Origin: an uncultured Lachnospiraceae bacterium
Lineage (GTDB): Bacteria > Bacillota > Clostridia > Lachnospirales > Lachnospiraceae
Length of the DNA: 49,726 nucleotides
Assembly (NCBI GenBank): GCA_947564735.1
Contig: CANOEC010000029.1
Location: 1-49,726, forward strand
Direction of reading: 5' to 3'
The translations under genes were made by a program, and so were the position numbers. The notes beneath the pieces were generated by a model. It did not search any database, was not told where the DNA came from, and saw only the letters and a list, made by a program, of their open reading frames with translations. Every line of letters begins with the position of its first letter. The stretch's first letter is position 1. This document shows, piece by piece, positions 1 to 49,726 of the stretch.

Positions 1-21
1 GAGCAATTTGTGCAATCTGCC
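1..21. repeat. Terminal inverted repeat, left copy
   Basis: These 21 bases are exactly the reverse complement of 49699-49719 near the other end of the window. The next 30 bases keep weaker similarity to the inner side of the right copy, sharing a TTTTGAC core. No transposase lies beside either copy. It is most simply an interspersed repeat at which the sequence assembly stopped. Confidence 0.8.
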
Positions 22-32
22 AGTAGTATTTT

Positions 33-55
33 GTAAAAGTTCATTTTGACCCCAA
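33..55. repeat. Short dispersed repeat with TTTTGACCCC core
   Basis: This stretch matches the reverse complement of 47218-47240 at 21 of 23 bases, and similarity continues for about 8 more bases on the ATCATC side. Shorter relatives of the TTTTGAC core are seen near 4665-4680 and 49665-49680. The function is unknown; it reads as a small dispersed intergenic repeat. Confidence 0.6.
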
Positions 56-101
56 TATCATCATAACTGGAAGCAAAATATAAAGAAGTGAAAAATAAGT
101 G

Positions 102-130
102 TTGACAAATAATATTATATGACATATAGT
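102..130 (+). promoter_or_regulatory. Promoter of the padR operon
   Basis: A perfect -35 TTGACA (102-107) is followed after 17 bases by TATAGT (125-130), a good sigma-A promoter. Transcription would start near 137. That leaves a leader of about 245 bases before padR, containing the palindrome at 143-165. Confidence 0.65.
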
Positions 131-142
131 ATCTGTAGAAAC

Positions 143-165
143 AATATTATACATCGTATAATATT
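143..165. promoter_or_regulatory. Palindromic operator candidate (PadR)
   Basis: The arms AATATTATAC (143-152) and GTATAATATT (156-165) are perfect inverted repeats around ATC. They sit just downstream of the predicted start of transcription, where a bound repressor would block elongation. A weaker AT-rich palindrome follows at about 176-192. PadR proteins commonly repress their own operon through such sites, so autoregulation is inferred. Confidence 0.55.
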
Positions 166-383
166 ATAGAACATAACAATATTATAATGTTCATAGATGC
201 AAATTTCCTTCAGGAGTCATGCTCGCAACAAGGACCGTTTCGCTAAGAAGTTCTTTGAGTTGAGATTCTGCGTAGCGGAATCATGGCGGACAGGGCGGCA
301 TGATATGATAGGGAAGACACAGATTGAACAGGAACGGATGATTTGCTATGAAATGTGTAAAGAGCAGGAAAGGAGTTTATCGC
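166..383. other. Leader region with repeat-like remnant
   Basis: This is the untranslated stretch before padR. Positions 197-330 form a short open frame with no ribosome site that resembles coding debris, not a gene. The bases around 213-250, starting GTCATGCTC, resemble 2719-2746, so this may be part of a dispersed intergenic repeat. No riboswitch was recognised. Confidence 0.35.
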
Positions 384-710
384 ATGGTTTTTAACACAGG
401 CGCGGCGCTGCTTGATGCAATCGTGCTGGCGGTGGTGTCCAGTGAACCGGAAGGGACATACGGCTACAAGATTACGCAGGAAGTGCGGCTGGTTATTGAG
501 ATTTCAGAGTCCACGCTATATCCGGTGCTCAGAAGGCTTCAGAAAGACGAATGTCTGGAAGTCTATGATATGGAATGCGCGGGCAGGAACAGACGATACT
601 ATAAGGTGACGGAGAAAGGGAGGGCGCAGCTCAATCTGTATATCAGTGAATGGTATCGGTATTCTGCTAAGTTAAACAGTATCTTTGAGGGAGGATTGAA
701 GCATGAATAG
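384..710 (+). CDS. PadR family transcriptional regulator
   Basis: The product is 108 aa, a typical length for a PadR subfamily-2 repressor. It has an N-terminal winged helix-turn-helix: the segment with YGYKITQEV, then STLYPVLRRLQKD as recognition helix, then the wing ending in RRYYKVTEKGRAQL. A C-terminal helix would serve for dimerisation. The ATG at 384 is chosen because AGGAAAGGAG lies 8 bases upstream; the frame stays open to 348 without such a site. The gene overlaps the DUF1700 gene by 8 bases. PadR/DUF1700/DUF4097 sets are common in Firmicutes and are usually linked to envelope stress, so it probably represses its own operon. Confidence 0.9.
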   Translation: MVFNTGAALLDAIVLAVVSSEPEGTYGYKITQEVRLVIEISESTLYPVLRRLQKDECLEVYDMECAGRNRRYYKVTEKGRAQLNLYISEWYRYSAKLNSIFEGGLKHE

Positions 711-1635
711 AGCAGAATTTTTGAGGCGTCTGACAGAGCTTCTGAGTGATGTATCACCGACGGAGCGGGAGGAAGCCATCCAATATTATAACGACTATTT
801 CGATGATGCGGGCGTGGAGAATGAGAGCGGTGTCATCGCATCGCTTGGAACGCCGGAGGAGCTTGCACGAACGATTAAGGCAGGGCTTAGCGACGGAGGA
901 GCAGGCGGTGAGTTTACGGAAGCCGGCTTCAGCGGTTACGCACAGACACATCGGGACGAGCTGATGAAAACTGGTGAGGGAGAGGGAAGCGGGACCGGGA
1001 ATGACGGCGCAGCACGGCAGAGCGGCGGAGGATGGTCCGGCAATGCGGGACAGCAGTCAGGACCGGAATGGAGAAATGGTACGGGAGCCGGCGTGCATAG
1101 CGGCGACGCATATTATCAGGGCGGCTACTATCAGAGAAACGGAAATGACAGTGTTTACGGCGGTAGAGAGGATACGAGAAGACAGGAGAACCCTTATGAA
1201 AAGACGGCGGCAGGCAATGCAGCATCGGGCGGTCAGTATGCGCAGCCAAAAAAAGGTATGTCCGGCGGGACGATTGCATTGCTTGTGATTCTTGCAGTCC
1301 TGACTTCCCCGATTTGGCTTGGGCTTCTGGGTGCATTTTTCGGATTGGCAATCGGAGTTCTGGCAACGCTATTTGGAGTTTTTGCATGCTTTCTGGTTGC
1401 TGGTATCGGGTTGGTTATAGTGGCGTTTGCGCTTTTGATAGCAGGGTTTGCCATGCTGTTTACGATACCGCTTGGCGGAGTGTGCATGATTGGTTCGGCG
1501 TTGATTGTTTTTGCCATCGGGCTTGTGTTTGTCTGGCTGATGGTTCTGATGGCAGGGTTGGCGATACCGGCATTTGTGAGAGGCGTAGGAGCTTTGTGCC
1601 GGAGACTTTTTGGTAGAGGAGGTGCGCGGGCATGA
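703..1635 (+). CDS. DUF1700 (HAAS domain) membrane protein
   Basis: This 310-aa protein has three parts. Residues 1-65 form the HAAS/DUF1700 domain, with the MNRAEFLRRLTELL start and the EREEAIQYYNDYFDDAG motif. Residues 66-185 are a low-complexity linker rich in Gly, Asn, Gln and Tyr. Residues 186-300 hold about four hydrophobic spans made largely of Gly, Ala, Val, Leu and Phe. HAAS domains pair with PadR regulators and are thought to be cytoplasmic partner modules of membrane sensors. The start overlaps padR by 8 bases and the stop overlaps the next ATG by 4 bases (ATGA), so all three genes are translationally coupled. The long linker is more extended than in compact family members. Confidence 0.85.
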   Translation: MNRAEFLRRLTELLSDVSPTEREEAIQYYNDYFDDAGVENESGVIASLGTPEELARTIKAGLSDGGAGGEFTEAGFSGYAQTHRDELMKTGEGEGSGTGNDGAARQSGGGWSGNAGQQSGPEWRNGTGAGVHSGDAYYQGGYYQRNGNDSVYGGREDTRRQENPYEKTAAGNAASGGQYAQPKKGMSGGTIALLVILAVLTSPIWLGLLGAFFGLAIGVLATLFGVFACFLVAGIGLVIVAFALLIAGFAMLFTIPLGGVCMIGSALIVFAIGLVFVWLMVLMAGLAIPAFVRGVGALCRRLFGRGGARA

Positions 1636-2687
1636 GTAAAGGAATGAATAAATTTACAAAAGGTTGTCTGATTACGGCGCTTGTGACATTTGTTATCGGA
1701 CTTTTTCTATGTGGCATCGGGGCGCTGTTAGGCGGATTCAGAATGTTGGACGGTATGGATATTGAAGGAATCACAGGCATTCCTTTTGTGTTCCACCGCT
1801 CGGCGAATGGCGGGATTCAATACGGTTTTGGCTGGGACGATTTGGATGACTGGGGTGATATTGACTGGACGGGATATGAGAAATGGAGCAGGATTGACGA
1901 CGGTGACGGAAAGATAGAGCTTGACCTGACCGCGGATACACTGCATAATCTTACGATGGAGATGGGTGCCTGTGATATCTATATCATGGAGTCCGAGAAT
2001 GAGCATGTATGCATCGAAGTAAAAGGTAACACAAGATATTTCCGTTATCTGGTGGAAAACGATGGCAGTCTGTCCTTGACACACACGACGGGGAGAGGGT
2101 ACTGGAACTGGTCCCGGCACAAGATTACGCCTGTGTCAACGGTATATCTCTATCTGCCAGAGGGCGTGATGTTGGATGAACTGGATATTGAAATCGGTGC
2201 AGGCAACATGGAGTCCGTGGAGCTTAGTGCGCGGAAAGTCAGTGTAGAGGCGGGAGCCGGCACATGTGACTTTGACAGCCTTACATCGACAGGTGAGACG
2301 GATTTGTTAGTGGGTGCCGGGACGATTACGCTGGATTCGCTGCGTGCAGGCAGTCTGGATGCAGAAGTTGGGGCTGGACAATTATATATCGACGATGCGC
2401 GGGTCGAAGGGGAGACAGATATGAATCTCGGTGTCGGCAGCGCTGAACTGAGCGGATTGTTTATCGGAAACATGAGTCTGGAGTGTGACATGGGGAATGT
2501 GACGCTTAAATTAGACGATGCAGAAGAAAATCACAACTATGACATTGAATGTTCTATCGGAAACGTGCGTCTGGGAAGCCACAGTTATACGGGTTTGGCG
2601 GACGACGTATTGATTTCAAACGGCAGTGCAAGCACTTATGAAATTGAGTGTTCTGTTGGAGATGTAGAGATTACTTTTGCACAGTAG
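1632..2687 (+). CDS. DUF4097 family beta-strand repeat protein
   Basis: This 351-aa protein has one N-terminal membrane span (about residues 12-36). An acidic, aromatic stretch (about 65-95) follows, with repeated short beta strands from about 110 to the end. The strands recur as near-repeats of the type 'IEIGAGNMES', 'VEAGAGTCDF', 'VGAGTITLDSL' and 'VGAGQLYIDDA', the hallmark of DUF4097 putative adhesin-like solenoids. It would be anchored in the membrane with the solenoid outside. It is the last gene of the padR operon. Its exact role is unknown; partners of this kind are tied to envelope-stress signalling. Confidence 0.85.
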   Translation: MSKGMNKFTKGCLITALVTFVIGLFLCGIGALLGGFRMLDGMDIEGITGIPFVFHRSANGGIQYGFGWDDLDDWGDIDWTGYEKWSRIDDGDGKIELDLTADTLHNLTMEMGACDIYIMESENEHVCIEVKGNTRYFRYLVENDGSLSLTHTTGRGYWNWSRHKITPVSTVYLYLPEGVMLDELDIEIGAGNMESVELSARKVSVEAGAGTCDFDSLTSTGETDLLVGAGTITLDSLRAGSLDAEVGAGQLYIDDARVEGETDMNLGVGSAELSGLFIGNMSLECDMGNVTLKLDDAEENHNYDIECSIGNVRLGSHSYTGLADDVLISNGSASTYEIECSVGDVEITFAQ

Positions 2688-2746
2688 CGTAAGAAGTACT
2701 TACGGACTTACAAAGCAAGTCATGCTCACAGCAAAGGCTGCTTTGC
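2688..2746. promoter_or_regulatory. Two hairpins between the DUF4097 gene and pspC
   Basis: CGTAAG/CTTACG (2688-2704, 5-base loop) begins right after the stop codon. GCAAAG/CTTTGC (2731-2746, 4-base loop) follows. Neither has a clear U run, so they may attenuate or process the transcript more than terminate it. The second lies in the stretch that resembles the leader around 213-250. Confidence 0.4.
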
Positions 2747-2801
2747 AAAAGCAAAGACAAACATAAAAGAATATTCGGATAGAGAAAAAGGAGAAAGAAA
2801 T

Positions 2802-3011
2802 ATGGGAAATGATTATAGGAAACTGGTGCGCTCTTCGACAAACAGGACAATCTGCGGTGTATGCGGCGGGATAGGAGAGTACTTGAATGTGGACCCGACG
2901 TTGATTCGTCTGATCTGGCTGATTTGTTCATTGGCAAGCTGTGGAACCGGATTGGTCGTCTATCTGGCGGCAGCGTTGATTATTCCGGAAGATAACACGG
3001 TAATCAGATAG
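2802..3011 (+). CDS. PspC domain-containing protein
   Basis: This is a 69-aa stand-alone PspC domain. The N-terminal segment RTICGVCGGIGEYLNVDPTLIRLIW is characteristic of the family. A single hydrophobic span ends in LIIPE, the usual end of the domain. AAAAGGAGAAAG upstream gives a good ribosome site. PspC proteins sense or respond to membrane stress. Its position directly behind the padR-DUF1700-DUF4097 set fits an envelope-stress module, as DUF4097 and PspC genes are often found together. Confidence 0.88.
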   Translation: MGNDYRKLVRSSTNRTICGVCGGIGEYLNVDPTLIRLIWLICSLASCGTGLVVYLAAALIIPEDNTVIR

Positions 3012-3048
3012 GAAAAGGGATAGGCGGAAATATAGTTTCGCAGGAAGC

Positions 3049-3082
3049 AAAACAGCAGGCTCGTTACAGAGTCTGCTGTTTT
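3049..3082. terminator. Bidirectional terminator
   Basis: AAAACAGCAG (3049-3058) pairs perfectly with CTGCTGTTTT (3073-3082). The flanking A and T runs give a U tract in both directions. It lies between convergent pspC and the ECF transporter gene, and overlaps the last codons of the latter. Confidence 0.8.
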
Positions 3083-3666
3083 GTCTTTCCGATGGTAAAG
3101 AACAGCCCGGATTTCTTCAATGCAGGACGAAGCGCCATGTACACTGCAACAGAGACGATGGTGGAAGTGACGGCATTGATGGAAGTGGACGCCACATTCC
3201 ATGCAAGGGTCAGCTCCGCCGCCGGCTTGCCGAGGATTAATAATTTATAGAAGTAACCGATGAGCGGGTCGAAAATAACATTGAATAAAAGACCGCCGAT
3301 GGTGGCTGCTATTGTCCATTTCAGCACCTTGCCGTTATCTCTTTCGGTAGAGATATGTCCCAGCCTGTGGGCAATTATGCCGGTAATCAGACCGATGCAG
3401 AATTTCAGGATAAAAGTCTTGGGTGCATAGACGACATAGACAGGGTCGAAGAGGTCACCAATTGTCATGCCGATGGCACCGCCGAGACCGCCGTACACAC
3501 CGCCGATTAACAGGGCGCCCAGCACGCATACGGCGTTGCCTAAATGGATGGACGTGGCGTCGCCGCCCGGCAGAGTGATTTTAATCTGCAAAAAAGTGAA
3601 CACAACATAGGACAGCGCCGCAAAGACGCCTGTCATTACAAGTTTCAGAAGTTTCTCGTTTTTCAT
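3064..3666 (-). CDS. ECF transporter S component
   Basis: This is a 200-aa integral membrane protein with about six spans. It contains an IHLGNAVCVLGALLLGG-like segment and GGAIGMTIGDLFDP, typical of the vitamin-binding S subunits of energy-coupling factor importers, in particular the ECF-riboflavin-transporter-like Pfam family. No T component or ATPases lie nearby, so it would share a common ECF module encoded elsewhere (group II). The substrate cannot be told from sequence alone. The ATG at 3666 is 6 bases from a GGAG site. The frame remains open upstream to 3753, but that part encodes a repeat-derived leader, not a conserved protein. Confidence 0.8.
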   Translation of the reverse strand: MKNEKLLKLVMTGVFAALSYVVFTFLQIKITLPGGDATSIHLGNAVCVLGALLIGGVYGGLGGAIGMTIGDLFDPVYVVYAPKTFILKFCIGLITGIIAHRLGHISTERDNGKVLKWTIAATIGGLLFNVIFDPLIGYFYKLLILGKPAAELTLAWNVASTSINAVTSTIVSVAVYMALRPALKKSGLFFTIGKTKQQTL

Positions 3667-3669
3667 CAT

Positions 3670-3699
3670 AATCTCCATTCCGGAGCGTTTACACGACGG
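3670..3699 (-). repeat. 30-bp repeat carrying the ribosome site, copy 1
   Basis: These 30 bases are identical at 28 positions to 48615-48644. In both places, read on the minus strand, the repeat ends in GGAATGGAGATT and lies directly in front of a minus-strand start codon, so it supplies the Shine-Dalgarno sequence. In each case the coding frame runs open through it as ...KRSGMEI. Confidence 0.75.
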
Positions 3700-3753
3700 G
3701 AGCGATACTTTTCTTTTTGCATGCCGTTCAACAAATTTGTGACGCTCCAGCAC

Positions 3754-4060
3754 AAATTGCCCTCTGAACTTTCAAAGAGTATCGTAATCCCCGAATCTTT
3801 ATACATAACTATATACCTAAATGGCATGTTGAAAAGTACCAATTCAGAAATTAATAACCATGCCAGATGAAAAATTGGGAGAATACGGAAATAGAGCATA
3901 TGGGAGAAAGAAAATATCAGAATAGAAAATGGGAAACGTATCATACTAACTAAAGAAATTTACAAAATGTGGAAATAAAAATATGGAAATAGGCAGAGTA
4001 GCAATGCAGCCGGTTTGAGATGACTTATACAGTCAATAACAATCAAGGAGAGGAAATGGC
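3754..4060. other. Divergent intergenic region, no riboswitch recognised
   Basis: About 300 AT-rich bases separate the minus-strand ECF gene from the plus-strand CmpB-like gene, so both promoters should lie here. I see no conserved riboswitch and no long palindrome. A vitamin riboswitch would have been expected for an ECF S component, and I could not identify one. Confidence 0.4.
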
Positions 4061-4612
4061 ATGGGATTTATCAAAAGGGAACAGATAAAAGAGGATTTTA
4101 TGTATTATGTCTGGCTGTTTTTTGTGCTGGCGGTCTTCGGATGGCTGTGGGAAGGATTTTTGTATTTATTTAAGGATGACATGTATGTCAACCGTGGTTT
4201 CTTGACCGGCCCGTGGCTGCCAATCTACGGAATAGGCGGGGTTATGCTGGAACTTCTCTTTCACAGATGGCGTGACAGACCAGTTCTGATATTTGTGTCA
4301 TCTATGGCGTTTTGTACGTTGCTGGAATATGTGTCCGGATGGTACTTAGAATTGACTTGGGGAGTCAAGTGGTGGGATTACAGTGAAATGCCATTGAATC
4401 TGCACGGGAGAATCTGCTTTCTGGGAAGTGTGTTGTTCGGGATAGGAGGAATGTTATTAGTCTGGGTTATCAGTCCGTTGTTTTATTCTTTGTATCGCAA
4501 AATTCCCGTCAGGGTGAAAAGTCTGATTGGACTTACGGTAATCGTGCTTTTTGTGGCGGATGCGGCATACAGCGCCATTCTTCCTCACTATGGGACAGGA
4601 ATCACATATTAG
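4061..4612 (+). CDS. Putative ABC transporter permease (CmpB-like) membrane protein
   Basis: This 183-aa protein has about five membrane spans. It contains RGFLTGPWLPIYGIGG and the LNLHGRICFLGSVLFG segment, which together mark the 'ABC_trans_CmpB' family (formerly DUF1113) of clostridial membrane proteins. The family name implies a transporter, but no ATPase is adjacent and the biochemical role is not established. GGAGAGG 9 bases before the ATG supports the start. It stands as a single gene. Confidence 0.82.
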   Translation: MGFIKREQIKEDFMYYVWLFFVLAVFGWLWEGFLYLFKDDMYVNRGFLTGPWLPIYGIGGVMLELLFHRWRDRPVLIFVSSMAFCTLLEYVSGWYLELTWGVKWWDYSEMPLNLHGRICFLGSVLFGIGGMLLVWVISPLFYSLYRKIPVRVKSLIGLTVIVLFVADAAYSAILPHYGTGITY

Positions 4613-4805
4613 GGAGGGCACATGCCGCAATGATACATACCGTCTGTCTTTTCAATTTATACTAAGCGCCTTTTGACATCAACATCAGCATGATATGATA
4701 ATAAGGGAAAATAGAGAAAGCAGGGAACCTTTTCCCTGCTTCTTCTATCTTATAGACAGAAGGACTTCTGAAAATAGGATACGGAATTTGAAAGGAGGTG
4801 CCTGT
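4613..4805 (+). promoter_or_regulatory. Promoter region of the sigma factor gene
   Basis: TTGACA (4673-4678) is followed by overlapping -10-like sequences TATGAT (4694-4699) and GATAAT (4697-4702), spaced 15 and 18 bases. The TTTTGACA sits in the same core sequence seen in the dispersed repeats at 33-55 and near the right end. AAAGGAGGTG (4791-4800) is the ribosome site that fixes the GTG start at 4806. Confidence 0.45.
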
Positions 4806-5285
4806 GTGTCTGAAATAGGACAGGATACATTTGCACAGTATATACGGGATTATGCACCCAATATGTATCGTCTGGCGCTTGCGATGTTACATAACAGGGA
4901 GGATGCAGAGGACGCGGTCAGCGAAGCGGTTCTGATTGCCTATGAGAAGCGGAACACGCTTCGCAGTCAGAATCGTTTTAAGCCGTGGATTATGCAGATT
5001 ACCGCAAACGAGGCGAGAAAAATATACGGGAAAAACAAGAGGTTTCTGCCCATAGAGGATATGGAACCTTACATGCCGGCATTTCAGGATGAGAAACATG
5101 AATTGTGGGATGCGGTCATGCAGCTTGAAAAGGCGTATCGGGAAGTGGTGATATTGTACTTCTACGAGCGGTTTTCCATCAAGGAAATCGGCGTGGCGCT
5201 CCGGATACCGGAGGGAACCGTGAAATCCAGATTGTCCAGAGCGAAGAAAGCCTTGCGTGGGATGATTTCAGAAAGGAGAGACTGA
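4806..5285 (+). CDS. RNA polymerase sigma factor, ECF-like sigma-70 family
   Basis: The product is 159 aa, typical for an ECF sigma factor. Region 2 runs from about residue 12 to 75, with ALAMLHNREDAEDAVSEAVL and FKPWIMQITANEARK. Region 4 runs from about 105 to 155, with YREVVILYFYERFSIKEIG, then the helix-turn-helix ending in IPEGTVKSRLSRAKKALR. The GTG at 4806 lies 7 bases after AAAGGAGG; an upstream open frame to 4695 has no such site. The stop overlaps the ATG of the next gene (TGATG), so the pair is translationally coupled. That is the classic arrangement for a sigma factor and its membrane anti-sigma. Confidence 0.92.
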   Translation: MSEIGQDTFAQYIRDYAPNMYRLALAMLHNREDAEDAVSEAVLIAYEKRNTLRSQNRFKPWIMQITANEARKIYGKNKRFLPIEDMEPYMPAFQDEKHELWDAVMQLEKAYREVVILYFYERFSIKEIGVALRIPEGTVKSRLSRAKKALRGMISERRD

Positions 5286-6877
5286 TGAAGGATAAATGGG
5301 AAGAGAAGCTGTTTTATATGGCAGGACAGGAGCAGATTATGATGCCGGACAGCTTGGCGGATAGAATAGATGAAATATTATGTAAACCTAAAAGGGGAAA
5401 ATTCCATATGAGTATACGGAAAAGTCTGATTCTGGCAGCAGCACTCGTGTTACTATGCTCTGCCACGGCAGTAGCCTCTGTCGGTGCATTGAGGGAGCGT
5501 ATGGAAGCCATGAACAGGGAAAGGATGGAGCTTTATTTTACACAGATTTATGAAAGCAAAATAGGAATTGATAATTACAACCGGTCCTATTCAGATTCAG
5601 AAAAGACGCGGATGGAAGCGCTTAAGGAGACCTATGAAAAGGAGGCGCATTTTCCCAAAGGGGAGATTACCATGATAGAGCAGGCGGAAGACTACAAGGG
5701 CAGGGGCGTCGCCTTTTTAGGCGCAACGTCCAGCTTTTTCTTCCCCGATCGGGAGATGAGTGACGAAGAGCTTCTACGTATCATTGACTTTCTGCATAAA
5801 AGGGACTACAGTCTGCAAAAGATGAATGAGATGATTGCGGCGGGGGAAGCGCAGATGCCGGTCATTGAGGAGAAAGAAATCGAGGCGACAGGCGAAAAGC
5901 TGCTGGCAACGGATGCGGTCTATGAGCCGGCACAGGCGCTGACAATTCCGTATAAGGGCGAATTGGAGCTGGATATGACGATAGCCGCAGGAAGGAATGA
6001 ATTGTTCTTAGGCGGATATAATGTGGTGCACAGAATGGAAATAGGCAGTAGTGATTCGGAGTTTTTCTTCGATGATTTCGGCATGGAGACGAGGATCATG
6101 GCAATGTGTCAGGATACAAACGGTGATGTATACATGGCGCTATTGCAGTGGCCGGATGAAACGGATGCGGAGAAAAGAACGCTGGCGGTCTGGGTTGTGG
6201 ATAGGGAAGGCGTACTGCTTCGCAAGATGGATTTGACCCCTTATATTGCGCCCGAAAGACAGGGCATCATCAGACGGATGGTAATGGACGAACAGGGATA
6301 TCTCTATCTGAATGTATCAGGCATAAAAGCGTCAGGACAGGGGCTGGAGTGTGGAATCCTTGTGCTGGATAAAGAGGGAAATTATGTTTCCACCATTACT
6401 TCGGATGAATATGCACTTAGAACGCTCGGAGGGCTCAGTGTTGGAAAAGACGGCAAAGTGTACACTTATATAGAAAATTTCTATGATCCGGATAATCCGC
6501 TAAAAAACATTATGGGGATTGCCTCTCTGGATGTGGAGAAGGGAACGCTTGGTGATATTTATTACGATATCATGCCAGAGAATGCATCAATCATGATTGA
6601 TGTCATAGCGCAGGGGGCGGAGTCGGATTTCGTGTTCTGGGGATATGATGGTATTTTCACATACAATCTGGGAGATGCATGTGCGGTCAGTGTTCTGCCG
6701 CCCTACGAGGCGCCCTGCGACTGGGAAGGCGTAAGGTGCTGTGCGCTGCCGGACGGCAGAATCGTGTTTGCGGATATCGGTGACTACCGTATCGAGGAGC
6801 ACCCTCTTGGTAAGAGACTTCTTGCGGTTCCGGAGAAAACATGCTTCTATTATGTGCCGGGTATGAAAACGGACTGA
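5285..6877 (+). CDS. Membrane-anchored protein, probable anti-sigma factor with propeller-like ectodomain
   Basis: This is a 530-aa protein. Residues 1-46 are cytoplasmic and charged, 48-67 form one membrane span, and the rest is outside. A helical segment (about 75-125) contains NRSYSDSEKTRMEALKE. From about 220 to 525 the chain shows repeated units of the kind 'DTNGDVYMALL', 'DEQGYLYLNV' and 'GKDGKVYTYI', as in NHL/PQQ-like beta-propellers. The gene is coupled by a 1-base overlap to the sigma gene. I infer that it holds the sigma factor at the membrane and senses something through the propeller. I see no zinc-binding anti-sigma motif (HxxxCxxC), so the sigma-binding surface is not identified. 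Confidence 0.6.
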   Translation: MKDKWEEKLFYMAGQEQIMMPDSLADRIDEILCKPKRGKFHMSIRKSLILAAALVLLCSATAVASVGALRERMEAMNRERMELYFTQIYESKIGIDNYNRSYSDSEKTRMEALKETYEKEAHFPKGEITMIEQAEDYKGRGVAFLGATSSFFFPDREMSDEELLRIIDFLHKRDYSLQKMNEMIAAGEAQMPVIEEKEIEATGEKLLATDAVYEPAQALTIPYKGELELDMTIAAGRNELFLGGYNVVHRMEIGSSDSEFFFDDFGMETRIMAMCQDTNGDVYMALLQWPDETDAEKRTLAVWVVDREGVLLRKMDLTPYIAPERQGIIRRMVMDEQGYLYLNVSGIKASGQGLECGILVLDKEGNYVSTITSDEYALRTLGGLSVGKDGKVYTYIENFYDPDNPLKNIMGIASLDVEKGTLGDIYYDIMPENASIMIDVIAQGAESDFVFWGYDGIFTYNLGDACAVSVLPPYEAPCDWEGVRCCALPDGRIVFADIGDYRIEEHPLGKRLLAVPEKTCFYYVPGMKTD

Positions 6878-6986
6878 CGTAAGGAAGCTGCCGGATACAT
6901 GATGCAGTCTGGAAGGCTGAACTGTTGCTGGGAGATGGCAAATTAACATTTGATGCTATAGCGTTTACAAATCCCTCGTGCTATAA

Positions 6987-7134
6987 TAGACTCAAGATTT
7001 CATCTTGAGTCTACAGGCCCGGAAGCATGCGTCACAAGAATTGCTCTGCAATTCTTGCTGAAGTTTACTGCATCTGTGCCTATACTACAATAATATAATG
7101 AAAAGACAGCCTTTTCTATTCATGTGGGCTGTCT
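6987..7134. promoter_or_regulatory. Three hairpins before the hybrid kinase gene
   Basis: In the 290-base gap three perfect stems occur: 6987-7013 (12 bp, TTC loop), 7035-7057 (CAAGAATTGC/GCAATTCTTG, TCT loop) and 7104-7134 (AGACAGCC/GGCTGTCT). None has a long U tract. A TATAAT with an upstream TG (6979-6987) and another at about 7093 may be -10 elements. The region probably ends the sigma operon and starts the kinase transcript. Confidence 0.45.
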
Positions 7135-7169
7135 ATCAGTGATGTGAGCGCGGGGGAGGCGGAAGCGTC

Positions 7170-10100
7170 GTGAGGGAAAGACAGAAGAAACAGACGATAA
7201 TATTTGCCGTAGTAGGAGGAGCAGTGATTGCAGCAATCCTTCTTCTTACTACAATATGGGTGTCAAACAGTGCGAGGGAAGGAACGAATCAGGCGGTAAA
7301 CAAGGTCAGTGAATTTTATCTGGAAGAACTTGCCGGACGAAGGGCACAGGTGGTTGCCGAGCAATTGCAGAGCGGTTTCGGGTATATGGAACATGCGTTT
7401 GAGATTATAGATGAATCTGATCTTGCATCGCAGGAGTCGCTGCGGGAGTTTTTCAGAAGGGTGAAAAAGCTCTGCAATATCAATCGGTTTGCATTTGTAG
7501 ATGAGAATGGGATTGTGTATACAGAGTTTGATACGGAATCTGGTATCGGCAAATATAGTTTTCTCTCTGAAAAAGTGACAGAACCGCTAATCAGCACAGA
7601 AAATCTGTACGGTGAGAAAAAACTGGTGGTTCTTGCAATTCCTGTGGAGGATATCACTTTTCAGGGAGCGCGGATTGAATCATGCTTTATCCAGCTTGAC
7701 ATTGAGCAGATGCTCAGTTCCTTGGCGTCTCAGACGGATTACAATGAAAGCTACTGGAGTCTGTATCACCGCAATGGTAATAACTTGACAAATAATGACT
7801 TCGGTAATCTGAAGGCAGGTACGAATCTGCTCACGGAGTTAAAAAATGCGGATATCTATAACGGATTCAGCTATGAACAGCTGGCGGATGATTTTGCCAA
7901 CGGCAGAAAAGGGCAGATGTCTTTTAATTATATGGGAGCGCAGGAGAATCTCTGCTATATTCCGGTGGAAGGCACGGACTGGATGCTGACGGTGTTGATT
8001 CGGGATAATGTTATTAATGGTCAGATTAGTTCCATCAGTTCGGAGATGATGCACCGCAGTAATATTCAGATTGCTGTTACAGTGATTGTTATGCTGTTGG
8101 TGTTTGTGACGTTAATCAGGCAGATCAGCGTGAACGGACAGGCGCTTCTTGCGCAGGAGAAAGCGGACGGCGACAAGATTCGTGCAGCTTATGAGCAGAT
8201 TGAGAAGGAGCAGGCGGCTATGGATAATATTCATGCCGCAATGGGTTCCGGGTTATGGAGCATGGAGTTTGACGAACAGGCAGAGATGACGTCCTGCACA
8301 TGGTCGGAGGTTTTCCGCAGGATGGTCGGATACGGGAGCAAAGAGGAATTTCCCGACCGAATCGAATCATGGAGCGATTTGCTGTATGAGGAAGATAAGG
8401 AGAGGGTGCTTCAAGAGTATTGGGCAACCGTTAAGGATTATACCGGGGAGAAGACCTATGATGTGGAGTATCGTCTGCATACGGGCAATGCCGGACTGCG
8501 CTGGTTTCATGCTGCCGGCAGGCTGTCCAGAAGAGAGGACGGTTCACCGATTAACTTTGTAGGCCTTTTTGTGGATATTGACGATGAAAAGAAGATGGAG
8601 GAACAACTGGAACGGCAGAAGATTGATTTGGAGGATGCCTTGGTGGCGGCACAGCATGCCAACAGGGCGAAAACCACATTTCTTAACAATATGTCCCATG
8701 ATATCAGAACGCCGATGAATGCGATTATCGGTTTTACCTCTCTTGCGGCGTCACATATTGACGATAGGGAGAAGGTGCAGGATTATCTGGCAAAGATTAC
8801 GGTATCCAGCAATCATTTACTCAGTCTGATTAACGATGTTCTGGATATGAGCCGCATTGAGAGCGGTAAGGTGAAGATTGAGGAGAAGGAAGTTTCTCTG
8901 CCGGAAATCATGCATGATTTGAAAACAATTGTGCAGGCAGATGTCACATCGAAGCAGTTGGAATTCTACATAGATACGGCAGACGTAGTCAACGAACATG
9001 TGATGTGTGATAAGCTCAGATTAAACCAGATCCTTTTGAATCTGCTCAGTAATGCCATGAAGTTTACGAGACCCGGCGGACTGGTAGGGGTCCGCATTTT
9101 GCAGAAGGGCAATGCGTCGGAAGGCTGGGCATCTTATGAGTTTGAGGTCAAAGACACCGGAATCGGTATGAGCAAAGAATTTTTGGAACATGTGTTTGAA
9201 CCCTTTGAAAGAGAGCGGACGAGTACGGTCAGTGGTATTCAGGGAACAGGACTTGGTATGGCAATTACCAAAAATATCGTGGATATGATGAACGGTACGA
9301 TTTCTGTGGAAAGTGAGGAGGGTAAGGGAACTACTTTTACGGTTGCCCTGCAGTTTAGGACATGCGAGGGTTCGGTGCGTCAGGATGTGATTCCGGAACT
9401 GAGGGGACTGCGTGCGCTGGTGGTGGACGATGATTTTAATACCTGTTCCAGTGTTACGAAGATGCTTACCGTGATTGGAATGCGCTCAGACTGGACGACT
9501 ACCGGCAAAGAGGCGGTACTGCGTGTCCAGCTTGCCGTGGAACAGAGCGATGATTATGCGGTGTATATTATAGACTGGCTGATGCCGGACATGAACGGCG
9601 TCGAGGTCGTAAGGCGGATACGGGGTATTATCGGGGAAGAGAAGCCGATTATTATCCTGACAGCCTATGATTGGTCGGACATCGAGAAGGAAGCGAGAGA
9701 GGCGGGGGTTACGGCGTTTTGCTCCAAACCGATTTTCCTTTCGGAATTAAGAGAGGTACTGGAAACCCCGTTTATGGTTCAGAATGCAGACGATGTAACG
9801 GTTGAACCGCTTTCATTTGAAGGCAGGAAGATATTGCTCGTGGAGGATAACGAGCTCAATCAGGAGATTGCGGTGGAGATTCTGAAGGAAACCGGTTTTT
9901 GTATTGACGTGGCTGATGACGGAGAAGTGGCGGTGGAGAAGATGAAGGAAGCGTCGCCCGGACAGTACGATCTGATTCTGATGGATATTCAAATGCCGAA
10001 GATGAACGGTTATGAGGCGACAAGGCAGATTCGTGCCATGAAGCGCCCGGAGATTGCGAATATTCCGATTATTGCCATGACGGCAAACGCCTTTGAGGAG

Positions 10101-10199
10101 GATAAGAAGGAGGCGCTTGCCGCAGGCATGAACGGGCATATTGCCAAACCCATTGACATTTCGGTACTCTTGGAAGTCTTAAGCGAAATATTGCATTGA
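7170..10199 (+). CDS. Hybrid sensor histidine kinase with PAS and two receivers
   Basis: This 1009-aa protein has a membrane span (about 11-32), an extracytoplasmic sensor of about 260 residues (Cache-like in size and topology) and a second span (about 297-317). A cytoplasmic PAS domain (about 350-475) comes next, then a HisKA domain with NNMSHDIRTP and phospho-accepting His510. The HATPase has the G boxes DTGIGMS and GTGLGMAI. Two receivers follow, with acceptors Asp802 (IIDWLMPDMNG) and Asp939 (LMDIQMPKMNG). There is no HPt domain, so phosphate must leave through a separate protein. The start is GTG with GGGGGAGG upstream. A possible partner HPt lies in the kinase gene at 15874. Ligand and output are not known. 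Confidence 0.9.
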   Translation: MRERQKKQTIIFAVVGGAVIAAILLLTTIWVSNSAREGTNQAVNKVSEFYLEELAGRRAQVVAEQLQSGFGYMEHAFEIIDESDLASQESLREFFRRVKKLCNINRFAFVDENGIVYTEFDTESGIGKYSFLSEKVTEPLISTENLYGEKKLVVLAIPVEDITFQGARIESCFIQLDIEQMLSSLASQTDYNESYWSLYHRNGNNLTNNDFGNLKAGTNLLTELKNADIYNGFSYEQLADDFANGRKGQMSFNYMGAQENLCYIPVEGTDWMLTVLIRDNVINGQISSISSEMMHRSNIQIAVTVIVMLLVFVTLIRQISVNGQALLAQEKADGDKIRAAYEQIEKEQAAMDNIHAAMGSGLWSMEFDEQAEMTSCTWSEVFRRMVGYGSKEEFPDRIESWSDLLYEEDKERVLQEYWATVKDYTGEKTYDVEYRLHTGNAGLRWFHAAGRLSRREDGSPINFVGLFVDIDDEKKMEEQLERQKIDLEDALVAAQHANRAKTTFLNNMSHDIRTPMNAIIGFTSLAASHIDDREKVQDYLAKITVSSNHLLSLINDVLDMSRIESGKVKIEEKEVSLPEIMHDLKTIVQADVTSKQLEFYIDTADVVNEHVMCDKLRLNQILLNLLSNAMKFTRPGGLVGVRILQKGNASEGWASYEFEVKDTGIGMSKEFLEHVFEPFERERTSTVSGIQGTGLGMAITKNIVDMMNGTISVESEEGKGTTFTVALQFRTCEGSVRQDVIPELRGLRALVVDDDFNTCSSVTKMLTVIGMRSDWTTTGKEAVLRVQLAVEQSDDYAVYIIDWLMPDMNGVEVVRRIRGIIGEEKPIIILTAYDWSDIEKEAREAGVTAFCSKPIFLSELREVLETPFMVQNADDVTVEPLSFEGRKILLVEDNELNQEIAVEILKETGFCIDVADDGEVAVEKMKEASPGQYDLILMDIQMPKMNGYEATRQIRAMKRPEIANIPIIAMTANAFEEDKKEALAAGMNGHIAKPIDISVLLEVLSEILH

Positions 10200-10215
10200 G
10201 GATGATAATATGAAA

Positions 10216-10252
10216 AGCGGCGACGGGCTGTATGAGCCTGCCGCCGTTTCTT
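10216..10252 (+). terminator. Rho-independent terminator after the hybrid kinase
   Basis: A GC-rich stem of about 12 bp (CGGCGACGGGCT against AGCCTGCCGCCG, with two weak positions) is followed by TTTCTTT. It lies 17 bases past the stop codon and separates the gene from the convergent GH31 gene. Confidence 0.65.
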
Positions 10253-10307
10253 TCCCTCAATCACTATTTGCCTGTCTGTCGGCAAGCCTGTCTAACGATT
10301 TTTTCGC

Positions 10308-12602
10308 CTACTTATATTCTATCCGTATATCAGGGTAATCCTTATATCCTTCATGCAGCTTTTGGATGCTGATTTCGTGATTGCCTTTGTTCTCTATGAG
10401 ATATTCATGATAGGCGCCGCTGCGGTAGGCGAAGTCTTCGCCGTTGTCGCGGTAATGCAGGTAGCTTCCCTTACCCTGCCAGACTTCAAGAATCAGTTCC
10501 GGGTCGGAAACCTCGCCTACATACATCTGGGCAGGCGCCTTCGGGATGACTGAGCCTGCCTTGACGAATATAGGGCAGGTGTCTAGCGGCGCATCTATCG
10601 GATAGTACGCATTACCCTGATATTTGCTGCCTGTCCAATAGTCGTACCAGTCGCCCTGTGGCAGATAAACGAGCCGTTTGGTGACGCCTTGGTCAACGAC
10701 CGGAGCCACAAGGAGCGATTCGCCGACGAGAAATTCGTCATTCATATTTCTGACATTCTTATCATTTTCGTAGTGCAGTACGAGCGGGCGGATGATGGGA
10801 AGTCCGGTCTGTTCGCAGACTCTGCACAGGTCATAAAAGTACGGCAGCAGACTGTAACGCAGCTCGACATACTTCCGGTAGATGGAGAGAACTTCCTCTC
10901 CGAACAGCCATGGTTCCTGATTCATGCTGCCCTTGGCGCAGTGATTGCGGAACAATGGGGAGAAGCAGCCTACCTGCACCCAGCGCGCCATCAGCTCCGG
11001 CGTTGTGTCCGCTCCGAAGCCGCCGATATCCGTACCGACGAAAGCCATGCCGCTTAAGCCCAGATTACACTGTTGGGGAATCGCCATCCGAAGGTGGGTC
11101 CAGAGACTCTGGTTGTCTCCGGTCCATGCCGTAGTGTATTTCTGCGAACCCGCATAGCAGGCGCGGGTGATGACGAAGGGACGTTTGCCGGTTAGGGATT
11201 TCCAGCCCTCGTAGGTGGCTTTTGCCATGTTGTGTCCGTAGACGTTGTGCAGTTTTGCGTGGGTGGAAGGTCTGTCTTCATCTGTAAAAACAATGTCGTC
11301 CGGCAATGGTCCGTTGAAGCTTGCCGGCTCGTTCATATCGTTCCAGATGCCCGCCACGCCCAGATTCACATAAAAGTCCAGATGACCGCCCCACCATTTG
11401 CGCACGGACGGTTTTCCGAAGTCGGGATATACCGCGTCTCCAGGCCACACCGCGTTGACGTAGGTTTCACCGTCTGGCGTCTTGGCATAGTAGTCATTCT
11501 CGATCCCCTCCTCGTACATGGGGTAATCTTTTTCCACTTTGACGCCGGGGTCAACGATGGTGACGGCTTTGATGCCCTGTCTCTTCAAATCGTCAAGCAG
11601 GATGCCGGGGTCTGCAAAACGTGTGGTATCCCAAGTGAAAACCTTGTATCGCTCCATGTAGTCGATATCAAAGTGGATGGCGTCGCAAGGGATGCGGTAC
11701 TCCCTGAGATTTGCGGCAATAGAGCGGAAGGTCTCCTCGCTGTCGTAGCCCCAGCGTGACTGATGGTATCCGAGTGTCCACTTCTGGGGCAGGGGCATCC
11801 GTCCGGTCAGATAGGTGTAACCGCCCACAACATCCGGCATGGAGCATCCGCCTATAAAATAGTAATCCAGATTGCCGTTCTCACTGCCGAAGCAGTAGTA
11901 GCCGTCGTTTTCTTTGCCGAAGTTAAAATAGCTCCTGTAGGTATTATCAAAGAAAATTCCGTAAACACCTTTTTCTTTTAAGGTGATAAAGAAAGGGATG
12001 CTTTTGTAGAGAGATTTAAAGCTGTCCTCGTGGGGGTCAGGAATGTCGCTGTTCCAGTTTTCGTATTCATAATGGCGCTTGTTGAGACAGCCTGTCTTGT
12101 CGCCGAGACCGTAGATACAGTCGTTTTTATCAAGCGCTTTGACGCACTGTACGGCGTAATCCGCGCTGCCTGCCGGATTTACCTCGTGTCCTTCCAGCTT
12201 CATCAGTTCAAGCATGGATTCCTGCATGGTAAAGCGCGGCACTCTGTTTTGGCGGTAGTCCGCGCATAGCAAGGCGCCGTTTTTGTCATAGAAATCCAGT
12301 TTGAAATCGTCATGGATGCGGCAGGAGAGAAATGGCGTGGTTAACATAACAATAGCCTTGCCGGATGCAGAGTCCACATCCGAACTTTCTTTTGCGGTTT
12401 TGTCCGGCACCGCCTCCAAAGTGAAAGAGACTTCCAGTTCTTTATCGCCCTCGATGGCTTTGGAGCGGTGTTCCTCGGAGTCATAGGGGACGAACACGTT
12501 AATGATTTTGTCCGTCAGAACATGCAGATATGCCGTCTGTTTCTCATAGTGCAGGGTAACAGTCTGTCCCTGTCGGGAGTAATCCAATAATTTTCCAAAC
12601 AT
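10308..12602 (-). CDS. GH31 family alpha-glucosidase
   Basis: This 764-aa glycoside hydrolase has the family 31 layout: an N-terminal beta-sandwich, a (beta/alpha)8 barrel from about residue 270 to 600, and C-terminal beta domains. The nucleophile is Asp422 in GIWNDMNEP and the acid/base is Asp496 in WTGDNQS. HFDIDYM and RWGYDSEE are further family signatures. There is no signal peptide, so it acts in the cytoplasm on imported alpha-glucosides such as maltose or isomaltose oligomers. The sequence fits an alpha-glucosidase better than an alpha-xylosidase, but exact specificity is open. It is a single gene, divergent from the regulator gene at 12844; GAAAGGA supplies the ribosome site. Confidence 0.92.
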   Translation of the reverse strand: MFGKLLDYSRQGQTVTLHYEKQTAYLHVLTDKIINVFVPYDSEEHRSKAIEGDKELEVSFTLEAVPDKTAKESSDVDSASGKAIVMLTTPFLSCRIHDDFKLDFYDKNGALLCADYRQNRVPRFTMQESMLELMKLEGHEVNPAGSADYAVQCVKALDKNDCIYGLGDKTGCLNKRHYEYENWNSDIPDPHEDSFKSLYKSIPFFITLKEKGVYGIFFDNTYRSYFNFGKENDGYYCFGSENGNLDYYFIGGCSMPDVVGGYTYLTGRMPLPQKWTLGYHQSRWGYDSEETFRSIAANLREYRIPCDAIHFDIDYMERYKVFTWDTTRFADPGILLDDLKRQGIKAVTIVDPGVKVEKDYPMYEEGIENDYYAKTPDGETYVNAVWPGDAVYPDFGKPSVRKWWGGHLDFYVNLGVAGIWNDMNEPASFNGPLPDDIVFTDEDRPSTHAKLHNVYGHNMAKATYEGWKSLTGKRPFVITRACYAGSQKYTTAWTGDNQSLWTHLRMAIPQQCNLGLSGMAFVGTDIGGFGADTTPELMARWVQVGCFSPLFRNHCAKGSMNQEPWLFGEEVLSIYRKYVELRYSLLPYFYDLCRVCEQTGLPIIRPLVLHYENDKNVRNMNDEFLVGESLLVAPVVDQGVTKRLVYLPQGDWYDYWTGSKYQGNAYYPIDAPLDTCPIFVKAGSVIPKAPAQMYVGEVSDPELILEVWQGKGSYLHYRDNGEDFAYRSGAYHEYLIENKGNHEISIQKLHEGYKDYPDIRIEYK

Positions 12603-12657
12603 AGTCGTGTTCCTTTCTGTATATAGTAATCCGCAATTTATTATGCTGTCAGTTTAT

Positions 12658-12672
12658 CATATCCGGGATATG
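12658..12672. promoter_or_regulatory. Palindrome upstream of the GH31 gene
   Basis: CATATCC and GGATATG form a perfect 7-bp inverted repeat around one base, about 55 bases upstream of the GH31 start. The spacing suits a repressor or activator site for that gene. No regulator is identified. Confidence 0.35.
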
Positions 12673-12781
12673 CTCTGCAATGCGTGCGCAGTTAAAAAAG
12701 AAGATTTTTCAGGAACGGTTTCACTGTCTGACAGGAAAAGCAAAACGGTAACATTTTTCGGCGGTAACTTCGGAAGATTCG

Positions 12782-12810
12782 TTGAGGTTATAAGGCAAAT
12801 GTGATAATAT
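12782..12810 (+). promoter_or_regulatory. Promoter of the regulator-kinase operon
   Basis: TTGAGG (12782-12787) and TAATAT (12805-12810) are spaced by 17 bases, with TG just upstream of the -10. Two GGTAAC motifs (12747 and 12763) lie upstream and resemble the TGTAAC units found at 24689-24718, which suggests possible autoregulation. Confidence 0.5.
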
Positions 12811-12843
12811 TATGAAAGAACGCAAACGGTGAAGGAGACTTTG

Positions 12844-13539
12844 ATGGAACGGATTTTAGTTGTGGAAGATGACCTCGCTTTGAGTACCGGTTTGTGCTTT
12901 GAACTGGACCAGACCGGCTATGTGACGCAGGCTGCCTATAACTGTAAGAAGGCGAGATTTCTTGTGCAGCAGGAGGAGTTTGCGCTGGCGGTTCTTGATG
13001 TAAATCTGCCGGACGGCAGCGGATTTGCGCTGTGCAGGGAGATGAAGCTTGTGCGCCCGCAGATGCCGGTGATTTTTCTTACCGCAAATGATTTGGATGA
13101 AGATGTTCTGCGCGGTTTTGATATGGGCGCCGAGGATTATATTACGAAGCCTTTTCACATGCAGATTCTATTAAGGCGGGTGGAGGTGGCGATACGCCGC
13201 AATGCTGCATATAAGGAGCGGCAGGATGATGGCGAATGCTGGCAGGATGGATTTTTATGCTTGGATTTTACGGCGCTTACCGCCAACTGCGGGGGAGAGA
13301 AACTTGCGATTACGCCAAACGAATATAAGCTTTTGAAGGTTTTGACAGCCAATGCCGGCAAGGTGGTTACGCGGCAGGCGCTGTTAGAGAAATTGTGGGA
13401 TTGTGACGGGAATTATATAGACGATCATACTTTGACGGTGACCATGAACAGGCTTCGTGCCAAAATCGAAGACGCGGAGCATGTCTACATCAAAACGGTG
13501 CGGGGTATGGGATATGTCTGGCAGGGAGCGCAGAAATAA
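12844..13539 (+). CDS. OmpR/PhoB-type response regulator
   Basis: The 231-aa product has an N-terminal receiver (acidic pocket VVEDD, phospho-acceptor Asp52 in LDVNLPDGSG, conserved Lys in DYITKPF). A C-terminal winged helix follows, with ITPNEYKLLKVL, DDHTLTVTMNRLRAKIE and the final TVRGMGYVW. The ATG at 12844 is 5-6 bases from AAGGAGA; an in-frame GTG at 12829 lies inside that site and is less likely. The kinase gene follows 32 bases later. The pair resembles BceRS/VanRS-type systems controlling antimicrobial-peptide ABC transporters, which is what lies downstream (21464-28038). Confidence 0.93.
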   Translation: MERILVVEDDLALSTGLCFELDQTGYVTQAAYNCKKARFLVQQEEFALAVLDVNLPDGSGFALCREMKLVRPQMPVIFLTANDLDEDVLRGFDMGAEDYITKPFHMQILLRRVEVAIRRNAAYKERQDDGECWQDGFLCLDFTALTANCGGEKLAITPNEYKLLKVLTANAGKVVTRQALLEKLWDCDGNYIDDHTLTVTMNRLRAKIEDAEHVYIKTVRGMGYVWQGAQK

Positions 13540-13571
13540 GGCGGGAGTAATGCAAAAATAATACAGGGAGA

Positions 13572-14660
13572 ATGCAGGAAGAACGGGTGAGGATGGCGAT
13601 GGAGCTGACGAAAAGAAAACAGACAAAGAACCATATGGAAAACCGTGTGGTAAGCCGTGTGGCGGAAACGGCGATGCTGATTGCGGCTGTGTCGCTGTTT
13701 GCTGCGTTTTTCTATGTGCTGAGAATATGGGTAGCGCGCGAGGCAGTACGGTATACACTTGCCGCCCTGTGCAGCGCAATCTGTCTTCTGGCATTCGGAT
13801 GGTGTCTGTGGCAGCGAAGGCAGATATACGGTTTTGCAGAGGAGTTATGCCGGACGATTGATGAACTGATGGCGGGAGGCGGGACGGAGAATGCTGCTTC
13901 CTATGAAGATACCCTGACTGCGAGGGTACAGGGAAAGCTTCTGCAATATGATGACCAGATGCGTGAAGGGAGACGGCGCATACAGATGGACAAGCAGACG
14001 ATACAGGAGCTTGTGAGCGATATTTCTCATCAGGTGAAAACGCCCATTGCGAATCTTACGATGTTCATCGGCATTTTGCGGGAGCACCGGCTCAGCGAAG
14101 AGAAGCAGGCGGAGTTTCTGGATACGATGGCAGAGCAGATTGGTAAACTGGATTTCCTGATGCAGTCTTTAATCAAGATGTCGCGACTGGAAACGGGAAC
14201 CTTTGTGATGCATGTGAAGGAAGCGAGTCTTTACGATACGATTGCACAGGCACTAAATGGTGTTCTGGCGCGGGCGGAGGCAAAGGATATCGCACTTTCG
14301 GTTGCATGTGAGGAATCTGTTCTGGTACGGCACGACCCGAAATGGACGGCGGAAGCAATCGGCAATATTCTGGACAATGCCGTCAAATATACGCAGGACG
14401 GTGGAATGATACATATAAGCGTCCGCCCGTGGCAGTTTTATACACGGGTGGATATTACGGATAACGGAGCCGGCATACCAAAAGAACGCTGTCATGATGT
14501 ATTCAAGCGTTTCTGGCGTGGTGAGGAGAATGCAGGATTAGAAGGCGTCGGGCTGGGGCTCTATCTGGCGCAGGGAATCATGAACAGGCAGCGGGGGTAT
14601 ATCAGCGTCAGTTCAAAGGTGGGAGAAGGCAGCACTTTTTCCGTGTATCTGTTAAATTAA
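13572..14660 (+). CDS. Sensor histidine kinase, short-loop (intramembrane-sensing type)
   Basis: This 362-aa kinase has two N-terminal spans (about 33-51 and 60-80) joined by a loop of fewer than ten residues, so it has almost no extracellular domain. The HisKA domain has SDISHQVKTP with phospho-accepting His153. The HATPase has NILDNAVKY, DNGAGIPKE and GVGLGLYLAQ. Short-loop kinases of this type usually sense through a partner FtsX-type ABC permease instead of binding a ligand themselves. Two such transporters lie further down the same strand. It is paired with the regulator at 12844. Confidence 0.92.
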   Translation: MQEERVRMAMELTKRKQTKNHMENRVVSRVAETAMLIAAVSLFAAFFYVLRIWVAREAVRYTLAALCSAICLLAFGWCLWQRRQIYGFAEELCRTIDELMAGGGTENAASYEDTLTARVQGKLLQYDDQMREGRRRIQMDKQTIQELVSDISHQVKTPIANLTMFIGILREHRLSEEKQAEFLDTMAEQIGKLDFLMQSLIKMSRLETGTFVMHVKEASLYDTIAQALNGVLARAEAKDIALSVACEESVLVRHDPKWTAEAIGNILDNAVKYTQDGGMIHISVRPWQFYTRVDITDNGAGIPKERCHDVFKRFWRGEENAGLEGVGLGLYLAQGIMNRQRGYISVSSKVGEGSTFSVYLLN

Positions 14661-14720
14661 CGAAAAGGATAATGTGACATTGACGATAGTATACTGGAGA
14701 GCCGATGAAGGGAGATTTGA

Positions 14721-15788
14721 ATGAAAAATACGATTTTGGTTGTAGATGATGATAAGACGAATCTGGCGCTGGCACAGAAGATTCTGTCGCCGAGATACCG
14801 TATTGCGGCGTCTAATTCCGGCAGGGGAGCCTTAAAATATCTGGAAGGGCATCACCCGGAACTGATTCTTCTGGATATCAATATGCCGGATATGGACGGT
14901 TATGAAGTGATGGAACAGATTCGGATGCGGGAAGAAACGAAGACGATTCCGGTGATTTTTCTGACGGCGGATAATCTGGCGGAGACAGAGGTTAAATGCT
15001 TCCAGATGGGCGCCATGGATTTTGTGACCAAACCCTTTGTGCCGGATATTCTGTTGAGCAGGGTGGATAAGACGATTGAGTTAGATCAGTACCGGCATAA
15101 TCTGGAGAAGATGGTCAGGGAACAGGCGGACAAGATTACCGAGGATGCAAGACGCATCAGCAGGATTCAGGACTCCGTTATTGTCGGAATGGCGAATCTG
15201 ATTGAGAGCAGGGACGGAAGTACGGGCAAGCATGTCAAGAATACACAGATGTATGTGCGGATGATTGCCGATGAACTGCGAAGACGGGAGCTTTTCACCA
15301 AAGAACTGACGGAAGAATACATAGAAGATTTGTGTAAGGCGGCGCCGCTCCATGATGTGGGGAAGATAAAGATTCCGGATTCCATTTTACAAAAACCCGG
15401 CAGGCTGACCCCGGAGGAATTTGACACCATGAAGCAGCACACCACGCATAGCAGTAAGATTATCCAGATGATTATCGGCGATGTGGAAGACGAACATTAT
15501 GTGCGGATTGTGGAGGATATTGCCATGTACCATCATGAGCGGTGGGATGGTACGGGCTATCCGACAGGACTAAAGGCGGAGGAGATACCGCTTGCGGCGC
15601 GCATCATGGCGGTGGCTGATGTTTTTGACGCACTTTATGAGGAGCGGTGTTACAAGCCCCCTGTGCGTCCGATTGAGAAGATTATGCAGATTATGCTGGA
15701 TGGTAAGGGCACGCAGTTCGATCCGGTGATTATTGATGTATTTATGGAAATGCTTCCGATGTTAAAAGAAGTACTGGAGATTGCGTAA
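14721..15788 (+). CDS. Response regulator with HD-GYP phosphodiesterase domain
   Basis: This 355-aa protein has a receiver at residues 1-125 (acceptor Asp52 in LLDINMPDMDG). A short coiled linker follows, then an HD-GYP domain (about 160-350). The metal-binding HD is His211-Asp212 in LHDVGKIKIPD. The later His271-His272 and Asp276-Gly-x-Gly-Tyr-Pro281 complete the HHExxDGxGYP signature. HD-GYP proteins hydrolyse cyclic di-GMP or related cyclic dinucleotides. Here activity would be set by phosphorylation of the receiver. With the HPt-bearing kinase next door at 15874, it is the natural output of a local phosphorelay; this link is inferred from adjacency. An SD-like GAAGGGAG precedes the ATG. 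Confidence 0.92.
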   Translation: MKNTILVVDDDKTNLALAQKILSPRYRIAASNSGRGALKYLEGHHPELILLDINMPDMDGYEVMEQIRMREETKTIPVIFLTADNLAETEVKCFQMGAMDFVTKPFVPDILLSRVDKTIELDQYRHNLEKMVREQADKITEDARRISRIQDSVIVGMANLIESRDGSTGKHVKNTQMYVRMIADELRRRELFTKELTEEYIEDLCKAAPLHDVGKIKIPDSILQKPGRLTPEEFDTMKQHTTHSSKIIQMIIGDVEDEHYVRIVEDIAMYHHERWDGTGYPTGLKAEEIPLAARIMAVADVFDALYEERCYKPPVRPIEKIMQIMLDGKGTQFDPVIIDVFMEMLPMLKEVLEIA

Positions 15789-15873
15789 AGAAAATGGAAA
15801 TACAGTCGGCACTGGAAACTGAGCGGAAAAGCGATGGCGGCGCAGACAGGGCGGAAGGGCAGGGACGATTACT

Positions 15874-18765
15874 TTGAACGAGAGAAAGTTTAGAAATGAT
15901 AAAGTGGGAAGAAAACTGGAGCAGATTGTGCTGGGCTTTTTTACGGCGTTTTCGCTCTCCATGTTTGTTTCCTCTATATTGTTGGAATGGAATCTGATTT
16001 TTAAGGAAATCATTGTCGTCACAATTGTGGCAGGGTGGATTGTGGTGATAAAAAAGTATCGGGATTATACGTACCGTGCAAAATTTCTGGCAGTCATTTC
16101 ATGGGTGAACTTTATTGTCTATGCCGTACAGTCAGTCAGCTTTACTTCCATGCTTTCCACCATGCTTGCGCTGATTGTGATGCTTGGCATTTTTGGCATC
16201 ACGGATATTGTGTACTTGGGCGTTGTGTTTACGACAGGGATTCTTCTCTACCACGGTTTTGTACTCCATACCATCACGACGGAATCCGCCAATGACGTTC
16301 TGCGCATTATTCTGCACATCGTATCGGCATACGCAATCCTGTTAGTTACATGGATTACCATCCGTACCAGACAGGAAACGAGCGAACAGCTGATGGAGAA
16401 CATTCGGGAATTGGAGGTTGTGGAGAAGAGCAAGGATGACTTTATGGTCAATATCTCCCATGAAATCCGCACACCGATCAATGCTGTGTGCGGTATGAGC
16501 GAAGCAATACTGCAGGAGGAAATCCCGGTAAATGTAAGACGCGATATCATAGATATCCAGACGGCGGGACGAAATCTTCTTTCCACAGTCAGTAATATTC
16601 TGGATTTCTCCGAGTTGGAGAGCGGTAAGATGGAGCTGGCGGAGGAGAGTTATAATATTACATCCACGATTACGGATATCATCAACATGGCTGTGACGTT
16701 AGAGAATGGGAAAAAGCTGGAGCTGATTGTGGATTGTAATGCGGATCTTCCGAGTAATTTACTGGGTGATGAGCAGAAGTTTCGCCGCATTGTCATGAAT
16801 TTGTTGGAAAATGCGATGAAGTTTACAAAGGAAGGCGGCATCATTCTGCGCATCAAGAGCCGGAAGGAGGAGTACGGAATCAACTTGATGGTGAATGTGA
16901 AGGATTCCGGCATCGGTATGAAGCAGGAGGATTTGGAGAAAATCTTCGCCAGCTTCAGTCAGGTCAATTCCGGGAGGAACAGGGAAGAGGGAGGCGTGGG
17001 TCTGGGACTCGCCATTACGCAGGCGCTGGTGCGTAATATGGGCGGATTTATCAGCGTTGAGAGCGAACTGGGAAGCGGGACGGAATTTCAGGTCACCATT
17101 CCGCAGAAAGTGCTGGATGAGACGCCGATTGTCTCCATCAGAAACAAGAGCCGCATCTTTGTGGCATGTTATATTAATATGGACAAATATGATTATTCCG
17201 TGGTGCGGGAAGGATATGAGAAATGTATGCGCCATATGGCGGAGAGATTCGGCATCATGTTTCGCGTATGCCGGAATCTTTCGGAATTAAAGAGGCGTAT
17301 GGAGAATGAGAATTATACGCATGTGTTCATTGGCTGGGAAGAATATGATGAGGATCGTGAGTTTTTTGAAAAGGTATCGCTGGAACTGAAGGTGGTTCTG
17401 ATACTTGATTACGAGCAGGAAGTGCAGGATGAAAGTAATATGCTGCGTATTTATAAGCCTTTTACCGTGTTGTCCATAGCGGCGGTGTTAAACGGTGAGA
17501 AGGTGCTGCAAAATGAAGAAAGGCGCAGTCGTTACCGATTCGTTGCACCGGATGCGAAGATTCTCGTGGTGGATGACAATGCAATGAACTTAAAAGTAAT
17601 GGCAAGGCTTTTGCTGCCCTATCGGATTAAGGTGGTTATGGCGCTCGGCGGGCAGGAGGCGCTTGAAAAACTAAACAGTATGGAGTATGATTGTGTATTT
17701 TTAGACCATATGATGCCGGATATGGACGGTGTGGAGACACTGCATAAGATAAGGCAGAAGCCGGGCACTTACTATCAGTCGCTGCCGGTGATTGCTTTTA
17801 CGGCGAACGCCATAGGCGGTGCGCGGGAGATGTTCATGGAAGAAGGTTTCGATGACTTTATCGCCAAACCGATTGAACTGAGTGTGCTTGAAAGAATGCT
17901 GCAGCGCTATATCCCGAAGCAGAAACAGTTAGAAGTGAAGGCGCAGGAAGAGGCGGCGGATAGCGGCAGCATGCCTGATGAAGGTGCGGTGCAGGAAACG
18001 GCAACGGGCAAAAAGGCGGATAAGGGAGCCTCCGGTGCAACGCCGGAATCGGAGGGATTGGAAGCGCTTGGCCGCGCGGGCATCAATGTCTCGCAGGGGA
18101 TTTCCTACTGCGGAGACAGAGAGGGGCTGCGGGAAATCATTGCCATGTATCACGCGCAGGGCGCAGGGCGGAGCCGTCAGCTGCAGCAGTTGTTTGAGGA
18201 ACAGAACTGGAAGAATTATGCCATCACCGCACATGCCTTAAAGAGCAATTCCAGAGGAATCGGCGCGAACGACTTGGCGGAGCTTGCTTTCGCTATGGAG
18301 ATGGCTGGTAAGGAAGAGCGTATAGAGTATATTTTGGAACACCATGCGGAATTTATGAGAAAACATGAGGAACTTCTGGCGGCACTGGCGGAGAATCCAT
18401 TTATCTATCCCGACGGGTATCAGGCGCCGGAAGAGGAGACGGCGGCAGGGCGGCCGACGGATGAAGCGCATAGTGCGAACGGGGAGCAGACAGATGCGGT
18501 ACAGATAGACGTGCAGGAGCTGGCAGAGAAACTTTCGCAGCTTCGTGAGCAGCTTGACAATTTTGAGAGCGAAGGTGTGGAAGAGATTCTGACGCAGCTT
18601 GCGCCCTGTGAATGTCAGGGGATTGCACTTAAGGACATGACGGTCAAAATCAGACAGTGTGTGGACGAATTTGATTTTCTCGGAGCCATCGGCACGCTGG
18701 ATGATTGGACTAAGAAATTTACGGACGGTCAGAATGGAGGAAATTATGATAAGGAGAATTCGTAG
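15874..18765 (+). CDS. Hybrid histidine kinase with receiver and HPt domain
   Basis: This 963-aa protein starts with about six membrane spans (20-170) and no large outer domain. HisKA follows (NISHEIRTP, His196), then HATPase (DSGIGMK, GVGLGLAI). A receiver-like stretch at about 425-545 lacks a clear phospho-acceptor. A true receiver comes next (Asp611 in FLDHMMPDMDG), then a Gln/Glu/Ala-rich linker and an HPt domain with His787 in AHALKS. A further helical region (about 870-963) ends the protein. The start is TTG with only a weak ribosome site (AGGGCAGGGA), so the start is the least certain part. It carries the only HPt seen in the window and could pass phosphate to the HD-GYP regulator and accept it from other kinases here. 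Confidence 0.9.
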   Translation: MNERKFRNDKVGRKLEQIVLGFFTAFSLSMFVSSILLEWNLIFKEIIVVTIVAGWIVVIKKYRDYTYRAKFLAVISWVNFIVYAVQSVSFTSMLSTMLALIVMLGIFGITDIVYLGVVFTTGILLYHGFVLHTITTESANDVLRIILHIVSAYAILLVTWITIRTRQETSEQLMENIRELEVVEKSKDDFMVNISHEIRTPINAVCGMSEAILQEEIPVNVRRDIIDIQTAGRNLLSTVSNILDFSELESGKMELAEESYNITSTITDIINMAVTLENGKKLELIVDCNADLPSNLLGDEQKFRRIVMNLLENAMKFTKEGGIILRIKSRKEEYGINLMVNVKDSGIGMKQEDLEKIFASFSQVNSGRNREEGGVGLGLAITQALVRNMGGFISVESELGSGTEFQVTIPQKVLDETPIVSIRNKSRIFVACYINMDKYDYSVVREGYEKCMRHMAERFGIMFRVCRNLSELKRRMENENYTHVFIGWEEYDEDREFFEKVSLELKVVLILDYEQEVQDESNMLRIYKPFTVLSIAAVLNGEKVLQNEERRSRYRFVAPDAKILVVDDNAMNLKVMARLLLPYRIKVVMALGGQEALEKLNSMEYDCVFLDHMMPDMDGVETLHKIRQKPGTYYQSLPVIAFTANAIGGAREMFMEEGFDDFIAKPIELSVLERMLQRYIPKQKQLEVKAQEEAADSGSMPDEGAVQETATGKKADKGASGATPESEGLEALGRAGINVSQGISYCGDREGLREIIAMYHAQGAGRSRQLQQLFEEQNWKNYAITAHALKSNSRGIGANDLAELAFAMEMAGKEERIEYILEHHAEFMRKHEELLAALAENPFIYPDGYQAPEEETAAGRPTDEAHSANGEQTDAVQIDVQELAEKLSQLREQLDNFESEGVEEILTQLAPCECQGIALKDMTVKIRQCVDEFDFLGAIGTLDDWTKKFTDGQNGGNYDKENS

Positions 18766-21436
18766 ATACATACAGTCTCTGCTGAATGAAAAGGTGGATT
18801 TCCAGACTAGGCTTGTGAGAATCGTCCTGCTCATGGCATTTGTAGCTTCCATTATCGGAATGGGACGTGTTTTGCTTGGTTCCTCAAAGACAGTACTTTG
18901 CGCGTTGATACCGATGTGCATTGTGTCCGGAGCAGCCCTTTATATAGCCGGGGACAAGCGCAAAATCAAACAGGCGACCAGACTGCTTGTTCTGACGTCG
19001 AATCTTGTCCTGTTTCCGCTGATATTTATTATGAGCGGCGGGGTGGACAGTGGTACGCCGGTCTGGTTCGTATTGGGACTTGTCTACATTTTTCTACTGT
19101 TTGAGGAGCATGAACAGCTTTTTATGTTCCTTGTCTCCATTGCTTCCTTTTTGCTGACTTACTATGTCGCTTACAAGTATCCGCATTTTGTTCCAAAGGC
19201 AAGCCGCATGTACAGCTTTGCAGATTCTTTTATCACGATGGCAGTGGTGAGCAGCTTTATCGGTCTGCTGATGAAGCTTCAGGTGCGGACATATGATAAA
19301 GAACAGAAGCTGGCGGAGGAACAGAGGGCGGAGATTGAACAGATTGCCCGTTCCAAGGATGTTTTTTTTGCCAATATGAGCCATGAAATCCGTACACCGA
19401 TCAATACCATTATCGGTTTGAATGAGATGACGCTCAGGGAAGATATTTCTGATGAGATTGCAGAGAATGCCATTAATATCCAGAATGCCAGTAAGATGCT
19501 GCTTACGACGATTAATGATATTCTGGATTTGTCCAAACTGGAATCCGGTAAGATGGAGATTGTACCGGCACAGTATGAGATTGGCTCGATGTTCAGTGAC
19601 TTGGTGAATCTGATATGGATTCGCGCCCATGAGAAGGAACTGGAATTTAAGGTGGATATTGACCCGGAGATTCCGTCCATGCTCTACGGTGACGAAGTAC
19701 GGATTAAGCAGATAGTCACCAATATGTTGACTAATGCAGTCAAGTATACGGCGGAGGGTTCGGTTACGTTGACAGCGAAGGGGGAGAGGGTCGCGGCAGA
19801 CCAGATTATGCTGCGTATCTCTGTGACGGATACCGGGATGGGCATTCGAAAGGAGAGTCTGGAACAGCTGTTTAGTTCCTTCAAGCGTGTGGACGAGGGA
19901 GATAACCGTAATATCGAGGGGACCGGTCTTGGGCTGAATATTTCCAAGCAGTTAGTCGAGATGATGGGCGGCAGAATTTATGTGGACAGTGTGTACCACA
20001 AGGGTTCCACGTTTACGATGGAAGTGAAGCAGCGAATCGTCAATGTGCGTCCCATCGGCATGATTAATTTTGCGGCGCAGAAACAGTTGAATAACCGGAC
20101 AAAATATAAGCAGAGCTTCACGGCGCCGGATGCCAGAGTGCTTGTCGTGGATGACAATGACATGAACCGCATGGTGGCGATCAAGCTGCTGCGGGGCACG
20201 GGAATCAAAGTGGATACGGCAAGCGGAGGCAAAGAATGTCTGAAGCTGACGGCGGAGAATTTTTACCATGTGATTCTGATGGATCATATGATGCCGGACA
20301 TGGACGGAGAGGAGACAATGAAGGCGGTACGCGCCCAGACGAAGGGATTCTGCCAGAAATCGCCGATTGTTGCATTGACGGCAAATGTCATGACAAACGC
20401 CGAGCAGGTTTATCAGAATATGGGATTTGACGGATACCTTGCGAAACCAATTAACGCCGCCCTGCTGGAAGCAAGTCTGTTAAAATATCTGCCGCAGGAA
20501 TTGATTGAGTATACTGCGCAGGAAGAGGAAGACGGGGCACAGGAGACAGCGGCGATTAATCGTGTGATTGGCGTAAGGAAGCGGAAGATTGCCATCACCG
20601 CGGACTGTATCTGCGATCTGCCGGGAAATCTGCTCGAGAAGTACCAGATCAGGCTGATGTACTGTTATGTGCACACGAAAGAGGGAAGATTCTGCGACCT
20701 TTTTGAAGTTTCTTCCGACGGACTGTTAAATTATCTGCAGACAGAGGGCAATTATGCGCATTCTTCTACGGCGGACCCTTCGGAATATGAATATTTCTTT
20801 GCGGATACGTTAGAGTCAGCGGAGCATGTGATTCACATCACGGCGACGACAGACTTAAGCGGCGCCTATCCGAATGCATTGCAGGCGAGTAAGAGTTTTG
20901 GTAATGTTACCATACTGGACTCGACTCATATCAGCAGCGGACACGGGCTTATGGTATTATATGCGGCAGTTCTGGCGGATGCAGGCAAAGATGTTCGGGA
21001 AATATGCGAGGCGTTAGAAAGAATACGCGAAAGAATCTGTACGAATTTCCTTGTGCCGAGCACGGAAGCACTCTATCGCAACGGCAAGGTCAGCGCGCTG
21101 GTGCACAGAGCATGCAGCGGGTTAAATCTGCATCCGGTTCTGCACATGTCGCAGAATGAGTTAAAGCTCTGGAAGATTGAGACGGGCAATATGGCTCATG
21201 TGCGCCGCAGATATGTGAAGAAACTGCTTCATCACAGTAAGCAGATAGATACAAGTATTTTGTTCCTCACTTATGCGGGATGTACGGTGCATCAGATTGA
21301 GGAGATACTGGAGGAAGTGGAAAAATATATACATTTTGACAGAGTGATCACCCAGAAGGCTTCCGCAACGGTATCCAGCAACTGCGGCGTGGGCGTGTTT
21401 GGCTTAATGTTTGTGCGCAAAGAAAAAGAAGAGTAA
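18746..21436 (+). CDS. Hybrid histidine kinase-receiver fused to a DegV domain
   Basis: This 896-aa protein has about six N-terminal spans (15-180), then HisKA with NMSHEIRTP (His213) and HATPase (DTGMGIR, GTGLGLNI). A receiver follows (Asp513 in LMDHMMPDMDG). From residue 612 to the end there is a complete DegV-like domain. It has KIAITADCICDLPGNLL at its start, HSSTADPSEYEYFF in place of the usual TSQPSPxEF, TTDLSGAYPNALQAS for SSxLSGTYQSA, and LDSTHISSGHGL for the VIDS motif. DegV proteins bind a fatty acid and deliver it for phosphorylation. As a kinase fusion it may make signalling depend on lipid. The ATG at 18746 lies 5 bases after GGAGG, overlapping the previous gene by 20 bases. A downstream ABC gene starts 27 bases after the stop. 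Confidence 0.9.
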   Translation: MIRRIRRYIQSLLNEKVDFQTRLVRIVLLMAFVASIIGMGRVLLGSSKTVLCALIPMCIVSGAALYIAGDKRKIKQATRLLVLTSNLVLFPLIFIMSGGVDSGTPVWFVLGLVYIFLLFEEHEQLFMFLVSIASFLLTYYVAYKYPHFVPKASRMYSFADSFITMAVVSSFIGLLMKLQVRTYDKEQKLAEEQRAEIEQIARSKDVFFANMSHEIRTPINTIIGLNEMTLREDISDEIAENAINIQNASKMLLTTINDILDLSKLESGKMEIVPAQYEIGSMFSDLVNLIWIRAHEKELEFKVDIDPEIPSMLYGDEVRIKQIVTNMLTNAVKYTAEGSVTLTAKGERVAADQIMLRISVTDTGMGIRKESLEQLFSSFKRVDEGDNRNIEGTGLGLNISKQLVEMMGGRIYVDSVYHKGSTFTMEVKQRIVNVRPIGMINFAAQKQLNNRTKYKQSFTAPDARVLVVDDNDMNRMVAIKLLRGTGIKVDTASGGKECLKLTAENFYHVILMDHMMPDMDGEETMKAVRAQTKGFCQKSPIVALTANVMTNAEQVYQNMGFDGYLAKPINAALLEASLLKYLPQELIEYTAQEEEDGAQETAAINRVIGVRKRKIAITADCICDLPGNLLEKYQIRLMYCYVHTKEGRFCDLFEVSSDGLLNYLQTEGNYAHSSTADPSEYEYFFADTLESAEHVIHITATTDLSGAYPNALQASKSFGNVTILDSTHISSGHGLMVLYAAVLADAGKDVREICEALERIRERICTNFLVPSTEALYRNGKVSALVHRACSGLNLHPVLHMSQNELKLWKIETGNMAHVRRRYVKKLLHHSKQIDTSILFLTYAGCTVHQIEEILEEVEKYIHFDRVITQKASATVSSNCGVGVFGLMFVRKEKEE

Positions 21437-21463
21437 ATTCTGATTGGGGAAGACGATACAGAC

Positions 21464-22126
21464 ATGATTACGGTTCAAAATCTTAAGAAATATTACGGGA
21501 GCGGCAATAGTCAGGTAAAGGCTCTGGATGGGGTCGATCTTACCGTTGCAAAGGGTGAATTTGCTGCCATTGTCGGGGCGTCGGGCAGCGGTAAAACGAC
21601 CTTTCTTAATATCATCGGTGGTCTTGATATACCCACGGAAGGGAAAGTGGTGGTGGACGGCGTGAATCTTGCAGGCCTGCGGGAGGAACAGATGGCGGTA
21701 TTTCGGCGTAAGAAAGTAGGTTTCATATTCCAGAATTATAATCTGGTGCCGACTTTGACTGTGAAGGAGAATATCCTGTTTCCCTTGGATTTGGATGGTT
21801 CTAAGGTGAATGAGAGTTTTTTTGCAGAGATTGTGGGGCTGCTTGGCTTGGAAGAGAAGCTTAAGGTATATCCGGCAATGCTTTCCGGCGGGCAGCAGCA
21901 GAGAGCGGCGATTGCCAGAGCAATGATAGCTAAGCCTTCGGTGATACTCGCGGACGAGCCTACGGGAAATCTGGATTCACGTAACGGGCAGAATGTGGCG
22001 GGGCTTTTAAAAATGACGGCGCAGGTCTATCATCGGACCCTTGTGATGATTACCCATAATCTGGAATTGGCGCAGATGGCGGACAGGGTACTGTATATGG
22101 AGGACGGGAGGATTGTTAGCAAATAA
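21464..22126 (+). CDS. ABC transporter ATP-binding protein (MacB/BceA type)
   Basis: The 220-aa ATPase has Walker A GASGSGKT (38-45), a Q-loop in [10 protein letters not shown], signature LSGGQQQR (140-147), Walker [14 protein letters not shown], and the switch His in MITHN. The NYNLVP and DEPTGNLDS forms are typical of ATPases that work with FtsX-type permeases in antimicrobial-peptide export or resistance and lipoprotein release (MacB, LolD, BceA). It is followed by its permease with a 14-base overlap. It appears co-transcribed with the kinase-DegV gene 27 bases upstream. Confidence 0.94.
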   Translation: MITVQNLKKYYGSGNSQVKALDGVDLTVAKGEFAAIVGASGSGKTTFLNIIGGLDIPTEGKVVVDGVNLAGLREEQMAVFRRKKVGFIFQNYNLVPTLTVKENILFPLDLDGSKVNESFFAEIVGLLGLEEKLKVYPAMLSGGQQQRAAIARAMIAKPSVILADEPTGNLDSRNGQNVAGLLKMTAQVYHRTLVMITHNLELAQMADRVLYMEDGRIVSK

Positions 22127-24659
22127 TAATCTTAAAATATGCCACAGGCTGATGTGGCGGGAGTTTCGATTTCATAAGGGATGCAGCATACTTCTTGTGA
22201 CAGCGCTCACACTGGTAAGTATGCTGTGTACCTTTTCTTTTGCGATCGGGTTTATGGTTCGCTCCGGGCTGAAATACAGTTATCAGATTCAGTATGGCTC
22301 AACGAGCCATATTCTGTACTATGGACTGAACAGTGTGCAGGCGGCCTCTGTTGCAAGACATGCCGACGTGAAGGAAACGGTTCGGCTAAAAGTGCTGGGG
22401 CTGTTATCCGATGATATGCTGGGATACCGAAATGTGAAGCTTGCAGTTGCGGATGATGGGTGGGCTGCGGCAACGGAGGCAGTTCCGGTCAGCGGAAGAA
22501 TGCCGGAGGCTGATGACGAGATTGCTATGGATGAGCTTACGCTGCAGTCCTTGGCGATTCCGCGCAAGGAGGGCGCTAAGGTACAGCTTAGATGGACGCC
22601 TGTAGACGGCGGTGAAGAGCGGGTGGATACATTTTACCTGTGTGGATGGTGGAAAAGTCCTATGGGATATACGGAGACCTGCGCGTGGGTTACTCCAAAC
22701 GCAGCAGGAAGACTCTGTCCGGATGCGCCGGACTACTTGGATTTGGGAGTGACGCTGTATAGACCGCGCAATCTGGATAGGCAGGCGCAGGAAATACTGC
22801 GTGAGCAGGGAGCAGATAAGGTTCCTTATACGACGAATCTGGCATATAACCGGGCAAGACGACAACGTATGAACGAAAAAGCCTTTCCCTTTTATCTGAT
22901 GAATATTGCCGTAGTAGTGTGCGGTATTTTGATGGTATATAATATTGTGCGTATTTCCACAGTCCAGAATGCAAGATTTTATGGGAGGGTAAAAAGTCTG
23001 GGTATGAGTCCCAGACAGATTGGCAGGTTTATAGTTGTGCAGGCGGCATATTTGTGCCTGCCGGCAATCCCTGCGGGCTGGCTGTCGGGGTTTGTGCTTT
23101 ATATGGTTACGGCGCCCTATGTACTCCTTGGAACAGGAGGAGAGCATCCGGCGTTTCTGTTCTTAAATCCGGCACCTTTTGCGTGCAGTGCACTGCTCAC
23201 ATGGTTTACGGCGTTCACAGCCTGCCTTCTTCCGGCACGGCTTGTATCGGGAAGCCGCCCGGCGGAAGCAATGAAATATACCGGACTGTCAGCTGCGATT
23301 CCGGCAGAGGACAGAAGTGGAGCAAAGAAACGTCGTTGCAGAGTGCCGTTTATGGCATTGTACGGAATTAGGAGAGATAAGAAGAAAGCTGTCTTTGCGG
23401 CGGCTTCCATGTGTCTGTCCATGACGCTGCTGTGCGGATTCTGGACGCAGTACATCAGTACTGATGAGGAAAAGTATATGAGGGAAATTGCATATTGTGA
23501 TTATCTGATTGCGGACGCTTCCACTGCCAACAGTCTTCAACGCTATAATCCTGCAAGCCACAGTGTTACGCCGGAGCTTATAGAGGAAATTGCAGGGCAA
23601 AAGGCGGTGACCGCGATAGGAACGGTTCGCACGATGGAAATTCCCATGTATGCGGATGAGGCGGGACGCGCCCCAATCGTGGAGAGCTTTGAGGGTGAGA
23701 ATGAGGAGGGAGTTGTCAGAAAGGCGTATATGTCCGGTTCACCGGACTGGGTGAGCGGGTATGAGAAGTTTCGGACAACAGGTGAGTATATCGGGATTGC
23801 TTCCGGAATAGACGGTCTGGCGGAATCCGTGATTCTGTCAGAGGGAGAATATGTGGAAGGCGTCTATGATGCGGAACGTTTTGCTGCGGGAAACTATGTC
23901 ATTGCGGCAGGAGCAAGTGAAACATCGTTTGTCTCCACGCCGCCGATAGGAAGCAGCGTAGAGATAGGCGGGCGTCAATTTAAAATCATGGCGGCGGTCT
24001 CATATAAGGGGCATATCATTACCGGTGCGGACAGTAGAGAGGCAGCCTTCAACGTCTCCTATTATATGCCGGTGCAGGTATTTGAGGAATTGTTCCCGGA
24101 GTGCGGCATCAGAAATGTGCTGGTAAATATTGACCATAATAGTCAGAAAGAATTTGAGGAATTTCTGTCGAAGAAGATAAGGGATACCGGCATTGCGGTT
24201 AAGATGCGGAGTGATTACCAGTGGGAGTTTGGGAATGCATTATTTCACAATTATGTGATACCGATATTTGTGGGGGCGGTTCTTTTCCTAATCGGTATAT
24301 TGAATTTTGCAAATGCGCTGGTGACGGGAGTGCTCATTCGTAAAAAAGAAATGGCAGTGTATGAGAGTCTTGGCATGACGCAGTTACAGCTTAGAAGGCT
24401 GCTGGTTGGAGAGGGCTTGATGTATGGCGGGATGATGACTGCTTTTCTGGTGCCGGCGGTGTCGCTTATGACATGGCTGTGGACAGGATGGTGGGCGGTT
24501 TATTCTGCCAGTGCATGGTGCGTTACATGGAAGTATTCCCTGCTGCCGATGTGGATTGCGCTGCCGGTGCTTTTGGTGCTCGTTATGGTGATTCCGCTTG
24601 GCTGTCTGCACATGATTAGGAAGGAGAGTGTTACACAGAGACTGCAGATTGTGGAGTGA
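22113..24659 (+). CDS. FtsX-family ABC transporter permease
   Basis: This 848-aa permease has two FtsX-type halves: one span (about 16-40), an outer domain of about 210 residues, three spans (about 262-400), another span (about 430-450), a second outer domain of about 250 residues, and three closing spans (about 708-835). This is the two-ectodomain layout of peptide-resistance or lipoprotein-type exporters. KKEMAVYESLGMTQLQLRRLL near the C-terminus is the conserved FtsX coupling segment. The frame starts at TTG 22113 inside the ATPase gene, with GGAGG upstream; ATG 22152 is a possible alternative. The substrate is unknown; bacitracin- or lantibiotic-like peptides are typical for the class. 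Confidence 0.88.
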   Translation: MLANNNLKICHRLMWREFRFHKGCSILLVTALTLVSMLCTFSFAIGFMVRSGLKYSYQIQYGSTSHILYYGLNSVQAASVARHADVKETVRLKVLGLLSDDMLGYRNVKLAVADDGWAAATEAVPVSGRMPEADDEIAMDELTLQSLAIPRKEGAKVQLRWTPVDGGEERVDTFYLCGWWKSPMGYTETCAWVTPNAAGRLCPDAPDYLDLGVTLYRPRNLDRQAQEILREQGADKVPYTTNLAYNRARRQRMNEKAFPFYLMNIAVVVCGILMVYNIVRISTVQNARFYGRVKSLGMSPRQIGRFIVVQAAYLCLPAIPAGWLSGFVLYMVTAPYVLLGTGGEHPAFLFLNPAPFACSALLTWFTAFTACLLPARLVSGSRPAEAMKYTGLSAAIPAEDRSGAKKRRCRVPFMALYGIRRDKKKAVFAAASMCLSMTLLCGFWTQYISTDEEKYMREIAYCDYLIADASTANSLQRYNPASHSVTPELIEEIAGQKAVTAIGTVRTMEIPMYADEAGRAPIVESFEGENEEGVVRKAYMSGSPDWVSGYEKFRTTGEYIGIASGIDGLAESVILSEGEYVEGVYDAERFAAGNYVIAAGASETSFVSTPPIGSSVEIGGRQFKIMAAVSYKGHIITGADSREAAFNVSYYMPVQVFEELFPECGIRNVLVNIDHNSQKEFEEFLSKKIRDTGIAVKMRSDYQWEFGNALFHNYVIPIFVGAVLFLIGILNFANALVTGVLIRKKEMAVYESLGMTQLQLRRLLVGEGLMYGGMMTAFLVPAVSLMTWLWTGWWAVYSASAWCVTWKYSLLPMWIALPVLLVLVMVIPLGCLHMIRKESVTQRLQIVE

Positions 24660-24688
24660 TTTTTTGAAATCGTCTTTTCTCTCAAAAA

Positions 24689-24718
24689 TGTAACTTTGCT
24701 GTACCTTGTCTGTAACTT
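24689..24718 (+). promoter_or_regulatory. Three direct repeats with 11-bp period (OmpR/PhoB-type operator)
   Basis: TGTAACTT (24689), TGTACCTT (24700) and TGTAACTT (24711) repeat exactly every 11 bases. The last one covers the expected -35 position of a -10 TATGAT at 24732-24737. One-turn-spaced direct repeats overlapping -35 are how OmpR/PhoB-family regulators activate promoters. The regulator at 12844 is the obvious candidate, by inference. Confidence 0.65.
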
Positions 24719-24814
24719 ACGGCTGTTAAGATATGATTACAGGGATTTTGGAAGTGCACGGCAAAAGTGGCTTCGATAAATCTGCCGGAGCAGCAGAAGA
24801 AAGGGGAAAGTGAT

Positions 24815-25492
24815 ATGGATGCGATTGTAAAAGTCACAAACTTAAAGAAGTATTACGGAAATGGAGAGGCGCTCGTAAAAGCGCTTGACGGTGTGGATTT
24901 GGAGATTGAGCGGGGAAAATTTACTGCAATTGTCGGTACGAGCGGCAGTGGTAAATCTACCCTGCTCAATATGCTGGGCGGATTGGATGTGCCAAGCGAG
25001 GGCAGTGTCAGGATTGGAAATCAAGAGCTTGCAAGGCTTACTGCGGAACAGGCAACAATTTTCAGGAGAAAGCAGATAGGGTTTATCTTCCAGAATTATA
25101 ATCTGGTGCCGGTGCTGACCGTGTGGGAAAACATTATTTTTCCAATTTCGCTTGATGCAAGGAAACCGGACCGCAAATTTATCATGGAAATTGTGAATCT
25201 GCTTGGATTGGAGAGCAAACTGGACAGTTTCCCGAATCAGCTTTCGGGCGGCCAGCAGCAGAGAGTGGCGATTGCCCGCGCGCTGGCGACGAAACCATCG
25301 ATTATTCTGGCGGATGAGCCTACCGGCAATCTGGATTCCAGAACGAGCGACGGAGTAATCAGTCTGCTCAGGGTGACAAGTGAACAGTTTCATCAGACGA
25401 TTGTAATGATTACCCATAATCCGGAGATTGCGGCACATGCCGACAGGGTGGTACACATTGAAGACGGGCGCATTGTGGCGGATGCATCGTAA
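24815..25492 (+). CDS. ABC transporter ATP-binding protein (MacB/BceA type)
   Basis: This 225-aa ATPase is closely similar to the one at 21464. Walker A is GTSGSGKS (41-48). [31 protein letters not shown] and MITHN follow in order. The ATG at 24815 follows AAGGGGAAAG; an open frame reaches back to 24767 without a better site. It begins a second transporter unit and is preceded by its own promoter with 11-bp direct repeats. Its permease starts 17 bases after its stop. The two ATPase/permease pairs look like an old tandem duplication that has diverged. Confidence 0.94.
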
Positions 25493-25509
25493 CGGGAGGG
25501 GAGACAGAT

Positions 25510-28038
25510 ATGATTACAGTGATAAGCAAACGAACCTTTCAGAGAAACAGAGGGCGTAATCTGGTGGCAGTACTTGCCATAGTATTGACGACGTTGATGT
25601 TTACCACGCTCTTTGTGTTAAGTGAAAGTATGAATCAGAATATGATTGAGATGACTTTCAGACAGACCGGCTATGATGCGCAGGTTTCTTTTAAGTCCAT
25701 TACCGAAGAGCAGGCGGCTAAGCTGGCGACACATCCCGATGTGGCGGAGGTGGGGAACAGTATCGTTGTCGGACTTGCGCAGGACCGTTTAGTGGCGGGA
25801 CGGCAGGTGGAAATCCGGTGGGCGGACGAAAGTTATGCCAAGCATTCCTTTGCGCTGCCGGTTACAGGAAGGATGCCGGAGACGGAGGATGAGATTGCAC
25901 TGGATACGATGGTGCTTGACAGACTTGGTATTTCGCATGAACTGGGTATGCAGGTTACGTTGCAGTGGATGGCGGACTTTCGGTCGAAGGAGATGAGGAC
26001 TTCAACCTTTACCCTCTGTGGTTTCTGGGAGGCGAACGAAAATAGTTATGCCAGCATGGCATGGGTGAGCAGGGAGTTTGCAGACAGGACGGTGGATTCC
26101 ATCGGCGGAGCGGACGTGGAGACGGGAATGGGAGCGCATATGGCGCAGGTAAGTCTCTGTCAGGACAAAGATATTGATAACAGTATGGAGCGCATTTTGT
26201 CGGATTTAGGGATGAGTGGTTTGGAGTATGGTGTGAATCTTGCATATTCTCCCGAAATGAACAGAATGGCGGCGCAGGAGAAGCTCCCGATGTATCTGGG
26301 GATGATACTTGTCTTTGCGGCGGGGTATCTGATTATTTATAATATTTTTCAGATATCCGTTACGGCGGATATACAGTTTTATGGCAGACTGAAAACGCTG
26401 GGTACAACGAAGAAACAGTTAAAAAAGCTGATTTACATGCAGGCGGGGAGATTGTGTCTTGTCGGCATTCCGATCGGTCTGGTTCTCGGTTATGTGCTGG
26501 GAGCGGTTCTGGTTCCGGTACTCATCACTTTTCAAGCGGGAAGTGTGTCCGCCAGCCCGGTTATTTTCATAGGTTCTGCCCTTTTTGCCGGATTGACCGT
26601 GTTAGTCTCGTGTATGCGTCCGGCGAGGATTGCCGGTAAGGTGTCGCCCATGGAGGCGCTGCGATATCATGAAGCATCACAAATCGGACGAAGCAGGAAG
26701 AAAAGACAGGGAAGCGCGTCACTTATGGCGCTTGCATGGTCGAATCTTGGGCGTAACAGGAAACGCACGGTTACGGTAATCTGTTCACTTACGCTGGGGC
26801 TTACGCTGATGAGCTGCTTCTATGCAAAGAATGCGTCCTTCGACATGGAAAAGTATCTTGAGGGATTGACGATAGCAGATTACCAGATTGACGAGATTAC
26901 GAGTGAAGATTATATGACGGGGTATGACCCGCAGGGAAATACTTTGGAAGGAGAATTGCTTGGACTGGTTGAGTCAATGGAGGGACTGGAGCAGGTGGGA
27001 CATCTCTACAGCCATGAGACACAGATTGCGCTTAGCGAACAGACCATAGAGAACATAGAGCAATTTTATACGGATGATATACTTGCTTCGTGGGCGTCCT
27101 ATGACCCTACAGGAGTTGAGACATTGCGCGATGCCATCGGAGAGAAGCAGGCTCGTTCCGTAGTTTACGGGATAGACGGCATTCCCTTGGATGTCTACAG
27201 CGGGGAAGCATATTGGGAGAACGGTAGTTTTGACGAAGCGCTTTTTGCAACGGGTGAATACGTGCTGGCGATTGGTCCGGGTATGGAACCCGGCATTCAA
27301 GAGCAGAATATGCCGACGGTCAGCGTTGGTGACAAGGTGGACATAGAAGGCAGGCAGTATACGGTGATGGCTGTATTGAACAATTTACAGCCGGTGACGG
27401 AAGGCGCGTATGAGGGCGGCGTGCAGAATGCGTTTTATCTGGATTTTGTTATGCCGGCGAAGACCTTCAAGGAGAATTGGGCGGATAATACACTGCGTAA
27501 GCTGTATTTCAATGTGGATGATGATGGGATTGACGAGGCGCAGAATGAACTTGATGATTATTTCAGGCATACTGGTTTGACTCTACCGGTCACTTCCAGA
27601 AAGTCTATGGCGGCGCAGTATGACAAGGAGACCCGTTCCGCCGCTGTAATGGGCAATGCAGTCAGCATAGTGATTGCGCTGGTAGGTGTACTTAACTTTG
27701 TCAATTCCATGGTTACGGCAATCGTTTCGCGCCAAAAGGAATTTGCCATGATACAGAGTGTGGGGATGACAAAAACACAGTTATGTAAACTTCTTGTCTA
27801 TGAGGGACTGGATTACGCTGGATTGACTCTAATAGTCACATATGCTTTCAGCGCAGTGGCGGTGGGCGTGGGTGTTCGTGCGATGGTTGAGGGAGGGTAT
27901 ACGACATTTCACTTTACGTTATTACCCCTCCTGTTGTGTACGCCGTTGCTGCTTGCGTTTGCCGTCGTGATTCCCTATCTGTGTTTTAAGAATCTGGAGA
28001 AGGACAGTCTGGTAGAGCGGCTGCGCACAACGGGCTGA
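25510..28038 (+). CDS. FtsX-family ABC transporter permease
   Basis: This 842-aa permease has the same plan as the one at 22113: a first span (about 17-40), an outer domain of about 210 residues, three spans (about 258-400), a span near 425-445, a second outer domain (about 445-700), and three final spans. The segment QKEFAMIQSVGMTKTQLCKLL is the FtsX coupling helix. Short motifs such as VTGRMPETEDEIALD in the first outer domain recur in the paralogue (SGRMPEADDEIAMD), supporting duplication. GGGAGGGGAGA precedes the ATG. It most likely exports, or protects against, membrane-active peptides. Confidence 0.9.
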   Translation: MITVISKRTFQRNRGRNLVAVLAIVLTTLMFTTLFVLSESMNQNMIEMTFRQTGYDAQVSFKSITEEQAAKLATHPDVAEVGNSIVVGLAQDRLVAGRQVEIRWADESYAKHSFALPVTGRMPETEDEIALDTMVLDRLGISHELGMQVTLQWMADFRSKEMRTSTFTLCGFWEANENSYASMAWVSREFADRTVDSIGGADVETGMGAHMAQVSLCQDKDIDNSMERILSDLGMSGLEYGVNLAYSPEMNRMAAQEKLPMYLGMILVFAAGYLIIYNIFQISVTADIQFYGRLKTLGTTKKQLKKLIYMQAGRLCLVGIPIGLVLGYVLGAVLVPVLITFQAGSVSASPVIFIGSALFAGLTVLVSCMRPARIAGKVSPMEALRYHEASQIGRSRKKRQGSASLMALAWSNLGRNRKRTVTVICSLTLGLTLMSCFYAKNASFDMEKYLEGLTIADYQIDEITSEDYMTGYDPQGNTLEGELLGLVESMEGLEQVGHLYSHETQIALSEQTIENIEQFYTDDILASWASYDPTGVETLRDAIGEKQARSVVYGIDGIPLDVYSGEAYWENGSFDEALFATGEYVLAIGPGMEPGIQEQNMPTVSVGDKVDIEGRQYTVMAVLNNLQPVTEGAYEGGVQNAFYLDFVMPAKTFKENWADNTLRKLYFNVDDDGIDEAQNELDDYFRHTGLTLPVTSRKSMAAQYDKETRSAAVMGNAVSIVIALVGVLNFVNSMVTAIVSRQKEFAMIQSVGMTKTQLCKLLVYEGLDYAGLTLIVTYAFSAVAVGVGVRAMVEGGYTTFHFTLLPLLLCTPLLLAFAVVIPYLCFKNLEKDSLVERLRTTG

Positions 28039-28096
28039 TGTAGAAGCAGCAGAGGATATCGGGCGGCGGATACCGGAAAAAGGCTTTTAATTGTCA

Positions 28097-28125
28097 TTGT
28101 AATCTCTTACGCCGGCGGCTATAAT
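28097..28125 (+). promoter_or_regulatory. Promoter of the psiE-like gene
   Basis: TTGTAA (28097-28102) and a consensus TATAAT (28120-28125) are separated by 17 bases, about 40 bases before the start codon. The psiE-like gene therefore has its own promoter. Confidence 0.6.
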
Positions 28126-28165
28126 AAAAATAAATGCCAAATAACGGATGGTGAGAGGGGTATCT

Positions 28166-28636
28166 ATGGAAAAATTCAAGAACAGGTTTAAGAAAGATAT
28201 ACATCGGCTTTGCGAGACATTGGAAATGGCGGTCGCGCTGATTGTACTGATTGGGATTATATTAACGATTTTCAGTCTGCTCAGCGATTTTGAAATTTTC
28301 CGTTCCATGCTGCAGGATACGACGCAGTTTAAGCCTTTTCTGGAAGATATCTTCGTGATTGTTATCGGCATTGAGTTCCTGCAGATGCTCAGCAAGCCTA
28401 ATTCGGATAATGTCATGGAAGTGCTGATTTTCTTGGTTGCGCGCCATATGATCATCGGTGATACGTCGCCCTTTGAAGATTTCGTATCGGTCATCAGTAT
28501 CGGGCTATTGTGCGTGGTGCGCAGATTTTTACATATTGCCAAAGAGAAGGAGCGGGATCGCGAGAAGGAAAAAGAATGTGAGAAAGAGCGGGAGGCTGAC
28601 GGGCGGATCAGCCAGAGCAGTCAGCCTCCCGTTTAG
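28166..28636 (+). CDS. PsiE-like membrane protein
   Basis: This 156-aa protein has about four hydrophobic spans followed by a highly charged Lys/Glu/Arg tail (about 125-145). The segment IGIEFLQMLSKPNSDNVMEVLIFLVARHMIIG is characteristic of the phosphate-starvation-inducible E (PsiE) family, and the later VRRFL matches the family's RKYL. The molecular function of PsiE is not established. The ATG at 28166 follows GAGAGGGG; an in-frame ATG at 28148 overlaps that site. No Pho regulon genes are nearby, so a phosphate link is only by family name. Confidence 0.78.
   Translation: MEKFKNRFKKDIHRLCETLEMAVALIVLIGIILTIFSLLSDFEIFRSMLQDTTQFKPFLEDIFVIVIGIEFLQMLSKPNSDNVMEVLIFLVARHMIIGDTSPFEDFVSVISIGLLCVVRRFLHIAKEKERDREKEKECEKEREADGRISQSSQPPV
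28589..28631. terminator. Strong inverted repeat at the psiE/lipoprotein junction
   Basis: CGGGAGGCTGAC (28589-28600) pairs with GTCAGCCTCCCG (28620-28631), a perfect 12-bp stem with a 19-base loop, followed by TTTAG. It lies in the last codons of the psiE-like gene, just ahead of the convergent lipoprotein gene, and probably ends both transcripts. Confidence 0.6.
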
Positions 28637-28645
28637 TGTAACCGA

Positions 28646-29233
28646 TTATTGATAACTGCATCCGTCAAGAAATGTGGTGAGCATCTGGTATAAATCTTCC
28701 GCATACTGTTCCCGGCATGTCAGTTCCGCACATACCGCCAGATTATCATGGACGCCGAAAGCTGATACGCCCTGTGCGTAGGGGCTTTCGGTGTTTTTGA
28801 ATTGATAGGAAATCACCGTGTATGTCTGTCCGTTGCACGTCACTTCCTGTTCATCAGTTATCTCATAGTTTTTCTGCCCGGCAGTCAGCCAGCCGTTCAT
28901 ATTTTCCAAAGCGCTTTCTGCGTTTTGGTATTCTCCAAGGAGCAGATATAACTGCGCGTCAAACAAATCGACCGTATCGCCGTCGGTATTTTCATATGGC
29001 TCCGATTCACCTGCTGTCCATGAGGCGTAATAGAGCCCGTCCGAGGAGAGGGTGTCCATATTACTGAACAGTGTCAGACGTTCGTCCGTGTTATGTACGT
29101 TCAGGTGGCTTCCGACAGATATGTCAGCTGAATTGACAGCGGCGTCTGCTTTATTGACTGCATTGGTCGAACTCGTACAGCCTGTCAGTGCCAATGTTAT
29201 GCCCAAGGCACAGATACAAATTGCTTTTTTCAT
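28646..29233 (-). CDS. Small secreted lipoprotein of unknown function
   Basis: The 195-aa protein has a lipoprotein signal peptide with lipobox LTGC, the lipid-anchored Cys being residue 19. The mature part is acidic and contains two segments with repeated Tyr/Asn. I do not recognise a family. It sits 25 bases downstream of the membrane protein gene at 29259, which overlaps the LacI gene, so all three are probably one transcript. A ribosome site AGGAAG is present. An envelope role is all that can be said. Confidence 0.7.
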   Translation of the reverse strand: MKKAICICALGITLALTGCTSSTNAVNKADAAVNSADISVGSHLNVHNTDERLTLFSNMDTLSSDGLYYASWTAGESEPYENTDGDTVDLFDAQLYLLLGEYQNAESALENMNGWLTAGQKNYEITDEQEVTCNGQTYTVISYQFKNTESPYAQGVSAFGVHDNLAVCAELTCREQYAEDLYQMLTTFLDGCSYQ

Positions 29234-29258
29234 AAGAACTTCCTTTCTGTTATCCTAT

Positions 29259-30035
29259 CTATTCGCATTGTTGCGCGGCGGTCCGGCTGTCATACAGTAA
29301 CTCCCACAGTCTGCCGCATTCCTCCGTATTTTCACACATCTTTTCGCCGTAGAAGCAGCGTCTTGCGAGAAAAAGACCGGAGAGAATATCCTGATTGCTT
29401 CCGGAGAAGTTCTGTCCGGCGATATTTTCTGTAAAGGTTCCAAGTTCCGCCCCGGCTAACGGGGGACATTCCGCCCAGAGGATAATTTTGTCTTCCACGG
29501 AATAGTCAGCCTCATCTGGACAGGTTCCGTCAGGCATCGCAAGTACTTGATACTCCTGCTGGAATTCCTGAGGATGATCCAATAGGAAAAGATAACTTTC
29601 ACATTCTGAAATATCTGCTATCAAAGTGACTTCGGAAGCGTACTGGGAGTAGGCGTTCTCAGCATTTACGGTCTGACCGTCAAGGACATATTGGTTGACT
29701 TGAACGATAATTTCACCGTCCCCATTATAATCGTCAGCAAGGGCAGTGAAAGCATCCTGTATGGCAGTGATTGTGTCCTGCGGAAGGGCGGCTGTTCCCA
29801 CATAGGCAATCTGTAAATCACTTGATTTTGTAAAAAGACCCAGCATACTTCCGACGATACTGATAAGAGCGGCGAAGAGAAACGCGCCGATAATCACATA
29901 CCATTTGCGGTAATGCCACCAGTTCTTTAATTTCTCGGTTTTTGTAAGATTTTCCCGATAATCGGATTGTAACAGCTCGATCAGGTTATCGCTCTGGTTG
30001 GATTGGTTCATGTCGTCAAGATTGCCGATGCGCAT
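29259..30035 (-). CDS. Single-span membrane protein of unknown function
   Basis: The 258-aa protein has a charged cytoplasmic N-terminus (1-44), one span (about 47-70) and an outer domain of about 185 residues rich in Asp, Glu and Gln. The KTEKLKNWWHYRKWYVI junction before the span is common in clostridial membrane proteins of unknown role. The ATG at 30035 has GGAGG 6 bases upstream and overlaps the LacI gene by 20 bases; the Met at 30011 lacks a site. It is therefore coupled to the LacI regulator and may be a regulated envelope component, but no function is known. Confidence 0.7.
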   Translation of the reverse strand: MRIGNLDDMNQSNQSDNLIELLQSDYRENLTKTEKLKNWWHYRKWYVIIGAFLFAALISIVGSMLGLFTKSSDLQIAYVGTAALPQDTITAIQDAFTALADDYNGDGEIIVQVNQYVLDGQTVNAENAYSQYASEVTLIADISECESYLFLLDHPQEFQQEYQVLAMPDGTCPDEADYSVEDKIILWAECPPLAGAELGTFTENIAGQNFSGSNQDILSGLFLARRCFYGEKMCENTEECGRLWELLYDSRTAAQQCE

Positions 30036-31047
30036 GGGATTCCTCCGTTCTATAGGTTGCTTCTAAAGTAGTGCCGCCGTATGCATAAGTGACGGGAAGA
30101 CAGACAAGAGGCGGCTTCATCATCATATTTTCCCGCAGGAGCAGGTCAACGCACATTTCAGCCATCTCGGGAACGGGCTGCACGATGGTGGAGCAGCGGT
30201 AGTCTAGGCTGCCGAATGCGCGTATGCCGTCAAAACCGATGAGCTGTACATCCTCCGGAACGCGCTGATGCAGTTTGTGAAGCGTGTTCAGTACCTGATA
30301 GGCGAGGCGGTCAGTCACACAGAAGATGCCGTCAAAAGATATTTTGCCGTTATGGATATGTTCCGACAAAAATCGCTCAAATTCTTCATAGGGATCGTCG
30401 TCGCTTAAGATTTTGCATTCATAGGACAGTCCGAGAGACAGACAGCCGTTCTCAAAGCCGGCTTTTCTCTTGTTTGGTTCGTTGACAAGAGCAGAACCGA
30501 TGCGAAGAAAGGCGACGTTCTTACAACCAAGCGCAGCCAGTTTTTCAGCGGCGAGCTGACCGCCGGCAAAATTGTCACAGGCAACACATGGAATCTTAGG
30601 CCCCATGGAGCGGTCGATGGCTACAAAGGGGGTGTTTTCTTCCACAGTCAGGTCGGGGTTGTAAGTCAGACCGATAATTCCGTCTACCTTATTGTTCTGC
30701 GCCATCATGATATATTCCTGTTCCAGCTGCGGGTTATAGTCGGTGGTGCACAACAGCATTCGATACCGTCTTTTTAACAGCTCGATATTAATATAGTAGA
30801 CCAAGGATGAATAAAAGGGGTCGATTGTGTTAGGGACTAAAAGAGCGATGGTATAGGTTTTATTCGCCTTGAGCCCCTGTGCATAACTGTTGACCTGATA
30901 GTTTAGTTTTCTGATGGCGTCCTCCACACGGACCTTGTATGAATCGCCAACGGGCAGTCCGTTGACGACTTTGGATACTGTACCAAGGGCTACGCCGGCT
31001 TCTCTCGCCACATCTTTCATGGTAGGAGCGGAAGTTTCTTTTTTCAT
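30016..31047 (-). CDS. LacI family transcriptional regulator
   Basis: This 343-aa repressor has an N-terminal helix-turn-helix at residues 9-30 (TMKDVAREAGVALGTVSKVVNG), the hinge helix region near 45-58 and a periplasmic-binding-protein-like effector core (about 65-335). GTVSKVVNG and the YxxNxxAQGL-type hinge are standard for the family. It is divergent from the sugar transporter-GH32-kinase operon starting at 31533. A role as fructan/sucrose-responsive repressor of that operon is strongly suggested. Two candidate operators lie in the shared 485-base upstream region. GGAGG precedes the start. Confidence 0.93.
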   Translation of the reverse strand: MKKETSAPTMKDVAREAGVALGTVSKVVNGLPVGDSYKVRVEDAIRKLNYQVNSYAQGLKANKTYTIALLVPNTIDPFYSSLVYYINIELLKRRYRMLLCTTDYNPQLEQEYIMMAQNNKVDGIIGLTYNPDLTVEENTPFVAIDRSMGPKIPCVACDNFAGGQLAAEKLAALGCKNVAFLRIGSALVNEPNKRKAGFENGCLSLGLSYECKILSDDDPYEEFERFLSEHIHNGKISFDGIFCVTDRLAYQVLNTLHKLHQRVPEDVQLIGFDGIRAFGSLDYRCSTIVQPVPEMAEMCVDLLLRENMMMKPPLVCLPVTYAYGGTTLEATYRTEESHAHRQS

Positions 31048-31311
31048 AGGAAATCTCCTCCTGTTTCTTTTGGATATCGTATTGAATCATGAAAATCACA
31101 TGAAACAGATGGTGAAAATAAATTAAATATCATGAAATGAAATCAAAAACGGTATTCGCAGAGTATGCGTTCTGTGGCAGTATAACGAAATTTGTTTTGA
31201 ATCATTTACATTTTTATAATGCTTCAATAAAAGAAAATAATAATTTTCCATCTATCATAAACTATTATAAGATGAAAAAGGAGTCTTGTAAAGCATAAAA
31301 AGACAATATTA

Positions 31312-31321
31312 TGAAACGTTA
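31312..31321. promoter_or_regulatory. LacI-type operator candidate 1
   Basis: TGAAACGTTA, with the central CG pair and near-palindromic arms usual for LacI family sites. It overlaps the -35 region that would serve TATAAT at 31339-31344, so a bound repressor would block the promoter. The same 10 bases recur in inverted orientation at 31465. Confidence 0.5.
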
Positions 31322-31464
31322 CATGAAACTAATGTGTGTATAATAAACAAAATTGCACAAGCAAATTCGTATAAAATGACAAAAAATATAAAATATAACA
31401 ATAAAATCAGCGAACCATATTGACTGGAAGAAAAAAGCAATGTTAAACTGTAGCTATCTCAAAA

Positions 31465-31474
31465 TAACGTTTCA
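31465..31474. promoter_or_regulatory. LacI-type operator candidate 2
   Basis: TAACGTTTCA is the exact reverse complement of candidate 1. It lies 153 bases downstream of it, shortly after the TTGACT/TTAAAC promoter pair. Two matching sites at this distance could be bridged by one tetrameric repressor. Confidence 0.5.
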
Positions 31475-31532
31475 CAGAAACGAGGCATCCGCATTGGGAT
31501 GCAAAGGAGAATGAAAGGAGACAGGATAGAAA

Positions 31533-32477
31533 ATGAGCGCAAGTAAAACAGCAAGTGTCCTTCCGCTGCCACGGTCGGGAGGCAAATCGCTAAAGAAACG
31601 AATACTGGACAACTGGCAGTTATATCTGATGCTTTTAGTCCCCGTGGTGTTGACAATTATTTATAAGTACATACCAATGTACGGCATACAGATTGCATTC
31701 AGGGATTATAAAGCCAGCAAAGGGTTTATGGGAAGCGAATGGATTGGGCTCGAATGGTTTACGAGATTTTTCAGTGCACCGACCTTTGGGCGAATGATTA
31801 AGAATACGATTCTGTTAAGCTTCTACAGTCTTTTATGGAGTTTTCCGATTCCGATTATCCTCGCTTTGATGATGAATCAGATGAGGTTTCAGCGCTTTAA
31901 GCGGGTGACGCAGACAGTACTCTATGCGCCGCATTTTATCTCTACCATGGTTATCTGCGGTATGATTCGTATTTTCTTAAGTCCCTCCGGCGGTCTGATC
32001 AACCTGATTGCAGGAACGTCCATAGATTTTTTGACAGAGTCTTCTGCATTCCGTACCATCTACATTGCTTCGGGAATCTGGCAGGATGCAGGCTGGGGCA
32101 TTATCGTTTATATGGCGACGCTTTCCAACATAGATACTTCCCTGTATGAGGCGGCGAAAGTGGACGGTGCATCTTTGTTCCAGAGAATCATACACATTGA
32201 TATACCGGAGCTAAGGTCTATCATGGTTTTAAATCTGATTATGAGCGCCGGCGGTCTTATGAATGTGGGATTTGAGAAAGTATGGCTGCTGCAGACAGAT
32301 TTGAATAAAGCAACGAGCGATGTGATTGCGGTCTATGTTTACCAGCAAGGTATTGAACATGCCAAGTACAGTTATTCTACGGCGGTCGGGCTGTTTAATA
32401 CGGTCATCAATATTATTCTGTTAATCGTGGTGAACAAGATAGCAAGTAAGATATCCGAAGACACGAGCTTTATATAG
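31533..32477 (+). CDS. Sugar ABC transporter permease (LplB type)
   Basis: The 314-aa permease has six spans and belongs to the type I (CUT1) sugar importer family closest to LplB/YteP. YEAAKVDGASLFQRIIHIDIPEL is the EAA motif that docks the ATPase. NWQLYLMLLVPVVLTIIYKYIPMYGIQIAFRDY at the N-terminus is typical of this subfamily. It is the first gene of a five-gene operon (permease, permease, binding protein, GH32, fructokinase). No ATPase is encoded here, so a shared MsmK-like ATPase elsewhere is needed. A GAAAGGAGA site precedes the ATG. Confidence 0.92.
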   Translation: MSASKTASVLPLPRSGGKSLKKRILDNWQLYLMLLVPVVLTIIYKYIPMYGIQIAFRDYKASKGFMGSEWIGLEWFTRFFSAPTFGRMIKNTILLSFYSLLWSFPIPIILALMMNQMRFQRFKRVTQTVLYAPHFISTMVICGMIRIFLSPSGGLINLIAGTSIDFLTESSAFRTIYIASGIWQDAGWGIIVYMATLSNIDTSLYEAAKVDGASLFQRIIHIDIPELRSIMVLNLIMSAGGLMNVGFEKVWLLQTDLNKATSDVIAVYVYQQGIEHAKYSYSTAVGLFNTVINIILLIVVNKIASKISEDTSFI

Positions 32478-32487
32478 GAGGTGTGGT

Positions 32488-33396
32488 ATGAAAGAAAATA
32501 ACAAATCAGGAAAGCTGACCGGATTTTCCGAAAAGACCAGCGACATTGTTCTGGTGATCATTTGCACGGTCATTCTGTTTATTGTAGCTTATCCGTTATA
32601 CTATGTACTGGTTGCCTCCGTGTCAAACCCGTATGATGTATATGCAGGAAAAACGTTCTTGCTGCCCAGCCAGTTTACGCTGGATGGATATAAATCGGTA
32701 TTTGCAGACCCGAATATTTTAGTGGGACTGATTAACAGTTTCAAGTATACGATTATCGGTACCGTCTTCTCGGTGGTAGTGCTGTATCTGGCGGCGTATC
32801 CGCTGAGTGTGAAAGATTTGCCGGGAAGAAAGTTCTTAAGTATTTTCTTCATTATTACAATGTACTTCGGCGGCGGTCTGGTTCCCACTTATCTGGTTGT
32901 AAAGCAGACCGGACTGATTAACAGTATGTGGGCGCTGTTTTTGCCGGGCGGCGTGGCAGTAGGAAATATGATTATCGTAAGGAACTTCTTCGAGAACAGT
33001 ATTCCGAAGGAGATGATTGAGGCGGCGGATATAGACGGCGCCTCCAAGTGGACTACCTTTATCAGAATCGTGGTGCCCTTAAGCCGTTCCATCATGGCGG
33101 TTATGGTCGTATTCAGCATGGTTGCCTATTGGAACGACTGGTTTACGGCAATGATTTATATGCCTTCGCCAAACCGTGCGCCTCTGCCGCTTGTACTTAG
33201 AAACATATTGATTAAGAGCTCCGCCAGCGCGAGTCAGGCAAGCACCATATCCGGTGGTTTTGCAGAATTGAATAAAATGACGGAGATGATTAAATTCTCC
33301 TCCATTATCATTGCGGCGCTGCCAATGTTGATTATTTACCCGTTTGTACAGAAATATTTTGAAAAAGGATTTATGGCAGGCGCGGTAAAAGGCTGA
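32488..33396 (+). CDS. Sugar ABC transporter permease (LplC/YtcP type)
   Basis: The 302-aa second permease has six spans. The EAA motif is EMIEAADIDGASKWTTFIRIVVPL, and the GLVPTYLVVKQTGLINSMWALFLPGG segment is typical of the LplC/YtcP group. It starts 10 bases after the first permease with AGGAGG as ribosome site, so the two are co-translated and form a heterodimeric channel. The ending FEKGFMAGAVKG is the standard family C-terminus. Confidence 0.93.
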   Translation: MKENNKSGKLTGFSEKTSDIVLVIICTVILFIVAYPLYYVLVASVSNPYDVYAGKTFLLPSQFTLDGYKSVFADPNILVGLINSFKYTIIGTVFSVVVLYLAAYPLSVKDLPGRKFLSIFFIITMYFGGGLVPTYLVVKQTGLINSMWALFLPGGVAVGNMIIVRNFFENSIPKEMIEAADIDGASKWTTFIRIVVPLSRSIMAVMVVFSMVAYWNDWFTAMIYMPSPNRAPLPLVLRNILIKSSASASQASTISGGFAELNKMTEMIKFSSIIIAALPMLIIYPFVQKYFEKGFMAGAVKG

Positions 33397-33418
33397 TTGC
33401 AGAAAGGAAAATCATATT

Positions 33419-35098
33419 ATGAGTAAGTGGAATAAATGCTATAATAAGAAAAGAAAACTCGTATCCTGTGTGCTTGTTGCGGGTCTTGCATTATCCATGA
33501 CAGCGTGCGGGGACAAGGATTACGGTCATCATGAAAAAGGGGTGGCAAATACGGACACTTCCCAGACGCAGTTTGCCATTATGGGTGCACAGAGTGCGCT
33601 CAGTCCGGGTTATGACGATAATGTGGTGTTAAATGAACTTCAGGAAGACGCCGGAATCAGCATTGACTGGACGACCATGAGCGAATCATTGGGCGAGCAG
33701 GTAAATATCCGTATTGCCGGAAATGAACTGCCGGATGCATTCATGGGCGTCGGTTTCAGCAACTATGATATTTCGCGTTACGGGGATGACGGTACGTTCA
33801 TTGACTTGACACCATATCTGACGGAAGAATATATGCCGAACTTGAGCAAGATTCTGGAAGAAAATCCGGATATTCTCAGCGCGATTACCATGGACGACGG
33901 ATATATTTACGGGCTTCCGGCAGGAGAACGCATGGGAACGGCAGGCATCGGCGCGCCGGAAGATTACAGCATCTATTCGGTTCCGCAGTTTTCCATGATC
34001 AATAAGGCATGGCTGGACGATTTGGGACTGGAAGTGCCGACCACGCTGGATGAACTGCACACCGCATTAAAGGCGTTCAAAGACAATGATATGAGCGCGA
34101 AGTATTACGGCAATGCGCCGGGCAGCACGATTCCCATGAGCACGGGTTTTGACCAGTGGTGCTGGGGACAGAATATCTTCTATGCAGGATTCGGCTTCAC
34201 GAACTGGCCAAATGATGTCTGCAACGATCTGGTTTTAAACAGCGACGGCAAGGTGGAGTTCATGTGTGTGACGGACGCCTATCGTGACGCAGTTACCTAT
34301 TTCCACGACTGGTATGCGGAAGGGCTGATGGATGTGGAGATGTTCAGCCAGTCTGACACGCAGTTGATTTCCAAGTGCTCGCAGGGGTATGTGGGCGTCT
34401 CGACATGGTGGTATATTGAAGAACTGATGGGCGACTATGCCAAAGATTATGTATTCCTGCCGATACTTGACGGACCTGACGGTACCCATAACGTGACGAT
34501 TCGTACCGGCGGCGGCACCAACAGCGGACAGCTCAATATTACGAAGGCTTGTAAGAGCCCGGCGAACCTTTTGAAGTTCTTTGATATGTGGTATGATCCG
34601 GAGGTCGTAATGCAGTTACAGTACGGTCCGATTGGCACCTATTTTACAGAGCAGGATGAAGACGGCGTATGGCTGAGTATTTCCAATGAGGAGAGCCTTG
34701 AGAAGTATGGAAAAGGTTCCGGAGAGTTAAAAGGCGAGTGCGAGGTGGCAGGACCGAAGCTGATTCTCAGCGACTATTATCAGACGACATTCCGGATGGA
34801 GGACCGCGCCATCGAGCGTCTGACGGATTTGTATGATTTCTGGATGCCCTATGTGGACAGTACGGCGACCTATCCGGTAGACTGCGTATTTACCGGAAGG
34901 GAATTGGACGATATCGACTGGTATAAGTCGAATTTCGAGAATGCGGTAGCCGAGCAGGAAGGACTTTGGATTAAGAACGGCGGTCCAAGCGATGAAGAGT
35001 GGAATGCATATATCAGGCATCTGAAAGATAAATGCGGTATGGATAAGCTTCTTGAGGTGTATCAGAATGCGTACAACCGCTATGCAGGTTTGGAGTAG
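33419..35098 (+). CDS. Extracellular solute-binding lipoprotein (LplA/YtcQ type)
   Basis: The 559-aa binding protein has a lipoprotein signal peptide with lipobox MTAC (lipid-anchored Cys30). The large, Trp- and Tyr-rich mature part is typical of LplA/YtcQ-type binding proteins, which at 500-560 residues are bigger than standard maltose-binding proteins. It captures the sugar outside and passes it to the two permeases. With GH32 and a fructokinase downstream, the ligand is probably sucrose, kestose or short fructo-oligosaccharides. The gene is followed by an unusual hairpin-rich spacer that may raise its expression over that of the following enzymes. Confidence 0.92.
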   Translation: MSKWNKCYNKKRKLVSCVLVAGLALSMTACGDKDYGHHEKGVANTDTSQTQFAIMGAQSALSPGYDDNVVLNELQEDAGISIDWTTMSESLGEQVNIRIAGNELPDAFMGVGFSNYDISRYGDDGTFIDLTPYLTEEYMPNLSKILEENPDILSAITMDDGYIYGLPAGERMGTAGIGAPEDYSIYSVPQFSMINKAWLDDLGLEVPTTLDELHTALKAFKDNDMSAKYYGNAPGSTIPMSTGFDQWCWGQNIFYAGFGFTNWPNDVCNDLVLNSDGKVEFMCVTDAYRDAVTYFHDWYAEGLMDVEMFSQSDTQLISKCSQGYVGVSTWWYIEELMGDYAKDYVFLPILDGPDGTHNVTIRTGGGTNSGQLNITKACKSPANLLKFFDMWYDPEVVMQLQYGPIGTYFTEQDEDGVWLSISNEESLEKYGKGSGELKGECEVAGPKLILSDYYQTTFRMEDRAIERLTDLYDFWMPYVDSTATYPVDCVFTGRELDDIDWYKSNFENAVAEQEGLWIKNGGPSDEEWNAYIRHLKDKCGMDKLLEVYQNAYNRYAGLE

Positions 35099-35386
35099 TG
35101 TGAGAAGTGTTTCTAACCACTCGCAGCGGCGGCTGCTTCGCGGAGAAACACTATGATTTGCCGCTGACAAATCTTTCACACACTGGAGAATGCCTAAAAA
35201 ATGTGACGTGCCGTCACATGGCATTCTCCGCAACATAATTTGCGAAGCAAATTTCCTTGTTCTATAGGAAATTCCGCCAAAGTGTGGAAGAACCGAAGGT
35301 TCTTCCCAAGATAATTTGCGGAGCAAATTTTCTTGTGGGATTTTGAGATTCCGCGCAGCAAAAGCTGCGCAGAAATGGAGGAAAAC
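35099..35386 (+). promoter_or_regulatory. Hairpin-rich spacer between binding protein and GH32 genes
   Basis: At least five stem-loops lie in 288 bases: 35106-35152 (9-bp outer stem, GCAGC/GCTGC inside); 35185-35229 (10-bp outer and perfect 8-bp inner stem); 35286-35306 (GGAAGAACC/GGTTCTTCC, GAA loop); 35353-35370 (GCGCAGC/GCTGCGC); and AATTTGC/GCAAATT hairpins in two similar copies, 35231-35276 and 35307-35353. No U-run terminator is obvious. GGAGG at 35377-35381 is the GH32 ribosome site. Confidence 0.7.
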
Positions 35387-36871
35387 ATGATAAGCCAGAC
35401 GTTACGTGATGCAAGGAAATATGAAGAGGCGATGGAGAAGAAAATAGGCAAAGAGGCAAGACCGGATTTCCATCTGTCTACGCGCGTAGGGTGGATGAAC
35501 GACCCGAACGGTTTCTCGTACTATAAAGGCGAATATCATTTGTTCTATCAGTATCATCCCTATGACTCTCACTGGGGACCGATGCACTGGGGACATGCGG
35601 TGAGCACGGATTTTTTGCACTGGCAGTACCTTCCCGCGGCATTGGCGCCCGACACGGATTATGACCGGGACGGATGTTTCTCCGGCAGTGCAATTGTGTT
35701 GCCGGACGGAAGACATCTGCTTCTCTATACGGGTGTGTCGAAAGAGACACAGCCGGATGGCAGTACACGGGATATCCAGACACAGTGCATTGCGGTGGGA
35801 GACGGTGTGGATTATGAGAAATATACGGGGAATCCGGTACTTACGAAAAAGGATTTACCAGAGGGCGGAAGTAAATTTGATTTCCGCGACCCGAAGATGT
35901 GGCAGAAGGCGGACGGCACCTATCGCTGCGTGGTAGGAAACTGCACGGAGGAGGGCGACGGGCGTATTCTGCTCTATAGCAGCAAAGACGGTGCGGACTG
36001 GAAATATGAAAAGATTCTGGCAGCCAATGATAAACGTTTCGGCAAAATGTGGGAATGTCCGGACTTCTTTATGCTTGACGGAAAAGGCGTTGTCATTACG
36101 AGCCCGCAGGATATGCTTCCGCAGGGGTTTGAATACCATAACGGCAACGGAACGCTGTGTCTGATTGGTTCTTACGAGGAAGGGACGGACACCTTTGTGG
36201 AGGAGAGCAATCAGGCTATTGACTATGGAATCGACTTCTATGCGCCGCAGACCATTCTGGCGCCGGATGGCAGAAGAATCATGATTGGATGGATGCAGAA
36301 CTGGGATACCTGCAATCTTCATGCGCCGGAGCAGCCGTGGCTCGGACAGATGAGCCTGCCCAGAGAGCTTTCTATAGAAAACGGTCGGCTTTATCAGAAA
36401 CCGATACGCGAACTGGAAATGCTGAGGGGCGAAGAAGTGCGGCATGAGAATATTACTTTTACAGGTGTCACAAGGCTTGAAGGCGTGGAAGGGCGCAAAG
36501 TTGATATGGAACTGACTATCCGCCCGGCGGATGCAGAGAATATTTACCGGAAATTTGCAGTCAGATTTGCGCAGAATGATATCTACCAGACGTCTATCAG
36601 TTTCCGTCCATATGAGTCAATCGTCAAGGTGGATAGAAAGTTCTCCGGTTCCAGAAGAGCGATCATCCATCAGCGCCGCTGTCTCGTGAATAACAAGGAC
36701 GGGAATATCAAAATGAGGATTATTCTGGACAAATTCAGCGTGGAAGTCTTCGTCAACGACGGAGAATATGTGCTTACCGCAACGATGTACACCGACCTTG
36801 CGGCGGATGGGATTTCCTTCTTTGCCGATGGAGAAGTGAATCTGGATGTGATAAAATATGAGTTACGATAG
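35387..36871 (+). CDS. GH32 beta-fructofuranosidase (sucrose/FOS hydrolase)
   Basis: This 494-aa enzyme has the three GH32 catalytic carboxylates: nucleophile Asp39 in WMNDPNG, transition-state stabiliser Asp168 in FRDPKM, and acid/base Glu223 in WECPDFF. A five-bladed propeller (about 27-330) is followed by a C-terminal beta-sandwich. There is no signal peptide, so it acts inside the cell on imported sucrose, sucrose-6-phosphate or fructo-oligosaccharides. The ABC importer delivers unphosphorylated sugar, so free sucrose or FOS is likelier than sucrose-6-phosphate. The ATG at 35387 follows GGAGG; the open frame runs upstream to 35333 through hairpin sequence. Confidence 0.95.
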   Translation: MISQTLRDARKYEEAMEKKIGKEARPDFHLSTRVGWMNDPNGFSYYKGEYHLFYQYHPYDSHWGPMHWGHAVSTDFLHWQYLPAALAPDTDYDRDGCFSGSAIVLPDGRHLLLYTGVSKETQPDGSTRDIQTQCIAVGDGVDYEKYTGNPVLTKKDLPEGGSKFDFRDPKMWQKADGTYRCVVGNCTEEGDGRILLYSSKDGADWKYEKILAANDKRFGKMWECPDFFMLDGKGVVITSPQDMLPQGFEYHNGNGTLCLIGSYEEGTDTFVEESNQAIDYGIDFYAPQTILAPDGRRIMIGWMQNWDTCNLHAPEQPWLGQMSLPRELSIENGRLYQKPIRELEMLRGEEVRHENITFTGVTRLEGVEGRKVDMELTIRPADAENIYRKFAVRFAQNDIYQTSISFRPYESIVKVDRKFSGSRRAIIHQRRCLVNNKDGNIKMRIILDKFSVEVFVNDGEYVLTATMYTDLAADGISFFADGEVNLDVIKYELR

Positions 36872-36955
36872 GATGTATCACATGTTTGCAAGCGATTGTC
36901 GTATGCGCGAAGAGACTGCAAAGCGGTGGGTTGATACAGGAAAGGACCGGACGAT

Positions 36956-37918
36956 ATGAAAAAATATGATGTGGTGGCATTGGGTGAGCTGTTGATTGAT
37001 TTTACGGAGAATGGAACAAGTCCGCAGGGGAACCCCGTTTATGAGGCAAATCCGGGCGGGGCGCCGTGTAATGTATTGTCCATGTTGACAAAGCTGGGCA
37101 GAAAGACGGCGTTTATCGGTAAAGTGGGGCGTGATATCTTTGGCAGCCGGTTGAAGGCTGTGCTTGATGAAGTCGGAATCGATACCACGAATCTAGTGGT
37201 GGATGAAGACGTGCGGACGACGCTGGCGTTTGTAGAAACCTTTGCGGACGGAGACAGAGATTTCTCCTTTTACAGAAACCCCGGTGCGGATATGATGCTG
37301 CGAGAAGAGGAAGTCAATCTGGAAATGGTGAAGGATACGAATATTTTTCATTTTGGTACACTGTCCATGACCCATGAGGAAGTAAGACTGGCGACGAAGA
37401 AGGCGGTTGAGACGGCAAAAGAGGCGGGTGCGGTAATCTCCTTTGACCCGAACTTAAGGGAGCCGTTGTGGAAATCGCTGGATGACGCCAGAGAACAGGT
37501 TGCTTACGGGCTATCCCGGTGTGACGTCCTAAAAATATCCGACAATGAGATACAGTGGTTTACCGGAGAGAAAGATTACGACGCCGGCATCCGCAAACTG
37601 AGGCAGCAGTATGACATCCCGTTAATCATGCTGTCTATGGGAAAAGAGGGAAGCCGCGCTTATTATCAGGATTTGCGTGTGGAAGTAAAACCCTTTTTGC
37701 AGGAAAATACCATTGAGACGACAGGAGCGGGGGATACCTTCGGCGCATGTTGTCTGTATTATGTATTGCAGTGCGGTTTACATAATCTGGACAAAGAAAA
37801 ATTGACGCAGATGCTTACCTTTGCCAATGCGGCGGCGTCTATTATCACAACCCGTAAGGGCGCGCTGCGTGTGATGCCGACGGAGAGTGAAGTGCGTGCG
37901 CTGGCGTGTCTGCCGTAA
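36956..37918 (+). CDS. PfkB-family fructokinase
   Basis: This 320-aa kinase has the two PfkB signatures: an N-terminal GG region (ANPGGAPCNVLSMLTKLG) and the C-terminal TTGAGDTFGA with catalytic base Asp260. GKVGRDIFGSRLKAVLDEVGIDT is typical of fructokinases. It would convert fructose released by the adjacent GH32 enzyme to fructose-6-phosphate for glycolysis. It is the last gene of the operon. Its stop codon lies one base before a 35-bp tandem repeat array, and it is convergent with the restriction-modification genes. GAAAGGA is the ribosome site. Confidence 0.92.
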   Translation: MKKYDVVALGELLIDFTENGTSPQGNPVYEANPGGAPCNVLSMLTKLGRKTAFIGKVGRDIFGSRLKAVLDEVGIDTTNLVVDEDVRTTLAFVETFADGDRDFSFYRNPGADMMLREEEVNLEMVKDTNIFHFGTLSMTHEEVRLATKKAVETAKEAGAVISFDPNLREPLWKSLDDAREQVAYGLSRCDVLKISDNEIQWFTGEKDYDAGIRKLRQQYDIPLIMLSMGKEGSRAYYQDLRVEVKPFLQENTIETTGAGDTFGACCLYYVLQCGLHNLDKEKLTQMLTFANAAASIITTRKGALRVMPTESEVRALACLP

Positions 37919-37919
37919 G

Positions 37920-38059
37920 GCGGGTGCGCATGTGTCTCCATATTTTCAGATTGAGCGGGTGCGTGTGTGCCTCCACATTTTCAGATTGGGCGGGTGCGCA
38001 TAAACTCCCACGTTTTCTTATCGAGCGCGTCCATATATGCATCCATATATTCCCAGTCG
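37920..38059. repeat. 35-bp tandem repeat, four units
   Basis: Units begin at 37920, 37955, 37990 and 38025 with exact 35-base period. The first two are nearly identical, starting GCGGGTGCG; the third and fourth are progressively diverged. The last two units form the 3' end of the specificity gene on the minus strand, and its stop codon falls within the second. Because 35 is not a multiple of three, gain or loss of units would change its reading frame and end. Confidence 0.8.
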
Positions 38060-38559
38060 GGGACATAGCCGTGGCAGGAGAAGGTATGCGCATCATCAAT
38101 TACCGGCGTATGGTCGGGGGCTCGTACAATAGGGATCCGTATGGTATCATTGCCGTATTTTTCCGCCGTCACTTTGCGCCCATAGGCGTATTTGAACCGG
38201 TTGGCGGTGAGTATGGTCTGCAGGAACAGATATTGGTTTCTGCAGACCTTTTTGTTTTTTAGTAATAATATTTTCGCGGAATCGCCCACGACACAGCCGC
38301 CCGGCTGGAAGGCAACGTATCCGGCACAGCCGCTTCTTGCCACGGTCAGGCATGGCTGCTGTGTCAGTGTGTAGTTCATGGACTTGCAGTAATCCAAGTC
38401 TATTTTACCTAAGATGCCGTTGTTGTCTTCGCCGCTCTGTACTGCGGGAAAGAAACCGGGGTTGTCGTCTATTTCTTCTTTTGTGATACCTTTGCCGTTG
38501 TAAATCGAGCAGATGTCCGCAATCTTAAATTCTTCCCAGTCGTTGGTATTAAGCTTCAT
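37981..38559 (-). CDS. Restriction-modification specificity subunit, half-size (single TRD)
   Basis: The 192-aa protein contains one target-recognition domain of the type I/BcgI S-subunit kind: WEEFKIADICSIYNGKGITKEE at the start, TVARSGCAGYVAFQPGGCVVGDSA in the middle, and a closing segment resembling 'PDWxYMxxYM'. Type I S subunits and BcgI B subunits usually have two such domains (about 340-450 aa), so this is half a protein. It ends in a 35-bp tandem repeat, where a second domain would be expected. It overlaps the methylase-nuclease gene by 11 bases. It may work as a dimer of single-TRD chains, or be a truncation. Which one cannot be told from this sequence. Confidence 0.75.
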   Translation of the reverse strand: MKLNTNDWEEFKIADICSIYNGKGITKEEIDDNPGFFPAVQSGEDNNGILGKIDLDYCKSMNYTLTQQPCLTVARSGCAGYVAFQPGGCVVGDSAKILLLKNKKVCRNQYLFLQTILTANRFKYAYGRKVTAEKYGNDTIRIPIVRAPDHTPVIDDAHTFSCHGYVPDWEYMDAYMDALDKKTWEFMRTRPI

Positions 38560-40477
38560 GAATCCTGCCCTCCTTCATCATATAGGCAAGGTAGTTGTTT
38601 AAGGTCTGTTTAAAATCTGCTTCCGTCAGCGCACTGTAATCTGTTTTCATATATGCCTCACAGAGCCATTCCGAGTCACCGTCCACGACGGCTTTGGCGG
38701 ATAATCCATCTGCGGCGGTTCTGGTGCGGTATAGATGAAGCCATGTTTTCTCGATGACCTTCCATCTGCTCGTACCGTCGGGAGCAAACTGTTCGATGCG
38801 TCCAAGGTTCTTTTTCTTTTTGAAGCCGTCTTCCTTGCAGTAACCGAAGAAGGTTTCCTTCGCCATGCCGTCTGTGCCCACATGGGGTCTGCCGAGGGTA
38901 AGGAGCATACAGCAGGCGGAAGCAGAGGCACCCGGATAGAAAATTTCGTTCGGAAGTGTAAAGACGGCTTCCAGCGTGTTGTTGACTAGCAGCGCTTTTT
39001 TCGCCTCGGTGAGCAGTCTGCTTGACCCGATGGCGGCAGATGCCGGAAGCAGAACGGCAAGTTTTACTTCTTTGACGGAATGTCCGTTTTTGATTCTTTT
39101 ATCATTCATATCTTTTATCACGTCAGATAGGAACTGGATGAATACCAGTCCCTTCGTGGGATCTTCTTTTCCCTTCTTGGCGTTGCCCCATGAGGATTTG
39201 TAGGCGTCGGGGATGCCGAGCGGTTTGGCGTTGTAGGGCGGGTTCATCAGAATGATATCGGGGTCTGCGCGCTCGATAAATTCCCTGCAGTCAAAGAGAT
39301 TTGCCAGCTTCAGATTGCTGTTGCCGTCGCCGTGGATTAACATGTTTGTGGCGGCGAGTCCGTAGGCAGTCTCATCAATCTCAACGCCGTAGATGTGACT
39401 TGAGGCGACGATTTCCTTGAGCCGCTTTGCCTCATCCTCCGACGTATGCCTGTGACAATCCGCCAGTTCTTTGACCATAGCCTGTACCAGAAAAGAACCG
39501 CTCCCGCAGGTGCCGTCCAGCACAACCTTCGTCCTGTCAACTTCTGTCAGACAGCACATAAATTCCGTGATGTGGTCGGGGGTAAAGGCTTGGTTTTTGT
39601 CTGCTTTTCCGGTGTATTTATTAAAAGCGATAAAAAATGTATTGAGAATATCCTGTCCTTCTGAGCTGTCGGTATCAATATAGCGGTAGATATCCATTAA
39701 AACCGTGTCTAATATTTCCATCCAGTCAGAGAGGGAAAGCCTCTTGATTTTTTGGTTATTGAAAATATTGTTTTGCAGTAGTTCGATTTTTTTGTCCTTA
39801 TTGTCCGAGGCGCCCAGAAGATTGGTTAAAGTGTTTTTGACGGCAGCGACAATCTCTTCGCGTGAAGCCATGCGCCAATGGGCGTCCAGTCTGTCGCGCA
39901 GGTCGTCATTTACTACAGAGGAACCGTCGTTTTGCACCATTTTCCGGATGTAGAGCAGGATGGTGCCAATAAACTGGCTGCGCAGTTTTTCGTCGATATC
40001 CAGTTTGTGGAGCAGTTCGTTCAGCGCATACGTATTTTTTAAAACCTTTTCCCGGTCATTCACTTTATTCATATAGAACAAAGCCTGATAGTGCGCCATA
40101 TTATCAAGGACGGTCTCCTCTTTGAGAAAATGTTCGCGGTCCACCTCAGACTTCCATACTTTAATCTTGTCGTTGACAGTATTTGCAAGGATGCATATAA
40201 CTTTCTTCCCAAAATGCAGGGCGCGCTCCTCCAGAAGATATTCCCGAAGCTGGTCTTCGTCGGCATCTGCCGCGTGCAGTTTTGTCTCGACGAGTATGAC
40301 AACGTCATCTGTCTGAAAACGCAAATCTATACGGTAATGTTTGGGAATGTACCCGTTCAGTGCCTTGAGCAGATTCTTTTTTCCGCCGGCAGCCTGTATG
40401 TAACTGTATTCTCCGCTCTCCACATTGGTGACATAGTATTTTGTTCCGATTCGGTTGATGATAGAGGCTCTGTCCAT
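38549..40477 (-). CDS. BcgI-like nuclease-N6-adenine methyltransferase fusion
   Basis: This 642-aa protein has a PD-(D/E)xK-type nuclease motif at its N-terminus (Asp51 in YRIDLRF, then Glu64-Thr-Lys66 in VILVETK). A type I HsdM-like methyltransferase follows: a helical N-terminal domain (about 145-290), motif I LDGTCGSGSF near Asp321, and catalytic NPPY at 412-415. Its length and order closely match the A subunit of the type IIB enzyme BcgI (637 aa as I recall). Such enzymes methylate adenine and cut both sides of the site, with specificity from a separate B/S subunit. Here that is the adjacent 192-aa protein. No HsdR is present. Confidence 0.85.
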   Translation of the reverse strand: MDRASIINRIGTKYYVTNVESGEYSYIQAAGGKKNLLKALNGYIPKHYRIDLRFQTDDVVILVETKLHAADADEDQLREYLLEERALHFGKKVICILANTVNDKIKVWKSEVDREHFLKEETVLDNMAHYQALFYMNKVNDREKVLKNTYALNELLHKLDIDEKLRSQFIGTILLYIRKMVQNDGSSVVNDDLRDRLDAHWRMASREEIVAAVKNTLTNLLGASDNKDKKIELLQNNIFNNQKIKRLSLSDWMEILDTVLMDIYRYIDTDSSEGQDILNTFFIAFNKYTGKADKNQAFTPDHITEFMCCLTEVDRTKVVLDGTCGSGSFLVQAMVKELADCHRHTSEDEAKRLKEIVASSHIYGVEIDETAYGLAATNMLIHGDGNSNLKLANLFDCREFIERADPDIILMNPPYNAKPLGIPDAYKSSWGNAKKGKEDPTKGLVFIQFLSDVIKDMNDKRIKNGHSVKEVKLAVLLPASAAIGSSRLLTEAKKALLVNNTLEAVFTLPNEIFYPGASASACCMLLTLGRPHVGTDGMAKETFFGYCKEDGFKKKKNLGRIEQFAPDGTSRWKVIEKTWLHLYRTRTAADGLSAKAVVDGDSEWLCEAYMKTDYSALTEADFKQTLNNYLAYMMKEGRIHEA

Positions 40478-40601
40478 TTGTTTGGTTCCTTTGTCCGTGG
40501 TGATTTAGTTACATATTATGTTTACAACAAAATAGCGTAATATATAAAAATGAATCACAAATAGAATATAACATTGCAAAAGAAAAGTTTCAATATATTA
40601 A
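40478..40601. other. AT-rich upstream region of the restriction-modification genes
   Basis: Roughly 120 strongly AT-rich bases lie upstream of the minus-strand methylase gene and should contain its promoter. I see no palindrome that would suggest a controller-protein box. To the right begins the debris region. Confidence 0.35.
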
Positions 40602-40715
40602 ATGAAAGTTCTAATTCCGCGCTGGAAATGCCGGCACCATATAGTATTCATCCCAAAGTATCGTAAGAAAGTGTTGCATTTTGAAGTAAAGAAGGATTGC
40701 ATGGACTTACCATAA
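40602..40715 (+). pseudogene. IS200/IS605 family TnpA transposase fragment
   Basis: A 37-codon open frame starts with ATG and contains RWKCRHHIVFIPKYRKKVL. That is the conserved N-terminal strand of TnpA (the HUH transposase of IS200/IS605), normally followed by about 100 more residues including the HUH motif. After the match the frame continues briefly and stops at TAA, so the HUH histidines and catalytic Tyr are missing. This is a dead remnant. It is immediately followed by a piece of an acetyltransferase, so the two were joined by deletion. Confidence 0.8.
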
Positions 40716-40719
40716 GGGG

Positions 40720-40848
40720 CATGTAAAGGTCATGCCGTCTGACCCCAAAACGATTCCATTTTATGAACGGTATGGTTTTCGTCAATGCGGCAATTACTCG
40801 GCAATGGTACGAAAACACTTTGTAAAATGTGACAAATTCAGTTTGTGA
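40720..40848 (+). pseudogene. GNAT acetyltransferase C-terminal fragment
   Basis: About 42 codons in one frame include PSDPKTIPFYERYGFR, the C-terminal 'FYxxxGF' segment of GNAT acetyltransferases, and a short tail ending at TGA. The acetyl-CoA-binding motif and everything before it are absent, and no ribosome site precedes the possible ATG at 40732. It is a remnant of a lost gene, left next to the TnpA fragment. Confidence 0.65.
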
Positions 40849-41118
40849 AACGGTATCTGCATAAAACCAAATAACCGCAGCACAACAGGCAGCACACCGA
40901 AACAGGAAATCAAGAAAAGGTTTCCTGTTTTTTCGCACGGTGAAAAGAGGAAATCAGCAAAGCATACGAACTGCCTGAGAAGTTGGCAGGTATTGGAAGA
41001 ACGGGGAACTATCCTCTGTGCAGAGGGAAAAGCTTATAAAAATGTGTAAACCCAAATAAAATACATAAGGCTGATTTATATAGGTAGATAATACATATTG
41101 AATATGCAAAATATGTTT
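40849..41118. other. AT-rich intergenic stretch without recognised genes
   Basis: No convincing gene. Short minus-strand frames in 40648-40938 and 40954-41136 lack ribosome sites and family signs. Near 40900-40930 the bases AGGAAATCAAGAAAAGGTTTCCTGTTTTTTCG form an AGGAAA/TTTCCT hairpin with a T run, which may be an old terminator. Confidence 0.35.
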
Positions 41119-41147
41119 TTTACACGTTCCAAACAAAGGAGTATAAT
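41119..41147 (+). promoter_or_regulatory. Promoter before the kinase fragment and MATE gene
   Basis: TTTACA (41119-41124) and consensus TATAAT (41142-41147) are separated by exactly 17 bases. Transcription would start near 41154, just ahead of AAAGGAG and the kinase fragment's start, and could continue into the MATE gene. Confidence 0.65.
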
Positions 41148-41173
41148 ATCAAAAAAATAAAGGAGTGATGAAG

Positions 41174-41371
41174 ATGGGAGAAAGTATCATCTGTATTGGG
41201 CGGAAATCTTGTGGCAGAGGGGAAATTGGAGAAAAACTTGCAGACAGGCTGGATATCCCATGTTATGGCATGATGTTGTCAGGCGGCACATGGGATATCG
41301 GGGCTGTGTGGCAAATGTGCCTTGAGCACAGATATTCTCTCGTCGCGTGTCATCGCAGCAGACTGCGCTGA
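41174..41371 (+). pseudogene. Truncated cytidylate kinase-like protein
   Basis: The frame encodes about 65 residues. The start, ESIICIGRKSCGRGEIGEKLADRLDIPCYG, matches the N-terminus of cytidylate kinase-like family proteins (usual form ICIGRQYGSGGREIGxxLAxxLGIPFYD), which run to about 200 aa. The P-loop is damaged: the GSGGR part reads SCGRGE. After residue 37 the match is lost and the frame soon stops. A good promoter and ribosome site remain, so a short peptide may still be made, but it cannot be an active kinase. Confidence 0.65.
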
Positions 41372-41382
41372 CATGGATGATT

Positions 41383-41467
41383 CGTGTGAAAAATAAATTT
41401 TTCACATGTGGAATTTGTGTCTGCGCGCACTTGACACAAACTCGTTATGTGCAAAAAACGTGCGCAG
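41383..41467 (+). promoter_or_regulatory. Leader hairpins before the MATE gene
   Basis: GTGAAAAAT/ATTTTTCAC (41386-41405, 2-base loop) is a perfect stem. CTGCGC (41421-41426) pairs with GCGCAG (41462-41467), closing a second structure just before the ribosome site GAGGA and the ATG at 41482. These could control translation or termination ahead of the efflux gene. Confidence 0.45.
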
Positions 41468-41481
41468 AAATGAGGAATATC

Positions 41482-42816
41482 ATGAATAAAGATTTGACAG
41501 TGGGAAACCCGGAAAAAGTTCTTTGGAAATTCTGTCTGCCTCTATTTGGCAGTATTATTTTTCAGCAGATCTATAATATAGCGGACAGTCTTGTGGCAGG
41601 TAAATTCATAGGGGAGGATGCGCTGGCGGCAGTAGGAAACAGTTATGAAATAACACTTATTTTTATTGCATTTGCGTTTGGATGCAATATCGGTTGCTCT
41701 GTTATTGTATCTCAGTTGTTTGGCGCAAAGCAGTACAGCGAGATGAAAACGGCTGTGAAAACGACAATCATTGGCAGTGCAGTGTTATGCATTCTGTTAA
41801 TGGCAGTCGGCATTTTAGGAAGCCACATGCTGCTGATGCTGATACATACACCGGAAAATATTTTTTCAGACTCAAAACTATATCTGGATATTTATGTCTG
41901 GGGGCTGCCATTTGTATTTTTTTATAATATGGCAACTGGGATTTTTTCTGCGCTGGGAGATTCCAAAACACCATTTTGGTTTTTAGCGGCATCTTCAACA
42001 GCCAATATCTTTATGGATATTCTGTTTGTAAAAATTTTTCAGATGGGAGTTGCGGGGGTTGCATGGGCAACATTTCTCTGTCAGGGCGTAAGCTGCATTC
42101 TTTCTCTGCTGTTCGTATTTCGCAGATTACATAAAATAAAAACAGACAAAAAAGGAAAAACTTTTTCGATGATTCTGTTAAAGAAAATTGCAGTGATTGC
42201 CATACCAAGTATCCTGCAGCAGAGTTTTATATCTGTTGGCAACATACTGATACAAAGTATCATCAATAATTTTGGTTCCAGCGTGATTGCGGGATACTCA
42301 GCGGCAATCAAACTGAACAACCTTGTCATTACATCTTTCACTACGCTCGGTAATGGAATTTCAAATTATACGGCACAGAACATTGGGGCACAGAAACATG
42401 AACGTGTTAAAGAGGGATTCCGGGCAGGCAGAAAAATGGTCTGGTTGCTATGTGTTCCTCTGTTTGTGCTCTACATGTCTGGTGGAAAGTTTTTAGTGGC
42501 TTTTTTCATGGATCAGCCGTCGGCAGAAGCCTTAGCAACGGGCATCAATATTTTAAGAATATTTTCGCCTTTCTATTTTGTGATTTCCGTAAAACTGGTA
42601 GCAGATGGAATACTTAGGGGTGCCGGAATGATGAAACAGTTTATGGTGGCAACTTTTACAGACCTTATATTAAGGGTGTTGCTTGCTTTTCTTCTGTCAC
42701 AGACAGGATTGAAAACGGTTGGGATATGGTGTGCATGGCCCATTGGGTGGACGGTAGCCTGTGTATGCTCGGTAGCCTTTTACCATAAAGGCAATTTTGC
42801 GAAAAAGCAGCTATAA
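41482..42816 (+). CDS. MATE family efflux transporter
   Basis: This 444-aa protein has twelve predicted spans and the two-halves architecture of MATE transporters. The N-terminal segment VLWKFCLPLFGSIIFQQIYNIADSLVAGKFIGEDALAAVG is diagnostic of the clostridial NorM/DinF-like group. A second homologous half starts near residue 230 (LLKKIAVIAIPSILQQSFISVGN). It would export cationic drugs or metabolites using Na+ or H+. The ATG at 41482 has GAGGA upstream and the conserved N-terminus begins there; an open frame extends to 41347 through leader hairpins. Base composition is AT-richer than genes before 40 kb. Confidence 0.92.
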   Translation: MNKDLTVGNPEKVLWKFCLPLFGSIIFQQIYNIADSLVAGKFIGEDALAAVGNSYEITLIFIAFAFGCNIGCSVIVSQLFGAKQYSEMKTAVKTTIIGSAVLCILLMAVGILGSHMLLMLIHTPENIFSDSKLYLDIYVWGLPFVFFYNMATGIFSALGDSKTPFWFLAASSTANIFMDILFVKIFQMGVAGVAWATFLCQGVSCILSLLFVFRRLHKIKTDKKGKTFSMILLKKIAVIAIPSILQQSFISVGNILIQSIINNFGSSVIAGYSAAIKLNNLVITSFTTLGNGISNYTAQNIGAQKHERVKEGFRAGRKMVWLLCVPLFVLYMSGGKFLVAFFMDQPSAEALATGINILRIFSPFYFVISVKLVADGILRGAGMMKQFMVATFTDLILRVLLAFLLSQTGLKTVGIWCAWPIGWTVACVCSVAFYHKGNFAKKQL

Positions 42817-42847
42817 TGTTCTGAAAATATAAGAACTGTATATCTGC

Positions 42848-42875
42848 TTGACCTTTTTGTGACAGGCTGTATAAT
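42848..42875 (+). promoter_or_regulatory. Promoter of the lysR gene
   Basis: TTGACC (42848-42853) and consensus TATAAT (42870-42875) are separated by 16 bases, about 54 bases before the lysR start. The regulator gene thus has its own promoter and need not depend on the MATE transcript. Confidence 0.65.
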
Positions 42876-42929
42876 TTGTTATAGAATGTATAAAAAACAT
42901 ACTAAATATTATAAAAAGGTAAAAAAGAT

Positions 42930-43862
42930 ATGTTGAATGTTTCTTACGATTATTACAGGATTTTTTATTATGTGGGGCGGTATAAAAGTTTTTCTACAGC
43001 GGCAAAAATGCTTGGAAGCAATCAGCCGAATGTAACAAAAGTTATGAACAAGCTGGAACAGCAGACAGGCTGTACCTTGTTTGTCAGAAGCAACAAAGGA
43101 ATTGCGCTTACGGAAGAGGGTAAACTGCTCTATGAGCATGTGAGAGTAGCGTATGGGCAGTTAATGCTGGCTGAAAATGAATTGGAAAGGGCTGCAGGAC
43201 TTGAGAATGGAATTATAAATATCGGTGCAAGTGAAACTGCCCTGCATGGGATTTTAATTTCTGCACTGGAGGTATTTCATAAGGAATACCCTAATGTGCG
43301 TATTCATTTGTCCAATTATAATACGCCGCAGGCGTTGCAGGCTTTGAAGCAGAATCTTGTTGATTTCTGTGTAATCACCGCCCCTTCTGACATACCAAAG
43401 GACTTTCATGTGGAAGAACTTATGGAATATACTGAAAATCTTATTGCATCAGAGGATTTCATATGTAACAGCAAAAAGGATGTTTTCATGCTGGAGGAAC
43501 TCGCAGGGCTTCCGCTTGTTGCATTAGAAGAGGGGACAGGCACTTATGAATATTATAACCGGATATTTGCGGAACATGGCTGTCAGTTTTCTCCTGATAT
43601 TCAGGTTGCAACATCGGATTTGCTTCTTCCTCTGATAGAAAATAACCTTGGGATAGGGTTTGTACCGGAATTTATGACAGAGAACGGATGCAATAAGAAA
43701 AAGCTCAGGCAGTTACATATAAAAGAGGAAATGCCTGCAAGAAAAATCTGTCTTGTGGAAAACAGGAATAAAAGTTTGAGTGTTGCAACGGATACATTGA
43801 AAAAAGCAATTTTGAAACAGGCAGCATTATTCGGGAGAAATATAAAGAATATTCAGATGTGA
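42930..43862 (+). CDS. LysR family transcriptional regulator
   Basis: This 310-aa regulator has an N-terminal winged helix (SFSTAAKMLGSNQPNVTKVMNKLEQQTGCTLFVRSNKGIALTEEG, about residues 20-65) of LysR type. A linker helix and a substrate-binding-protein-like effector domain (about 92-300, GIINIGASETALHGILI onward) complete it. It lies downstream of, and in the same direction as, the MATE gene, not divergent as most LysR regulators are from their targets. Control of the MATE gene is possible but unproven. Confidence 0.92.
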   Translation: MLNVSYDYYRIFYYVGRYKSFSTAAKMLGSNQPNVTKVMNKLEQQTGCTLFVRSNKGIALTEEGKLLYEHVRVAYGQLMLAENELERAAGLENGIINIGASETALHGILISALEVFHKEYPNVRIHLSNYNTPQALQALKQNLVDFCVITAPSDIPKDFHVEELMEYTENLIASEDFICNSKKDVFMLEELAGLPLVALEEGTGTYEYYNRIFAEHGCQFSPDIQVATSDLLLPLIENNLGIGFVPEFMTENGCNKKKLRQLHIKEEMPARKICLVENRNKSLSVATDTLKKAILKQAALFGRNIKNIQM

Positions 43863-44046
43863 AACATGAAATAAACAATACAGCTATTTTGTAATGCGGC
43901 ACTTTCTTTTCGCAGACCGCATACTGCTGTCAACGAAACATGCTGCCTAAAGTATGGGAACCGGATACGCTGACCGATTCGGAGACCAGACCTTGAATAT
44001 TATCCCAAAGGAATACGGAATGTTTGTCTGCCAAAAATGACGTTAT
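43863..44046. other. Intergenic stretch with a possible gene remnant
   Basis: A frame ending at the TGA near 44040 reads GYADRFGDQTLNIIPKEYG, which looks like the tail of a protein. It has no start, no ribosome site and no family that I recognise. It may be a decayed gene end like those at 40.6-41.4 kb. Confidence 0.3.
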
Positions 44047-44092
44047 AAGACACCACCCTGCCAACAGCACATAACTGGCAGGGCGGTGTCTT
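44047..44092. terminator. Bidirectional terminator
   Basis: AAGACACCACCCTGCCA pairs with TGGCAGGGCGGTGTCTT, with only one weak position, around a 12-base loop; TTT follows on the plus strand and AA precedes. It separates convergent lysR and the FtsX permease gene. Confidence 0.8.
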
Positions 44093-44099
44093 TACAGCT

Positions 44100-46481
44100 T
44101 TAATTGTCTGCCGCGTGAATGGTCTCCACAATCGACATTTTGCGAATCTTCCGAATTGGACCGCGTACCGCCAGAGTGACGGAGATGATTACGATGCCGG
44201 TGATGATGCCAAGTTCGGCAAGGGGCGGCGTCCACGGGTCATTCCAGCGGACGGTGACCAGAAGCGCAAACAATTTCTGATTGAGCAGCAGACCGAGAAG
44301 GATACCGCAGGCGGCGCCTGTCGCAGCGTAAGTTACGGTTTCTGCAATAATCATTTTCGCAAGCTGTCTGCCGCTTAGACCGATGGCGCGCAGTGCGCCG
44401 TATTGTTTCATGCGGGATTCCACGCTCATGGCGACACAGTTGATAATGTTACAGATTGTCACCATGGCAATCAGAAACAGGAATCCATAGATAAACAATT
44501 TAAAAGAATAGGTGGCGCCAAGAACGCTCTGTTTGTCCATGCGCTGGTCCGAGAAGGTATTGTCTGTTCCAGCGATGGCGCGGATTGCAGCCGCGTCGTC
44601 ATCGGTGGCTTTCCGTGTCAGCTGGATATCAATAATGGTGTAATCTTCGGCGCCGGTCAATTGCCCAAATGTCTCTTCCGAACAGATGATGATGTCGCCT
44701 TTCGCCGTGTTAAAGGGACATTCCGATACGGCTCCCGCAATCCTGATTTCCGCAGTCTGTCCGCCCACGGTGAGCGTTACCGTATCGCCAAGTTCTATCG
44801 CGCTGTGGTTGTTAAACTGTGGAGCTGTCACAATAAGTCCCGTCCCGGTCTGCTCCCGCACATCCTTTATCGAGCCGTCTATCAGGTATTTCTCCGCCCA
44901 TTCAAACTGGTTATTTTCATAGGAAATAAGCATGGTTTTGCCGGACTGACCATTCACCATGGTCGGCAGGTCGTAAGCGAACATCCGTCCGTAAACCCTT
45001 TTGACAACGGGGTTATCCTCAAGTGCCGTTATCAGTGAGTGGTCTACCGTACAGGTATTGTCGTAACTTACAACAGAGATGTCCGGTGTCCACGGATGGA
45101 GCGCTTTAATGGCATGTTTCATGAAATCCACGGTAGTGGAGAAAGACAGAAACAGAATAATGCTCAGGGCAAAAGAGCTTACCACTAATAGAAAATTTTT
45201 GCGGCTTGCCTTTGCGTGGTGGATGCCAAGCGCCGATTCAATTTTACAAAAGTTCGTATTTGCAGCTTTGCGCACGGGTGCAAGACGGTTGGCGTTTCCG
45301 GTTACCGCGGCGAGCGGGGAAACCTTGGATGCCCTTTTTGCCGGTGCACGGGAGGCGAGCAGTACTGTCAGAATACCGATGACGGTTCCGGCGGCTATGC
45401 CCGGAATGCTGACGGCAAAGGCAGGCATGTCATAGAAATATTTGGGGCTTAAAAAACGCAGCGCGGCACACAATATCCAGATGACCGCCACACTTAAGAG
45501 AATGCTGAAGGGGATAGCATAGGTACACAGACAAAGCGCTTCCTTATGTACCAGACGTATCATCTGTTTCGGCGTAGCGCCAATACAGCGGAGCATTCCG
45601 AAAAACTCTGTCCGTCCGGCGATATTGCTGTTTAAGCTGCTGGCTATCATGAGAATGCCGGCTGACAGGACGAGTACGGACAAAACGGCGGCGACGGAAT
45701 AGATTGACATCATGAACAGATTGCCCTCGTCGCTTTGTCCAAGAAGCCCTAACAGCATTGCCTGTTCGCCCACCTGCTCGTCCGACAGGTGAAACTGTGT
45801 TTTGATATCGTTGATTGAGGCGCGTATATTGTGATGAGCATGGAACTGGACGAGGAAGCAGCTGTCGTAATCATCCGGTTCCCCGTCCGTGACACCGGGA
45901 TAGAAAGCACGGAATCCGGCGGTGTTCATAATGGCGCCGTAGATATCTTTGCTCAGAATCATGGGGATGTCTTCGGCAAAACCGGATATGGTATAAGGAT
46001 ATTCTGTTCCCGAAGCGTCACGGATGGATATCTGGTCACCGACGGTAAGAGACAATTCTTTTTTTGCATTGCCGGTCAGCAGTACTTCACTGTCAGCCTG
46101 CGGAAATGTTCCTTCCGTGATGGTATCGGCGTAAATATCCGTCAGATGCGCTTCGTCTGCTCCGCAGATTACGACATCCTTATCGGCAATCGTATATCCC
46201 ATATCCAGACGATAATTTAAGGTGCCATAGCAGGAAATTGCCTTAACTTCCGGACGCGCTGCAATCAGAGCGGCATCTTCATCACTGATTTTTGACAAAA
46301 CGATGTGCCAGTTGCCGTCCTCCCGTTTGGTTTTTAGAATCATGCTCTGGATATACATATCCGCCATGCCGAATATGGAAGCGACAAGAAATACCGACAG
46401 GAAAATGCAAAAGATGGACATACGGTTCTGTTTCCTGTGTGCTTTGGTATAGAGGGGAACGAGTTCAAGATAATTTTTCAT
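44100..46481 (-). CDS. FtsX-family ABC transporter permease
   Basis: The 793-aa permease has a first span (about 19-42), an outer domain of about 200 residues, three spans (about 255-380), one span (about 425-445), a second outer domain of about 210 residues and three final spans. The conserved segments RTEFFGMLRCIGATPKQMIRLV and RMKQYGALRAIGLSGRQLAKMI are the two FtsX coupling helices. It overlaps the ATPase gene by 17 bases. With the ATPase, kinase and regulator upstream it forms a complete BceRSAB-like resistance set. It resembles the permeases at 22113 and 25510 in plan but not closely in sequence. Confidence 0.9.
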   Translation of the reverse strand: MKNYLELVPLYTKAHRKQNRMSIFCIFLSVFLVASIFGMADMYIQSMILKTKREDGNWHIVLSKISDEDAALIAARPEVKAISCYGTLNYRLDMGYTIADKDVVICGADEAHLTDIYADTITEGTFPQADSEVLLTGNAKKELSLTVGDQISIRDASGTEYPYTISGFAEDIPMILSKDIYGAIMNTAGFRAFYPGVTDGEPDDYDSCFLVQFHAHHNIRASINDIKTQFHLSDEQVGEQAMLLGLLGQSDEGNLFMMSIYSVAAVLSVLVLSAGILMIASSLNSNIAGRTEFFGMLRCIGATPKQMIRLVHKEALCLCTYAIPFSILLSVAVIWILCAALRFLSPKYFYDMPAFAVSIPGIAAGTVIGILTVLLASRAPAKRASKVSPLAAVTGNANRLAPVRKAANTNFCKIESALGIHHAKASRKNFLLVVSSFALSIILFLSFSTTVDFMKHAIKALHPWTPDISVVSYDNTCTVDHSLITALEDNPVVKRVYGRMFAYDLPTMVNGQSGKTMLISYENNQFEWAEKYLIDGSIKDVREQTGTGLIVTAPQFNNHSAIELGDTVTLTVGGQTAEIRIAGAVSECPFNTAKGDIIICSEETFGQLTGAEDYTIIDIQLTRKATDDDAAAIRAIAGTDNTFSDQRMDKQSVLGATYSFKLFIYGFLFLIAMVTICNIINCVAMSVESRMKQYGALRAIGLSGRQLAKMIIAETVTYAATGAACGILLGLLLNQKLFALLVTVRWNDPWTPPLAELGIITGIVIISVTLAVRGPIRKIRKMSIVETIHAADN

Positions 46482-47181
46482 CCCTAAAGACCTCCCTTTC
46501 TACCGTGCTCTGTCCCATATCCGCCAGACATCCGTCCGATACGCGAAGCACTCTGTCTGCGGATACTGCCAAGCCGTTGTTATGCGTAATCATGAGAATC
46601 GTCTGCTGATAGTGTCTTGACGCTTTCATGAGCAGGTCAAGCACTTCCTGACTGTTTCTGCTGTCCAGATTGCCGGTTGGCTCGTCGGCGAGAATGAGTT
46701 TTGGCTTGGTAATCAGCGCACGGCCGATGGCGGCGCGCTGCTGCTGACCGCCGGACAACTGACTCGGCAGATGCCGGCGTCTGTCCGCGAGTCCGAGAAT
46801 TTCAAGCAGTTCTTCGATGTCGGACTGCTCCGGTTTGCGGTAGTCTAGTAGAAGCGGAAAGCTGATGTTCTGTTCCACGGTCAGTTCCGGCACTAACTGG
46901 AAGGATTGGAAGATGAAGCCGATATGTCGTCTTCTGAAAATGGTGCGGGCCTCCTCATCCATTGTAAAAAGGTTGTTTCCGTCAACGAAAATATTGCCAG
47001 AGGTCGGGGTGTCAAGGGCGCCGATGCAGTTTAGCAGCGTGCTTTTGCCGGAGCCGGATTCGCCCACAATCGCGCAAAATTCTCCCTTTTCCAGAAGAAA
47101 AGATATGTTCTTTAAGGCGTTCACCTGCGTTTCGCCTCTGCCGTAAGTTTTGCATAGATTTTGTACTTGTAAGATGTTCAT
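46465..47181 (-). CDS. ABC transporter ATP-binding protein (MacB/BceA type)
   Basis: The 238-aa ATPase has Walker A GESGSGKS (40-47), [31 protein letters not shown] and MITHN. It is of the same FtsX-partner class as those at 21464 and 24815. It starts about 150 bases after the kinase stop and overlaps its permease. The gap holds a dispersed-repeat copy (47218-47240), so this ATPase-permease pair may have its own promoter. GAAAGGA precedes the start. Confidence 0.94.
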   Translation of the reverse strand: MNILQVQNLCKTYGRGETQVNALKNISFLLEKGEFCAIVGESGSGKSTLLNCIGALDTPTSGNIFVDGNNLFTMDEEARTIFRRRHIGFIFQSFQLVPELTVEQNISFPLLLDYRKPEQSDIEELLEILGLADRRRHLPSQLSGGQQQRAAIGRALITKPKLILADEPTGNLDSRNSQEVLDLLMKASRHYQQTILMITHNNGLAVSADRVLRVSDGCLADMGQSTVEREVFRDEKLS

Positions 47182-47330
47182 GGTTTGTAGAGTCCTTTCT
47201 TGTTCTGTAGGATGATGTTGGGGTCAAAATGAGCTTTTGCTTTTTGATACCCGAATTTTGTATATAGCGAATCATATCAAGGGCATCTTACAAGAAGGTG
47301 AATTTAAGCTTACGGTTTTGTAAGGTGAAC
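47182..47330 (-). promoter_or_regulatory. Gap before the ATPase gene with direct repeats
   Basis: AAGGTGAATTTA (near 47295) and AAGGTGAACTTA (near 47322) repeat at 27 bases, close to a GTAAG/CTTAC pair. This is a plausible regulator-binding region for the downstream transporter. The dispersed repeat at 47218-47240 lies between it and the ATPase start. Confidence 0.4.
47218..47240. repeat. Short dispersed repeat, inner right copy
   Basis: Matches the reverse complement of 33-55 at 21 of 23 bases, with similarity running a little further on the ATGATG side. It sits in the untranslated region of the ATPase gene. Confidence 0.6.
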
Positions 47331-48611
47331 TTATATGTCAGCCCTGTCGGGCTCGTCCTGCATACCGCCGTGGTTGAACAGCAGTGTAAAAGTAGTGCCT
47401 GCGTGCGGCGTACTCTGCACAGAGATTGTTCCGCCCTGCCCCTCCACAATGGATTTTGCAAGAGGAAGCCCCAGACCGATTCCCGGCGTATCTAAAGAGG
47501 CGCTGCCGCGATAAAAACGTTTGAAGATATGGTGGATATCTTCGGGAGGGATACCCTCACCGTTATCGGAAATCTGTATGCGGGTCGTAAAAGGAGCCAT
47601 ATCCCATGTGATGCGGATTATGTCCTGCGGGGATGTGTGGTCCAGCGCATTTTTTATAAGATTGCTGACAGCTTCGCCGGTCCATGCCGGGTCGCACAGA
47701 AGCGTATCGTCAGTCGAACCTTCTAGGACAATGGTCTTATGCTCCTCTGTCGCCCGGGTGGTCAGCTCATTGACAGACTGTGCAATTAAGTTCTGTACAT
47801 GGCAGGATTGTTTCCTAAATGTGATATTTCCGGCATCCAGACGGGTAATTTTGAGCATGGAGCCGATAAGCTGCTCCATGCGCTTTAGTGCAAGAGCGGT
47901 TTTAGCCGTAAACATTTGTATGACGGCAGGGTTGTCCGGTTCATTTTCCATAATCTCCTGATACATGGAGAGCGCCGCCAGCGGTGTCTTGAGCTGGTGG
48001 GAAATATCGGAGATGGTATTTTTCAAGAAAATTTTGGATTGATATGCGGTTTCGTTCTGCGCCCGCAGCATGGTGGCAAGCTTGTCTATGGAAGAAAACA
48101 TCTGATAGACTGCACCTTCGTCCGTCTGCGGCAGCCGGCTTTGATAATCGTTGGCAATATAATGTTCTATGATCGAGCCGGCATAAAGGTACAGCAGCTG
48201 CCTTTCCCTTAAAAAAAGAAAAGCTGCACAAAGCAGGACAAGGCAGACCGGCAGTATGACGAAAAGACCGGTCACAACAGCTTTTTTCTGAAAAAGAGAA
48301 AGCTGTGGCAGGAGCCTTGTTTCGAGTGACGGACGAATACCGATTTTTAACAGAAAATCAGCACTTTCCTGTCCGGCAGCCGTGTCTTGCGCGGTCAGCG
48401 CCTTGGCAATCACCTGCTTGGAGACGCCCTGCTCAATCAGCGAAGAAGCGATTGTCTCATCGTGGGAAAGCAGCATCGTCTTGGCGGAGCCTGTCAACCC
48501 CAGACTAAACAGCAGGGTAAAGAGAATGAGTAGCAGACAGAAGGCGGTCAAGAAACAAAAATAGATTCTGAATTGTCGGTCCTGCATCAGACCGGAACAG
48601 GTTTTGTTCAT
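47331..48611 (-). CDS. Sensor histidine kinase
   Basis: This 426-aa kinase has two spans (about 15-40 and 109-134) enclosing an outer region of about 65 residues. A HAMP-like stretch comes next, then HisKA with SDISHQLKTP (phospho-accepting His205). The HATPase has NLIKNALDH, DNGEGIPPE and GIGLGLPLAK. The ATG at 48611 has GGAG 6 bases upstream, provided by the 30-bp repeat. The frame is open to 48680 but that part is the repeat-derived leader ...KRSGMEI. It is partnered with the regulator at 48670 and probably controls the ATPase-permease genes that follow. Confidence 0.92.
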   Translation of the reverse strand: MNKTCSGLMQDRQFRIYFCFLTAFCLLLILFTLLFSLGLTGSAKTMLLSHDETIASSLIEQGVSKQVIAKALTAQDTAAGQESADFLLKIGIRPSLETRLLPQLSLFQKKAVVTGLFVILPVCLVLLCAAFLFLRERQLLYLYAGSIIEHYIANDYQSRLPQTDEGAVYQMFSSIDKLATMLRAQNETAYQSKIFLKNTISDISHQLKTPLAALSMYQEIMENEPDNPAVIQMFTAKTALALKRMEQLIGSMLKITRLDAGNITFRKQSCHVQNLIAQSVNELTTRATEEHKTIVLEGSTDDTLLCDPAWTGEAVSNLIKNALDHTSPQDIIRITWDMAPFTTRIQISDNGEGIPPEDIHHIFKRFYRGSASLDTPGIGLGLPLAKSIVEGQGGTISVQSTPHAGTTFTLLFNHGGMQDEPDRADI

Positions 48612-48614
48612 AGG

Positions 48615-48644
48615 AATCTCCATTCCGGAGCGTTTGCGCGACGG
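48615..48644 (-). repeat. 30-bp repeat carrying the ribosome site, copy 2
   Basis: Identical to 3670-3699 at 28 of 30 positions. On the minus strand it ends in GGAATGGAGATT, which supplies the ribosome site for the kinase. The gap between regulator and kinase genes is only 58 bases, of which this repeat is half. Confidence 0.75.
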
Positions 48645-48669
48645 CAATAAACTCCATTCGGTGTGGTTT

Positions 48670-49437
48670 TTACGCTTCAAAGCGGTATCCGAAACCGCGT
48701 ACGGTAATCAGATGTCTGGGGGAGGAGGGATTTTCCTCAATTTTCTCACGGAGCCTGCGCATATATACGGATAAAGTATTGTCATCTACAAAATCCCCTA
48801 TATTGTCCCACAGTTCGTCAAGAATCAGTTCTCTTGTAACAGTTCTGCCGGCATTGCGGACGAGCAGACAAAGGAGCCGGTACTCCGCTTTGGTCAGTTC
48901 GATGGCATTGCCGTTTAATGTTACGCGGCTTGTCGCAAAATCAATCGTAAGACTGCCGGAAGGTGAGAGCGTCTGCGGCTGTGTACAAAGATCACAGCGC
49001 CGCAGCAGTGCGCGGATTCTGGAACAGAGTTCTCCGATTTTGAAAGGTTTCGTGATATAGTCGTCGGCACCGCTGTCCAGACCGCGTATGATATTTACTT
49101 CCTCGTCGGAGGCGGTAAGGAAGATGATAGGAATCTGCCTGTTCAGTTCGCGCACCTTCTTACAGACTTCAAAGCCTGTCCCGTCCGGAAGCGTCACGTC
49201 GAGAAGCAGCAGACTGTATTGACCGGATAAGTCATAGGTGTAAAACACATCGTCGTTTTGAGACGGATGGGATTCGGTTAACCTATGCAGTCGTTTCAAA
49301 GCTTCGTTTACAGTTCGCACAGTTTCCACTTCAAATCCGTTTTTCAAAAGAGAATATTCCAGTCCGTCTATGAGACTTGCATCGTCTTCGAGCAAGAGGA
49401 TTTTACGGTTTGTCTGAGGATTCGGTTGTGTATTCAA
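48670..49437 (-). CDS. OmpR/PhoB-type response regulator with enlarged receiver
   Basis: The 255-aa regulator has a receiver with LLEDD near residues 15-19 and phospho-acceptor Asp80 in LLDVTLPDGTG. In a normal receiver of this family the acceptor is near residue 52. An extra stretch of about 20 residues (about 52-72, hydrophilic, SHPSQNDDVFYTYDLSGQ) lies before it. The C-terminal winged helix is standard (LTKAEYRLLCLLV, DDNTLSVYMRRLREKIE, TVRGFGYRFEA). The start is TTG at 49437, with AAGGAG 10 bases upstream. It is followed by its kinase 58 bases later. Confidence 0.9.
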   Translation of the reverse strand: MNTQPNPQTNRKILLLEDDASLIDGLEYSLLKNGFEVETVRTVNEALKRLHRLTESHPSQNDDVFYTYDLSGQYSLLLLDVTLPDGTGFEVCKKVRELNRQIPIIFLTASDEEVNIIRGLDSGADDYITKPFKIGELCSRIRALLRRCDLCTQPQTLSPSGSLTIDFATSRVTLNGNAIELTKAEYRLLCLLVRNAGRTVTRELILDELWDNIGDFVDDNTLSVYMRRLREKIEENPSSPRHLITVRGFGYRFEA

Positions 49438-49698
49438 GTTTACATCACTCCTTTACGAAAACAGAATAGCATACCATGAGGCGGATTTCCAGCGTCAAAT
49501 GCCGGCGGACAGATTGAGTGGTGTTAACGCGCATTTGGCAGTGAAGCGAATGTATGAATGCATTCTGCGGCACGGCAGACGCATTTTATGGCATTTCATA
49601 TTGTGTCCGAAAAAGGGAGATGATACAATATCAATTTTAAGAAGGCAATATTCTAAGAAAGATTCGGGTGTCAAAAGGTGCTTTGTACAAATGGAAAA
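49438..49698. other. Right-edge intergenic region
   Basis: About 260 bases hold the ribosome site and probably the promoter of the minus-strand regulator (TTGACG and TATGCT, read on the minus strand at 49498-49493 and 49473-49468, 19-base spacing). The rest is noncoding and ends in the repeat-related GGGTGTCAAAAGG. No gene is seen. Confidence 0.4.
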
Positions 49699-49719
49699 GG
49701 CAGATTGCACAAATTGCTC
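49699..49719. repeat. Terminal inverted repeat, right copy
   Basis: Exact reverse complement of positions 1-21, followed by seven more bases to the window end. The inner flank, with GTGTCAAAAGG, is distantly similar to the inner flank of the left copy. Confidence 0.8.
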
Positions 49720-49726
49720 TCTTGTG

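Follow-up and report, generated by a model that had tools for sequence, protein, structure and literature searches.

A complete DegV domain, of the family of the fatty acid-binding FakB proteins, is joined to an intact hybrid histidine kinase at the end of a phosphorelay cassette of Lachnospiraceae. On balance, and with modest confidence, we favor the reading that this former FakB domain serves the last kinase of the cassette as a regulatory, probably ligand-binding, module; that the ligand is a fatty acid itself would be less probable than this reading taken as a whole. The gene lies in a window of 49,726 nucleotides (the whole stretch of DNA that was analyzed, contig CANOEC010000029.1 of an uncultured Lachnospiraceae bacterium). 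A preliminary description of this DNA had pointed out the fusion and proposed that it could make signaling depend on lipid, implying a carrier role to a fatty acid kinase and a link to the transporters downstream. Because a complete DegV domain is joined to an intact hybrid kinase, signaling could indeed depend on lipid; the role as carrier for FakA and the link to the transporters are not supported, as set out below.

Domain structure of the DegV kinase

The frame at 18746–21436 (forward strand, as are all features of the cassette) is open from an ATG start through 896 codons to a stop. It starts 20 bases inside the end of the preceding gene, and its sequence suggests a ribosome-binding site, GGAGG, at 18736–18740, five bases before the ATG. 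The 896-residue product opens with about six predicted membrane helices (residues ~19–180; 18800–19285), assigned from the helix pattern of the full-length model with the membrane call made by eye on hydrophobicity, a region over which the Pfam search returned no match. Three Pfam domains follow: firstly, HisKA (residues 204–268; 19355–19549), with the phospho-acceptor His213; secondly, HATPase_c (residues 315–429; 19688–20032); thirdly, a receiver, or Response_reg (residues 465–576; 20138–20473), with the phospho-acceptor Asp513. A flexible linker (residues 592–610; 20519–20575; pLDDT <50) leads to the DegV domain (PF02645; residues 614–891; 20585–21418).

The domain search bears out the DegV assignment: the Pfam match (E 8.3e-41) spans positions 1–279 of the 280 of the profile and, at 140.6 bits, clears the cut-off of 27, the NCBIfam DegV model TIGR00762 scores 152.5 bits, above its cut-off of 99.7, and all four DegV motifs quoted in the preliminary description are present in the frame. 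The structure model predicts a DegV fold for the domain with high confidence, and structure comparison gives it the same architecture as ligand-bound FakB proteins.

The kinase portion is equally intact. The window protein carries the HisKA histidine, the N and G boxes of HATPase_c and the receiver aspartate and lysine; among 115 aligned DegV kinases the HisKA histidine is kept in 114 (one gap), the G1 aspartate and G2 glycine in all, the two N-box asparagines in 114 and 115, and the receiver aspartate and lysine in all, with threonine (107) or serine (8) at the remaining receiver position. These counts, and those for the partner genes below, include duplicates, one genome being drawn from two collections. 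The DegV kinase is a member both of the DegV family and of the hybrid kinases.

Conserved partners of the DegV kinase

The conserved partners of the DegV kinase are the two genes upstream of it, which were absent from the preliminary description. The first (14721–15788) encodes a 355-residue response regulator composed of a receiver and an HD-GYP domain (Pfam Response_reg and HD_5). It has the HD dyad and the GYP motif of an HD-GYP phosphodiesterase after its receiver, and these residues are kept throughout the alignment (HD histidine in 60 of 61 sequences; HD aspartate, HH and GYP in 61 of 61). Its sole NCBIfam match at E 1e-30 is the model of the NosR-family c-di-GMP phosphodiesterase response regulator, at 156.9 bits, below the cut-off of 400. 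Judging from its motifs, this regulator is likely the output of the cassette, a c-di-GMP phosphodiesterase. The second gene (15874–18765) encodes a hybrid kinase with HisKA, HATPase_c, receiver and Hpt domains by Pfam, 963 residues from the first possible start, the Hpt scoring 23.7 bits, slightly below the Pfam cut-off of 24.6. Its kinase histidine, Hpt histidine and Hpt lysine are found in 76 of 76 sequences and its receiver aspartate in 75, the last sequence having an X. With the exception of the receiver threonine, every kinase, receiver and Hpt residue that we counted is thus invariant or one sequence short.

This gene order is shared widely. Among the best 80 of 298 relatives in named genomes, a homolog of the kinase-receiver-Hpt gene stands immediately upstream at 77 loci, the contig starting at the DegV gene in the other 3, and a receiver-HD-GYP gene is present at 63. 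After 12 loci with an identical end had been set aside, we typed 118 loci of the cassette with small per-domain profiles: 105 encode kinase-receiver-DegV, 4 kinase-receiver-DegV-Hpt, 7 DegV alone (a number that includes two broken fused genes), one DegV-Hpt, and one receiver-DegV, cut by a contig end. A hybrid-kinase gene lies at most two genes upstream or one downstream in 111 of the 118; of the others, 5 start at a contig end and 2 (L054, L165) have no hybrid-kinase neighbor. The same neighborhood scan found such a neighbor for none of 15 stand-alone DegV genes.

A same-strand c-di-GMP gene occurs within four genes at 90 of the 118 loci (HD-GYP at 76, GGDEF at 11, both at 3), and near 2 of the 15 stand-alone genes (L168, L232). 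The remaining 28 cassette loci, some of them at contig ends, have a receiver alone (6) or neither (22); linkage of the output to the cassette is therefore not universal. In five loci (L158, L159, L225, L226, L227) the DegV gene bears its own Hpt and the kinase directly before it has none; L226 and L227 have an additional Hpt-bearing kinase nearby.

Several single loci are worth recording. Receiver-HD-GYP or GGDEF genes lie a few genes from the stand-alone DegV genes of L168 and L232, in the same orientation. Variant outputs stand by the cassette in L137, L144, L059 and L130, namely receiver-GGDEF-receiver-HD-GYP, a kinase-receiver-Hpt-receiver-HD-GYP chain and a double receiver-GGDEF protein. 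In L165 (G097:C115), on a short contig, the FakB histidine is retained although DegV is fused, and the gene directly in front is a receiver gene, not a hybrid kinase.

Distribution of the fusion

The genome of the window has eight DegV genes, one of them fused. The genus set comprises 25 genomes, this one included, of which 21 hold a relative of the window DegV inside an open frame of at least 600 residues; these copies form two sequence groups, with 71–88% and 35–41% identity to the window domain. One further genome (G024) has a window-type DegV as a separate gene, and no copy of this type was found in the other three (G009, G020, G023). In the named-genome scan, 298 relatives were confirmed and the best 80 kept. 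Most are labeled Lachnospiraceae; other labels are uncultured bacterium, Clostridiales, Roseburia and Oscillospiraceae, with some bins seemingly mislabeled, e.g. as Alistipes. An open frame of at least 800 residues was present at 77 of these 80 loci, a set that contains duplicates (one genome from two collections) and overlaps in some genomes with the genus set. No stop interrupts the fused frames of the genus survey, and the long frames in both sets exclude a missed stop between two separate genes, which the preliminary description had named as a way for the fusion to fail.

Wider surveys place the fusion mainly in the family of the window. At least 46 of 299 family genomes (from 298 genera) have a DegV in an open frame of at least 500 residues, a lower bound set by a strict E-value and by scoring at most 8 candidates per genome. 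Only frames of this length were counted because the 30-row search alignment held a stand-alone DegV (L031), and the matches in 63 of the 299 genomes include plain DegVs. The order survey (246 genomes) gave 9 with a DegV in frames of at least 700 residues, one of them in another family (G268); the class survey (291 genomes) added two genomes of a further family (G326, G400); and the phylum survey (398 genomes) gave no match in such a frame outside the family of the window, with G303 set aside. The 580-residue frame of G303 was not counted as a fusion, its DegV grouping with stand-alone copies in a tree.

The DegV domain compared with FakB

To compare residues, we used 110 non-identical fused DegV sequences, 8 cassette copies that are split or separate, and 56 stand-alone DegVs (58 rows less two duplicates). 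The 8 comprise 6 separate genes and 2 fused genes broken into two frames (L075, L123, the latter apparently on the same contig as L218). FakB2 and FakB1 numbering was matched by counting along the 4x9x and 6mh9 alignment rows; mutant data for FakB2 reportedly come from Broussard 2016. The passages on FakB1 in PMC8892158 describe a network of Ser171-His270-Thr62-carboxylate-Ser95, report that Arg173 is needed for catalysis and Arg205 for FakA binding, term both arginines completely conserved, and state that FakB becomes unstable when the carboxylate network is mutated. The corresponding residues of the window protein are S673 (Thr62), S705 (Ser95), K781 (Arg173), T813 (Arg205) and N879 (His270).

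At the site of the FakB histidine (FakB1 His270, FakB2 His266), 106 of the 110 fused copies and all 8 of the split or separate ones have asparagine; none of the 56 stand-alone DegVs does, these having histidine (53) or tyrosine (3). The four fused exceptions are a gap (L052, a broken gene), serine (L057), valine (L147) and histidine (L165), the gap stemming from a break within DegV in L052/L125. The catalytic arginine (Arg173; FakB2 Arg170) is kept in 23 of 110 fused copies, 66 having lysine, in 4 of 8 split or separate copies and in 56 of 56 stand-alone DegVs. At the FakA-docking site (Arg205; FakB2 Arg202) arginine remains in 2 of 110, 0 of 8 and 51 of 56, respectively, in a column that may be off by one (arginine appears in 15 of 110 in the preceding column and in 0 of 110 in the following one). 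The carboxylate hydroxyls are mostly retained: the Thr62 site is serine in 94 and threonine in 4 of the 110 fused copies, and the Ser95 site (FakB2 Ser93) is serine in 82. Since 28 of the 110 lack serine at the latter site and 23 retain the catalytic arginine, the branches of the cassette differ among themselves.

The contrast survives thinning to 70% identity, with asparagine in 40 of 43 cassette rows and histidine in 25 of 27 stand-alone rows. These thinned rows also reveal residues conserved in the cassette only, including T644, G647, F649, E654, Y663, F684, C790, S873 and N879, next to family-wide positions kept as in stand-alone DegVs, e.g. D620, D624, G780, P797, G814 and G881. Cys790 (21113–21115), in the lid region of DegV, is shared by 101 of the 110 fused sequences and by 6 of the 8 cassette copies that are split or separate, and all 56 stand-alone DegVs lack it. 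These patterns suggest that selection maintains the domain, though not for the work of FakB. As the window domain fails three FakB residue tests, with Lys781, Thr813 and Asn879 in place of Arg173, Arg205 and His270, it should not be called a FakB.

Separate DegV genes and a probable order of events

Six operons carry the DegV as a separate gene: plain in L061, L142, L219, L220 and L221, and joined to an Hpt in L225. In L142 and L219 the kinase-receiver-Hpt gene and the plain DegV gene after it share 4 bases, and L220 and L221 are similar; in L061 the DegV gene comes after a kinase-receiver gene. A receiver-GGDEF gene follows in L142, L220 and L225.

A first tree of 63 chosen rows separated 36 cassette DegVs from the other 27 at 100/100. 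In a second tree of 53 chosen rows, rooted on stand-alone DegVs and still containing the two stand-alone duplicates, 35 cassette rows were separated from 18 at 100/100, and all 29 fused rows sat in one branch (100/99), with L142, L219, L220 and L221 outside it. The simplest order suggested by these trees is entry into the operon first and fusion later: a stand-alone DegV would have entered the operon, lost FakB chemistry and then been fused to the kinase, while L061 and L225 may be later splits. One fusion or more would fit, because a clade uniting the fused copies was not rejected by an AU test (p 0.198).

Proposed mechanism and alternatives

In the mechanism that we propose, both kinases would autophosphorylate at the membrane and pass phosphate from His to Asp to His to Asp, as their invariant residues suggest. 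The Hpt would then phosphorylate the receiver of the HD-GYP protein, or of the GGDEF protein in sister operons, and so set c-di-GMP; gene order and motifs point to this step. With 27 GGDEF matches in the genome of the window, c-di-GMP is likely in use. The cytoplasmic DegV domain would bind a ligand and bias the kinase or phosphotransfer. Its fold and ancestry make an acyl chain the most likely ligand. The mostly retained hydroxyl residues suggest some contact with a head group, and the changes to Asn and Lys suggest that the head group is altered or the carboxylate non-reactive. The Asn substitution and the loss of arginine could also mean that fatty acid is not bound at all.

The DegV domain might instead be a docking or dimerization module, free of ligand, that organizes the kinases or the Hpt. 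DegV is found fused to the kinase, fused to an Hpt or alone, yet with the same type of relay, and its distinctive residue set is conserved in this clade only; however, the fold and the family-wide positions are conserved as in stand-alone DegVs, and the model retains the architecture of ligand-bound FakB proteins. We consider this reading unlikely, though a serious contender.

We give a lower probability still to DegV as the output, in which receiver phosphorylation would control uptake or release of an acyl chain and tune lipid traffic. Domains located after receivers are usually effectors, DegV adjoins the receiver in fused copies, the linker and this position allow such a role too, and the 22 loci with neither receiver nor c-di-GMP gene have no other output gene nearby. 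Against it, three quarters of the loci (90 of 118) do have an HD-GYP or GGDEF gene close by, and in L061, L142 and L219–L221 the DegV protein is alone, with no receiver of its own. Moreover, a fatty acid presented by this domain would have no known taker, because the FakA-docking and catalytic arginines are mostly lost.

That same loss makes it very improbable that the domain still acts as a FakB, handing fatty acid to FakA while tethered to a membrane kinase. Fold and family are shared, the genome has a FakA gene and the site hydroxyls are mostly kept, but fused copies retain the histidine and the two arginines in only 1, 23 and 2 of 110 sequences as against 53, 56 and 51 of 56. The DegV kinase scores 69.4 bits with the FakB1 model NF038249 (which covers FakB1 only), below the cut-off of 350, and the FakA gene lies on a different contig, one gene from a plain DegV. 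Most of the clade having lost the carboxylate, catalytic and FakA-docking residues of FakB, the carrier role implied by the preliminary description is not upheld; the three key residues lost suggest that the domain no longer gives fatty acid to FakA, and the regulatory module remains the reading that we prefer.

Finally, an artefact of assembly or annotation, or a chance one-off, is refuted by the genome surveys and deserves virtually no weight: the relatives are mostly metagenome-assembled (the record of L092, however, names a strain, 1xD42-87, and not a MAG), yet the fusion recurs across the family and in 110 non-identical sequences, its frames in the genus hold no stop, and the cassette DegVs fall on one side of the tree.

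Relation to known systems

DSF is an unsaturated fatty acid, and its sensor RpfC has an Hpt. The parts of PMC9758175 that treat RpfC/RpfG describe a hybrid kinase that senses DSF and activates a receiver-HD-GYP phosphodiesterase that degrades c-di-GMP. The cassette resembles this pair in combining a hybrid kinase that bears an Hpt with a receiver-HD-GYP regulator (14721–18765), and may work like it. It differs in having two kinases, one with DegV, and in belonging to Lachnospiraceae; common domains are the only kinship seen, and RpfC/RpfG is offered as a precedent for the logic, with no descent implied. S. aureus SaeRS offers a second parallel: passages of PMC5539427 describe it as controlled by free fatty acid and fatty acid kinase, so that lipid state reaches a histidine kinase, although there the fatty acid kinase works through the cellular fatty acid pool and not as a kinase domain.

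Among proteins of related fold, the FakB/DegV proteins (PF02645; S. aureus FakB1 and FakB2; T. thermophilus 2dt8) differ from the window domain, which is fused to a hybrid kinase or placed in its operon. DhaQ of Lactococcus (2iu4, 2iu6), a relative of the kinase subunit DhaK, is an operon co-activator outside phosphorelays and a weaker structural match. Among the titles and abstract openings listed by full-text searches of the open-licence literature on DegV/FakB and hybrid kinases we found no description of a DegV-histidine kinase fusion, and none appears in the DegV/FakB passages of PMC3146951, PMC2880560, PMC10138225, PMC9136124, PMC12688256, PMC12288450 or PMC9912610.

As a tentative proposal, possible but somewhat short of even confidence, the cassette would represent a widespread and undescribed class of lipid-gated c-di-GMP phosphorelay, an independent counterpart of RpfC/RpfG fatty acid signaling in gut Lachnospiraceae that reports acyl or membrane state to c-di-GMP. 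To our knowledge, an input has been assigned to few of the c-di-GMP phosphorelays in gut Clostridia. Should DegV report an acyl ligand, fatty acids from the diet, from the host or made by the bacterium itself would feed directly into a c-di-GMP switch of gut commensals. The cassette would also trace a path from the carrier subunit of an enzyme to a signaling domain, of which the stand-alone, operon-linked and fused stages are all extant, and the operon provides a ready genetic and biochemical test of whether acyl ligands are read.

Transporters and other genes of the window

Downstream of the cassette lie two ABC ATPase/FtsX permease pairs of the MacB/FtsX type (21464–28038), which the preliminary description took for peptide-resistance transporters linked to the DegV kinase. 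No peptide-resistance assignment emerged: the ATPases reached no NCBIfam cut-off among the best 25 matches listed, and the permeases had no NCBIfam match at E 1e-30. An ABC transporter follows the DegV kinase at 7 loci among the best 80 of 298 relatives, and we rejected the transporters as a core partner of the cassette. They follow it in near relatives only (L039, partly, at a contig end; L040; L068–L074). An OmpR-type response regulator and kinase pair (12829–14660) lies upstream of the cassette, and in near relatives, where the flank reaches, homologs of this kinase and regulator are immediately upstream as well. Because only near relatives keep this order, an insertion of the cassette may have separated a two-component pair from its transporters, and the OmpR-type pair would be the likelier controller of the transporters.

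Searches of the window gave no Rfam match and no plasmid match. The region at 7170–10199, some 4.5 kb upstream of the gene for the receiver-HD-GYP protein, encodes one more hybrid kinase, which has PAS and two receivers. On the reverse strand, 44100–49437 holds a further ABC ATPase/FtsX permease pair with two more minus-strand genes behind it, by eye a kinase and a response regulator. At 37981–40477 lie an N6 DNA methylase gene and a short companion, by eye a specificity subunit of restriction-modification.
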